Source: a virus
Virus record (IMG/VR): IMGVR_UViG_3300028840_005471
Span: 1-43,409 of that record
DNA length: 43,409 nt
Direction: 5' to 3' (one strand)
Shown: positions 1-43,409 of the stretch, in pieces
How positions within the stretch are numbered: position 1 is the first letter of the stretch
How the letters are laid out: each line of letters starts with the position of its first letter
Notes under the pieces: generated by a model
Database searches by the model: none
Seen by the model: the letters and a program-made list of their open reading frames with translations, nothing else
What the model was told of the DNA's origin: nothing
Program-made: the position numbers and the translations under genes

Positions 1-144
1 CATCAACGTGCTGCTGTCCTATAATGAGAAACAACTCAAGGAAGTGGTGAAGAAGGTGGACACGGTGCGCCAGGTGAAGAAGAAGATCCGGAAGGAGCGG
101 ATGCAGGCCAAGCTGACTGCGTGGAAAGAGAAGATCGAGACCAG
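1..144. repeat. Terminal direct repeat, left copy
   Basis: These 144 bases are identical to positions 43266-43409. The repeat lies inside a coding region that reads continuously through the junction, so the simplest reading is a circularly closed or permuted genome whose contig ends overlap. A true packaged direct terminal repeat (T7 has about 160 bp) is less likely, because such ends normally fall between genes. Confidence 0.9.
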
Positions 145-262
145 GCAGGCTGAGCGCAAGGTCGAGCGTCAGATCAGAAGGGAGAAGAGGCGCGATGAGC
201 GTATCGCCAGGAGGGAACGTCGCAAGCAGGCTCGCCGGGAACGGTGGACCAAAGACAACTAA
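1..262 (+). CDS. Basic coiled-coil small protein, 3' part (gene spans the contig junction)
   Basis: This is the 3' part of a gene that begins at ATG 43222 and runs across the circular junction to TAA at 260-262; the whole product is 101 residues. The N-terminus is a short, mostly apolar helix rich in Ile and Thr. The rest is an unbroken, extremely basic helix dominated by Arg, Lys, Glu and Gln (ERKVERQIRREKRRDER and similar), which should form a charged single helix or coiled coil. The family is not recognised. It is the last gene of the early operon and is followed by a strong terminator at 335-363. Nucleic-acid or membrane binding is possible from charge alone, but that is inference. Confidence 0.75.
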   Translation, partial: INVLLSYNEKQLKEVVKKVDTVRQVKKKIRKERMQAKLTAWKEKIETRQAERKVERQIRREKRRDERIARRERRKQARRERWTKDN

Positions 263-268
263 GCTAAC

Positions 269-298
269 CAGACAGGCCGGGCACCTGGTTAATATAAT
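269..298 (+). promoter_or_regulatory. Candidate sigma-70 promoter before the leader/terminator
   Basis: A perfect TATAAT lies at 293-298. CAGACA (4 of 6 to TTGACA) lies at 269-274 with 18-base spacing. The start point would be near 305, giving a leader of about 58 nt that ends in the terminator at 335-363. The -35 box is only moderate. Confidence 0.4.
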
Positions 299-301
299 GT
301 A

Positions 302-363
302 GGTAAACTTACCCGCAAGGGTGAAAAAATCAGAGCCCCCTGCCCGGGGGGGCGTTTTATTTT
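302..363 (+). terminator. Bidirectional terminator preceded by mutually exclusive small hairpins
   Basis: GCCCCC (335-340) pairs with GGGGGC (348-353) and is followed by GTTTTATTTT, a classic rho-independent terminator for the early operon. On the minus strand the same stem is followed by TCTGATTTTTT, so it can also stop late transcripts. Just upstream, GGTA (302-305) can pair with TACC (310-313), or ACCC (311-314) can pair with GGGT (319-322) around a GCAA tetraloop. The two small hairpins share bases and cannot coexist. The gene at 380 starts right behind, so an attenuator role is possible. Confidence 0.75.
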
Positions 364-379
364 AAGGAGGAGGTTGATA

Positions 380-625
380 ATGAGGCTATTGGAAGATATA
401 AAACTATTTAAAAAGTGTGGGTTTAATTACCAAAGATATAAGCGCTCAAAAAAACCACTGGAAAAATATTTAGGAAAACCACACTATATCTGCCTAGAGT
501 GTGGCGGAAAATATGAATATATTAGAACAAGAGAGGACGAAACAAATCGTGATGAGATAAGCCCAATAATCAGATTAAGTTTTTGTAGCCGAAGATGTTA
601 TTGGGATTATACCAATAGGCTTTAA
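380..625 (+). CDS. Small treble-clef-like zinc-finger protein, unknown role
   Basis: The product is 81 residues. The start is ATG 380, placed 6 bases behind a strong GAGGAGG; an upstream in-frame TTG at 374 sits too close to that site. The C-terminal half has CLECGG and then, about 35 residues later, CSRRC, a C-x2-C/C-x3-C zinc-binding pattern. The gene is more AT-rich than its neighbours. It lies beyond the early terminator (335-363) and its last 4 bases overlap the end of the opposing late operon. Its expression therefore needs readthrough or the promoter at 269-298. The family is not recognised. Confidence 0.75.
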   Translation: MRLLEDIKLFKKCGFNYQRYKRSKKPLEKYLGKPHYICLECGGKYEYIRTREDETNRDEISPIIRLSFCSRRCYWDYTNRL

Positions 626-1152
626 TACTTCCCACCTAACTTCTTATAAAACTCCATAACGCTGTCAACGTAGTCCTGGTTGCGGAACACTTTCTTCCTC
701 TTGCCCCGCACAGTGACGTACTTCATCCGGGGGCTGCCCTGGTTATAGGAGCTGACTACCTTGTCCAGGTAATAATGTTTATCGATCAGGTTGGATAGGA
801 TCTTACAGCCAAATCTGATCGAGTTCTTCGGTCGGATGAGATCGAACGGCCTGCCCCGGTACCCATTGTGCCGGGCTACACCAAACAGGACCTGCATCAC
901 TCCCATAGAACAGTACGCGTAAGGGTCCTTCCTGTAATACTTGGGGATCTCCTGCAGGTACCACCCCTTTGTCTTCAGGTGCGGCTCTACCCGGATCGCA
1001 GCAAACTTCTTCTGGCTCTCCTGCAGGCAGATCGCGTGGACCAGGGCTGGCTCCAGCTTGTATTTCTTAGCGTACTTATCGATCCAGACATCAATGTCTT
1101 CTCTTATCAGGGTGTCTGTCGCATTACTCAAATACAGAGTTAGCGTAGCCAT
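622..1152 (-). CDS. Soluble lytic transglycosylase (SLT/goose-lysozyme fold)
   Basis: The product is 176 residues from ATG 1152, which has AGGAG 6-7 bases upstream; a longer start at 1176 has no ribosome site. It should cleave the glycan strands of peptidoglycan between MurNAc and GlcNAc. The SLT signature is visible: the helix VHAICLQESQ with catalytic Glu near residue 45, then CSMGVMQV (the GLMQ-type motif), and later VVSSYNQGSPR, which matches the AYNxG motif. The first 20 residues are mildly apolar but not a clear signal peptide. It is the last gene of the late operon, right behind the giant ejection protein. In T7 this activity is the N-terminal domain of gp16, so here it may be a separate virion exolysin. 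It could instead be the endolysin, since no other cell-wall hydrolase is visible. Confidence 0.9.
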   Translation of the reverse strand: MATLTLYLSNATDTLIREDIDVWIDKYAKKYKLEPALVHAICLQESQKKFAAIRVEPHLKTKGWYLQEIPKYYRKDPYAYCSMGVMQVLFGVARHNGYRGRPFDLIRPKNSIRFGCKILSNLIDKHYYLDKVVSSYNQGSPRMKYVTVRGKRKKVFRNQDYVDSVMEFYKKLGGKY

Positions 1153-1178
1153 AACGACTCCTATTCTTAAGATCATAA

Positions 1179-4100
1179 TTATTTAACACGGCGGCGCAGC
1201 TGCTCATCGACTTGCTCGTTCAGTATAACATAGATGTCTTTGTACTTCTCGTCAAAGAGCCTGAAATAGGTGGCGTTCATATTTTTCTTAAATGCCTGGT
1301 ATGCTCTCTGGTGCTCCGCTACCGTCAGGGCCCTGCTCACTGCAAGATTGTAGTCCTCCATTATTTTCCTGGGGTTGTCCACATCATAAAAATATCCCAT
1401 CCCTGAGAAGTTCAGCATCTTCTCCATAAAGTCCAACTCTGCCTGCCGGAAGTTCCAGAAGTCCTGGCCGAACGGAAAGTAGTGCCGGAGGATCTGCATC
1501 GTGGTCTGGCTCATTGCCTTGCGCGGGTCCTCCCGCCAGGGCACCGTCCACAACGGTTTCTGGGTGATAGGCGAACTGTTGGTCGCAAGCATATACATAA
1601 AGTTGGGCAGCCCGGCTATGTTGTACCGCAGCGTCAGTTTCCAGGGGCGCCTTGCGTACTTGTCTACCTCAAACAGCGGGGTACCCAGGGCAAGGAACCG
1701 CATTGTAGCGTTGATGCCGTCACCCTCGATGTCCTTCACCCGGTAGTTAAACAGCAGGTCCCACACGTCGTCACCGTGGAAACCCATCCCAAGGAAGATC
1801 ATAGCCTTAATGCCGACCTTCAATCCAAGGGCCCTTAACATCGGTGACATCTCAAACAGGGCCTGCTGGAACCGCTTGTTGCTGACTACAAACTCGTTCT
1901 TAGGGTTAAACCCGGCGGTCCGGGCTACACCCTTACCGAACATCTTTGCTATCTCTACCCACATCCTACCGGAGCCGTACCTATATGTAGGATAGACAAA
2001 AAACCTATTGAGGTTAACCCGGGTACCGTGGGGTATCCGGCTGTAATCAACCATAAAAAGGTTGGTCCACTTGCCTGCCAGCCTGTCTGCTGTAGCCGGG
2101 TCGTTGGCCTGCTGGAACCGCTTGGACATCATATCAAATACACCCAGGCGCAGTATCTCGTCTCCCGCCCAAGCGATCTCTTGCCAGGACTTAAAGCCCT
2201 TGACTGCGCTGCCGCCCACATATTTAGCAAGACGCTTGACCTTTGTTTGTGCCTGCGCATCGGCGAGGCCCGGCTCATTGCCCTTAAAGATCTCAGCAAA
2301 ATGCTTAATAAACCCAGCCTTATCATCAGTGCCGAGCACATCAAAGAAAGCGCGGGTGTAATCAGAAACAATACTGCTCATCCCGATGCGGTGGTGGAAC
2401 AGGTTCTGGTTGCGGGCCCGCTGGTAAAGAGCATACTGCGGATGGTCGGGGTTAAATCTGTTCATATAGGCGTCGATCCCATTCAGGCGGCTCTTCACAT
2501 TTATCTTAAAAAAGTCTGTTGCCAGCATACTCTGCATTGATGAATTCGCCCACAGGACCGTGGGCTTGACCAGCACAATAGTCTTAAATACAAAGTTGGT
2601 GTTGTCGTACAGCCGGATCATATCATTCCAGACATCATAATGGGAGACCTTCTTGCTCATATCCTGCCGGAACAGGAACTGCTTGAACGACTTCATCATA
2701 CTGCTGTGGAAATACAGCCCCTCCCAGCCTTTAAAATTGCTGGGATGGATACCCATCCGCTTGATCTCACCTTTAATAGTCTTCCTGTCTTTCCAGGGGT
2801 TGGGTAATCCTTCAAGGAAGGAAAGCTTAGCGGGGATCTTATCGTCATCAAAGTCCCTGCGGTTCATATACACGTACTCTTCGTTGGCGGTGAGTTTCAT
2901 CTTCATCTCAGAGGCCATTGCCCACCGCTCTTCCTCAAGCTGCTTGGCCCGCAGCTTTTTCTCTTCCTGGGCGATCTTAACATTTTTGTCCGGGCTCTGG
3001 TCCCACCGGGTAAGGAAGTCGCGCTCCTCCTGTACCAGCCGTACACCGTAGAAGATCTCCTGTAGCTTATCCCACCGCTCTGCCTGCAACTCCAGGTTGT
3101 CTGCCCGAAACTTAAGGTCGGTTATGCGGTCATAATCCCGGGCCTCCTGCAGTGTCTCGATGCGCTCCCTGATATCCTTCATTGTCTTACGCAGCTTATT
3201 GATAGACTGCTGTGACGGCAGGTAAAAGTACCCTGACTGGTCACTCATAAACTCAAACCACTCTGCGTGTAGGGACCTCTTCTGGGCGATCAGCCCTTCC
3301 AGCCGGGCCTTACGCTCTGCGTCCGGCATCAGGGGATCCGCGTCAATGCGCCTGTACTCAGCCTCTATCTTACCAAAAATCCTGTCATAATTGCCGATCA
3401 TCCGCTTGGTGAACGAGGTGTGAAAGTTGTCGGCCAGGTGTTTATTGTAAGCTGAGGTGTATAGATAGCGGCTAAGACCCAGCAGGTTCTTAAATCCGTC
3501 CACTTCCCAGTGGTAGCCTGCATCAAACAGGTCCTCAAATGATAAGAACTTACGGTTAGTGAGGTCGTGCAGGTTAACGTCCATTGACCTGTCACCAGGA
3601 ACGCGGCCCCGCAGGTCAAGCGTCTCTTTGGGTTTCCTGACCCCCTCGATATTTTTTAAGATATCATTATATTCGCTACTGAACCCGGTCTGGTTCTTAA
3701 TGCTGCCCAGCACGGCGTGATGGACAAAGGACATCTTATCTGGATCAGCCCTCTCAGAGAACATCAGGTACCTGGCCAGGATGTCTTTCTCTGTCCGCTC
3801 TTCCGGGATCTGGGCGATAATCTCTTTTAGTCTGCTGACTGTAGCGGAGTCTGTTATCTTAAACTCAGCCGCAAACGCGGGGTTAAGCCGCAGCAGCGTC
3901 TTCTTTATTGCGTCCTCGTATCCCTGCAGGACCCGCTCGTGCAGCGTCTGGTTCTGGTAATTGCCGCCAGCGTCCCCTATCATCTCGTACATCTTTTCCA
4001 GGGGTTTAAATATAGCATAATCCAGCTTACCCATCGCCCGGACAAACTCAGCCGGATCAATGTTCAGCTTTTGAACAATCAGCTTGCTGTACACCAGGTC

Positions 4101-7100
4101 ATCCCTGGCCGCTCGCCGCAGGGCAATAATGTTGCTGTTGTCAATATAGTCGGGGGACCTAAACATATCCTTCACAAACCCTGGCTCCTCGCCATTGCTC
4201 CATTTTATAGGCTTGGTCAACTCTTCCAGGACACCAGCCTTGGGGCGGTAATTGACATCATCCCGCCAGAGCACCTTCTGTTCTTTCTCTATTACATATT
4301 CAAATATACGGTTAAAATAATTCAGCTGGGTAGCCAGTTCCTTCTTATTCTTAGCCTTAAACATCGGCGTGACAAACTTATAGAAGTTTTTTGAGATCAT
4401 CTGCGGGGCATTGACAGTTGTCAATGTGTCCCGCTCACCCATCGCCTGGAGAATAACAGCGTCTCCTTTCTCAAATCCCCTGTCCATAGAAGAGATCATC
4501 TTCTCCCGGAACCACTGGCCCATCTCTCTCATCCGGCCCTTGGTGCGCTCAATAAAGGTCGAGGGCTTGTTGTCGTAAACGTCCCCCCTGATCTGCATAT
4601 CCGCGTTGAGTTCAGCAAAGTCGTTGCGGGCGTGGGTATCAGAGCGAATAAACTGGTCAGCAAGGTTACGGAACTGGTTGAATTGCTCGTTGCGCTGCAA
4701 CTCCTTAGAGATAAAGGTACCCAGCGACTCTTCTTCCTGGCGGGCGATATGGTGCCGCAGGGGCTCCTCGATCACCTCCGGCTCAGTGAGGTTGATGACC
4801 CGGTTACGCTCAGCCTCAGCCTCACGCTCGGTCCCCCCGGCCATCTTGACCTTTTGGGCAGCTATCTCACCGTCAATGATGGGTGGTGCTACCTCGGGAA
4901 TAAAAGCCTCGTCGATCTCATCCAGCAGCCGTAAGGCGGCGGCCTCCCGGTCAACACGTAGCTGGGCCCCGAGTATATTATTGACCTCTTCCACCAGGAA
5001 GGGGTTGGTTTTATCGTAGAGAAAGTTGTCCATCCGGGTGGCCCGGAAGAACTCCTGGTGCTCTGCTATTATGTTAGCCGCCCAGTCCGCCTTTTTGATG
5101 AGGGAGGTCGGGTCCTTCGTGAACGAGATCCTGATGTTCTTCATATCAGTGAAAGACCTGTAGCCGCCGTCAGGCAGCTGTATAGCTATGCGCCATCGGC
5201 GCAGGTTGTTGTACAGGTTGCCTTTATAGTTGTCCCGCAGGTAGTTATTGAGATCCGCTACAATCTGCCGGAACTGCCCGGGGGCTATACCCTCCTGGGA
5301 AAGGACAAAAATTGTCCCATCGTTGACCAGGGGGTTACGCAGCTTGAGGCCCGCAGGCTCTTTGCCGTATACAAAATGTCGGTTGGTTTTTTGGACATAT
5401 TGCCTAATGATTTTTCCCATCTTCTGCAGGGCCATATCAGCAGGGTTTTTACCTGCCCATTTGCGGACCTGGTTGTACCGCACGTCCACAGACAGCACGG
5501 CCGCGCCGTTGTCGATCACATTTCTCCTGTAGCTGGGGCTCTCTATATCAGTCCGGATCCCGGTCACCGGGTTAAACTTAAGGGCATCGCCCTTGGATTT
5601 GTTGAGGATCTGCCGGACCTGCCGGGGGGTGTACGTCGCCTCCGGCCGGGGGTTGGTGGTGGAGATAATGTCGTCCATCTTCCGCAGGGTCTTCTGGATA
5701 TTGCTTAAAATATTCTTTATCTGGGACTGGGAGAACTCGGTGATCCCCGCGTTCTGCAGGTGCTGCAGGATAGCCCTGTTATTCATCCCCTGCCGGGCAA
5801 GGTGCCGGAGGATCGTCTGGAACATCGTCGAGGGTTTCTGCTGGCTGGCCTCAATTATGCGGGCATTGTCCACTCCCTCCATAAACCGGGTGGGCCCGGT
5901 GATCTCATCAACCACAAACGACTTTGAGAGCGAGTACATCGGCTCGCCGTCCGTGTTACGGACAATAAGGTCCGGGTTCTCTTTAAACATTTGCGTGGCG
6001 ACCTTGTCTACCAGGGGAGTGACAGGCTCCTCGCCTGCTTTAATAGGATCCACGTCCAGCTTTGTCTCTTCTGTTAAAAGCTGCCGGGCCCGGGCCTCAG
6101 TCTCCGTGCGGGGGGTTTCCCGCAGGCTCTTCTTCAGCCGCTCTGTGTCCTTCAGCCGCTGCTCACCGACCTCCTGGCCGGACTTTATCATCCGCTCAGT
6201 CTCTTCCACAAACTTCTGGGCTGCCGCCATACGGATACCCATAGTCTCAAGCTTGGCCAGGGACCGTAAAACATTGATAGGGCTAGTCTTCCTACGCAGA
6301 TGAGAGACCCAAAACTTGTCTGAGGCAGGTTTGGCTACAGCCGCCATAAGGGTGGACTGCACGACGTCCTGCAGTTCCTCTATAAAATCACCCCGGACCC
6401 GCAACGTCTGCATACTGGGCCCGAGTTCTCCACGGACGATCTTAACCAACTCATTATGCAGCTGCCTGTTCTCGAGGATATTCTTCCTGTACTCCTCAAC
6501 GAGGTTCTTCTCGCTGTCGGACAGGTCCATCTTTTTAAGGGCAGCCTCCCGCTCGATCTTATCGCTTATCTGCAGGGCGGTGCGCTTGTCGATCAAAAAC
6601 TCATCCAGGTTGATGCGGGAGATGATGTCAGCAAACTGCTTTTCTTTCTTCGACAACCTGCCTGCGGCTAACTGGTTACGGTAAAACTCCTGCATATCAC
6701 CCCAGTTGTCGCGTACCCGGTCAAAGGTGACAGTCTCCAGCTTAAGCGGCTCAACCGCCTCCACTGGCTTTTTCTTATCTACCTGGTCCTTAACGAACCG
6801 CAGCAGGCTCTTCTCATTTAAGGCAACATTCTGCCGCCGGGCCTCTGTGCGTGTAGCCTGGTCCCATTTGAAGAACGAGCCAAGCCGGGCATACAGCAGC
6901 TGGTCCTGGAAGTTCTCAGGGGCCACCGCCTCATCTAAGCGGAAGGTCTCATCGACCGGGGTCTGGACGGATCCCCGCGCCTCCACTGTACCGCGCATTT
7001 TCTCCAGCCTCATCTGGAACGCAGCCTCAAACTCCTGCTCAGTGAACCTGCGACCCCCACGGTCAGGATGCTGTTCCATCATATTTATGATCTCAGCCTG

Positions 7101-8420
7101 GGCCAATTTCTCGCTATCTGTAGCAGGCACCTTGCGGGCCTCTTTATCAAAATTAAACTTCTCGAACGCTTTACGGACGGTGGGCACCTTCATCCGCTCT
7201 TCGAACTGGTTGGGCAGCACAGTGGAGAACACCCGCTGCTGGACCTCACCGAGCACGTGGTACAGGAGCCAGTCCTGGAAGAAGTCAGCTTTGCTGAACC
7301 CTTCCCGCTGCCCGGTCATCACCTGCACAGACTGGTCAGCCGCTGACCACAGCGCGTCACCCATCAGCCGGATCCCCCACGATTTAGGGGCGTTTATAAC
7401 AGACAGGCCGTAGCCAAGCCAGAAGTTTTTTACAGCAGTGGGTACCAATTTCTCCCAATCGCCCTTAGTGAGACCGTCCTGTACCCGGTACCGCTCAGAG
7501 TACTCACGCACAGTGTTCCCCAGTCCGTGGGTCAGGCCCATAAAGATGGCGTTTCCGGCAGCAAGCTGGGCGCCCTCTACTGCACTGGTCTCAGCAGCCA
7601 TCCCCAGGCCAAGAGACCGGAGCCCGGCACCCATCCTGGTGAACCGCCCCAGCTGGTAAGGGATGTAGCCGCCTACCTCGAGGATTTTAGCGCCAGCCTT
7701 GGTGCCCCTGATCACATTGGCGATCCGGCCGGGTACCTGCACGACCCCGCCTGCCGCGTTAAGTAGCATAAATGAGGCGACCGTACCTATAGTCGCCCCG
7801 GCAAAGTCCGCCTTGGGGTTGAGTTCCCGGTGCATTTTGCCATAGATAGGATGGTCGCCTGCCACCAGGCCAAAAGTGAAGGAGTTCACCAAGGAGTCAG
7901 AGAAGGAGCGCAGGGGCATATTCTCCCCATAGACACCGCCGTGCTCTACCTCAATTCGTTTAGCGAAGTCAGGCAAGCGCTCAAAGCGCTCCTTATGCTG
8001 CTTTACCTGGTCAGATTTAAAGGTCCTGTAGAGGCGGTTAAGCTTGTTTAACTCACCGACCTCCTTGATTATGTTCTTATTTAGGGTGGCCGTACCGATA
8101 TCGTCCCAGTCCTGGAACGACACTTCCCTCTCGGTCTTTTTCTCAAGTTCCCTTATACGCTCAAATAAAACGTCTACGGTAGCGAAGGGGACATCGACCC
8201 CGGCGGTCTTCTGCCGGGTAACAAATGCGTCCCAGTCAGTGACCTCGCTATCCCGCAGGAGTTTCTCAAAATCACGCTGCCGCTGGGAGGTGATCCGCTC
8301 GATCTCTTTCTTTGCGAGTTCGTCGTCTATAGGTACGATCTCAGGGACAAGGGTTTGCGTAGGAAGACTGAGTGTTATGTCCTCTTTAACTGGAGTGGGA
8401 TCAAGTATCGGGTCGGCCAT
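1179..8420 (-). CDS. Giant virion/ejection protein with degenerate GGDEF-like domain
   Basis: This 2413-residue protein is the largest in the genome and sits where podoviruses encode their biggest internal (ejected) virion protein. Residues about 205-300 and 330-345 are glycine/alanine-rich and apolar, suited to membrane insertion. Residues 436-475 contain HPDRGG (451-456) between two helices, like the J-domain core. Residues about 967-1120 look like a GGDEF fold: a beta strand ending in SVD (Asp979), a helix with GKNPADMALQKMG, a strand NDGTIFVLSQ where GGDEF would be, IRISF, and LIKKADWAANI near the end. The catalytic GGDEF itself is lost. Residues 1700-1850 are highly charged helices. Residues 1930-2300 are an aromatic-rich C-terminal region resembling the conserved tails of phage large polyvalent-type proteins. 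The start ATG 8420 has GGAGG 13 bases upstream, which is long. No T7/N4-type RNA polymerase motifs were found. Confidence 0.8.
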   Translation of the reverse strand: MADPILDPTPVKEDITLSLPTQTLVPEIVPIDDELAKKEIERITSQRQRDFEKLLRDSEVTDWDAFVTRQKTAGVDVPFATVDVLFERIRELEKKTEREVSFQDWDDIGTATLNKNIIKEVGELNKLNRLYRTFKSDQVKQHKERFERLPDFAKRIEVEHGGVYGENMPLRSFSDSLVNSFTFGLVAGDHPIYGKMHRELNPKADFAGATIGTVASFMLLNAAGGVVQVPGRIANVIRGTKAGAKILEVGGYIPYQLGRFTRMGAGLRSLGLGMAAETSAVEGAQLAAGNAIFMGLTHGLGNTVREYSERYRVQDGLTKGDWEKLVPTAVKNFWLGYGLSVINAPKSWGIRLMGDALWSAADQSVQVMTGQREGFSKADFFQDWLLYHVLGEVQQRVFSTVLPNQFEERMKVPTVRKAFEKFNFDKEARKVPATDSEKLAQAEIINMMEQHPDRGGRRFTEQEFEAAFQMRLEKMRGTVEARGSVQTPVDETFRLDEAVAPENFQDQLLYARLGSFFKWDQATRTEARRQNVALNEKSLLRFVKDQVDKKKPVEAVEPLKLETVTFDRVRDNWGDMQEFYRNQLAAGRLSKKEKQFADIISRINLDEFLIDKRTALQISDKIEREAALKKMDLSDSEKNLVEEYRKNILENRQLHNELVKIVRGELGPSMQTLRVRGDFIEELQDVVQSTLMAAVAKPASDKFWVSHLRRKTSPINVLRSLAKLETMGIRMAAAQKFVEETERMIKSGQEVGEQRLKDTERLKKSLRETPRTETEARARQLLTEETKLDVDPIKAGEEPVTPLVDKVATQMFKENPDLIVRNTDGEPMYSLSKSFVVDEITGPTRFMEGVDNARIIEASQQKPSTMFQTILRHLARQGMNNRAILQHLQNAGITEFSQSQIKNILSNIQKTLRKMDDIISTTNPRPEATYTPRQVRQILNKSKGDALKFNPVTGIRTDIESPSYRRNVIDNGAAVLSVDVRYNQVRKWAGKNPADMALQKMGKIIRQYVQKTNRHFVYGKEPAGLKLRNPLVNDGTIFVLSQEGIAPGQFRQIVADLNNYLRDNYKGNLYNNLRRWRIAIQLPDGGYRSFTDMKNIRISFTKDPTSLIKKADWAANIIAEHQEFFRATRMDNFLYDKTNPFLVEEVNNILGAQLRVDREAAALRLLDEIDEAFIPEVAPPIIDGEIAAQKVKMAGGTEREAEAERNRVINLTEPEVIEEPLRHHIARQEEESLGTFISKELQRNEQFNQFRNLADQFIRSDTHARNDFAELNADMQIRGDVYDNKPSTFIERTKGRMREMGQWFREKMISSMDRGFEKGDAVILQAMGERDTLTTVNAPQMISKNFYKFVTPMFKAKNKKELATQLNYFNRIFEYVIEKEQKVLWRDDVNYRPKAGVLEELTKPIKWSNGEEPGFVKDMFRSPDYIDNSNIIALRRAARDDLVYSKLIVQKLNIDPAEFVRAMGKLDYAIFKPLEKMYEMIGDAGGNYQNQTLHERVLQGYEDAIKKTLLRLNPAFAAEFKITDSATVSRLKEIIAQIPEERTEKDILARYLMFSERADPDKMSFVHHAVLGSIKNQTGFSSEYNDILKNIEGVRKPKETLDLRGRVPGDRSMDVNLHDLTNRKFLSFEDLFDAGYHWEVDGFKNLLGLSRYLYTSAYNKHLADNFHTSFTKRMIGNYDRIFGKIEAEYRRIDADPLMPDAERKARLEGLIAQKRSLHAEWFEFMSDQSGYFYLPSQQSINKLRKTMKDIRERIETLQEARDYDRITDLKFRADNLELQAERWDKLQEIFYGVRLVQEERDFLTRWDQSPDKNVKIAQEEKKLRAKQLEEERWAMASEMKMKLTANEEYVYMNRRDFDDDKIPAKLSFLEGLPNPWKDRKTIKGEIKRMGIHPSNFKGWEGLYFHSSMMKSFKQFLFRQDMSKKVSHYDVWNDMIRLYDNTNFVFKTIVLVKPTVLWANSSMQSMLATDFFKINVKSRLNGIDAYMNRFNPDHPQYALYQRARNQNLFHHRIGMSSIVSDYTRAFFDVLGTDDKAGFIKHFAEIFKGNEPGLADAQAQTKVKRLAKYVGGSAVKGFKSWQEIAWAGDEILRLGVFDMMSKRFQQANDPATADRLAGKWTNLFMVDYSRIPHGTRVNLNRFFVYPTYRYGSGRMWVEIAKMFGKGVARTAGFNPKNEFVVSNKRFQQALFEMSPMLRALGLKVGIKAMIFLGMGFHGDDVWDLLFNYRVKDIEGDGINATMRFLALGTPLFEVDKYARRPWKLTLRYNIAGLPNFMYMLATNSSPITQKPLWTVPWREDPRKAMSQTTMQILRHYFPFGQDFWNFRQAELDFMEKMLNFSGMGYFYDVDNPRKIMEDYNLAVSRALTVAEHQRAYQAFKKNMNATYFRLFDEKYKDIYVILNEQVDEQLRRRVK

Positions 8421-8427
8421 TTATTTA

Positions 8428-10254
8428 TTACAGCCTCCCGAGCATTTTCATCGCTGATATAATTACATTATCTATCTTTTCGTCACGAGCAAGGCTCCGC
8501 CTGAGAACATCAGCCCTGGTCTTATCCAGTGCCTCAAGATATGTGCGCAGTATCTCTCTTTTGCGTTTAGTACTTAACTTAGCTAGATTTTCTTCTATCT
8601 TTTTCTCTGATCCTAGCCGCTCAAGTCCGGCAGATATTCCTGTTATTTCACCAATTTTAGCCCCAATACCACCAGCCGTAGTCTTCTTTTTTCTGCGTGG
8701 CTTAGTGACTCTCTCTACTGTTTCCTCTTCTGTAGGTGCTGGTGCGGTTTCAACGATCCCATATTTACCCTTAAAAACGCGCCAAGCTTTAGCGGTACCA
8801 TAAAGACGAGCAAGCGCTGCTTTGGTCTGTGCCTCATCCATATCCCTGTCAATAAGGCCCCGGGCGATAGCATCATTTTTAATGGCCTCGTAATGGGCCC
8901 CCTGAGCAGCCTTTAAAGCTGCTACCATCTCGCCGCTGTTATGCGGCAAGCTGCCGGACATATATTTGCTGATCCACGCGATTGTATTTTTGTCGAACTC
9001 ATTAAAGTCGCTTATCCTAAAAGCTGTGCTTGTTTTCAATGCACGTGCATCTTTAGTATTAATTGAGATCTCATCATCACCGAACTCCATATCTTCAATG
9101 TCAGGCAAGCCGCCCATTGACGCAAAGGCAAAGGTCATCAGCTGCTTGCCTAAATCCAAGGACTCGTCCTTGAGGCTCTCAATAAACTCTTCAGAGGTCC
9201 TGGACTTTGCCGCCTCGATCATCTGGTTCTTATACTGCCTGATCCCCTCCATTCCATTAACAAGCATATCGGGGGTGAGGTTGCTTTCGGCAACAGCAAA
9301 GCGAGCGAAGTTCTCAAGGATGAGTTCCTGCACACGCTCGGGGTTAATGAAGGTCTTGGCCTGCTGCATCAATGCTAACTTCTTAAGGTTCTTCTCTTCC
9401 TCGGATATATCCATACTGTTGATCTCATTGATGCTGTTCACAAATCCCTTCTTTACCCGGTCAACAACGTCTTCCCACGTAGTCTTACCAAGCTTAAGCA
9501 TAGTGTCGCGAAGGATAGCAAACCCTTTCTTAACATTCTCGGGAGTACGCTTAAGGTTTATCCCGGTGTCAACAATAAGCTGGACGTGGTCGCCTACAGG
9601 GACCCCTTGTAGCTGTCGTCCTACATTATCCCGGAGGTTTTCAACCTGTAGCTTAAACTCCTTGGTCCCTTTTTCCTCAATATCCTCACCCTTACCTTCT
9701 CCTCCCCGGCCTCGCATCTGCAATGCCAGCATATCCCGGCGGCGGTTAATGATCTCTTTAAGGGCGGCTTTCCCGGGGGAGACCTCATCCAGTTCAGCAC
9801 GTTTAGCTTTAAGAGCACGTTGGATCTCGCGCCGCTTGCGTCTTAGTTCAGACCTGGTACCAAACTCCATCTTGGCACCCATTGTCTTCTCTGCCTGACG
9901 CATCTGGCCTAAAGTCTCAAGTAGTTTCTCTATATCCTGGCCGACTTCATATGCCCTTTGCTGAATAAGGTATGTTTTCTTATCTTTACCTTCAAAATAC
10001 TGGGGAGGAAATGCCTCTTTAAGTAACTCAACGTGCTCTGCATCAGCAGCTCGGTCATCACGCTCTGCAACAATTGCAGTTACAGCTTTACCTACAGCCG
10101 GGGCTGCTGCCTGTAGGCCACGACCAATGACCTGACCCACGCCTAACGTGGGGGGCTTTTTCGGCCTGGTACGCTGCAACTTCTGCGCCTCTTCCTGCCT
10201 GCGGCGCAGTGAGTTCTGAATTATTTGATCTGCAAGGTTTGCAAACTCAGCCAT
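8428..10254 (-). CDS. Internal virion protein (gp15-like position)
   Basis: The product is 608 residues. ATG 10252-10254 is preceded by TAAGGAGA. It is largely helical and charged, with a Gly/Ala-rich stretch near residues 38-65 (VGQVIGRGLQAAAPAVGKAV) and coiled-coil-like Glu/Lys/Arg helices around 105-170. No enzyme motif is visible. It lies between a 336-residue coiled-coil protein and the giant ejection protein. The three-gene order small-medium-giant matches gp14-gp15-gp16 of T7, which are ejected to form a channel for the DNA. The role is inferred from position and composition rather than recognised sequence. Its stop is 8 bases before the next start, so translation is probably coupled. 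Confidence 0.65.
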   Translation of the reverse strand: MAEFANLADQIIQNSLRRRQEEAQKLQRTRPKKPPTLGVGQVIGRGLQAAAPAVGKAVTAIVAERDDRAADAEHVELLKEAFPPQYFEGKDKKTYLIQQRAYEVGQDIEKLLETLGQMRQAEKTMGAKMEFGTRSELRRKRREIQRALKAKRAELDEVSPGKAALKEIINRRRDMLALQMRGRGGEGKGEDIEEKGTKEFKLQVENLRDNVGRQLQGVPVGDHVQLIVDTGINLKRTPENVKKGFAILRDTMLKLGKTTWEDVVDRVKKGFVNSINEINSMDISEEEKNLKKLALMQQAKTFINPERVQELILENFARFAVAESNLTPDMLVNGMEGIRQYKNQMIEAAKSRTSEEFIESLKDESLDLGKQLMTFAFASMGGLPDIEDMEFGDDEISINTKDARALKTSTAFRISDFNEFDKNTIAWISKYMSGSLPHNSGEMVAALKAAQGAHYEAIKNDAIARGLIDRDMDEAQTKAALARLYGTAKAWRVFKGKYGIVETAPAPTEEETVERVTKPRRKKKTTAGGIGAKIGEITGISAGLERLGSEKKIEENLAKLSTKRKREILRTYLEALDKTRADVLRRSLARDEKIDNVIISAMKMLGRL

Positions 10255-10264
10255 TGTTGTCTCC

Positions 10265-11275
10265 TTAATCTATTTGAAAAATGCCCCTTTTACGAGGGGT
10301 GCCTTTTAGACGAGGTTGGGCGGTCTCTTCTTTTTCCTCTGTTAAAGCCCCTTCTAACTCGTCTCGGCCTGTAGGTTTAGCAATAATCTCACCTATAGGA
10401 CGACCCTCTTCACCGCTCAAGAAAGCAGCCTCAATCCCAAGCGCACCTTTAGCCTGCCTGATGTCCCTGGCTTGCTCCTGCTGTCTCTGCCTGACCGCCT
10501 CAGTCTGGGCAAATCCTTTCTCCTGGAGACCCAACTCAAGCTTGGCCTCCTGAATTGCTGCATCACCTACCAATGCGCGACGTTCAGCCAATGCTTTAGA
10601 CTGCAAAGCAGCCTGCTCCATCAGTCCCTGCGCATTGACTTTCGCCAGCTGCCTGGCAATCTCGCCTGTGATCTTCCCGCTGGCCTCGTGAACACGCTCA
10701 ACAGCACGGCCCAGACGCTCGGTGCTTGTATTAAGCATTGCAGCGAGGGGAGCCCCAATGACCCCCCTGCGGACCATCGTGTCTTTGATGGCCTGGGTAT
10801 CTTTGTCGTGAGCACGACGCAACTCTTTCACTTCCTTCTGCGCCCGCTCGATCTCCCTCTTCTCAGACTCCGTGGCATCTGCCCGGGCCTGGTCGAGGTT
10901 AAAACTAAGGCGGTCAAGCGCCATCTTTTGCTGAGAGTTAAGCTGCTCTACTCCCTGCGCCAATGACGCCTGGATGATCCGTTTGGTCTTACCGCTCAAA
11001 ACAGAGATCGCGTCCTGAATACGGTCAATAGCCTCAGTGGCCTCGACCTCTCCTGTCCTGATCTCATCTTCAAGGGTCTCCATAAACCTGACCATCTGAG
11101 CAGCCTGCGACCGTTCTTTCTTTGTGAGGACGTCACGCTCTTTCTGTGACATCTCTTTCTCAAACCTAAACTGCCTTAACTGCTGAGACCTTGCGGACGC
11201 GCCTTCAACAATAATTCCGCTGATCCCTAATACGGCCTCTATAATAGCGCCTGCTGCTGCTGCTCCACCGCCCAT
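10265..11275 (-). CDS. Internal virion protein, coiled coil (gp14-like)
   Basis: The product is 336 residues. ATG 11275 is preceded by AAGGAGA. It begins with a Gly/Ala-rich apolar helix (about residues 2-25, GGGAAAAGAIIEAVLGISG), typical of small internal virion proteins that enter the membrane. About 200 residues of strongly charged heptad-like helix follow (ERDVLTKKERSQAAQMVRF onward). The middle holds VRRGVIGAPLAAMLNTSTERLGRAVERV, a pattern often seen in podovirus gp14-type proteins. It is first in the run of three internal virion genes and follows a holin-like gene. Function is inferred from architecture and order. Confidence 0.65.
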   Translation of the reverse strand: MGGGAAAAGAIIEAVLGISGIIVEGASARSQQLRQFRFEKEMSQKERDVLTKKERSQAAQMVRFMETLEDEIRTGEVEATEAIDRIQDAISVLSGKTKRIIQASLAQGVEQLNSQQKMALDRLSFNLDQARADATESEKREIERAQKEVKELRRAHDKDTQAIKDTMVRRGVIGAPLAAMLNTSTERLGRAVERVHEASGKITGEIARQLAKVNAQGLMEQAALQSKALAERRALVGDAAIQEAKLELGLQEKGFAQTEAVRQRQQEQARDIRQAKGALGIEAAFLSGEEGRPIGEIIAKPTGRDELEGALTEEKEETAQPRLKGTPRKRGIFQID

Positions 11276-11286
11276 AATAGTCTCCT

Positions 11287-11430
11287 TTATTTTTTTCCTG
11301 CGATCTGTTTCAGCAGGTTAATGACCAGCTGAAACACACTGTTTGATTTGAGTTTCGGGATAAAGGCCAGGACCTCACTGAGAGCGAGGACTGCACCGAG
11401 AACTGCCATCCATACTTCTTGGTTTTCCAT
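11287..11430 (-). CDS. Holin-like single-span membrane protein
   Basis: The product is 47 residues. ATG 11430 has AGGAG 6 bases upstream and the stop is TAA 11287-11289. A short polar start (MENQEVW) is followed by the apolar stretch MAVLGAVLALSEVLAFIP, then a linker with Lys, a second apolar patch (VFQLVINLL) and a basic tail. The pattern of an Ala/Leu helix, ALSEVLA, a Pro-Lys turn and NSVFQLVIN recurs in small phage proteins annotated as holins. It lies between the adhesin block and the internal virion genes. A holin role, permeabilising the membrane so that the lytic enzyme can act, is plausible but unproven. Confidence 0.7.
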   Translation of the reverse strand: MENQEVWMAVLGAVLALSEVLAFIPKLKSNSVFQLVINLLKQIAGKK

Positions 11431-11439
11431 AATAGTCTC

Positions 11440-11703
11440 CTATTTGTTTTTATTGTTCCAATTCTTATCCATATTCTCTTCCGTGTAATGGCATTTAGGT
11501 TTAACTGTACACTCATCACACGTGAATGGAAAGTAATTTGGCTGTTTAAAGTACCACTTGTTGTCAGTAAGCCGCTGCTCAGGGACCGCCCAGTTGTCTG
11601 CCTGTGCTGCAATAAGCTTGGCAGACAGACCGTCATCACACTTCTCTGCGGCAGCCACGGCCTCTGCCTCAGTGTCAAAAACAAAACAAATATTTTTTTT
11701 CAT
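11440..11703 (-). CDS. Small Cys-containing protein of the adhesin cassette, copy 1
   Basis: The product is 87 residues from ATG 11703, which overlaps the stop of the upstream adhesin by 4 bases. The N-terminus (CFVFDTEAEA, then AEKCDD) and the later DNKWYF match the gene at 13165-13431 (CVVFNTEADC, KFNEDC, DGKWYC), so the two are paralogues. Each sits directly behind a LamG-like adhesin. The last third has CDECTVKPKC, a possible metal or disulphide site. Such small partners behind fibres often serve as assembly factors or fibre accessory subunits, but that is only contextual here. Confidence 0.7.
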   Translation of the reverse strand: MKKNICFVFDTEAEAVAAAEKCDDGLSAKLIAAQADNWAVPEQRLTDNKWYFKQPNYFPFTCDECTVKPKCHYTEENMDKNWNNKNK

Positions 11704-13163
11704 GCTGATATGTACCTCTCTCTAAGATACCCATCCAGGTCCTGGACCTGCTGGTCAGAGAACTGCCCGGTGTTCCACATCCCCAGCGCCCATAAGTTGG
11801 CGGGCTGGAGGCTGTTGTAATTGTCAGACCGGGCCCCGATCTTAACTGGCTGGTTGACGGTGCCGCTTAACCCGGATGCCGGGCTGGACGCTGTGCCCTG
11901 CGAGACACCGTTGATCCAAGCCTGCAGGCTCACACCCGGTTTCCACCGACCGATGAGAATGTCACACGCACCCCCCGGTGCCGGGTAACTGACTGTCTCG
12001 TTTGCATTGTATGTCCCGGCCTGGGAAGACACGGTGTATCCTTTAAGGCCAAAGACAAACCTGCGCTGGTTAGCGTCCGTGTTCCATTTGCCGACTATTG
12101 TACTATCTAACACGTCAATAGTTCCACTGTCTGAGAAGTCAGTCTTGGGGTAATCATAAAACTTAAGCTGGTCAATCGGACCAAAAGTATTTGTATTGGA
12201 GTAAAACGCACTATGGCCTATTGCAAAGTCATAAGGCTTACCGGGGTTAAGAACGTCTGTCCAATCAGTGTTGGTAAAAATCGTTCCGTTTGACTGCCGA
12301 ACATTATTGACCCTAAGTTGTATCCTGTCAGCAGCAGCAGCACTGGCATCAAAAGTAACACCAATGTGTAGTAGATCGGACGCAGACCAGGTCGTATCTG
12401 TATTTATATAAAGGTTCATATAATTAGTATTATTGTATCTTATCCCTAGCCACCAAACATTGGTGCCTCCACCCTGGTAACGCTGGATACGCACATAATG
12501 GACGGCACTTCCGACCGGGCCGAACCATATAAGCGGGGCCTCAGCAAAAGAGAAGGCCGTATTCCACGCGTGTGTAGGTTTCCACCAGAACTCAACAGCA
12601 AACCTGTTAAGTTCACCACTATAGGCCGATAGCTTTCTCGCATAATTATTTGTGGTAGCACAATTAATACCGTTGCCATATTTGCAGGGAACAAAGGTGG
12701 GGGTCCCTACCACGTCAAGGTTAAACCCTATCTCACTGGAGATCACACCCAGTGACTGGCTGTCTAGTTTAGAATAGAAGGACACGTTTGAGGTAAGGTT
12801 GCCCAGGACCGCTGCGATCATCTGGCCATTGGTGGGGTCAATAAAGTGGTTTGAGGCGGTTGCCGGGTAAGCGACCCTGTCGTTCTGGAAGAACGCACCG
12901 ACCTTGCTGAGAGGAGACTGGACGGTACCATCATACTCTGGCCGTAAAGAGGCAGAGCCTTGGCTGAAAGTATAGTCTCCGTCCAGGTCCTTGATCTCAG
13001 AGAGAGCATTAGAGACTACCGTCCGGCAAGCCTCCGTCTCCAGGTAAGACTCGAATGTAGGAGAATATGGTGCGGGTGGCGCCGGGGTCACCTCTTTACC
13101 CCGCAGGATCGCACCCGGGTTGTACCACCCATAAAAAAAGGTTTTTCTTAACCTTCTATTCAT
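11700..13163 (-). CDS. LamG/concanavalin-like tail adhesin
   Basis: The product is 487 residues. I place the start at ATG 13163, one base after the previous stop, because its N-terminus (MNRR...YGWYNPGAILRGK) then matches the start of the 259-residue adhesin at 13469-14248 (MNRR...YHSWNTVAGRIRGK). These common first 25 or so residues look like a virion attachment piece. The middle (about residues 180-340) is a beta-rich LamG-type jelly roll with AVEFWWKPTHAW, LLHIGVTFDAS and GPIDQLKFYDYPKT. The C-terminal 130 residues form a second beta-sandwich, KWNTDANQRR through ARSDN, shared with the neighbouring adhesin. It probably binds surface glycans of the host. It is followed by its small Cys-containing partner. 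Confidence 0.75.
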   Translation of the reverse strand: MNRRLRKTFFYGWYNPGAILRGKEVTPAPPAPYSPTFESYLETEACRTVVSNALSEIKDLDGDYTFSQGSASLRPEYDGTVQSPLSKVGAFFQNDRVAYPATASNHFIDPTNGQMIAAVLGNLTSNVSFYSKLDSQSLGVISSEIGFNLDVVGTPTFVPCKYGNGINCATTNNYARKLSAYSGELNRFAVEFWWKPTHAWNTAFSFAEAPLIWFGPVGSAVHYVRIQRYQGGGTNVWWLGIRYNNTNYMNLYINTDTTWSASDLLHIGVTFDASAAAADRIQLRVNNVRQSNGTIFTNTDWTDVLNPGKPYDFAIGHSAFYSNTNTFGPIDQLKFYDYPKTDFSDSGTIDVLDSTIVGKWNTDANQRRFVFGLKGYTVSSQAGTYNANETVSYPAPGGACDILIGRWKPGVSLQAWINGVSQGTASSPASGLSGTVNQPVKIGARSDNYNSLQPANLWALGMWNTGQFSDQQVQDLDGYLRERYISA

Positions 13164-13164
13164 C

Positions 13165-13431
13165 CTACTGTACATCCGAAGTATCCATAGCGTCGCTATA
13201 TACCTCCTCCGTCTTTGCAACGACAATGTCGTTGATCTTTATGGGATGCTTTACGCAATACCACTTACCATCTTTCCTCTGTGTTTTAGAGGTAAAGACA
13301 CTACCTTCACGACCGCAGTCTGTTTCACAGGCAGCACAGTCTTCATTAAACTTAGTAACCGCTGTGTCACAGTCAGCCTCAGTATTAAAGACAACACAGT
13401 CCAGGGACTGCTCCGCAGTCATTTCACACAT
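13165..13431 (-). CDS. Small Cys-rich protein of the adhesin cassette, copy 2
   Basis: The product is 88 residues. The start ATG 13431 has AAGGAG 5 bases upstream, and gives a length matching the paralogue at 11440-11703; an upstream ATG at 13467 has a much weaker site. It contains eight cysteines (CEM, LDC, ADC, EDCAAC, TDC, WYC), a motif CVVFNTEADC and DGKWYC. It follows the 259-residue adhesin and precedes the 487-residue one, so the order adhesin-partner-adhesin-partner is a duplicated two-gene unit. The family is unknown; an accessory or assembly role for the adhesin is inferred. Confidence 0.7.
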   Translation of the reverse strand: MCEMTAEQSLDCVVFNTEADCDTAVTKFNEDCAACETDCGREGSVFTSKTQRKDGKWYCVKHPIKINDIVVAKTEEVYSDAMDTSDVQ

Positions 13432-13468
13432 ACTAGCTCCTTCTCCCCTCAAGAAAAGTTCGCTCATT

Positions 13469-14248
13469 TTATATCACCCAATAAGGACGAAGGATAGCAT
13501 TAATATCTATCCACTCCGCATCTGTTATAGGTCTCCTATAAATTATTATTTCGCCACCCATTCCGGTATTAAGTCGTTCATTACTATCGCTATTAGAAAA
13601 AATCTTTACAGGCTCATTGCCATTGTTTGAAGAAGGAGCTGGAGATGTAGCGGACCCGATAGGGGTCGTGCTGCCATTAAGATAAACCGCACACTCTACC
13701 GAGGGCTCCCATCTTGCCATTAAAATAAAGGACCCGGTAGGCCTCGTAAAATAGGCAACCTGGTCAACGTTAACGCTGCCGCCATTAGACTGGACCGTAT
13801 AAGTATTCGTCTGCAAACGGTAACATCTCTCGTTTGCATCGGGGTCCCATTTAGCAAACACGTGGTCTCCATCGTTGGTCCAGTCTGCCCCGGCCACAAT
13901 AATTGTTTGCCCTACAGAACCGTCAATAAACTCACGGTTGGAATATACCCCAAGCGTCATCCATTTACCATTAGAATAGACAGCTTGACGACCGTTTGCA
14001 GTTTTATACGACGCACTATAATAAGGTCTAACCGCATTATCTCCCTGGGTAGCTGTGTGAGTTGCCCCTACGGCCTGCCAGGCTGACACCCGGTCTGTGT
14101 TTACGATTGTCAAATAAGAAGGTATACCAATAAGACGCATTTTATAATCAGAAGGGATCTCGGGCGCGTCAGCACCCCACTTCCCTCTGATCCTCCCGGC
14201 TACAGTATTCCAGGAGTGATAATAAATATATTTGTCTCTTCGGTTCAC
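13469..14248 (-). CDS. LamG-like tail adhesin, shorter paralogue
   Basis: The product is 259 residues from GTG 14248, 3 bases behind the previous stop. The N-terminal anchor MNRRDKYIYYHSWN and C-terminal sandwich (KWDPDANERC, FILMARWEPSVECAVYLNG, SATSPA, EPVKIFSNSDS) match the 487-residue adhesin, while that protein's long central LamG domain is absent. A different middle segment, including VRPYYSASYKTANGRQAVY, takes its place. The gene is more AT-rich than the structural genes around it. It is presumably a receptor-binding or fibre-tip protein. The shared ends and divergent middle suggest swapping of binding domains between common ends. Confidence 0.7.
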   Translation of the reverse strand: MNRRDKYIYYHSWNTVAGRIRGKWGADAPEIPSDYKMRLIGIPSYLTIVNTDRVSAWQAVGATHTATQGDNAVRPYYSASYKTANGRQAVYSNGKWMTLGVYSNREFIDGSVGQTIIVAGADWTNDGDHVFAKWDPDANERCYRLQTNTYTVQSNGGSVNVDQVAYFTRPTGSFILMARWEPSVECAVYLNGSTTPIGSATSPAPSSNNGNEPVKIFSNSDSNERLNTGMGGEIIIYRRPITDAEWIDINAILRPYWVI

Positions 14249-14251
14249 CCT

Positions 14252-14530
14252 TTATCCCTGTTCGTAGCCGAATATTCCTGTCGCAGTAGTTGAATTGTTC
14301 CAGATTTTAATGACCGGGATAGGATTAAACCCGGCCTGGACCGGGATCACCTGCTTGTCGCCAGCGACATCAGTGTCCCCACCGAGGGGAGTGACCTCAA
14401 GGTCTCCGGCTACACCAACACTTATGATGTCGTGCTCATTAAGGTTGGCGGCAATGTCGTCCGGGGTGATAGATGTGGGGTTAAGACACAGCCCCATCGC
14501 ATTTATGGCCTCTCTTGTTCCTTTTGGCAT
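14252..14530 (-). CDS. Fibre module A, stand-alone
   Basis: The product is 92 residues from ATG 14530 with AAGGAGA upstream. It is a close homologue of residues 1-92 of the 280-residue protein at 14541-15383: MPKGT, AxNAxGL, ITPDDIAANLNE, AGD(L/V)E(V/I)TPLG and TTATGI(F/V)GY are shared. No additional domain follows. It may be a truncated relic of a two-module fibre subunit or a partner that trimerises with it. The biochemical role is not recognised. Confidence 0.75.
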   Translation of the reverse strand: MPKGTREAINAMGLCLNPTSITPDDIAANLNEHDIISVGVAGDLEVTPLGGDTDVAGDKQVIPVQAGFNPIPVIKIWNNSTTATGIFGYEQG

Positions 14531-14540
14531 TTTAGTCTCC

Positions 14541-15383
14541 TTAAATTATATATCTTTCTGTGTCAGCTATAGCAGCGCCGCCGCCTGCCTGTCCGGCAAC
14601 ACCGTCCCAGCGCATAACCAGCTTGGTGTCGTCACCAATGTTTGTGGATGCAGCATATAAATAGACAGAGCCATTTTTCGCTATCTCCAATCTGCTCTGA
14701 CCGTTAAACCCTGCTGTCCAGGCAACATCATTATACCAGAACTCGATATAGCCGCCCTTCTTATCGTTGTCTGCCAGCCGGGGGAGCCATATCCTCTGCC
14801 TGCCGTTATAGCTGCTGCTGGCAAACGTAGAGAATGTGCCTCCATTAGCATAAATATACATCCGGCCCTCAATGGGAACGCCTGCATTCTGGGTTTTAAA
14901 AGAGATCGTCTGGTTCGGACCCAGGTTGTTAACCCCTGCGGTCCACGCATAAATGATGTCCTGGTTACTGTCATAAACCTGGATGACCGTCTCATCTGAG
15001 GAGTCTCCAATGGGTATAAAGCAATCATTTTGCGAAAGAGTGGGTGCAGGCTGATTAAGAGGTCTCTCCCTAAACCCACCTACTTCTATCCCCAGCCTGA
15101 TTGACTTCTCCCGGCGGTACCCGACGATCCCGGTAGCGGTCGTGTTGGCTGCCCATACCTTGACGAGGGGGACAGGGAAATACCCGGCCTGGGCCGGGAT
15201 AATTTCCTTGTCGCCGGGCACATCGGTGTCTCTCCCCAAAGGGGTGATCTCAACGTCCCCAGCAGTACCCAGGGTGAGGAAATCAAACTCATTAAGGTTG
15301 GCAGCTATATCGTCCGGAGTTATTGCGATAGGGTTATAAGCAAGGCCTATAGCATTGCGGGCTGTTTTTGTTCCTTTTGGCAT
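14541..15383 (-). CDS. Two-module fibre protein (module A + module B)
   Basis: The product is 280 residues from ATG 15383 with AGGAG upstream. Residues 1-92 equal the stand-alone protein at 14252-14530. Residues about 115-280 equal the stand-alone protein at 15393-15998, sharing FIPIGD-x3-DETV, YANGG-F--FA-S-Y-G-QRI-LP-L-DND--GGY and DDTKLVMRWDG. The second half is beta-rich and looks like a LamG-type or lectin-like sandwich. The gene is therefore a fusion of two units that also exist separately on each side, all transcribed in the same direction. It is likely a tail-fibre or decoration component that contacts the host surface. Confidence 0.75.
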   Translation of the reverse strand: MPKGTKTARNAIGLAYNPIAITPDDIAANLNEFDFLTLGTAGDVEITPLGRDTDVPGDKEIIPAQAGYFPVPLVKVWAANTTATGIVGYRREKSIRLGIEVGGFRERPLNQPAPTLSQNDCFIPIGDSSDETVIQVYDSNQDIIYAWTAGVNNLGPNQTISFKTQNAGVPIEGRMYIYANGGTFSTFASSSYNGRQRIWLPRLADNDKKGGYIEFWYNDVAWTAGFNGQSRLEIAKNGSVYLYAASTNIGDDTKLVMRWDGVAGQAGGGAAIADTERYII

Positions 15384-15392
15384 TATTATCTC

Positions 15393-15998
15393 CTAAAAAA
15401 TTATTCTCGGTGTATCCTCAATAGAGGATCCGCCCCCGGCGGCCCCAGCAGTTCCATCCCAGCGCATAACAAGCTTGGTTTTATCGCCTATCCAGCTTGT
15501 TTCAAAGCCGCCGTACAAATATACTGATCCATTACGAGCAATATCAACTGCCTCTTCATTATTAAACGCAGCTGTCCACACTGCGCTGTCATAATAATAT
15601 TCAAAATATCCACCACGGCCGTCATTATCTTCCAGGCCAGGGAGATAAATCCGCTGCAGCCCATCATATGTACTGGTAGCAAATTGGGAAAAAGCACCAC
15701 CGTTGGCATAAAAAGTTATCCGACCTTTGGTGGGAGGATCAACTGATTTGCTATCAGCCAGCAATTTAAAACCAGTGCCTACTCCTGTAGCGTTTGCCTC
15801 CCACCTAAAAAAATTATTGGGACCAAGATCATTTATCCTGACCACAGTCTCATCGATTGTGTCTCCTATAGGAATAAAGACATCGTCCTGATAAAAATCA
15901 GGATCAGGAGTTGATAGGGGGAAAGTAGCAAGCGTCGGTATAATCTCTGCTGGCAATACAACCCTTCCTTTAGGGAAGGTCAAACGTCTTTCTCTCAT
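15393..15998 (-). CDS. Fibre module B, stand-alone
   Basis: The product is 201 residues from ATG 15998, overlapping the upstream stop as ATGA, with GGAG upstream. After a short unique lead (about 30 residues) it carries the beta-rich module B: FIPIGDTIDETVV, FYANGGAFSQFATSTYDG, QRIYLPGLEDNDGRGGYFEYYYD and KTKLVMRWDGTAG. This matches the C-terminal 165 residues of the protein at 14541-15383. It is probably a surface-exposed tail or fibre subunit. Function is inferred from location between the tail nozzle and adhesins. Confidence 0.75.
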   Translation of the reverse strand: MRERRLTFPKGRVVLPAEIIPTLATFPLSTPDPDFYQDDVFIPIGDTIDETVVRINDLGPNNFFRWEANATGVGTGFKLLADSKSVDPPTKGRITFYANGGAFSQFATSTYDGLQRIYLPGLEDNDGRGGYFEYYYDSAVWTAAFNNEEAVDIARNGSVYLYGGFETSWIGDKTKLVMRWDGTAGAAGGGSSIEDTPRIIF

Positions 15999-16438
15999 TC
16001 TGTAATCTCCTTGCTTATAAGCAGAAAACCTTTAATAGGTGTAGTTTTTATGTTGCCGCCCAGCCTGGAAAACTCAATGTCAAACGGATAAGCCACACCA
16101 TAATCCAGGTCTTCCGTGTCGGCGGGGTCCAGGACGATCGCCAGCTGATTATTGGCTGTAATACCGAAATCAGCCGGGACAACCTGTGTATCAGAGTTAT
16201 AAAAAATGCCTGCGCCCCCAGTTACACCATCATTGTGCTCCTTGGAATGTGTGGTAAGCACAGACAGCATCTGCACAACGCTGTCGTCTTCAGGATCCCG
16301 GACAGTAAACTTACAATCATACCCGGTGATATCAGCCTCGTCATCAAGTTCATCAAAAAACTCGTATAAGATATTGACTGTATCTCCCTGAACGATCTTG
16401 ATGTCGTCTGTCTGTAAGCTATAAAAATCATCAGACAT
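15995..16438 (-). CDS. Beta-sandwich fibre-attachment protein (BppU-N-like pattern)
   Basis: The product is 147 residues from ATG 16438 with AAGGTGG upstream. The pattern IKIVQGDTVNILYEF, ADITGYDCKFTVRDPEDDSVV, LDPADTEDLDYG and YPFDIEFSRLGGNIKTT is the Ig-like sandwich seen at the start of baseplate upper proteins and many fibre-proximal phage proteins. In other phages this fold connects receptor-binding proteins to the tail. Here it sits between the tail nozzle/holin genes and the fibre modules, in keeping with a connector role. The family assignment is by pattern only. Confidence 0.6.
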   Translation of the reverse strand: MSDDFYSLQTDDIKIVQGDTVNILYEFFDELDDEADITGYDCKFTVRDPEDDSVVQMLSVLTTHSKEHNDGVTGGAGIFYNSDTQVVPADFGITANNQLAIVLDPADTEDLDYGVAYPFDIEFSRLGGNIKTTPIKGFLLISKEITE

Positions 16439-16440
16439 AA

Positions 16441-16716
16441 TTAACCACCTTTACTGAAATAAAACATACCACCTATTATAAGAGATGCAACCACCGTTGC
16501 CCATATGCCAAGCAGCATTTTTTTAATAGAGCCGCTCTCTTTTTTTTGTGCCTCTACCCACTCTGTAAGTTTAGTTACCGTAACAACTAATCCTTTGTCC
16601 GGGTGCATAACAGTCCCCTCCAAAATATTTAATCTACTGTAAGCCCCGCGCATTATAAGGTTGTGGCTCTTGCAGTCATTGTCTTTTAAATCAGGTATAG
16701 TTGTCCCATTGCTCAC
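16441..16716 (-). CDS. Holin/XhlA-like membrane protein
   Basis: The product is 91 residues from GTG 16716; the preceding stop overlaps as GTGA and AGGAG lies 8 bases upstream. A soluble, partly coiled-coil N-terminus (about 1-65, with SRLNILEG and KLTEWVEAQKKES) is followed by one apolar helix (MLLGIWATVVASLIIGGMFYF, about 68-88) and a short tail. This layout resembles haemolysin XhlA-type holin partners. It lies among the fibre genes. Together with the 47-residue protein at 11287 it gives two holin candidates; which one works in lysis cannot be told. Confidence 0.6.
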   Translation of the reverse strand: MSNGTTIPDLKDNDCKSHNLIMRGAYSRLNILEGTVMHPDKGLVVTVTKLTEWVEAQKKESGSIKKMLLGIWATVVASLIIGGMFYFSKGG

Positions 16717-17342
16717 TTTGAGGTCTCCTGTAAACTGCCTGGGGAGTTTTTCTTAAGATGAAAATCAAGCCCGACAAGATATATATCATTAGCATAAGTA
16801 TCGGCCACTGCCGTACCTTCCCTATACAGTGAACATAATAAAATACTTGAAATGCCCTTTCCTGTGCCGGGTATTTCGTCAGCAAAATCTAAATATTCAT
16901 TAAGGTCAGCAGTCCCGGGGGCTGCGTGTAAAACGTCCTCTACTACCTCCGTAGGAAAAGCCTCACCTGGTGTCGCCCACGAGTAAGAAAAATGCCATTG
17001 GGAATTACCACTATTTGCGTCGGGATGTGCTACGTGCATATGGAACTCTATGTCAGTTCCCTCCTCGTAAGCGTGTGTAAGCTGCGCAGAGAAATAAATA
17101 TAATTGTCCTGCGCAGGATCAAATGCCAGAACCTGGCTGCCCTTATAGGATGTCCACGTCGGGGCATTGGCCGCCGGGAGCCTGACATTTGAGATCCCCA
17201 CCTGCTGGTCGTCCCAATAAATCGGGTTATATATTTTCTGTAACCAGTTCTGCTCTATATTCTCAACAGCATCACGCAAAATCTCAAAGTTCTGGCGCTG
17301 CTCTTCATTACTTATTTTGTCACGGAGGTGTAAATCTCTCAT
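16713..17342 (-). CDS. Tail-fibre beta-sandwich protein
   Basis: The product is 209 residues from ATG 17342; the upstream stop overlaps as ATGA and GGAGGAATAG precedes it. Residues 1-40 are helical and may bind the tail (NFEILRDAVENIEQNW). The rest is beta-rich and contains YIYFSAQLTHAYEEGTDIEFHMHVAH, a pattern (Q-x-x-H, then H-x-H) that recurs in phage tail-associated sandwich proteins. No enzymatic residues are evident. It follows the tail nozzle gene and opens the fibre block. Confidence 0.65.
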   Translation of the reverse strand: MRDLHLRDKISNEEQRQNFEILRDAVENIEQNWLQKIYNPIYWDDQQVGISNVRLPAANAPTWTSYKGSQVLAFDPAQDNYIYFSAQLTHAYEEGTDIEFHMHVAHPDANSGNSQWHFSYSWATPGEAFPTEVVEDVLHAAPGTADLNEYLDFADEIPGTGKGISSILLCSLYREGTAVADTYANDIYLVGLDFHLKKNSPGSLQETSK

Positions 17343-20300
17343 CTATTCCTCCCCCGCAGATTATCATATCCGATCAGGACCTCTTCGATCTCAATTGGCG
17401 TATCGTTTGTATCTTCGCCTGAGATCTCAATAGCTATCGTGTTATCCAGGCCGTGGGATGTTACAAACAGTGTGGCCTCGTCTTTTCCCTCATATCCTTT
17501 GCGGTGTGCCAGGATGCCCTGGCCGCGCTGGCCGTCTATCCAATAAGTGACCCGGAGGGTTTTAAGGAACTTCCCGAAAACCTTAAGCATTTTATATTTC
17601 TTATTCACAAAATTGCTATTAATATTAAACTGCTTTGTCCTGACCATATAGGAGACAGGCAGCCCATCATCATTATTTTGTTTGCTCATCTCATAAATAA
17701 TGCCATCATAATCAGAGAAAATAACTTTAACATTACCTGTTTCCAGGTCCTTAATATTTTTCTGATTAAAAGGTGCATTGCCATAGGAGTATGTCTTAAA
17801 CCTATTATGTTCTACCTCGTATATGATGATGAGAGAATTTTGCGTCTTACCCTTCTGCGGTACGTGAAAATATACTTCTTTCTCTTTGAAATCAAAGAAG
17901 GTAAATCCATTATCGGCGACCCTGGTAAAATCAATCCCTTCTTCGTTGTCAGGATCGAAATAATTCTCAATACGCTCCTGGTCAATATTAACTATGCGCC
18001 CCGCCTCGATACCATAAATGCCGTATTGGTTTAGGAAATACACCACCCGATTGTCGTATCCAATAACCATATCCCTATACGGACAACCCAACGTGTTGGC
18101 CACATCAATAAGCTGCCCAGTGGCTACATCACCAAGAATTGCATATATCTTTCCGGTCTTAAAAAAGTAGCAGTAGTCACCGACAGAGACTGCTGAAATA
18201 AGGATGTCACTGTCGCCAGTCTGGATAGACCTTATATTCTCCGGCAAAAGGGACTGCGCATTATCGAGTTCAGAATATTGTACGACATTTGAGTTTTTAG
18301 TTTGCAGACCCTGGTTATTGACAAGCAATAACCTGTTTTTATGGACAACCATATTCTTAGCAAGATATTTAAAAACATTCGCATTAGTAAAAGGACTGTA
18401 GGATAGCGTCTGCACATTGTCCTCATAAACACCTTCTTTGTATGGCGGTGACGCTGGGGTATAATACCATTCGTCATCATTGTTTTTCTCAAGTTCAGCC
18501 AGTAAAACAACGGCGGTCCACTCCTCGTTGACATTTTTCTGCGATCGATATATCTGTATTTTATTGACTGACGCAATATCATAAAGGGTAAGGCCGTTCT
18601 CATCAAGCAGGTTTATATCTCTTATTACAACTTTGATCGGCTGCTTGTTTTGCTGCAGAACAGTGACAGACGTGCCAGTAGTTGTGAAATTAATTGCGCC
18701 ACCTCCGACAATCGTCTCAAGCTGAAAATTATTTGCATCAACATAGATCACATAATAGTAAGTGTTCTTGGTGACTTGGGGGGTAGACGTAGGCATTGTG
18801 GTAGCATCAATAGTTACAATATCGCCCGCCACAAGACCGTGCCCTGCGCTATTTAAGTAATCTGTCACAGTATCTATGGTGACAGCAAGCGGACTATATA
18901 GCTGCGGGACCTCTAATTCCTGGCTTTCTTTGGAGAGCAGACTATTTGATCCGTCATTAAATAGGTATGAGAAATAATATTTAAGCTTGACCCCAGCAAC
19001 TAAGGTTGACGCTGGGGAGAGATCGTCCTGGTCAATAAAAAAATCTGGTGTCTTTGGTGTGCCAAGAGGACGGATCTGGTCAACAACATTAAGATCATCA
19101 CGCTCGATCGTCTGCTTATATGTATGGTCCATCAGATTTGAGTTCTGGTCCATAAACTCCTGGTAATCAGAATACTCAAAAAATCCGCTAAACCAGTCCC
19201 AGTTAAAATTAACTCTGATATAATGCACTGTGCTCTCATAATGGACCATAGACCAAAACTTTGAATTAAGAATACTGACCCGGTTCTCAGCATCATTTGT
19301 CAGTCTGGTCTCGGTCGGCTGGAGGAAATCAATATAATTTATTTTCGCGGCACGGCCTGCGTCCCCAGTCAGAGACAGCACGGAGCCTGCATATAAATAG
19401 TCCCCTTCCACTGTCATCTTCTGTACACCAACCGTATCAGTTTGGTTACCAATAAGGTAGATCTCAATATAAGATGTTTTTGTGTCTGTAAAAGCATTAC
19501 CTTCATAATCAAAGCGGTTAAGAGACACATAAGGAAATAAGAGATCGAGCAGCAGGTGTGAGATGCCAGTATTATTTTTCCAGGTACTGATCATAACCCT
19601 GTCGTTAGCAAATGATATATTCTGGATATTAAGATCAAAATGGACCTCAGCAATTATGCTGCTTGTGGAAGTATCATAAATGGTGACATAAGAACGATTG
19701 CTTACCCTGGCATAAAAGTGGTCCGTGCTCGCCAAGTCAGCTGGCCAGGGCGGGATATACTTAACTTCATCAGCGTTCCCGACAACCACATAGTCCCGGG
19801 TACTGTCATAAGTGATATAAATAGGGGCATCCTTAAGAGGGGCCCGGTCAACCTCATTCCACACTAAATCATATTTAAATAGAGTGTTTACTCCTACGGC
19901 CCACAAGTCAGTGCCATTAGCAACCATATCAAAAATAAAGACAGGGGCATCTCTTAAAATAAGGATGCTATCTGATAATGGGTTAACGCGGATAAGCACA
20001 GGATTGTCCAGAGCGTTTGTACCTGATAGGAAAAAGTTGCCTCCGTCAACGTGCATTTTATAAATATGCAACCCCTGGGTAGCATCATTAAGGTGTGAAG
20101 AGAATGTGGTGGTGGCGATCGTAAACTTCTGGTATCCTAATTCTGTTGCGCCCATACTGAAATAAATATACTGATCATTATAAATATCAATAGAAAATGG
20201 CCAGTCACCATAATAGGCTACACCAGGAATAGAATAAGCTGTCATTCCCCCGGTGGAAGAATCAAAATCAACTAACTGTGTCCCAGCCACAAACCAGTAA

Positions 20301-21892
20301 TGATATGTCCCGGCTCGATCCTCTCTTAAAAGCTCAGGGGGAGATAAATTAAATGTCGATCCCCGGTAAGAAGAGGTAGCAAAAAAATAGGAGTCAACCA
20401 GGTTGAGGTCCGTGTCCACCTTCTTTATGGTGACCTCAACAAAAGCATTATTGAAAGAGTGTTCTTTCACCCAGTAATAAGTACCGTCAAAAGTAGCTGT
20501 GCTACCAAAAACGTTCTGGGTGGTGGTCTTAATTTTCGGCAGGGCTGCGCCAGGCTCGAGTTCTTTCATCAGGACCCTGGTGGGCATATTTGCCAGAGAA
20601 ATAAAATTGGAATATAAAAAGACACTGTCTTCTATGGCGGTGATCGCAAAGTTTGGAGGGGAAGTATTAACTGCAGTTGCGTACTGGACCTCGTTGCTAT
20701 TGATAACCGTATTTAAAAGGTTCGTCTGATCTATAATATTAAACTCGCCAGCTTTACAATAGACAAAAAGCTGGTTATTAATATATCCGATATCAATCAC
20801 TTTATGACTAAGAACTGAGTCAAGCCGTATATAATCCTGGGCAATAAACCTGTCATTAAAACGAATAAGGTACACATAAGCCTCTGACCGCTCGTCTGTA
20901 CTGTGCTCCAATACAAGGAAATAATAGCCGTCATTATCATTACCGATACGGACCCCGAGGCCCAGATAAAGATCGGCCAGGGTGGTGATAACATCACCAG
21001 CACCATAAAAATCAATAGCTGCCAGGCTGTCTGCTATAGGCTGTGCCTCAAAATTGGCACCGTGTCCATCCTCAATATAAATCCGGTACCTGGAAGAAAC
21101 GGTCCCTGTGGCCCCGGTATCAAAAGGGAAGGCCTCATTAGTTGTTATGGTAGTAGCCCCTCCACCAAAAGTGGCATCTCCATTAAGCGTGTATTCGCCA
21201 TCACTGGTATTAGCGCCGCTCACTGTATCGGTCAGAGTTATTTTGTCGTTGCTCTTAAAATAGTGGGTATAGTCACCAGCTATTGTAATCTGCTGGGCCC
21301 CGAAGTTCATACTGGTGATGTCTTCTGTAAAAAGCGCAGCAGAAAAATCGACATTACTTCTAAAGTAAATACGTCTGTTAGCGAAATAAATATAACGGCG
21401 GTTAATCGAAGTAAATCCGCTGGAGCCTACTTTGTTGGGATCATATATATAAATATTGTTGTCTGGGTCATTTATGAAGACAGTATCCAGGTAGCTTGTG
21501 ATCTCAATGCGCTTGATAGTCTCTAGCAGATCAAGGTTCCCGGACGGATTAAGACATTCCCAGATCTTCTCGCGCTCACCATTAAGATACCGCTCAATAT
21601 AAATCTTACCGTTTGCGACAACAATAATATAATGGTTGCCCTCATAATCAGTAAAAGGATATATCGCCTGGACCTTATTACCAAACCCCCGGTTGTCTGG
21701 GGGGCCTAAATAAGATTGCCGGGAATCAGTAAGATCCGTCCACCTGGTGTACCCATAACGACGGACAAGCTTGCCAGTAAGTTCTACATCGACATTATGC
21801 TGCTTAACAAGACTGTTCTCTGGTATGCGGGACTCATTGCCTGTATTCTCAATGATCCCTTGGAAGAAAGAGATAATCGATTTGAACTTCAT
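17339..21892 (-). CDS. Tail nozzle / tubular protein B-like protein
   Basis: The product is 1517 residues from ATG 21892 (ATGA overlap with the adaptor gene). The N-terminus ENTGNESRIPENSLVKQHNVDVELTGKLVRRYGYTRW is typical of gp12-type tail nozzle proteins. The C-terminal 400 residues (ISAVSVGDYCYFFKTGKIYAI, YRDMVIGYDNRVVYFLNQYGIYGI and so on) form the expected beta-propeller-like repeats. It is almost twice the length of T7 gp12 (794 residues). The extra length includes inserted sandwich modules near residues 190-270 and a HGL-type module near 1010-1080 (AGHGLVAGDIVTIDA, then YYYVIYVDANNFQLE). It should form the tail tube end and carry fibres. Codons are more AT-rich than in the giant protein. 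Confidence 0.8.
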   Translation of the reverse strand: MKFKSIISFFQGIIENTGNESRIPENSLVKQHNVDVELTGKLVRRYGYTRWTDLTDSRQSYLGPPDNRGFGNKVQAIYPFTDYEGNHYIIVVANGKIYIERYLNGEREKIWECLNPSGNLDLLETIKRIEITSYLDTVFINDPDNNIYIYDPNKVGSSGFTSINRRYIYFANRRIYFRSNVDFSAALFTEDITSMNFGAQQITIAGDYTHYFKSNDKITLTDTVSGANTSDGEYTLNGDATFGGGATTITTNEAFPFDTGATGTVSSRYRIYIEDGHGANFEAQPIADSLAAIDFYGAGDVITTLADLYLGLGVRIGNDNDGYYFLVLEHSTDERSEAYVYLIRFNDRFIAQDYIRLDSVLSHKVIDIGYINNQLFVYCKAGEFNIIDQTNLLNTVINSNEVQYATAVNTSPPNFAITAIEDSVFLYSNFISLANMPTRVLMKELEPGAALPKIKTTTQNVFGSTATFDGTYYWVKEHSFNNAFVEVTIKKVDTDLNLVDSYFFATSSYRGSTFNLSPPELLREDRAGTYHYWFVAGTQLVDFDSSTGGMTAYSIPGVAYYGDWPFSIDIYNDQYIYFSMGATELGYQKFTIATTTFSSHLNDATQGLHIYKMHVDGGNFFLSGTNALDNPVLIRVNPLSDSILILRDAPVFIFDMVANGTDLWAVGVNTLFKYDLVWNEVDRAPLKDAPIYITYDSTRDYVVVGNADEVKYIPPWPADLASTDHFYARVSNRSYVTIYDTSTSSIIAEVHFDLNIQNISFANDRVMISTWKNNTGISHLLLDLLFPYVSLNRFDYEGNAFTDTKTSYIEIYLIGNQTDTVGVQKMTVEGDYLYAGSVLSLTGDAGRAAKINYIDFLQPTETRLTNDAENRVSILNSKFWSMVHYESTVHYIRVNFNWDWFSGFFEYSDYQEFMDQNSNLMDHTYKQTIERDDLNVVDQIRPLGTPKTPDFFIDQDDLSPASTLVAGVKLKYYFSYLFNDGSNSLLSKESQELEVPQLYSPLAVTIDTVTDYLNSAGHGLVAGDIVTIDATTMPTSTPQVTKNTYYYVIYVDANNFQLETIVGGGAINFTTTGTSVTVLQQNKQPIKVVIRDINLLDENGLTLYDIASVNKIQIYRSQKNVNEEWTAVVLLAELEKNNDDEWYYTPASPPYKEGVYEDNVQTLSYSPFTNANVFKYLAKNMVVHKNRLLLVNNQGLQTKNSNVVQYSELDNAQSLLPENIRSIQTGDSDILISAVSVGDYCYFFKTGKIYAILGDVATGQLIDVANTLGCPYRDMVIGYDNRVVYFLNQYGIYGIEAGRIVNIDQERIENYFDPDNEEGIDFTRVADNGFTFFDFKEKEVYFHVPQKGKTQNSLIIIYEVEHNRFKTYSYGNAPFNQKNIKDLETGNVKVIFSDYDGIIYEMSKQNNDDGLPVSYMVRTKQFNINSNFVNKKYKMLKVFGKFLKTLRVTYWIDGQRGQGILAHRKGYEGKDEATLFVTSHGLDNTIAIEISGEDTNDTPIEIEEVLIGYDNLRGRNR

Positions 21893-22506
21893 CTGTTATT
21901 TGTATTGATCCTAAAAAGTTGTCCCTGTTTGTCATCTCTATTTTCTTTACCTTTCTGGAGGCTGATCTTCCTATTAAGCACACCCTCTTCAACCTTGACC
22001 GACTCGTCGTCCCCGGCCCAGATATAATAATTGACCAGGCCCCACTGCTCAATTATGTCTGCATAATTAGCTGTGACCAGGTTCTCGTCTGCGTCCGCGC
22101 TAAGAGGGTAGGGATTGCCGGGGGTAATATAAAAAAAAGTAAGATCCTCATTATCCCCGAGGAGATAAAGCGTGTCGTCATAAATTGACCACAGCCTCAC
22201 CTTTGTCGTGCTGCGCACCCACTCCTGGTAAGATACCTTCCTGAAATATTTTTGCGTGTCGCCTTTGCCGTCCCGGATGAGTTCCAGTTCACCATAAAAG
22301 GGATCGGTGCCGATTATAGTAGAGAGAGCATAGGACCCGGAGTCGTCCGTTGTAAACGTGGCAGCTTTTACGACGTACCGCCAGTTGTAGATACGGATAA
22401 AATCCGCTATGGCATCATTGATAAAATCTTTAATGCGGTAGCGGAGTTCTGGACTCTCCAGTTTGATCCGTTTCTCGATTTTTTTTACGAGATTGATGAA
22501 GGTCAT
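21889..22506 (-). CDS. Head-tail adaptor / tail tubular protein A-like
   Basis: The product is 205 residues from ATG 22506. The N-terminal helices (NLVKKIEKRIKLESPELRYRIKDFINDAIADFIRIYNWRYV), then a beta part and a C-terminal basic helix with NRKISLQKGKENRDDK match the gp11/adaptor type that docks between portal and nozzle. Its stop overlaps the nozzle start (ATGA), and adaptor-nozzle adjacency is standard in podoviruses. The ribosome site at 22506 is weak, so it may be coupled to the gene 5 bases upstream. Confidence 0.75.
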   Translation of the reverse strand: MTFINLVKKIEKRIKLESPELRYRIKDFINDAIADFIRIYNWRYVVKAATFTTDDSGSYALSTIIGTDPFYGELELIRDGKGDTQKYFRKVSYQEWVRSTTKVRLWSIYDDTLYLLGDNEDLTFFYITPGNPYPLSADADENLVTANYADIIEQWGLVNYYIWAGDDESVKVEEGVLNRKISLQKGKENRDDKQGQLFRINTNNR

Positions 22507-22511
22507 CTATC

Positions 22512-22901
22512 TTAGGCAAAAGACCCCTGGCCTTTCTTGCCTTCCCCATCGGTGGGGTCAGCGGTGGTTTTCTGTCCAATAACACCCTGGCCTTTCTTCT
22601 TGGCGGCTTTCTTCTTTTCGGCCTCTTCTTCTTCCTGGACCTTCTTGGCAGCTTTTATGAACTTCTCAGATTTTTTAGAGATGGGCCACGCCTGGTCGGG
22701 TTTCTTTTTGCAGTAATTGTCCAGGTAATCGATCTTCTCTTTGGTGTCGGCAACATAACGGCTGTCAGCAAACTTGATATAGACACCGGGGATGACAATA
22801 TATTCCTTGCGCAGTTCATCCCATTTCCTCTCTTCCGCTTTTACGGTGAGGCCGAGCCCTGATCTTTTACTCAGATATACTTTGGGTTCTACTTCTGACA
22901 T
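22512..22901 (-). CDS. Small capsid-neighbour protein with charged tail
   Basis: The product is 129 residues from ATG 22901 with AAGGAG upstream. Residues 7-75 hold VYLSKRSGLGLTV, VYIKFADSRYVADT and IDYLDNYCKK. This is paralogous to the 78-residue protein at 28973-29209 (AYLSDRRGLKVAG, AKFVDGRFETDD, VMEDYC). A long Lys/Glu/Ala stretch follows (residues 85-110) and then a Gly/Gln-rich end. It is the first gene after the major capsid protein, where head-decoration or completion proteins often lie. The exact function is unknown. A strong hairpin (22930-22962) separates it from the capsid gene. Confidence 0.65.
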   Translation of the reverse strand: MSEVEPKVYLSKRSGLGLTVKAEERKWDELRKEYIVIPGVYIKFADSRYVADTKEKIDYLDNYCKKKPDQAWPISKKSEKFIKAAKKVQEEEEAEKKKAAKKKGQGVIGQKTTADPTDGEGKKGQGSFA

Positions 22902-22929
22902 TAAAAACTCCTTGTTTTTTTTATATAGG

Positions 22930-22962
22930 TACCCCGGGACCGGGGGATACAGTCCCGGGGTA
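22930..22962 (-). promoter_or_regulatory. Perfect inverted repeat between capsid and next gene
   Basis: TACCCCGGGAC (22930-22940) and GTCCCGGGGTA (22952-22962) form an 11-bp perfect stem with an 11-base loop. In the direction of late transcription it is followed by A-rich, not T-rich, sequence, so it is not a classic terminator. It may stabilise the capsid mRNA 3' end or mark a processing point. Confidence 0.7.
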
Positions 22963-22985
22963 GTTATTAAAATGAGGAGATGAAC

Positions 22986-24209
22986 CTAGGTGGTGATGCT
23001 CCCTACATCGTACATCCAGCCGTGGCGTTTCTCGTTGCCTATTTTCATAGACATCCACGTCCGGATCTCGTCGATGGTCTGCTTGTCTCCCGGAGTCTCA
23101 ATGTTCCGCACGATATGGGTATCGAGCCCCTGCAGGGACCTGTACTTCAAGTCGGACATATCGAGACAGAAAGCCTCGCCAGTGTGATCGCTGCCAGTCA
23201 GCAGTTCCCGGTGGGGGATCAGAACAACGTTCGTCCCATAGGGAGTCTGCCAGTTGGTGACGGCCATACCGTAGGTCTTCTCAGACCTTACGAGTTCAAG
23301 CTTGGTCTCTGCCCAGGCGGTGAGTGCCTCATAAATGAGTTCGCCAGAGAAGATGATCGGGGACTTTGCATACTGAGTAGAGGCAATCACCCAGCTGTTA
23401 AAAGCGGTCCTGGTGAGGGCGCCTGCGGACAGGTCCTCAACGTTGGTCTGGATCCCGATAGCATCGTCAGACAGACCGCCCATAAACCACTGCTCATATA
23501 CACCGTCCTGGTAGCCAGTGTCGATATAATGTTTCTGGCCGTAAAAGAGGTTTTTCTCCATTTTGAAAGCGTGGTCTACACCGAGTTCAAACTGGAGTTT
23601 GGTCCACTCGTCAACACCGCGATACTTGATGTGCTTAGCGGTGGTGGTGATCCCCATCGGGGTCTGGACGATCTGGACATAATTGGAAAGCTGGGTGGGG
23701 CTTTCCCACTTGATGGTACCACGGTTCCCGCCACTCTCGAAAGAGTTGGATACCAGGAACAGGTTGTCGGTGAAACCACCGGAAAGGTCCAGGGTGTCCG
23801 GGGTGGTCTGGTCGACAGTCTTTGCGGTGATCACACCAGTTGCCAGAACAACACTGTCAACATAGCACATAACGGTCCGGCTCTTTGCCGGGATCTGGAA
23901 GATGTCACCCTCAGAAAAGAGGTGAGCATCTGCAGCTGCAACGGTAATGGTACCGTCGTCGGCAGCACCCGCTGCCCAGTTGCCGCCTGCTGCGGTAGCA
24001 GCAACGGTATCTTTCTTCCGCTCCTGGGTCCACCATTTGTGTTCCATCTCAGTCACGGTTTCTTTGCCGATCTTGCTCATCAGGTGGAGCAGCATCGACT
24101 TGTCTACATTCAGGTAATCGATGACATCATCGATATGAAGATCAATACGATCAGTGGGGATAACTTGACTTCCGTCTTTATAATAACCTACAACGCCTTG
24201 TCCGGCCAT
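22986..24209 (-). CDS. Major capsid protein (SU10/DUF5309-like HK97 fold)
   Basis: The product is 407 residues from ATG 24209 with AGGAGAA upstream. It builds the icosahedral head. The helix with VTEMEHKWWTQERKKDT (about residues 50-68) is characteristic of SU10-like capsid proteins. Residues about 68-155 are an Ala/Gly/Thr-rich beta insertion (TITVAAADAHLFSEGDIFQI), and the remainder carries PMGITTTAKHI, KMEKNLFYG and a C-terminal WMSMKIGNEKRHGWMYDVG. It follows the scaffold gene, the usual arrangement. The HK97-type fold is inferred from family knowledge. Confidence 0.85.
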   Translation of the reverse strand: MAGQGVVGYYKDGSQVIPTDRIDLHIDDVIDYLNVDKSMLLHLMSKIGKETVTEMEHKWWTQERKKDTVAATAAGGNWAAGAADDGTITVAAADAHLFSEGDIFQIPAKSRTVMCYVDSVVLATGVITAKTVDQTTPDTLDLSGGFTDNLFLVSNSFESGGNRGTIKWESPTQLSNYVQIVQTPMGITTTAKHIKYRGVDEWTKLQFELGVDHAFKMEKNLFYGQKHYIDTGYQDGVYEQWFMGGLSDDAIGIQTNVEDLSAGALTRTAFNSWVIASTQYAKSPIIFSGELIYEALTAWAETKLELVRSEKTYGMAVTNWQTPYGTNVVLIPHRELLTGSDHTGEAFCLDMSDLKYRSLQGLDTHIVRNIETPGDKQTIDEIRTWMSMKIGNEKRHGWMYDVGSITT

Positions 24210-24234
24210 AGTATTCTCCTAAAAGTTTATTTTG

Positions 24235-24975
24235 TTATTTCCCCCCCATACTGGCAGCAGAGAATAAACCACGTAAAGGCTGGTCTTCTTCTTTGTGCTT
24301 AAGGAGGAGTTTTTTGAACTCCTGTTCCCGGCTAAGTTTTTGCTTGGCCTGGGCCTCCGGAGAGAGGGAAGACCCTTCCACATGAGGTAAGGTCTTGCGA
24401 CGCTTTCCTGTCTTCGTGAGTTCAATCGCACTGATTACTGCTTGTTTCAAATTGCGCTCCTTGTACTCAGGCGAAAACCGCTCTAGCGCCTCAGCTATTT
24501 TTTTGCCGTCCTTGTCGAGATCAACATCGTATTCTTTTTCAACTTCCGATATGACCTCTCTCGCACTACGTTTGCGATCCTTTTTCTCTATCTCCTGGAG
24601 TATGCGATTTTCACGCTGCTCCATGAGTTGTTCAAAAGTGCCAGCGGGATCTTCGTCCCATTGCCTGGTGAGTGCCTCGCGGGCAGCGGCGGTTTTGACG
24701 GACTCTTCATCGTTGACGAAAACAGACTGCATTTTCTGCACTGTCTGCTGCATCGGCTCGAGAGCCTTCAGCTTTTCGCTCTGTTGACGGATCATCTCGT
24801 CCTTGTCGGCCATCTGCTTTTGCAGTTCTTTGATAGACACCTCGGGATTGAACTCTTTCCCTTGAGCCTCCGCTTGTTTTTCCAGAGACTCGGACGGCTC
24901 TTTGACCCCAAGAAGGTCATCAAAAGCACTGTCGCGATCGCGCTCTAACACTTTGTTTTGATCATAATCACTCAT
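24235..24975 (-). CDS. Capsid scaffold-like protein
   Basis: The product is 246 residues from ATG 24975 with GAGGAGA upstream. It is almost wholly helical and charged, with coiled coil at about residues 45-80 (KELQKQMADKDEMIRQQSEK) and a second helical part (115-170). The C-terminus ends with basic residues followed by ASMGGK. Composition, size and position directly upstream of the major capsid gene fit a scaffold that templates procapsid assembly and then leaves. No protease motif is visible. Confidence 0.7.
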   Translation of the reverse strand: MSDYDQNKVLERDRDSAFDDLLGVKEPSESLEKQAEAQGKEFNPEVSIKELQKQMADKDEMIRQQSEKLKALEPMQQTVQKMQSVFVNDEESVKTAAAREALTRQWDEDPAGTFEQLMEQRENRILQEIEKKDRKRSAREVISEVEKEYDVDLDKDGKKIAEALERFSPEYKERNLKQAVISAIELTKTGKRRKTLPHVEGSSLSPEAQAKQKLSREQEFKKLLLKHKEEDQPLRGLFSAASMGGK

Positions 24976-24996
24976 TGTTCATCTCCTCAATTTAAA

Positions 24997-25335
24997 TTAC
25001 TGTAAAGCAGCTGAGATGACTTCCTCACGGCCACCTGCTGCCGGGCCCTCTTCAAGCATAGCGCCCTCTTCTGCTCCCTCGCCGATCTGGGTCTCAAACA
25101 CAGACATCCCCACGGTCCCATCCTCGTTGATGCTGTCAACGACAAGAGTGACCCGGTCACCGGGGCTGGCCTCTGCCAGTTCCGGGATGTTGTCTATGTC
25201 GAGTATAATGGCTGACTCAACAGCCTCAGTGGTCTCAGGCTCCTCTACGGCAGCCTCTTCGACGTCGGCGACCTCCTCTTCGGGGGTCTCCTCTTCCATC
25301 ATTACTTCTTCTTCCATCATCATATCTTCAGCCAT
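24997..25335 (-). CDS. Very acidic small head-region protein
   Basis: The product is 112 residues from ATG 25335 with AAGGAGA upstream. The first half is an almost pure run of Met and Glu, then Glu/Ala/Val (MAEDMMMEEEVMM and on). The second half has a short folded-looking segment (IPELAEASPGDRVTLVVDSINEDGTVGMSVFETQI). It lies between portal and scaffold. Small acidic genes at this spot occur in several phages of this type, but no function is recognised. It could be a chaperone-like or head-maturation factor. Confidence 0.6.
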   Translation of the reverse strand: MAEDMMMEEEVMMEEETPEEEVADVEEAAVEEPETTEAVESAIILDIDNIPELAEASPGDRVTLVVDSINEDGTVGMSVFETQIGEGAEEGAMLEEGPAAGGREEVISAALQ

Positions 25336-25336
25336 T

Positions 25337-25585
25337 TTATTTCTCCTTAATTAAATTATTTAAATAATTAACAATTCCTATTAATGTCTCAGTTACAACC
25401 TGCCTCTTTTGCAGTTCACGCACGATCTCAGCGTCGGTCTTACCCTGTTCGATCTGAACACTGCGGATGTTGCCGCAGTTCTCAATTTTGCGGTCCACAT
25501 ATTCCACCACATATTTCCAGCCAGGATGTTCCAGTAAGGATATCAACTGCTTGCGGCGCGTCTCTTTACAAAATTGCTCAGCCAA
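25337..25585 (-). CDS. Small helical protein overlapping portal end
   Basis: The product is 82 residues if it starts at TTG 25585, which has GGAGG 5 bases upstream. An in-frame GTG at 25591 touches that ribosome site, so the TTG is favoured. The start overlaps the last 8 bases of portal, implying coupled translation. It holds an N-terminal CKETRRKQLISLLEHPGWKYVVEYVD and a C-terminal helix; it is all helical by eye. Similar small proteins sit behind portal in related phages. Function is unknown. Confidence 0.65.
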   Translation of the reverse strand: MAEQFCKETRRKQLISLLEHPGWKYVVEYVDRKIENCGNIRSVQIEQGKTDAEIVRELQKRQVVTETLIGIVNYLNNLIKEK

Positions 25586-27410
25586 CTGCACCTCCCTCTA
25601 TCTGGGCCGCTGTCGGTGCCGCTCCCGGGGTGGGAGTGGCTGCCGCTTTCTCGCCCTGCTGTTGGGCTACCACCTGCATCACCTGCTGTAAAAGTGCCGG
25701 GTCGGCCAGAAGCTTGTTGATAAAATCCTGGGGGTTCTCCGGGGTAAGTATCTCATCCACGTTGCGGATGTTAAGCTTTTCCATAAGTTCTTTAAGCAGC
25801 AGCTTTGTGTTGCCGCCCGCCTGGGAGAGCAAGGGTACGATCACACCGATAAAGTTTGTCCACTGCGTCTGCTCAATATCCCGGCGCTGGGAGAGGTCCT
25901 TAAGGGCGATGTCGATAGCAAAGCTGTCCTCAAGGTCTTCGGACGGTATATCCAGCAACGGTTTAAGTTTAGGGTGCCTGAGCAATATCAGGTTCTCATT
26001 GTACTTAATGAGAAGGATAATCATATAGTTTATAAACTCGAGGATGTCGTCATAGACGTTCTCGGTTATCATCCCAAACCGGAAGAGTGCCTGTTCCAAT
26101 CCGACCTGGACTTCCTTCGCTGTCTGCGAACCAGCGCCGCCAGATACTCCGATTGTGGAGTCGACCGCCCCGGTGATCGACTGCATATCAGCCTGTGTTT
26201 GACTAGCCATATTAAGCGCAAGACCAACCAGATTGGGAATATTAAACACATCAATATCATTAGGGTTATCTTCCCAGCCAATGGCATTACCTGCGCCCGC
26301 ATAAAGTTCCGTAAGATTGATCGTACCATCTTTTTTATATTTAAACATCAATTTTATTTGGTTTTTAAAGTTATCTAACGTAAGGCTGCGGATGTCATTA
26401 AGCTGGTGCTGCAGGCTCTTGGTAAGCTGCGGAAAAGATTTGCCGATAAGAGAGTTGCTCTGCCGCAGGGGACGGATGGGGAAGAACAGTCTTTTGCGCT
26501 TGGTGTCTATGTCGTTGACCTCTACCCGAATAAGAGTAGTTTTGTTGGCTAACGTACATATGACCTCCTTGATCCCGGTGTCCCACTCCTCGTCGTTGAT
26601 GTCCGTGTCGGAGAAGTCGTAGATGCCGTAGTACTCGTATATGTCGACCTCGTCGGTGGTCTTATAGTTTTGCTGGTTAAGGCTGTAGTCAACGTCGGTG
26701 GACACGTCCTCGTCGTTTGTGCTGCTGTTTTTCGCTGAGTACTCTTCACGCTCCTTGTCGTCCACCATATCAGAAGACTGCAGGGCATTGACCTTATCCA
26801 GATTAAAATAAACGTCCGGGCGTGATTTAATCTCCCACAGCTTTTTAACTTTGCGGATAAAGAAGTCAGTATCATTAACGTTAGTTGCCTTTGTATCAAA
26901 CCAGACATTATACCAGTCAAGGATATCAAAGTCGATTTTATAGCCGTCAACCTTTTTGCCGCTTGAATAATTACGCTGGATATTGACCGGGCGCAACTGG
27001 AGCCACGCGGTCCGCTTGACCGCGCCGTCCTCTATGAAGTCCCGGGCCCGGGACGAGAACTTTATACGGTCCAGTTCTTCCTGCACCCAGGTCTCTATCT
27101 CAACGCGGATGTCCCTGATGGCGGGATCTTCGACATATATTTTAACGTAATTTTTATAGGGGAATAAAGATTTGATGACCCGGGCTACCGTGGTCTGTAC
27201 GAGAGTGTAAATAAAGGGGATTTTGACCTTCTCCTCATAATCCTCTTTCTTATCGATCCTGGGGTCCTCGTTGTTATAGACTTTGATCTCTTCCTCGATA
27301 TCATCGTCCAAACTGTCCCTGAGGTCCTCGAGAGCGGTCAAACGGTCAATGAGAAAACTCTCTATCTCATTGAGTTTATCTTGACTAAGAGATTGGTCTA
27401 TTCTTGCCAT
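25578..27410 (-). CDS. Portal protein (head-tail connector)
   Basis: The product is 610 residues from ATG 27410. It should form the dodecameric ring through which DNA is packaged and ejected. Supporting features are location after large terminase, size, the helical N-terminus with IPFIYTLVQTTVARVIKSLFP, the central beta part with FPIRPLRQSNSLIGKSFPQLTKSLQHQLNDIRSLTLDN (the long portal helix) and DSTIGVSGGAGSQTAKEVQ, and a Gln/Pro/Ala-rich tail. The C-terminal segment LLQQVMQVVAQQQGEKAAATP is low complexity. There is no ribosome site; a sigma-70 promoter lies only 8 bases upstream, so a leaderless message is possible. Confidence 0.85.
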   Translation of the reverse strand: MARIDQSLSQDKLNEIESFLIDRLTALEDLRDSLDDDIEEEIKVYNNEDPRIDKKEDYEEKVKIPFIYTLVQTTVARVIKSLFPYKNYVKIYVEDPAIRDIRVEIETWVQEELDRIKFSSRARDFIEDGAVKRTAWLQLRPVNIQRNYSSGKKVDGYKIDFDILDWYNVWFDTKATNVNDTDFFIRKVKKLWEIKSRPDVYFNLDKVNALQSSDMVDDKEREEYSAKNSSTNDEDVSTDVDYSLNQQNYKTTDEVDIYEYYGIYDFSDTDINDEEWDTGIKEVICTLANKTTLIRVEVNDIDTKRKRLFFPIRPLRQSNSLIGKSFPQLTKSLQHQLNDIRSLTLDNFKNQIKLMFKYKKDGTINLTELYAGAGNAIGWEDNPNDIDVFNIPNLVGLALNMASQTQADMQSITGAVDSTIGVSGGAGSQTAKEVQVGLEQALFRFGMITENVYDDILEFINYMIILLIKYNENLILLRHPKLKPLLDIPSEDLEDSFAIDIALKDLSQRRDIEQTQWTNFIGVIVPLLSQAGGNTKLLLKELMEKLNIRNVDEILTPENPQDFINKLLADPALLQQVMQVVAQQQGEKAAATPTPGAAPTAAQIEGGAVG

Positions 27411-27418
27411 TAAAGGGT

Positions 27419-27447
27419 ATTATACTGATTTTTTCCCTAAAATGCAA
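27419..27447 (-). promoter_or_regulatory. Sigma-70 promoter in front of portal
   Basis: On the minus strand TTGCAT (27447-27442), 17 bases, then TATAAT (27424-27419). Only 8 bases separate the -10 box from the portal ATG, so the predicted start point falls on or beside the start codon. Upstream lies an A/T palindrome, CACTTTTTT/AAAAAAGTG (27449-27468 region), that could act as an UP element or a weak terminator for the upstream transcript. Confidence 0.6.
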
Positions 27448-27476
27448 CCACTTTTTTAAAAAAAGTGCTACTTTTT

Positions 27477-28973
27477 TTAATTGCTACGATCTGCCGAAAG
27501 GAGCTGATTTATTCTCTTTTTGTCCAATCCGAGACGCTGATATGTTTGCATAAGCCTGGCTTTCTTCTTAAGGCCCGGATATTGCTGGTAATGTTTCAAC
27601 TTTAATAACCGCTCCATCTGGTGATCCTTCCGTTTTTCCTTCAGAAAATCGCTGTTCCGTAGACCTTTCAGGTACTTTTTTAGGTACATTACCCCATATC
27701 TCATAGCGTCTACAGCGTGATCGTTCTTCTTTACAGGCTCCTCACGGTACCCCATCTCATCAAAATCCATATCCCGGGGCTCTTTCCAGCGGTAGATCTC
27801 CAGTTCCCGCTTTAAATTGGGGCAGCGGTGTACGTCTATAAATAGCCGGATCGGACCGTCTGCGGGCAAAAAAAGGTTCTGGACCACTTTTATCCCGGCA
27901 TTTATAGCGTTTTCGGCCCCTTTAGAATGGATCCCATAATTCTTCTTCAACTCGTATTTGACGTTGGAGTTAGAAGTCTGCTCACCTTTAGCAGAAGACG
28001 GATCAATAATAATTTTATGGTAATGCGCCCGCCGGACCTGCTCCTGGAGGTAGACCCCCACTTCCGACAGCTTGGGCCCCTTCTTATACCACTCGTCATA
28101 AACGTAGATATTTTGACCATCCGTCGCCATTTTGAGAATAGCGGTAGGGTGTGTACCCCCCACATCGATCGCGAGGATGCGGATAAGGTCCGTCCGGCCC
28201 TCGAAGGGTATGCGCTTGTCGTCCGGGTCGTCCGACGGCAGCGTGTCAATGTGGTGTTTTGCCGGGTCAAAGTCACTGTAAATAAGCCCTATATGACTGG
28301 TAAGGTCACAATGGACATACCTCTTCATCCACTCTTCCGAATGGACAGCGGCCAGGTCCTCGACATACCCATCGGGGAGGTGGGGGTTCCCGGTCGTCGG
28401 GCATACCCAGTACGCGAACTTGTCGTCCCCGCCAGGTTCCCTGTCCCTCATATACGTTTTCCATAACCAGTTCCTCCCCTCCCAGTTTGAAGTAATGATA
28501 GTCTGGAAACGGACAGCCCGCACATTGGGGGGGTTTCTCAAACGGCTGTAAAGGAAAGAAATGTCGTCCGAATACTTGATCACGTCGGGATCGTCGATTA
28601 AAAATCCGCATATGTGCATACCCTTAAAGTTTTTTCTCCCCAGCGTCAGGGGCCTGAACATCACCTTGCAGTCGTTTATCAAATACAAGTCGTGCTTGGT
28701 CTCCTTCAACTCTTTCACCAGGCCCGCGTCACTGGCGATCCTGACGAAGTCGGACATCACCTCGTCTTCCAGCGTATCCCACGTGTTGCGGCATACCAGG
28801 AAGTCGTGCCGGGGGTTGTCCAGGCAATGGAAGATCGCCTCGTGGATCGCCGGGTAGGTCTTCCCGCCGCCGTAGCCCCCGATCAGCATCTTGTGCCGGG
28901 CCAGGGACCGATGAAACTCTTCCTGCTCTTTATTGGCAGGCTTATAATACGATAGGTCTATCTGCTGGGGCAC
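27477..28973 (-). CDS. Terminase large subunit (ATPase-nuclease)
   Basis: The product is 498 residues from GTG 28973, which overlaps the previous TAG. It powers DNA packaging and cuts the concatemer. The Walker A motif GGYGGGKT is at residues 32-39. The Walker B region is FLIDDPD (124-130), where most relatives have DE; here the second acidic residue is Asp. The RNase H-like nuclease has its acidic residues in ILAIDVGG (Asp270), KIIIDPSSAK (Asp324) and NDHAVDAMRYG (Asp418/Asp422). The C-terminal 50 residues are very basic. It sits 66 bases before the portal gene. Confidence 0.92.
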   Translation of the reverse strand: MPQQIDLSYYKPANKEQEEFHRSLARHKMLIGGYGGGKTYPAIHEAIFHCLDNPRHDFLVCRNTWDTLEDEVMSDFVRIASDAGLVKELKETKHDLYLINDCKVMFRPLTLGRKNFKGMHICGFLIDDPDVIKYSDDISFLYSRLRNPPNVRAVRFQTIITSNWEGRNWLWKTYMRDREPGGDDKFAYWVCPTTGNPHLPDGYVEDLAAVHSEEWMKRYVHCDLTSHIGLIYSDFDPAKHHIDTLPSDDPDDKRIPFEGRTDLIRILAIDVGGTHPTAILKMATDGQNIYVYDEWYKKGPKLSEVGVYLQEQVRRAHYHKIIIDPSSAKGEQTSNSNVKYELKKNYGIHSKGAENAINAGIKVVQNLFLPADGPIRLFIDVHRCPNLKRELEIYRWKEPRDMDFDEMGYREEPVKKNDHAVDAMRYGVMYLKKYLKGLRNSDFLKEKRKDHQMERLLKLKHYQQYPGLKKKARLMQTYQRLGLDKKRINQLLSADRSN

Positions 28974-29209
28974 TATTTTAAGGCAGCCTCATCAGCAAGT
29001 TTTTGTGCCGCGGCCTGCGCTTTCTCCCGGTCGGCCAGGACCTTTTCTGTAACCGCCGGGTCCTCTCTGACGACGTTGGTGTGCGTATCACAATAATCCT
29101 CCATCACCCGGATTATCCTGCTGTCGTCAGTCTCAAACCTGCCGTCAACGAACTTTGCTACCCCGGCGACCTTCAGGCCGCGCCTATCACTCAAATAAGC
29201 TTTTATCAT
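28973..29209 (-). CDS. Small capsid-neighbour paralogue
   Basis: The product is 78 residues from ATG 29209 with GAGG 8 bases upstream. It shares AYLS-R-GL, F-DGRF-TDD and the DYC motif with the 129-residue protein at 22512-22901, but lacks that protein's 17-residue insertion. The C-terminal third is an Ala/Lys/Glu helix (EKVLADREKAQAAAQKLADEAAL). Its stop overlaps the large terminase start. Role unknown. Confidence 0.65.
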   Translation of the reverse strand: MIKAYLSDRRGLKVAGVAKFVDGRFETDDSRIIRVMEDYCDTHTNVVREDPAVTEKVLADREKAQAAAQKLADEAALK

Positions 29210-29331
29210 TTGGCCCGCCTCTTCCTCTCCGGCAGCCGCTTGCCCTTGGCCGTCTTTTTAGCGAACTCTTTGGCCACCTTGGGCTTTTTTGCATATAAAA
29301 ATCGCCTCTGGGCTTTGCTCTTAAAAGGCAT
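29206..29331 (-). CDS. Small basic MPFKSKAQRRF-type protein
   Basis: The product is 41 residues. ATG 29331 follows AGGAGG by 10 bases and overlaps the upstream TAA (TAATG); its TGA overlaps the next ATG. It starts MPFKSKAQRRFLYAKKPKVA, the hallmark of a tiny basic protein found in many phages and prophages, and about 40% of residues are Lys or Arg. Its biochemical role is not known; nucleic-acid binding is plausible. Confidence 0.75.
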   Translation of the reverse strand: MPFKSKAQRRFLYAKKPKVAKEFAKKTAKGKRLPERKRRAK

Positions 29332-29462
29332 TATTTTGGTACCTCCTCTAAATAATAGTCCCTCAAATTGCGCTCCAGGCCGTGGGGGTCCCGGTTAATG
29401 AGCACCAGGAATAAGATGACAATAAGGACCGTGATTATGGCCCCCACGAGAATGTCCCTCAT
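29331..29462 (-). CDS. Single-span membrane miniprotein
   Basis: The product is 43 residues from ATG 29462, overlapping the upstream stop as ATGA. After MRD it has one apolar helix (ILVGAIITVLIVILFLVLI, residues 4-22) and then a polar charged tail. The C-terminal codons for Glu-Glu encode the ribosome site of the next gene. It is one of three membrane miniproteins lying between the terminase subunits. A lysis role (holin or inner spanin) is possible but not shown. Confidence 0.65.
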   Translation of the reverse strand: MRDILVGAIITVLIVILFLVLINRDPHGLERNLRDYYLEEVPK

Positions 29463-29659
29463 TTGCGCTTAAGCCTCTTCTTTAAATGCCTGATCCCCGG
29501 TATTTTGCCGTGGTTTTGGATCACGATCACCGTGAACGCTATTATTAATAAAGGGACACTGATGCCCTCTACGTTTAGCTTGAACCCGCCAGGAGCCTCA
29601 AAAGACAGGCTGGTGTCCTCAATGCTCTCCGTAGCCATCTCTACACTGCGCTGCCTCAT
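29459..29659 (-). CDS. Membrane protein with basic cytoplasmic tail
   Basis: The product is 66 residues from ATG 29659 with GAAGAGGG upstream; the upstream stop overlaps as ATGA. A polar N-terminus (about 35 residues) precedes one apolar helix (ISVPLLIIAFTVIVIQ, about 36-51) and a basic tail (HLKKRLKRK). It could be a holin or a tail-located membrane peptide. Longer starts further upstream lack a ribosome site. Confidence 0.65.
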   Translation of the reverse strand: MRQRSVEMATESIEDTSLSFEAPGGFKLNVEGISVPLLIIAFTVIVIQNHGKIPGIRHLKKRLKRK

Positions 29660-29802
29660 ACCCTCTTCCAGAAATAGTACCACCGCTTGCTGAACCCCAG
29701 GCAGAAATTAAGGCCAGCCTTGCGGCACCAGTATAAACACCCCGCGTCCCGCCTGTCGCAACAGATCTCGTACCCATTACAATATTTGCATTTGTCGTTC
29801 AT
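29656..29802 (-). CDS. Cys-rich miniprotein
   Basis: The product is 48 residues from ATG 29802, overlapping the upstream stop as ATGA. It has seven cysteines (KCKYC, EICC, GCLYWC, NFC) and several aromatic residues, so it may bind zinc or form disulphides. A longer reading from GTG 29862 is possible but would skip the better coupled ATGA arrangement. Function unknown. Confidence 0.55.
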   Translation of the reverse strand: MNDKCKYCNGYEICCDRRDAGCLYWCRKAGLNFCLGFSKRWYYFWKRV

Positions 29803-29876
29803 AATGCACTCATCCACCACATAAATACCATCAGCATCACCGCCGCCGTCAGGATAACCCACTCAGCTTTGCTCAT
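29799..29876 (-). CDS. 25-residue membrane peptide
   Basis: The ATG at 29876 lies inside the end of the small terminase gene in another frame, with GAGG 11 bases upstream. The product starts MSKAEWVILTAAVM and is apolar to the end. Its stop overlaps the next ATG (ATGA), as in the rest of this micro-cluster, which is the main support. Too short for homology; expression is inferred. Confidence 0.45.
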   Translation of the reverse strand: MSKAEWVILTAAVMLMVFMWWMSAL

Positions 29877-30381
29877 CCGGGGACACCTCGATCACAGGCC
29901 GCTGCGGCCCACGTGTCCCCTCACCCCGACCCAGGTCCGGCAGGTTGATCTCAATGTGCGCAGGCCCACCAGCCTTGTCGCCCATCGTCACCCCCTGTAC
30001 CTCTCCCAGCATCTTCATACTGCGCCTTATCTCAGCCAGCAAAGCCACCACGTCCTTAGTGTCCAAATTAGCCTTGTCGCCCTCAACCCAGTCCTCCAGC
30101 CGCTGCAAATGCCTCGACACTTTCTCCACCATACTCTCGCGCGCCGTCTCTACGTCACCAACACTGCCAACCTCATTCGCCGCCCACTTCAAAATATTCT
30201 TTATGTGCCCGGGACTGTAATTAAATTGCTCAGCTAACTGCTTGTGCGTAAGGTGCTTTGTGCAATATGCCTCGTATATAGCCATATACCGCGCCCGCAC
30301 AAACTCATTAACAGGCTCAATGCTCTTCGGCTCGCGCCGCTCAGGCCTGATGTCTTCCAATATCTTTAATGCTGTGCTCAT
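29863..30381 (-). CDS. Terminase small subunit-like HTH protein
   Basis: The product is 172 residues from ATG 30381. It would bind the packaging start site and recruit the large subunit. A helix-turn-helix is visible at about residues 44-66 (LTHKQLAEQFNYSPGHIKNILKWA). A long helical segment (85-135) could oligomerise, and a Gly/Pro-rich tail follows. It is the first gene of the late operon, and six small genes separate it from the large subunit. The ribosome site is poor and lies in a potential leader stem (30391-30451). It could alternatively be another HTH regulator, but position and layout favour terminase. Confidence 0.75.
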   Translation of the reverse strand: MSTALKILEDIRPERREPKSIEPVNEFVRARYMAIYEAYCTKHLTHKQLAEQFNYSPGHIKNILKWAANEVGSVGDVETARESMVEKVSRHLQRLEDWVEGDKANLDTKDVVALLAEIRRSMKMLGEVQGVTMGDKAGGPAHIEINLPDLGRGEGTRGPQRPVIEVSPDEQS

Positions 30382-30390
30382 AATTCAAAT

Positions 30391-30451
30391 GGCCCCCCGG
30401 ATTTCGCTTGCTGTTGGGTGCTAGGACCAGGTCGCAGAGGCGCGGGGGGCT
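30391..30451 (-). promoter_or_regulatory. Long-range stem in the late mRNA leader
   Basis: GGCCCCCC (30391-30398) can pair with GGGGGGCT (30444-30451), including one G-U pair, to enclose a 45-base domain in the roughly 98-nt leader of the late mRNA. The G-run arm sits about 10 bases before the small terminase ATG, where the ribosome site should be. Occlusion of translation initiation is an inference. Confidence 0.4.
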
Positions 30452-30485
30452 CGAGGAGGAATGAGGGCTACTCTTTCCAATAACA

Positions 30486-30514
30486 AGTATAAAGGCTCTT
30501 GGGGGAAATGTCAA
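30486..30514 (-). promoter_or_regulatory. Late operon sigma-70 promoter
   Basis: On the minus strand a perfect TTGACA (30514-30509), a 17-base spacer, and TATACT (30491-30486, 5 of 6). The start point should be near 30479, giving a leader of about 98 nt before the small terminase gene. This is the best promoter in the window and explains transcription of the whole minus-strand block. Confidence 0.8.
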
Positions 30515-30861
30515 GGATTTTTTAAGAAGATAGGAAGACTGCATTGCAGCCTTGCTCAATAGAATATTAGGCTAAACTACAAAATAGTTTAGGTTATGTA
30601 AAAAATGTAAATTGTCAAGTTTAAAGGGCGTGGATGCGAGGGTGGGCATAATTATATATTAGCCCCGGCCCCGGGTCCGGTTCACCCCCACCCCACCTGC
30701 CCCGGAACACGGAAAAAATGGACCTGGAATCAGGAATGCTAATGGTGTGATGGAAAAAATGGACTGTGGTCCAGGGTTAATGGTAATGGTAATGGTATGG
30801 TACTGGGCATTGTCTCACCTGTTTTAAGGTAATTGGGATACTTTAGCCGTCCCCCAACACG

Positions 30862-30907
30862 CAAAGTGTCCCAATATCGGCAAAAGTGTACCGATAGGGA
30901 CACTTTG
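30862..30907. promoter_or_regulatory. Large two-tier inverted repeat, candidate operator
   Basis: CAAAGTGTCCC (30862-30872) mirrors GGGACACTTTG (30897-30907), and inside it TATCGG (30875-30880) mirrors CCGATA (30891-30896). The only asymmetry is two bases (AA) on the left, and the central loop is 10 bases. There is no T-run, so it is not a terminator. It lies 30 bases upstream of the candidate early promoter. An operator or origin hairpin is likely. Confidence 0.7.
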
Positions 30908-30937
30908 TACAGCAAAGTGAAACATCCAACACTCCGA

Positions 30938-30967
30938 TTAACACAATTCGCAATCCCTACATATAAG
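30938..30967 (+). promoter_or_regulatory. Candidate early operon promoter
   Basis: TTAACA (30938-30943), an 18-base spacer, then TATAAG (30962-30967), each 5 of 6 to consensus. It would produce a leader of about 295 nt before the gene at 31270. Other weak boxes exist downstream in the AT-rich stretch, so the true start is uncertain. Confidence 0.45.
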
Positions 30968-31007
30968 TGCAGCCAAAAGCCATCAAAATAACCTACTTAA
31001 CAACCCC

Positions 31008-31026
31008 ATACCCCTAAGGGGGGTAT
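31008..31026. repeat. Inverted repeat ATACCCC/GGGGTAT
   Basis: A 7-bp stem with loop TAAGG. Outside it, CTACTT on the left and AAGTAG on the right extend the symmetry with a 9-base bulge on the left arm. It lies just before the TATATA-rich stretch. Confidence 0.55.
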
Positions 31027-31174
31027 AAGTAGTAATATGGTGTTATAGGGTATATATATATATATTATTACTTATACTCTCTCTTATATTATATCTTTAG
31101 ATAAGTAGTTTTGGTCTTTCTACTATAGCTATACGCTTACAGGAAAAATCCAACATTCCAACATTTCAACAAAA

Positions 31175-31198
31175 AGGTGTACAAACAGGTGTACAAAC
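31175..31198 (+). repeat. Tandem 12-base repeat
   Basis: AGGTGTACAAAC occurs twice head to tail. A related CAACATT repeat lies just upstream (31151-31170). These short tandem units between the promoter and first early gene could bind a regulator or initiator. Confidence 0.6.
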
Positions 31199-31202
31199 TG
31201 CT

Positions 31203-31226
31203 TTTTACGCCGCTGTGTATAGGTGA
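31203..31226 (+). repeat. TTTTACGCC-type element, copy 1 (diverged)
   Basis: This element begins TTTTACGCC and ends TGTGTATAGG plus three bases. It is a diverged copy of the two near-identical elements at 32931 and 33193, and lies 44 bases before the first early gene. Confidence 0.5.
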
Positions 31227-31269
31227 TTGCAGGCTTGAGAGGGCCTGACGCTAAACGAGAGGTGAGAGT

Positions 31270-31887
31270 ATGACAATTAACAACAAAACAAGGGCACTGA
31301 GGACTGGCAATAGCAAGCTGGGTAAGGATGTGCCTGTATTCAATCTTCAACCTATGGCCACCTGCCCCGGCCGCACTAAGGGATGTGCTGGTAAGAGCGG
31401 GTATTGCTACGCCTGTCACGGCAATTACCTGTACCCCAGCCATATGGTGAACTGGAAGAATAATAAGGCGTTCGCTAATAGCAGGCATTTTGTGCCCGCT
31501 ATGGTGAGAGACATTGCTATACATAAGAGCAGGGTAGCCCGCAAAGGTGAGAGCCTGCGCGTCCGCCTGCATAGCACTGGGGACTTCTATTCCCAGCGCT
31601 ACCTCAATAACTGGATAAAGGTAGCAAATGAGCATCCTGACGTACAATTTCTGGCTTATACGCGCTCACATATGCTGGATTTTTCCAGCCTGCCTGACAA
31701 TTTCAAGGTCTATTACAGTATTGACGATACCACAGAGGCAATGCCCATTACCTTAAGGCAATACGCAGAGGTAGTACCCGCTGACCACACTGCCCGGGTT
31801 AAAGGCCGCCACATATGTCAAAGCGAATGCCACAAATGCAAGGCCTGCTGGGCAATGGGCTGGAACGTAGCATTTAGAATGCACTAA
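31270..31887 (+). CDS. GP88-family / radical-SAM-like protein
   Basis: The product is 205 residues from ATG 31270, with a GAGAGGTGAG ribosome site. Two cysteine clusters are visible: C32, C39, C46 and C49 near the start (TCPGRTKGCAGKSGYCYAC) and C183, C187, C190 and C193 near the end. The core holds LRVRLHSTGDFYSQRYLNNW and VQFLAYTRSHML, the signature of the GP88 phage family. That family resembles radical-SAM barrels and probably binds iron-sulphur clusters. It is the first early gene. The substrate is unknown; DNA, tRNA or a host metabolite could be modified. Confidence 0.75.
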   Translation: MTINNKTRALRTGNSKLGKDVPVFNLQPMATCPGRTKGCAGKSGYCYACHGNYLYPSHMVNWKNNKAFANSRHFVPAMVRDIAIHKSRVARKGESLRVRLHSTGDFYSQRYLNNWIKVANEHPDVQFLAYTRSHMLDFSSLPDNFKVYYSIDDTTEAMPITLRQYAEVVPADHTARVKGRHICQSECHKCKACWAMGWNVAFRMH

Positions 31888-31912
31888 GAGATCTAAAATA
31901 AGGAGAGAGAGT

Positions 31913-32104
31913 ATGAAGACAATCACAATTAGCTGGAGCACTGTGGACGTGCTTGCTAAAGCAGAGGAGATGGATGTCTCACTGACTGAGGAGCAGGCCG
32001 ACGAGGTACTGGATATGGTCGAGCGCAAGCACGATGCCAGCATCGGTATTAACTGGGACGTCATCGAGTACTGGATAAATGAGATCAAACACGAGGAGGA
32101 GTAA
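31913..32104 (+). CDS. Small acidic protein
   Basis: The product is 63 residues from ATG 31913 with AAGGAGA upstream. It is mainly helical and acidic (pattern LTEEQADEVLDMVERKHDAS, then INWDVIEYWINEI). The last codons (Glu-Glu-Glu) encode GAGGAGGAG, which serves as the ribosome site of the next gene. Similar short early proteins occur in other phages; role unknown. Confidence 0.7.
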   Translation: MKTITISWSTVDVLAKAEEMDVSLTEEQADEVLDMVERKHDASIGINWDVIEYWINEIKHEEE

Positions 32105-32105
32105 G

Positions 32106-32327
32106 ATGGAAATCATACAATATAAGACCATACCCAGAGGCAAAAAGAGGGAGATCACCGGGTACGTCAAGACCTGGAACCTGCAGCCGACCCGCAGTGG
32201 CGACCTCGTGGCCGACCTCGAGTACAACGGCAATAAGCTGCGGCTCTTTATAGATAAGGACGTACAAAAAGAGATCGCTATGCTCGTTACGTATTGGAAC
32301 AAGGCCAAGGAGCGCACCGATGCCTAA
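32106..32327 (+). CDS. Small beta-rich early protein
   Basis: The product is 73 residues. ATG 32106 lies one base after the previous stop with GAGGAGGAG just upstream. The sequence alternates strands (EIIQYKTIPRGKKREITGYVK, LVADLEYNGNKLRLFIDKD) and ends in a short helix. It overlaps the next gene by 8 bases. Not recognised. Confidence 0.65.
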   Translation: MEIIQYKTIPRGKKREITGYVKTWNLQPTRSGDLVADLEYNGNKLRLFIDKDVQKEIAMLVTYWNKAKERTDA

Positions 32328-32643
32328 GCACTGGCGCCCCGGGGTGACGACCGCACCCAGCGGCCTGACGTGGCGGCAGCACCGCGCCCGGGAGCAGGCA
32401 GCTATGGGCTCATCCCGGCGGCGGTACCGCAACGGCACCCGCTCGGGTGACCCCCGCATAATCCAGGCCAGGTACGCCAGCGTATGTGCCGAGACAGGCC
32501 GGGAGATAAAGGCAGGTGACAGCTGTGTCTATTACCCGCCGAGCACAGGCCAGGACAAGGGCAAGGTGTACCACCTGGAGAGTGAGCAGGCCACCCGGTA
32601 CAGGATGTGGGCTGACGATGTCAGCCGGGGATATGAGTATTAA
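32320..32643 (+). CDS. Small basic protein with Cys motif
   Basis: The product is 107 residues from ATG 32320. The first 50 residues are basic and disordered. The remainder (ARYASVCAETGREIKAGDSCVYYPP, then KVYH) matches a fold seen in small phage proteins, in which a Cys pair and a final KVYH surround a short zinc-ribbon-like unit. Its likely partner is unknown. It belongs to the translationally linked group 32106-32643. Confidence 0.65.
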   Translation: MPKHWRPGVTTAPSGLTWRQHRAREQAAMGSSRRRYRNGTRSGDPRIIQARYASVCAETGREIKAGDSCVYYPPSTGQDKGKVYHLESEQATRYRMWADDVSRGYEY

Positions 32644-32656
32644 AAAGGAGAGAGAT

Positions 32657-32869
32657 ATGACCAAGCATTATTATGACGTGGATACTACCTATGGGTTTGT
32701 CGAGGTAAATCCTGGGGATATCCAAAAAGATAAGTACGAGTCTTATCACGGCAAGGGCGAGTTGTTATTATCAATCGTCAAGGACTTGCCTGATGAGGAC
32801 ACCCTTCATATCATTATCTCTGAGACAGAAGAGGAGATGATAAAGGACGATGGATACGGACTGTACTGA
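32657..32869 (+). CDS. Small acidic early protein
   Basis: The product is 70 residues from ATG 32657 with AAGGAGA upstream. It mixes strands and helix (YYDVDTTYGFVEVNPGDI, LHIIISETEEEMIKDD) and is acidic. Not recognised. A strong hairpin follows at 32884-32927. Confidence 0.65.
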   Translation: MTKHYYDVDTTYGFVEVNPGDIQKDKYESYHGKGELLLSIVKDLPDEDTLHIIISETEEEMIKDDGYGLY

Positions 32870-32883
32870 CTGGGATAAAAATA

Positions 32884-32927
32884 GCAGGCCCGGGGGCGCA
32901 TCTGTTGGCACTACCCCCGGTGCCTGC
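32884..32927 (+). promoter_or_regulatory. GC-rich intergenic hairpin
   Basis: GCAGGC plus CCGGGGG (32884-32896) pairs with CCCCCGG (32914-32920), a bulged T, and GCCTGC (32922-32927), giving 13 base pairs with a 17-base loop. No T-run follows. It lies between two early genes, directly in front of the repeated TTTTACGCC element. Confidence 0.7.
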
Positions 32928-32930
32928 CGA

Positions 32931-32962
32931 TTTTACGCCAGTGTGTATAGGAGAATATAAAG
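32931..32962 (+). repeat. TTTTACGCC element, copy 2
   Basis: These 32 bases are identical to 33193-33224; with 9 more bases before it (one mismatch) the repeat reaches 41 bp. It ends a dozen bases before the next ATG, so it forms the 5' leader of the gene at 32975. The TGTGTATAGG stretch could serve as an extended -10 box, but no clear -35 is present. Confidence 0.75.
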
Positions 32963-32974
32963 AAGGAGAGAGAT

Positions 32975-33238
32975 ATGATAAGAGTGATAAAGACATTGCG
33001 TCCCGGGAATAGCAAGATGAGCAGCCTCATTGCCACGTGCAGCCGCTGCGGGGAGACCACCCAAGCACACCACCACAACTGGACAGCCGTGGGCGGGATG
33101 TCCTGGGCTATGGACTATATGAGAAATAAGGGCTGGAGCCTGGGGAACAGGCACCTCTGCCCCAAGTGTAATGGTAGTGCGCCGCCTGCCAATTTTACGC
33201 CAGTGTGTATAGGAGAATATAAAGGAGAAATAAAATGA
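32975..33238 (+). CDS. Zinc-finger-type small protein
   Basis: The product is 87 residues from ATG 32975 with AAGGAGA upstream. It has CSRCGETTQAHHHNW and later HLCPKCNG, two C-x2-C pairs and a His run, likely zinc-binding. The last 15 or so codons run through the second TTTTACGCC repeat (33193-33224), so its C-terminus PVCIGEYKGE is coded by the repeat. Its stop overlaps the next ATG (ATGA). Role unknown; nucleic-acid binding is plausible. Confidence 0.7.
   Translation: MIRVIKTLRPGNSKMSSLIATCSRCGETTQAHHHNWTAVGGMSWAMDYMRNKGWSLGNRHLCPKCNGSAPPANFTPVCIGEYKGEIK
33193..33224 (+). repeat. TTTTACGCC element, copy 3 (inside a gene end)
   Basis: This element is identical to 32931-32962. It lies at the 3' end of the zinc-finger gene and directly in front of the ATG at 33235, so it is the leader of the next gene while also coding for the previous one. 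Confidence 0.75.
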
Positions 33239-33543
33239 CAGACGAATACATCCACGTGATTTATCACACGGTAACCAAGCTGAGGGTGGGGATCTTCACC
33301 GAGGTATTTACCCAGAGTGTGGTCACCCTGTTCCCCCTCGACCACGGCAGTGTAGGCACCGAGGATAAAATACTGGACGAGGTAGCCGAGAGCCTGACTA
33401 ACCCTAGCTGGGACGAGGAGGGAAAAGAGTACACCTGGGCTGATGGCCTGGCCACCACCCGGCTGCGGGGCTGGATGCTGATCTCCCCCGCCACCTACGA
33501 ACTACTTAAAGAGTACGGTGTCGGAGACTACAGTGTTGTTTAG
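33235..33543 (+). CDS. Small early protein, unknown
   Basis: The product is 102 residues from ATG 33235 with AAAGGAG upstream. A beta-rich N-terminus (YIHVIYHTVTKLRVGIFTEVF) precedes a helical part and a segment with Trp and charged residues (WDEEGKEYTWADGL). The stop TAG 33541-33543 directly borders the tRNA-like element. Not recognised. Confidence 0.65.
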   Translation: MTDEYIHVIYHTVTKLRVGIFTEVFTQSVVTLFPLDHGSVGTEDKILDEVAESLTNPSWDEEGKEYTWADGLATTRLRGWMLISPATYELLKEYGVGDYSVV

Positions 33544-33609
33544 TGCGGCAGACGGCCTGAAGGCAGGAGCACATCCCGCCTCTCCCCGGTTCGAGTCCGG
33601 GGCCGCACA
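33543..33609 (+). ncRNA. tRNA-like element lacking a normal D-arm
   Basis: The acceptor stem GTGCGGC (33543-33549) pairs perfectly with GCCGCAC (33602-33608). The T-arm is canonical, with stem CCCGG/CCGGG and loop TTCGAGT (33590-33596). The middle is only 35 bases and does not fold into standard D and anticodon arms. It gives one long stem, AGGC-AGGA/TCCC-GCCT with one A-C mismatch (33561-33581), and leaves only 11 bases for a D-arm. Position 33 would not be T, and no CCA follows. It may be a decayed tRNA or a tRNA-like structural RNA. Confidence 0.55.
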
Positions 33610-33648
33610 AATGGGGCACCTCCCTGCCCCTATTACTCTCAACTCTCC

Positions 33649-33684
33649 CCCGGACCAGGGGCCTGAACCCTCCCCTGGTCCGGG
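33649..33684 (+). promoter_or_regulatory. Perfect 13-bp hairpin before a gene start
   Basis: CCCGGACCAGGGG (33649-33661) and CCCCTGGTCCGGG (33672-33684) are perfectly complementary, with a 10-base loop CCTGAACCCT. It ends 10 bases before the AAGGAGG of the next gene and has no T-run. The stretch 33544-33705 otherwise holds only the tRNA-like element. Confidence 0.75.
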
Positions 33685-33705
33685 CGACTTAACAAGGAGG
33701 ACAAG

Positions 33706-33909
33706 ATGAAATTATTTTTTGAGGTTGACTATCCTTACATCGACGAACTGTCAGAGCACGGTGCAGCCACCAACGACATCGAGGACTACTGCGGTGCCAC
33801 TGACCTGCTGTTCCCCCGGCTGGACAACCCGGCAGAAGGGAAGTTTTGTATTGCGATCACAGAAGAGGATGTAGAGATCTTAAAATCAAAGGGATACGAA
33901 GTCACTTAG
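33706..33909 (+). CDS. Small acidic protein
   Basis: The product is 67 residues from ATG 33706 with AAGGAGG upstream. Acidic, with YPYIDELSEHGAATNDIEDYCG and a C-terminal EEDVEILKSKGYEV, likely alpha/beta. The 21 bases around its start (33695-33715) recur exactly at the next gene (33908-33928). Not recognised. Confidence 0.65.
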   Translation: MKLFFEVDYPYIDELSEHGAATNDIEDYCGATDLLFPRLDNPAEGKFCIAITEEDVEILKSKGYEVT

Positions 33910-33918
33910 GAGGACAAG

Positions 33919-34137
33919 ATGAAATTATATTATGTTGAGTACCACGCTTTGGACTACGGTGCCAGCCGCCGCTGGGCCAGTTCTAAAAGAGAGGCTGCCA
34001 AGCTTAGGCGCGAGGCTGTTGAGGAAGGGGCCGACCGGAAATCAGTTTCTATTTCCGAGGCGAATATCAAGATGACCAAGCCCGGTGTCCTGGCTTTCCT
34101 TAATAACTGGGCCACCAGCGGTGAGGAGTCAGGATAA
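33919..34137 (+). CDS. Small basic helical protein
   Basis: The product is 72 residues from ATG 33919. It shares the duplicated translation start of its neighbour (AGGAGGACAAG then ATG and MKL). The middle is a basic helix (SSKREAAKLRREAVEEGADRK). Its TAA overlaps the next ATG (TAATG). Role unknown. Confidence 0.65.
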   Translation: MKLYYVEYHALDYGASRRWASSKREAAKLRREAVEEGADRKSVSISEANIKMTKPGVLAFLNNWATSGEESG

Positions 34138-34319
34138 TGGCAAGAGAAAGAAATAAAACAGGCAGGCCCCGCCTGCCGCAGCACGAGTTCCCCGGGGCAA
34201 AGCAGGTCATTATTAAATGCCTGTCCTGTGAGATGGAGTTCCACGTGTGGCTGCACCTGGAGAAAATGTGGCCCAAGCTGTGTACGTACTGTCATAAGGG
34301 CAGGCTGGTGAGGAAATGA
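34137..34319 (+). CDS. Small zinc-ribbon protein
   Basis: The product is 60 residues from ATG 34137. It has a basic N-terminus and CLSC (about residues 29-32) with CTYC (about 49-52), a compact C-x2-C/C-x2-C zinc ribbon. Its stop overlaps an ATGATG, but the better start of the next gene lies further on. DNA or RNA binding is a reasonable guess. Confidence 0.7.
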   Translation: MARERNKTGRPRLPQHEFPGAKQVIIKCLSCEMEFHVWLHLEKMWPKLCTYCHKGRLVRK

Positions 34320-34387
34320 TGGCGCATATAATGACAGTCAACTGGGGGCAGCACCGGGACGGTATGCCCTACCTTAAGGAGGTGACA

Positions 34388-34777
34388 ATGAGAGAGAGAA
34401 TAGATCTCACCAAGCTGGATCCCCACGCCAGCCTGCTCGACGCGCTGCTGCTGTCCATTGCCAAGTGGAAATGGAAGGTGCTGTGCAGGGGGGATAAGGA
34501 AAAAGAGGCGTTATCAGGATTGTATATTCCCGAACTCCGGACGCTGTGGTATCAGTGCGGGCTATGTCACAGGTATGGTTATGCTTGTCCTGACCACAAA
34601 GAGAATTGTATGGACTGCCCGGTGGCGCAGAAGGACAATGCTTGCTGGCATATTGACTCCATCTGGTCACGCTGGAACTGTGCTAAATCCCCCCGGGAGC
34701 GGCATATGTTCGCCCAACTTATGCTATCATTGTTACGACAAATATATAACCAGGAGGTAGACAAATGCTCTACGTAA
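34388..34777 (+). CDS. Cys/His-rich early protein
   Basis: The product is 129 residues. I choose ATG 34388 because AAGGAGGTGA, a perfect complement of the 16S rRNA end, precedes it; an in-frame ATG at 34316 would add 24 residues but lacks such a site. It contains CGLCHRYGYACPDHKENCMDC, then CWH and WNC: about eight Cys and several His in 50 residues, likely two zinc sites. Function unknown. Confidence 0.7.
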   Translation: MRERIDLTKLDPHASLLDALLLSIAKWKWKVLCRGDKEKEALSGLYIPELRTLWYQCGLCHRYGYACPDHKENCMDCPVAQKDNACWHIDSIWSRWNCAKSPRERHMFAQLMLSLLRQIYNQEVDKCST

Positions 34778-34977
34778 GAAAATACATATGGGAGTCGCTG
34801 GACCTGACCGGGTACGTGCGACGGCACGATATCGCAGGCTATGCCTCTCTGGTGATGGACACCGGACAGAGAATAATATGGCAGTCGCTGCCATACGAGA
34901 CAGAAGAGGAGGCAGCCCAGGATCTCAAGCAATACATCCGCAGTGTTGAGGAGGAACGTCATGCTGGAGAAGGGTGA
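34765..34977 (+). CDS. Small early protein
   Basis: The product is 70 residues from ATG 34765 with AGGAGG upstream, overlapping the previous gene by 13 bases. Beta-rich N-terminus and acidic helix end (YETEEEAAQDLKQYIRSVEEER). The Glu codons near its end double as the ribosome site of the next gene. Not recognised. Confidence 0.65.
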   Translation: MLYVRKYIWESLDLTGYVRRHDIAGYASLVMDTGQRIIWQSLPYETEEEAAQDLKQYIRSVEEERHAGEG

Positions 34978-35140
34978 GATGGTGGAGTGTCCCCTATGCG
35001 AGAGCCTGGTGGATGACTGCTACGACGGCGAGTACCACGAGTACCTGTGCAGCCGCTGCGGCTGTGAGTTTATAGTATCACCTGAGAAGGAGGATGAGGA
35101 TGACAGACAAAGAGAAGACGGCACTGACCAAGCTGTATGA
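34961..35140 (+). CDS. Zinc-ribbon protein with acidic tail
   Basis: The product is 59 residues from ATG 34961, with GAGGAGG upstream. CPLC (about residues 10-13) and CSRCGCEF (about 31-38) make a zinc ribbon like those of small transcription-type factors. The tail is acidic (EKEDEDDRQRED). It overlaps both neighbours. Longer starts upstream lack a ribosome site. Role unknown. Confidence 0.7.
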   Translation: MLEKGEMVECPLCESLVDDCYDGEYHEYLCSRCGCEFIVSPEKEDEDDRQREDGTDQAV

Positions 35141-35297
35141 CCTGGCGCTGCGGGCCCGGAAGAATGTGATCAGCAATACCAGTATGAACAGGAGAATAAA
35201 GATGGCAGAGCACGACCTCAACCTGATAGCCCAGGCCCTGTCTATGCTGATGATGATCGAAGGGGCGAAGGAGGATCAAGATGCAGGGAAAAATTGA
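35100..35297 (+). CDS. Small helical protein
   Basis: The product is 65 residues from ATG 35100, 6 bases behind AAGGAGG; ATG 35094 is adjacent to that site and less likely. Entirely helical, with basic and Met-rich segments (LYDLALRARKNVI, ALSMLMMIEG). Not recognised. Confidence 0.65.
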   Translation: MTDKEKTALTKLYDLALRARKNVISNTSMNRRIKMAEHDLNLIAQALSMLMMIEGAKEDQDAGKN

Positions 35298-35532
35298 TGT
35301 CAACGGTGGGCTGCTCCTGTCCCGGCGAGGAGTGGAGCGGCCAGTGTACTGCCCCCGCTCTCCGCAGCCCAAGCCCTGCTGCCACCACTGCGCCCTGTTC
35401 GGTGAGCCTGAGTATAAGAACGCGGCGGTGGCCGACCTGGAGATATGTGAGAAAACTCTCCACCTCACCCAGTTTAAGGACGAGCGGGCGATGGGTGAAG
35501 ATAAAGAGGAAAAGCCAAGGCTGATAAAATGA
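35281..35532 (+). CDS. Cys-containing small protein
   Basis: The product is 83 residues from ATG 35281, with AAGGAGG upstream, overlapping the previous gene by 17 bases. It holds VYCPRSPQPKPCCHHCALFG and later EIC, a possible zinc cluster. The C-terminus is charged. Role unknown. Confidence 0.65.
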   Translation: MQGKIDVNGGLLLSRRGVERPVYCPRSPQPKPCCHHCALFGEPEYKNAAVADLEICEKTLHLTQFKDERAMGEDKEEKPRLIK

Positions 35533-35569
35533 TAATAAAATTATTAAAATAAAATCTTAGGAGAAACAA

Positions 35570-35845
35570 ATGAAACCAACAAGAGAAGAGATGAAACAAC
35601 AATTTCAAGGTCAACTTGAAAGGTACAAACAGAAAACTGAAGAGATCAAAGAGATGCTGATGATCATCAATGATGCGTCCATTACTGATGACGATGCCCT
35701 CGGCAAGGTGGCGGCGCTTGGGATGAGGTCCATTTTGTCCTCTTCAAACGACAAAGCTAAGCTGGCTCTTATTGAAATGTTTGCTATGAAAGCTGGCGGT
35801 AAGAGCGACAAAGAGATTGAAGATAGGATCGAGGATATTTTATAA
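35570..35845 (+). CDS. Small helical protein before the helicase
   Basis: The product is 91 residues from ATG 35570 with TAGGAGA upstream. It is helical (EEMKQQFQGQLERYKQKTEE, KLALIEMFAMKAGGKSDKEIED). It is separated by one base from the SNF2-type helicase gene, so it may be co-translated with it. Not recognised. Confidence 0.65.
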   Translation: MKPTREEMKQQFQGQLERYKQKTEEIKEMLMIINDASITDDDALGKVAALGMRSILSSSNDKAKLALIEMFAMKAGGKSDKEIEDRIEDIL

Positions 35846-35846
35846 A

Positions 35847-37478
35847 ATGATCCGTAACCACCGCATCTATCTCACCGTGCCTTACGCCCAGAAGGACCTG
35901 GCGAAGGACCTGACCGGGGCTCAGTGGCACCAGACAGATAAGCAGTGGTCCTGGCCTGTGGTCATCGGGCGCGTGGTGATGGCCACCTTCCCCTGGTGCC
36001 GGGCCAAGCTGGGGCCAGCCCTCGAGGAGTACCAGCAGGCGCGTCTGAAGGCTGCCTACGGTATGCAAAAGCTGAGGGATGACCTCAAGGACAGCAGCCA
36101 GTTCAATTTAGATGCTGCTCTGAGCGACGTAGAGGTACCTGAGAGCGGTTTTCTCCTGGCTCCCTATACCCATCAACTAAAAATGCTAAAGTGTGGGCTT
36201 AAATACCCCCTCTGGGCGTTCTTTGCTGAGATGGGTACAGGCAAAACCAAAGTTATTATCGATCTACTCAGGATAAAGTCCACATTTCCTGCCCTCATCA
36301 TCTGTCCCAAGAGTGTGATGTACAGCTGGGGCAAAGAGATAGAGAAGAACAGCCGCCTGGGATACCGGATCATCAAGGGGACGGCAGCCAAGAGGCTCAA
36401 GCTGCTGGCCGAGGTGATCGAGGGGGGGTTGATAGCTATCATCAATTATGAGGGCGTGGTGGCCACCAAAGATTATGGGTGCTGGGACAGGTTTGTCCAC
36501 GTGACCCTGGATGAGAGCAGCCGGATCAAAAATCACAAGGCAAAATGTACAAAAATAATAACAAAACTTTTTACGAAATGCCCCAATAAATATATCCTGT
36601 CCGGTACGCCTATCACCCAGGGTCCCCGGGATATATACGCCCAGATGGCGTTCCTGTCCCCTGACTTCCTTGGCTTTGGCTCGTTCTACGCCTTCCGCAA
36701 TACCTATTGTAATATGGGCGGCTATGGCGGGTATGAGATCGTCAGCTATAAAAACCTCGATGACCTCAAAACAAATATCTCCCGGCATAGTATCACCTTA
36801 AAGAAGGAAGACGTGCTGGACCTGCCCGAAAAGACTTACCACGTGCGCCAGCTTGATATGTCCCCCGAGATCGAGCGGCAGTATAAGAGTATGAAGAAAG
36901 ATTTAATAGTGGAAATCTCCCAGGACGAGACGCTGACTGCCCCCATTATCCTGACAAAGATACTCCGGCTGCAACAGATCCTGGCCGGGGGGTTTGTCGA
37001 ACCCAAAAAAAATCCTAAGCTGCTGGCTCTGGAAGAGACCCTCAAGGAGATCATCGACAGCGGTAAGCAGGCTGTGGTCTGGACCCGGTTCAAGCGCAGC
37101 TATGAGATCGTGGCTGACCTGTGCCAGCGTAAGGAATATTCTTACAGCAGTGTGACCGGGGACACCAAGGACAGCGGTCCTGAGATCGAACGGTTCCAGG
37201 CCGCTCAGGCCAAGGTCATTATCTGCCAGGTCACTGCCGGGGGGTTTGGGATCACCCTGACCGCCAGCAACGTGGCCATCTATTATGAGAACGACTTCTC
37301 ACTGGAGAAGAGAAAGCAGTCAGAGGACCGGATCCACCGGGTGGGCCAGGACCTCACCTGCAATTACATAGACCTGGTGTACCGGGACACTATCGATGAG
37401 ACAGTGCTAGCTGCCATCGGTGCCAAGCAGGACATAAGCTTGCGGCTCGTTGAGAGTTTCAAGCGAGGAGAGTATTGA
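35847..37478 (+). CDS. SNF2-type superfamily 2 helicase/translocase
   Basis: The product is 543 residues from ATG 35847, one base after the previous stop; an in-frame TTG at 35817 is unlikely. The N-terminus (residues 1-60) resembles the small HARP-like module found in some SNF2 helicases. Motifs are clear: I (Walker A) AEMGTGKTK (127-135), II LDESSRIKNH (221-230), III SGTP (252-255), IV-V region VVWTRFKRS, QVTAGGFGITLTAS, and VI QSEDRIHRVGQ (491-501). It would use ATP to translocate on duplex or forked DNA, perhaps remodelling replication forks or displacing host proteins. It overlaps the next start. Confidence 0.88.
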   Translation: MIRNHRIYLTVPYAQKDLAKDLTGAQWHQTDKQWSWPVVIGRVVMATFPWCRAKLGPALEEYQQARLKAAYGMQKLRDDLKDSSQFNLDAALSDVEVPESGFLLAPYTHQLKMLKCGLKYPLWAFFAEMGTGKTKVIIDLLRIKSTFPALIICPKSVMYSWGKEIEKNSRLGYRIIKGTAAKRLKLLAEVIEGGLIAIINYEGVVATKDYGCWDRFVHVTLDESSRIKNHKAKCTKIITKLFTKCPNKYILSGTPITQGPRDIYAQMAFLSPDFLGFGSFYAFRNTYCNMGGYGGYEIVSYKNLDDLKTNISRHSITLKKEDVLDLPEKTYHVRQLDMSPEIERQYKSMKKDLIVEISQDETLTAPIILTKILRLQQILAGGFVEPKKNPKLLALEETLKEIIDSGKQAVVWTRFKRSYEIVADLCQRKEYSYSSVTGDTKDSGPEIERFQAAQAKVIICQVTAGGFGITLTASNVAIYYENDFSLEKRKQSEDRIHRVGQDLTCNYIDLVYRDTIDETVLAAIGAKQDISLRLVESFKRGEY

Positions 37479-37675
37479 TGTGGCAACCCAGTGAAGGATT
37501 AGAGAAGACGGTCATCAAGTACTGGGAGGACCTGGCGAAGAACGATCCCGAGCGGTACGAGCGTGAGAAGAACGAACTGCTGTACCCGAAGAGAAAAATA
37601 AATATAGGGCTCAGTGTGGTCGGTACCATATGGCTGCTGCTCACCCTGCTGGCCCTGGTGATAGGAGGTAACTGA
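37478..37675 (+). CDS. Small membrane protein
   Basis: The product is 65 residues from ATG 37478, which overlaps the helicase stop (TGATG), with GAGGAG upstream. A soluble charged first half precedes a single membrane helix (INIGLSVVGTIWLLLTLLALVIGG). It may anchor early phage proteins to the membrane. Role unknown. Confidence 0.65.
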   Translation: MWQPSEGLEKTVIKYWEDLAKNDPERYEREKNELLYPKRKINIGLSVVGTIWLLLTLLALVIGGN

Positions 37676-38058
37676 TGAGAGAAATAAAGTTTAGAGCGTG
37701 GGATGAGCAACATAAAGAAATGCATTATAACTTTGAGTGGATTAGTAGCGGTATTAGCGGGAATGATTGGATAGTATTTCGGTCTAATAGACAGAAATTA
37801 TCTAATGAGTCACCCCCTTTTGAAAACCCATATTTTAGACAGCAATTTAAAATTATGCAATACACCGGGCTGAAGGATAAGAGCGGTAGGGAGATATATG
37901 AGGGGGATATTATGGGTCGTTTTGTTGTTAAATATATTATAAATAATGCTCAATTTAAATTAATGGCAAAAGATGCTGAGTTCGATTTGGACTACGGACA
38001 TGATCATTTCGAAGTAATCGGCAATATATACGAAAACCCGGGGCTGCTGGATGGCTAA
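37675..38058 (+). CDS. YopX-family phage protein
   Basis: The product is 127 residues from ATG 37675 with AGGAGG upstream. The start MREIKFRAWDEQHKEMHYN and the core QYTGLKDKSGREIYEGDIM, then FEVIGNIYENPGLL are the family signature. The function of the family is not known. The gene is markedly AT-rich against its neighbours, a sign of recent transfer. It overlaps the next gene by 8 bases. Confidence 0.85.
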   Translation: MREIKFRAWDEQHKEMHYNFEWISSGISGNDWIVFRSNRQKLSNESPPFENPYFRQQFKIMQYTGLKDKSGREIYEGDIMGRFVVKYIINNAQFKLMAKDAEFDLDYGHDHFEVIGNIYENPGLLDG

Positions 38059-38266
38059 AGACGGACCGCTGACAGCCCTCGAGTTACCCAACATAAAGCA
38101 CCTGCGTACCCTGTGGGAACAGAAAAAAAAACGGTGGGTGTACGGTAAGGTAGAACTGGTGGAAAAAAAGTGGCTCATTTACTATGACCCCGACTTTGTG
38201 TATGATATACTTAATCTGCTTAGTCGGAAGATAGATGAGATAGAAAATCTTAGGAGTAAGCAATGA
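38051..38266 (+). CDS. Small basic protein
   Basis: The product is 71 residues from ATG 38051. A basic middle (WEQKKKRWVYGKVELVEKKW) precedes a helical acidic end. It overlaps both neighbours. Not recognised. Confidence 0.65.
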   Translation: MAKDGPLTALELPNIKHLRTLWEQKKKRWVYGKVELVEKKWLIYYDPDFVYDILNLLSRKIDEIENLRSKQ

Positions 38267-38721
38267 CAGAGTTTACCGCACAAGGCAAAGCTAAAGAATT
38301 ACTTTTAAAGCTGCGCCTCAAAGCCAGGTACGAGGCCCACCTTAAGGACCTCAACAAAAATATCGGTATTGAGATCGGGCAGCTACACGACGCTATGGTC
38401 GACGAGGGCCTGGACAGCATCGAGATCGACGGCATCAAGTTCGCCCCCCAGGAGGAGACCACCTTCGCCCTGAACAAAGATGTCACGGACGCTGGCAAGT
38501 GGGATGACTGCCCCGAGTTCCTGGCCTGGCTCGAGGAGACAAAGAACAGCGGGGTGATCAAGACTATCAAAACCGTACATCCTCAGACCAGGACTAAGCT
38601 TATCAAAGAGCACGTAGAGAAAGGTGGCGAGTTGCCCCCTTTCATCAAAGAAAACGTGTGGGGCAGTGTCAAGTATAACAAATCGGCTGTAGCGAGGCTG
38701 GTAGAAAGTGACCGCGCTTGA
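38263..38721 (+). CDS. Early protein with coiled-coil start
   Basis: The product is 152 residues from ATG 38263 with TAGGAG upstream. The N-terminal 50 residues are a charged helix (AKELLLKLRLKARYEAHLKDL). The rest is alpha/beta with EIDGIKFAPQEETTFAL and a C-terminal PPFIKENVWGSVKYNK. Proteins of this layout often accompany phage recombination or single-strand-binding genes, but no specific family is confirmed here. It overlaps the following gene by 14 bases. Confidence 0.6.
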   Translation: MTEFTAQGKAKELLLKLRLKARYEAHLKDLNKNIGIEIGQLHDAMVDEGLDSIEIDGIKFAPQEETTFALNKDVTDAGKWDDCPEFLAWLEETKNSGVIKTIKTVHPQTRTKLIKEHVEKGGELPPFIKENVWGSVKYNKSAVARLVESDRA

Positions 38722-38875
38722 GGTTATCTCTTTACTATTCCTTGTGTTGGCTGTAGTCTGGGCGGCAATGGCTGCCCGGGACCTGCGCAAAGGTAGCCGC
38801 ATCGCACGGTGGTTGCGGTTGCCTTTCCAGCGCAGGATGTTTATATTAAGATCGCGGAGGGATAAGAAGAAATGA
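38708..38875 (+). CDS. Small membrane protein with basic tail
   Basis: The product is 55 residues from GTG 38708, with GAGG 9 bases upstream. An N-terminal apolar helix (ISLLFLVLAVVWAAMAA, residues 7-23) precedes a strongly basic tail (RKGSRIARWLRL and RSRRDKKK). The gene overlaps the previous one by 14 bases and the next by 4 (ATGA), leaving no gap, which supports it. Function unknown. Confidence 0.6.
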   Translation: MTALEVISLLFLVLAVVWAAMAARDLRKGSRIARWLRLPFQRRMFILRSRRDKKK

Positions 38876-39204
38876 CAGAGGCTAATATCAAAGCCAGCAT
38901 AAAACGCTACCTCGACAAGTACGAGTGTATGCACTTTGTGTACAACCCCTTTATGGGAGGATGCGCCGGGATCCCTGACCGGGTGGTCCTGGCCCCCGGG
39001 TACCCCTCCATCTGGCTGGAGGTCAAGCGGGAGGGCAAAGAGCCCACTACCCTGCAAAAGCTGCGGATCAGCCAGATCATAGCCGCTGGTCATATGGCCA
39101 CTGTTGTCCGCAGCAAGGAAGATGTTAAGCAGTTCTTCGAATTGCATAACATAAAATTATCCAAGAAAGGAGAAACCAATGGACCAAGAAACCAAAAAAA
39201 ATGA
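38872..39204 (+). CDS. VRR-NUC domain nuclease
   Basis: The product is 110 residues from ATG 38872 (ATGA overlap). The PD-(D/E)XK fold of the VRR-NUC type is visible: Glu in the first helix, GCAGIPDRVVL (IPD, catalytic Asp near 35), WLEVKREG (the E-x-K pair near residues 49-51) and LQKLRISQIIAAGH. It should be a stand-alone structure-specific nuclease, typical of phage replication modules. It lies between a membrane protein and the probable ssDNA-binding protein, overlapping the latter by 26 bases. Confidence 0.88.
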   Translation: MTEANIKASIKRYLDKYECMHFVYNPFMGGCAGIPDRVVLAPGYPSIWLEVKREGKEPTTLQKLRISQIIAAGHMATVVRSKEDVKQFFELHNIKLSKKGETNGPRNQKK

Positions 39205-39991
39205 AGTCCAAACCACTGGAAGTAATGTCCCTGACTTCCTCCGGACCGAGGGTGACCTCGGCACCGACGAGATTGGGACCCAGGACATCATCGTCCCCCG
39301 CCTCAAAGTATGCCAGGCTATGTCTACAGTCAAGCAGACCAACGAGGACGTGCGTGACGGTGACTTTTACAACGCTGCTACCGGGCGCGTGTACGGTAAA
39401 GAGATCGAGTTTTTTATCCTGCTGATGTGGCGGTCACGCATATGGTTTAATGACCAGATGCAGCTGATCGGGATGGAGATGCTCGACAAGCGCACCAAAG
39501 AGGTCAAGCATATCGGCCTGGAGATCGAGAACATCATCAACAATAAGGCATTGTACGATAAAGGTATCGACAGTCACAATTATATGCTGGTGATGGCCGA
39601 CGACCTGGCGAAGGGCAGCCCCGAGATCCTCATCTACTCTGCCCAGTCCGCTGCTATGAAGACCTCCCGGCAGCTTAACTCTAAGCTGGCAGCTAACGCC
39701 CGGGGTAAGGTACCCATCTACGGTCAACGCATCAAGTGTGCCGCTACCCTGCAGAAGTTCAGTAAGGGCTCTGCCTATATGCCTGTGTTCTCCTACCCGG
39801 CATACGCTACCGAGCAGGAGTTCCCTGTACTTAAGCAGCTGTTTGAGCAGGCCTCCAGCCTGCAGGGCCGTGACGACGTGATGACCCAGGAGTCACCTAC
39901 CGACCGGGACAACCCCCCCCCCAAGGACGCACCGATCGACGCTAACGATATGTTTAGCGAGCCTGGCAGCGATCCTTTTTACAACGAGTAA
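39179..39991 (+). CDS. Probable single-strand DNA-binding protein
   Basis: The product is 270 residues from ATG 39179 with AAAGGAGA upstream. The core is beta-rich with a basic face (ARGKVPIYGQRIKCAATLQKFSKG). The tail is Pro/Asp-rich and ends acidic with an aromatic (SDPFYNE), much like SSB tails that dock partner proteins. It lies between a nuclease and the MCM-type helicase, where an ssDNA binder is expected. Identification rests on layout and context rather than a confirmed family. Confidence 0.6.
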   Translation: MDQETKKNEVQTTGSNVPDFLRTEGDLGTDEIGTQDIIVPRLKVCQAMSTVKQTNEDVRDGDFYNAATGRVYGKEIEFFILLMWRSRIWFNDQMQLIGMEMLDKRTKEVKHIGLEIENIINNKALYDKGIDSHNYMLVMADDLAKGSPEILIYSAQSAAMKTSRQLNSKLAANARGKVPIYGQRIKCAATLQKFSKGSAYMPVFSYPAYATEQEFPVLKQLFEQASSLQGRDDVMTQESPTDRDNPPPKDAPIDANDMFSEPGSDPFYNE

Positions 39992-40003
39992 GAGATGAAC
40001 ACC

Positions 40004-40031
40004 GCCCCGGGGCCTGACCGGACCCCGGGGC
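40004..40031 (+). promoter_or_regulatory. Perfect 9-bp hairpin before the MCM-like gene
   Basis: GCCCCGGGG (40004-40012) and CCCCGGGGC (40023-40031) enclose the loop CCTGACCGGA. The arms plus the start of the loop (GGGGCCTGA) recur in the hairpin at 33649-33684. It fills the 62-bp gap between the ssDNA-binding and helicase genes. Confidence 0.75.
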
Positions 40032-40053
40032 ACCAGACTTATTTAGGGGATTT

Positions 40054-42207
40054 ATGCTTACACCTGAACAGATACAATACTTTGCCGCCTGTGTTGCCGC
40101 CTTTGCTGCGGAGAAAGAGATGCAGGCCTGGCTGGAAAAACACCAGGGTGTCAACCTGGATGATGCACTTAAGAACGAGTTTGGCTGGGACGCCAAGCAC
40201 CAGCAGTTTGTGCTGCCTGTACGTGGTGTCAAAGGAGACTACCTTGAGTTAAAGAAGTTCTTCCTGCACGACGAGGGCAACTGGCTGGAAGAGGCAGACG
40301 GTGCCTATGAAGAGGTGGACCTGTCCGGGTCCATCAATGCCAAGTACTACGGTAAGAACATTGCGTTCAGCGGCATAGCTATAGGGAAGGACCTCAGTCC
40401 CTACCTTGTGCCGCACCACATCTGTATCAGCTGCGCGGAGCGGGGCCAGAAGAAAAAGTGTATAGGCTGCGGTACAGCCGACGGAGACATTGATCGTATC
40501 CTTACTATAGATGACGACAAGGACCTATTGGTCCGGTTCCCCAACAGCAGCAGTCAGCAGGTCAACGGTGACATCCGCCGCTACTTTAATATCCCCTCCT
40601 ACAACACCTGCCGTCTGGTCAACGTTGAGGTCAAACGCAAAATAAACCTCGAGGAGATCAGGCTTACAAGTGAGGTCAACTATGAGCGCATCGACAACGA
40701 CTACGTGATCCACCGCTGCTACGTGCTGGGCAAAGAGATGCGCACCAACCAGGCTTACAAGTGTTACGGTACCACCTGGGTGGACCCCAAGACCCAGCAG
40801 GGGATACATATAATAAAGAAAGCTAAAGGCGAGAGTAACAATATCCGTAAGTGGGAACTGACCCCGGAGATACACGAGCAGCTTAAGCTGTTCCAGCCGG
40901 AGAACCAGATGGATAAGTTCTCTGTTGCAGCTAAGATACAGGAGATCCACCGGGACCTGGAGCACAACGTCACTAAGATATGGAAGAGAGATAATATTCT
41001 CACTGCCTGTGATCTTGTGATGCACACCCCCCTCCACTTCCGCTTTTTAGGCGAGTACGTACAGAAGGGCTGGGGTGAGTGTGCTATTATAGGTGACACC
41101 CGCACAGGTAAGAGCGCCACAGTCAAGGCCCTTATCCTCCACTACAGGGGTGGTGAGTTTATTACGTCAGGCGAAAATACGACGCTGGCGGGCTTATTGG
41201 GTGGTCTGCAGCAGGTGGCCCCGGGTAAGTGGACCCTTAACTGGGGGAAGATAGTGATGAACGACCGGGGCCTGGTGGTCATAGACGAGGCTGACACCCT
41301 GCTTGAGCAGAACATAATGGGCCACCTCACTGGGGTACGGTCCTCTGGTGTAGCCGAGGTCGTTAAGATCCAGACACAGAAGACGATGGCCAGGACCCGC
41401 CAGATATTTATAGCCAATCCCAAGAATGGTTCACTGGCTACCTACAACCACGGCATAGACACACTGTGGGATATTTTTGGTAAGGCGCAGGACATAAGCC
41501 GCCTGGACTTTGCTGTGTTTGTAGACGAGGGGGCAGTGAGTTCCGAGGAGATCAACCGCCGGATGGAGGAGCAGGTGCCCCACGTGTTCACCTCTGAGAT
41601 ATGCCACGAGCGGCTGATGTGGTCGTGGACCCGGCGCAGCAAACAGATCCTCTGGGCTCCCGGCTGTGAGGACTACATCCTGCAGGCCTCCATTGAGATG
41701 GGCAGGCAGTATACTCCCGAGATGCCGCTGGTCATTGGTGCTGAGATGCGGTACACTATAGGTAAGATGGCGGCCAGCATTGCCGCGCAGATGTTCTCGA
41801 CAGACGACAGCGGTGAGGTCCTTATTATCCATATGGCCCACGCGCAGGTAGCCGTGGAGTGGTTATGCAGGCAGTACAACTCAGCTGTGAGCGGGTACTC
41901 TGACTACAGTGAGCAGCTTAGGATGGATCGCGAGATCAAAAATGTCAAGGACCTGGAGGACATCATCGACGACGTTGACATTATCAATGAGTTGCTGTCT
42001 ATCAAGCAGCTGCAGATCACTGATGCCGAGGAGATATGGGACGTGAACAGGGACGGCGCCCGGACCAGGATCGCTGTGCTGCGGCGCTGCGGTGCTATTA
42101 AGAAAGTGAGTTATTATTATAAGAAGAGCCCGGCGTTTATACACTGGCTGAAGGACGCTAAGCGCAGGCTTAAAAACGGTGAGATATTTCACAGCGAGGA
42201 GGAATGA
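40054..42207 (+). CDS. MCM-type AAA+ replicative helicase
   Basis: The product is 717 residues. ATG 40054 follows a GGGGATTT stretch with a poor ribosome site. An N-terminal zinc module is seen (C124, C127, C136, C139). The ATPase shows MCM rather than DnaB features: Walker A GDTRTGKS (347-354), SGENTTLAGLLGGLQ (helix-2 region), GKWTLNWGKIVMNDRGLVVIDEADTL (Walker B Asp411-Glu412), KIQTQKTMARTRQIFIANP (sensor 1 Asn455), ISRLDFAVFVDE (arginine finger Arg483; SRFD in cellular MCM) and sensor 2 Arg566. A winged-helix end follows. MCM hexamers unwind DNA 3' to 5' in archaea and eukaryotes. Such a helicase is rare in bacterial phages. Confidence 0.85.
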   Translation: MLTPEQIQYFAACVAAFAAEKEMQAWLEKHQGVNLDDALKNEFGWDAKHQQFVLPVRGVKGDYLELKKFFLHDEGNWLEEADGAYEEVDLSGSINAKYYGKNIAFSGIAIGKDLSPYLVPHHICISCAERGQKKKCIGCGTADGDIDRILTIDDDKDLLVRFPNSSSQQVNGDIRRYFNIPSYNTCRLVNVEVKRKINLEEIRLTSEVNYERIDNDYVIHRCYVLGKEMRTNQAYKCYGTTWVDPKTQQGIHIIKKAKGESNNIRKWELTPEIHEQLKLFQPENQMDKFSVAAKIQEIHRDLEHNVTKIWKRDNILTACDLVMHTPLHFRFLGEYVQKGWGECAIIGDTRTGKSATVKALILHYRGGEFITSGENTTLAGLLGGLQQVAPGKWTLNWGKIVMNDRGLVVIDEADTLLEQNIMGHLTGVRSSGVAEVVKIQTQKTMARTRQIFIANPKNGSLATYNHGIDTLWDIFGKAQDISRLDFAVFVDEGAVSSEEINRRMEEQVPHVFTSEICHERLMWSWTRRSKQILWAPGCEDYILQASIEMGRQYTPEMPLVIGAEMRYTIGKMAASIAAQMFSTDDSGEVLIIHMAHAQVAVEWLCRQYNSAVSGYSDYSEQLRMDREIKNVKDLEDIIDDVDIINELLSIKQLQITDAEEIWDVNRDGARTRIAVLRRCGAIKKVSYYYKKSPAFIHWLKDAKRRLKNGEIFHSEEE

Positions 42208-42425
42208 TGTCAGTATATTTGATAGGGTTTTTAATCTGTCTGTGTTTATGTTTTCCGATAGTATTTTATCTAGAGGGAAAAATAATAAAAATCAAAAAAG
42301 AAAACGCTGAACTGAGGGATGCTTTAAATTATAAATGTAAAAGGCTTAGAGATATGCCTGGTATAATCCATTTAGAGTGTAAGGATTGCCATTTCTACAA
42401 ACTTTGCAAAGGTAAGGAGGAGTAA
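42207..42425 (+). CDS. Membrane-anchored coiled-coil protein
   Basis: The product is 72 residues from ATG 42207; the upstream TGA overlaps (TGATG) and GAGGAGG precedes. A membrane helix (YLIGFLICLCLCFPIVFYL) is followed by a coiled coil (IIKIKKENAELRDAL) and a Cys motif (CKDCHFYKLC). The layout resembles an inner-membrane spanin, but its early position makes that uncertain. The gene is AT-rich. Confidence 0.6.
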   Translation: MSVYLIGFLICLCLCFPIVFYLEGKIIKIKKENAELRDALNYKCKRLRDMPGIIHLECKDCHFYKLCKGKEE

Positions 42426-42533
42426 GTGGAATCGGCAATCATTGCGACTACAACAAATATAATTCTAGCAATAATGGTCTTTTTGTTAATTGAGATTTTA
42501 AAAGAATTAAAAAAAAGAGGTAAGGAGGAGTGA
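42426..42533 (+). CDS. 35-residue membrane peptide
   Basis: GTG 42426 directly follows the previous TAA, and GGTAAGGAGGAG lies just upstream. The product has one apolar helix (ATTTNIILAIMVFLLIEIL) and a basic end (KELKKRGKEE). Its stop overlaps the next ATG (TGATG). Strong ribosome site and tight packing support it despite its size. Confidence 0.6.
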   Translation: MESAIIATTTNIILAIMVFLLIEILKELKKRGKEE

Positions 42534-42736
42534 TGGGCGAAATACAAATATTGCCGTGTAGTGGATACGGTGAAGGAAAAATGCATGAAAGATGTCCGGT
42601 AGTTAAGTCAGTAGAAGAAGTGCAAGCTGAAAACATGCAATTGCGGGATGCGTTGGAAAGGATAAGATTGTATGCGGGTAATGAAACAGGAATATTAGAA
42701 ATTAATGCTATAGCTAAAAAAGCATTGGAGGAGTGA
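42533..42736 (+). CDS. Small helical protein with a coiled-coil core
   Basis: The product is 67 residues from ATG 42533, with GGTAAGGAGGAG upstream (the same site as the previous gene). VEEVQAENMQLRDALERIRL is a coiled coil similar to the ENAELRDAL segment of the protein at 42207. Likely small early partner; role unknown. AT-rich. Confidence 0.65.
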   Translation: MGEIQILPCSGYGEGKMHERCPVVKSVEEVQAENMQLRDALERIRLYAGNETGILEINAIAKKALEE

Positions 42737-43041
42737 TGGATAAAGACAAGCTTAAGTCTATTCTCACGATGGCGGCACGGTCCGCGCACTGGGATGAGTT
42801 TGGTGTAGCCTGCCAGTTTGCCTCCATCTCTAAATCACAAGCGATCCGTGAGGCTATGTGGCAATGGATGAATAAGCACCAGAAGGACATTGATGCTTTG
42901 TACCGCAAGTATGACTTTGTGCGGAAGAAGAGGCCGTCGTTCTACGACGTGTTTAAAGCCCTGTGCATTGAACTCGAGGTGTCAGAGAGCAAGGGCATCA
43001 AGATGGCTATGAGAGACTGGCTGGATAAGGTGAGAAGATGA
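42736..43041 (+). CDS. Small protein with internal duplication
   Basis: The product is 101 residues from ATG 42736 (TGATG overlap, GGAGGAG upstream). Residues about 21-51 (EFGVACQFASISKSQAIREAM) and 71-100 (VFKALCIELEVSESKGIKMAM) follow the same pattern: F, Cys, S-x-S, Ile, AM, W and K at matching spacing. Each resembles a ribbon-helix-helix/HTH-like half, so it may bind DNA as a built-in pair. Family unknown. Confidence 0.65.
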   Translation: MDKDKLKSILTMAARSAHWDEFGVACQFASISKSQAIREAMWQWMNKHQKDIDALYRKYDFVRKKRPSFYDVFKALCIELEVSESKGIKMAMRDWLDKVRR

Positions 43042-43259
43042 AAGAAGAAATCATAAAATGTAGTATTTGCGACAGTGACTTTGATCTTAATGGCGAAGGT
43101 GGGATAGCTGGCGATATAGGGATCCTCCCTTTTGCGCTGTGTCCGACCTGCTATGCTGGGGTCCTGGATATGGCCCAACAAATTATGTGCCCTTTCTGTG
43201 AAGGGTACCAGGAGGAAGACGATGAACACAATAACTGCGATAATCACTGCGATAACTAA
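43038..43259 (+). CDS. Multi-zinc-ribbon small protein
   Basis: The product is 73 residues from ATG 43038 (ATGA overlap). It contains CSIC, CPTC and CPFC, and a tail with NNCDNHC: four Cys pairs, one or two zinc ribbons. Acidic. It overlaps the last gene of the operon by 38 bases. Role unknown. Confidence 0.7.
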   Translation: MKEEIIKCSICDSDFDLNGEGGIAGDIGILPFALCPTCYAGVLDMAQQIMCPFCEGYQEEDDEHNNCDNHCDN

Positions 43260-43409
43260 ATCCATCATCAACGTGCTGCTGTCCTATAATGAGAAACAAC
43301 TCAAGGAAGTGGTGAAGAAGGTGGACACGGTGCGCCAGGTGAAGAAGAAGATCCGGAAGGAGCGGATGCAGGCCAAGCTGACTGCGTGGAAAGAGAAGAT
43401 CGAGACCAG
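43222..43409 (+). CDS. Basic coiled-coil small protein, 5' part (continues at 1)
   Basis: ATG 43222 has AGGAGG 6 bases upstream. The frame runs to the contig end and continues in the identical repeat at position 1 to the stop at 262, 101 residues in total. The first 17 residues (MNTITAIITAITKSIIN) exist only at this end. It overlaps the zinc-ribbon gene by 38 bases. Confidence 0.75.
   Translation, partial: MNTITAIITAITKSIINVLLSYNEKQLKEVVKKVDTVRQVKKKIRKERMQAKLTAWKEKIET
43266..43409. repeat. Terminal direct repeat, right copy
   Basis: This is the exact second copy of bases 1-144. Joining the copies restores an uninterrupted 101-codon gene and gives a unit genome of about 43,265 bp. Confidence 0.9.

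Follow-up and report, generated by a model that had tools for sequence, protein, structure and literature searches.

The locus and its genomic context

The stretch of viral DNA analysed here, 43,409 nt in its full length and referred to below as the window, carries in its early-gene region a gene for a predicted MCM-family helicase of 717 residues (Table 1). From its 144-bp direct terminal repeat, the genome is probably complete. The absence of a gene is therefore meaningful, although small unrecognised genes remain. The first-pass annotation, made from the sequence alone, had described the virion as T7-like. We found that the virion genes match the portal, major capsid and adaptor of the SU10 type (PF23899, E = 4e-20; PF17236, 5.5e-27; PF24175, 8e-9) rather than specifically those of T7, and searches with terminase and capsid retrieved no close isolate. 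A protein of 2413 residues (1179-8420), whose gene adjoins that of a lytic transglycosylase (622-1176), has no significant family match and is probably a large ejected virion protein.

The early region also encodes a GP88-family protein (31270-31887, E = 4.7e-33) and a YopX-family protein (37675-38058, 1.3e-25). An 889-bp divergent intergenic region (30382-31269) holds an AT-rich palindromic stretch (31042-31071) and lies near the minimum of the cumulative GC skew, which makes it a candidate origin, with the reservation that the skew also follows gene orientation here. A 44-nt direct repeat (32922-32965 and 33184-33227), with copies that are 95% identical and 262 nt apart, is located near gene starts.

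Four genes of this region (SNF2, gp33-like, gp34-like and MCM) are common to the window and to the two other genomes, L006 and L007, that encode a helicase of the same primase-less type. The SNF2 helicase had been recognised correctly in the first-pass annotation; it is 46% identical to its homologs in genomes G001 and G002, and more distant homologs occur in G003 and G005. The gp33-like gene is likewise conserved in the sister genomes G001 and G002, as judged by tblastn. The proposed VRR-NUC endonuclease fell below the Pfam VRR_NUC cut-off (E = 0.068), but it was matched clearly in PHROGs and its G001 homolog does pass that cut-off, so that we retain it as a candidate.

The gene directly upstream of the helicase gene encodes a Pam3 gp34-like protein. 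Of the 50 virus records with an MCM gene, 18 also carry this one. Its end lies no more than 300 nt ahead of the helicase gene in 11 of the 17 genomes compared, which comprise the window, L006, L007 and 14 more whose genes were located. The structural model (confidence 78.6) has an OB-like strand pattern. Its best fold match is the ssDNA-binding protein of RB69 (probability 0.99, E = 4e-3), but with a TM-score of 0.30 this match is weak, and the model is therefore no more than suggestive of an SSB-like protein. Several gp34-like homologs have acidic tails that end in IPF; the tails of bacterial SSB proteins are likewise acidic and end in IPF.

Table 1. Features of the helicase gene, its neighbours and the genome ends (window coordinates)
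Feature	Position	Strand	Evidence
Direct terminal repeat, 144 bp, left copy	1..144	.	
SNF2-family helicase/translocase	35817..37478	+	PF00176, 4e-26
Pam3 gp33-like protein (DUF7307)	38263..38721	+	PF23984, 1.5e-12
VRR-NUC-like endonuclease candidate	38872..39204	+	phrog_93 endonuclease, 4e-19 (PHROGs)
Pam3 gp34-like protein, candidate ssDNA-binding partner	39179..39991	+	PF23977, 4.5e-18; directly upstream of helicase
MCM-family replicative helicase, primase-less, 717 aa (predicted)	40054..42207	+	Pfam MCM, AlphaFold2 model, PDB fold matches
DnaG N-terminal core remnant, aa 10-73	40081..40272	+	fused-family HMM positions 97-158
MCM N-terminal-like beta-rich domain, aa 79-280	40288..40893	+	fused-family HMM resumes at 303; MCM fold matches
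AAA+ MCM core	40930..41517	+	PF00493, aa 293-488; catalytic residues invariant
Walker A GDTRTGKS, aa 347-354	41092-41115	+	
Walker B VVIDEAD, aa 408-414	41275-41295	+	
Pre-sensor-1 stretch KIQTQKTMARTR, aa 438-449	41365-41400	+	
Arginine finger SRLDF (Arg483)	41497-41511	+	
C-terminal winged helix, aa 655-691	42016..42126	+	secondary structure of model
Direct terminal repeat, 144 bp, right copy	43266..43409	.	

Fold and motifs of the helicase

The first-pass annotation had assigned the 717-residue protein to the MCM helicases and proposed a structural comparison with MCM and DnaB. Both sequence and structure searches agree with this assignment. The only Pfam family detected in the protein was MCM (PF00493, E = 1e-8, 35 bits against a curated cut-off of 23.3 bits), and a phmmer search of PDB sequences returned MCM chains almost exclusively. 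An AlphaFold2 model built from a 65-sequence alignment reached a mean pLDDT of 91.5, and all 50 of its best PDB folds were archaeal or eukaryotic MCM proteins, with no DnaB-type structure among them. These matches extend over 556-695 alignment columns and so take in not only the ATPase but also the N-terminal MCM domain.

The previously noted Walker A, Walker B, pre-sensor-1 and SRLDF motifs are all present, sensor 1 is Asn455, and the residues D348, G352, K353, R449, N455 and R483 are invariant in the 65 homologs. In the model, the pre-sensor-1 hairpin is formed by strands 433-437 and 441-445. The predicted C-terminal winged helix was also seen, with helices at 655-662 and 666-678 followed by strands at 682-685 and 688-691. 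The proposed N-terminal four-cysteine zinc site required a correction: the conserved set is Cys127, Cys136, Cys139 and Cys186 (64-65 of the 65 alignment rows), whereas Cys124, part of the local set C124/C127/C136/C139, is not conserved. These four residues are likely to form the zinc site of the N-terminal domain. Judged from sequence and model together, the gene product belongs to the MCM family of AAA+ helicases and has its catalytic residues intact.

Absence of other replication genes

The absence of DnaB, primase and polymerase genes, as stated previously, was borne out in this apparently complete genome. Family searches for PolA, Pol III alpha, PolB, DnaB_C and TOPRIM found nothing in the whole window record, the DnaB_C search thus revealing no RecA-type hexameric helicase domain of the DnaB or T7 gp4 kind, and Pfam-wide scans, which covered the larger ORFs as well as nearly all early-region ORFs, gave no replicase or primase. 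The same five families were absent from all three primase-less genomes, while positive controls were detected elsewhere. Among the 50 MCM-bearing virus records, PolA was found in 17, Pol III alpha in 18 and PolB in none; 15 records, some of which are fragments, had none of these. The window phage is thus not alone in lacking a polymerase. Tailed phages that have no DNA polymerase at all are well known (PMC11348598).

Fused relatives and descent from a primase-helicase

Relatives of the window helicase were found by tblastn in 50 phage records, in most of which they are annotated as DNA primase or primase/helicase. An initial scan of viral sequences with the single helicase protein as query returned nothing; a scan of viral contigs yielded 317 relatives, of which 80 were retained. 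Genome contigs gave no match to a narrow helicase profile and only three metagenome-assembled contigs with a broad one. Nearly all untruncated relatives are 900 to over 1000 residues long and have about 300 extra N-terminal residues; most are chimeras of about 950 residues, in which a bacterial primase of the DnaG type, with CHC2 zinc ribbon and TOPRIM, is joined to MCM. Pfam detects TOPRIM in front of the MCM domain in Youna2, ctIqW946, Haunter and, weakly, API480, and a CHC2 zinc ribbon in Youna2, ctIqW946 and API480 but not in Haunter. In vB_BboS-125 an archaeo-eukaryotic primase instead of the DnaG type precedes MCM. The family profile matches PDB structures of both DnaG (Aquifex DnaG 2au3, 7e-25) and MCM. 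The search for this gene family, which had been recommended earlier, thus succeeded, and it uncovered an origin from a DnaG fusion that had been missed.

We compared the window protein with an HMM that was built from 68 fused proteins and has 932 positions. Residues 79-707 align to positions 303-926 with 675 bits, and the DnaG N-terminal core remnant of about 64 residues lies ahead of them. Absent are positions 1-96, corresponding to the CHC2 zinc ribbon, and positions 159-302, corresponding to the catalytic TOPRIM domain, so that the remnant sits between two lost domains. The proteins of L006 and L007 have the same two gaps. The remnant scores 25.5 bits in the window protein and 21.9-32.6 bits across the three proteins, while the best of 6000 shuffled sequences reached 9.1 bits; a profile-profile comparison gave a probability of 96.4 (E = 1.4e-9). 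Shuffling and profile comparison together rule out a chance match. In the fused proteins, the counterpart of the remnant aligns with DnaG roughly where the zinc-ribbon linker ends and the RNA polymerase core begins. Identity among the three primase-less proteins is only 16-35% in the remnant compared to 47-52% in the remainder with the motor, which indicates that constraint on the remnant is weak.

In a quick tree the three proteins that lack the primase group as a single clade (SH-aLRT 100), which branches from within the fused family, and a single loss is therefore the simplest history. On the evidence of these alignments and the tree, the window helicase arose from a fusion of a DnaG-type primase with MCM, and the zinc ribbon and TOPRIM domain were deleted in the common ancestor of the window phage and its two relatives. 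An assembly or truncation artefact is ruled out by the occurrence of the same architecture in two other genomes, two of the three (the window and one relative) having terminal repeats. A separate primase elsewhere in the genome was rejected, since neither the TOPRIM search nor a scan of the predicted ORFs with an HMM for the primase half of the fusions found one.

Other arrangements were observed in the family. In L055 the primase half (8786-9586, with a CHC2 match) and the MCM half (9833-11875) are separate neighbouring genes, with the primase upstream, indicative of fission; the terminal repeat of this record measures 127 bp, and PolA, Pol III alpha and PolB were not matched in it. L065, a 15.7-kb fragment carrying PolA, encodes a 613-residue MCM protein (9989-11830) without any primase segment, possibly an independent primase loss. 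The fused DnaG-MCM records L015, L021 and L028, a sister clade in the tree, are likewise without a match to PolA, Pol III alpha or PolB, so that the polymerase may have been lost or absent before the primase was lost.

Comparison with known systems

The MCM halves of Haunter gp47 (Microbacterium phage), Youna2 UKM63140.1 (Weizmannia phage) and ctIqW946 UOF80042.1 are homologous to the window protein at 25-29% identity, as is that of Paenibacillus phage API480 gp47 by a partial tblastn match. The genes share the early-gene position, but these four phages encode a polymerase and have retained DnaG-type parts (CHC2 and/or TOPRIM), while the window genome has no detected polymerase and its helicase only the remnant. 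The Bacillus cereus prophage protein BcMCM and the protein of Bacillus phage vB_BboS-125 are phage MCM helicases as well. Both have an archaeo-eukaryotic primase in place of DnaG, whereas the window protein has neither kind. For BcMCM, a 3'-5' helicase activity has been demonstrated (PMC4538821).

With archaeal and eukaryotic MCM2-7 the window protein shares the AAA+ core with its pre-sensor-1 and helix-2 regions, the N-terminal domain and the winged helix. It differs in overall sequence (11-16% identity in structural alignments), in its N-terminal DnaG remnant and in its zinc ligands C127-C136-C139-C186. A parallel in history is metazoan mitochondrial Twinkle, a replicative helicase with a primase-helicase ancestor, which lost primase activity but kept part of the domain; in the human protein, the inactive primase domain contacts DNA and stabilises the ring (PMC9860392). 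The two motors are not homologous. Twinkle has a motor of the T7 gp4/DnaB type and keeps its inactive primase domain, while the window protein has an MCM motor and most of its primase has been deleted.

Proposed role of the helicase in phage replication

We consider it reasonably probable that the gene encodes a primase-less, Twinkle-like MCM fork helicase that works with an SSB-like partner encoded upstream and with DnaG and polymerase III of the host. As the phage's own hexameric fork helicase, the MCM motor would load at the phage origin, open the duplex and, as characterised MCMs do, probably travel 3'-5' on the leading-strand template, while the gp34-like protein would coat the single strands. 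With the cis primase lost, primers should come from host DnaG, and the host would provide polymerase III as well. The remnant ahead of the motor could be an element for DNA contact, oligomer stabilisation or docking; by analogy, not homology, it may act like the inactive primase domain of Twinkle in contacting DNA and stabilising the ring. A point against this reading is that bacteria recruit DnaG through DnaB, a 5'-3' helicase, whereas the window motor would have to recruit it while moving 3'-5'. The more specific proposal, in which an MCM-type 3'-5' motor recruits DnaG and polymerase III of the bacterium in trans and the remnant serves as a docking or doorstop element, is tentative, and we would sooner expect it to fail than to hold.

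The main rival explanation, which we regard as unlikely, is that MCM serves only as an initiator that melts the origin, after which host DnaB is loaded and the fork is run by DnaB, DnaG and polymerase III. The cis primase would then have become superfluous because DnaB recruits DnaG, and its loss without replacement fits such a fork; moreover, initiator helicases are often encoded by mobile elements (PMC7581432). However, the motor has kept every catalytic residue and, like the fused primase-helicases, which have the appearance of fork enzymes, it still has both the winged helix and the MCM N-terminal domain; no separate DnaB loader was recognised. We think it quite improbable that the phage makes its own replisome, with MCM as one part and a primase or polymerase hidden among the unassigned small genes. 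Many early ORFs do lack an informative match (for example 32320-32643, 33235-33543, 34316-34777 and 42733-43041), but at about 153 residues or less the unassigned ones are small for a polymerase. Furthermore, Pfam-wide scans of early-region ORFs in the three genomes show no primase or polymerase, and no tested unassigned ORF is conserved along G001 and G002 in the way of the SNF2, gp33-like, gp34-like and MCM genes. The poorly conserved remnant and the nearby SNF2 and nuclease genes would be compatible with a decaying primase-helicase, or with a recombination or repair helicase that is dispensable for replication. The conservation of the motor at 44-51% identity across the three genomes, without the loss of a single catalytic residue, and its being the only hexameric-helicase candidate found make this very improbable, and the fork-helicase reading remains the one we prefer.

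Implications

The first-pass annotation had regarded an MCM helicase without the rest of a replisome as unusual. This holds in part: phage MCM helicases are of a known kind and the lack of a polymerase is shared, but the loss of primase domains from a fusion is unusual. Earlier reports already cover the prophage BcMCM, other phage and plasmid MCMs and AEP-MCM fusions (PMC4538821, PMC5862659). In a literature search of partial coverage, which is not proof of novelty, we found no description of a DnaG-type MCM fusion or of a primase-less derivative.

Helicase-primase coupling is usually framed as bacterial DnaB with DnaG versus archaeal and eukaryotic MCM with PriS/PriL. In the phage family described here, MCM is combined with the bacterial DnaG, and the lineage of the window then discarded the primase, in parallel to metazoan Twinkle and with an unrelated motor. 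For annotation this means that the label 'DNA primase' in these phages stands for genes that encode the probable fork helicase. As the same motor occurs fused to its primase, split from it (L055) and without it, coupling between a 3'-5' helicase and lagging-strand priming is directly testable. If recruitment in trans is true, the outcome would be a mixed replisome, in which an archaeal/eukaryotic-style helicase operates with bacterial synthesis machinery.
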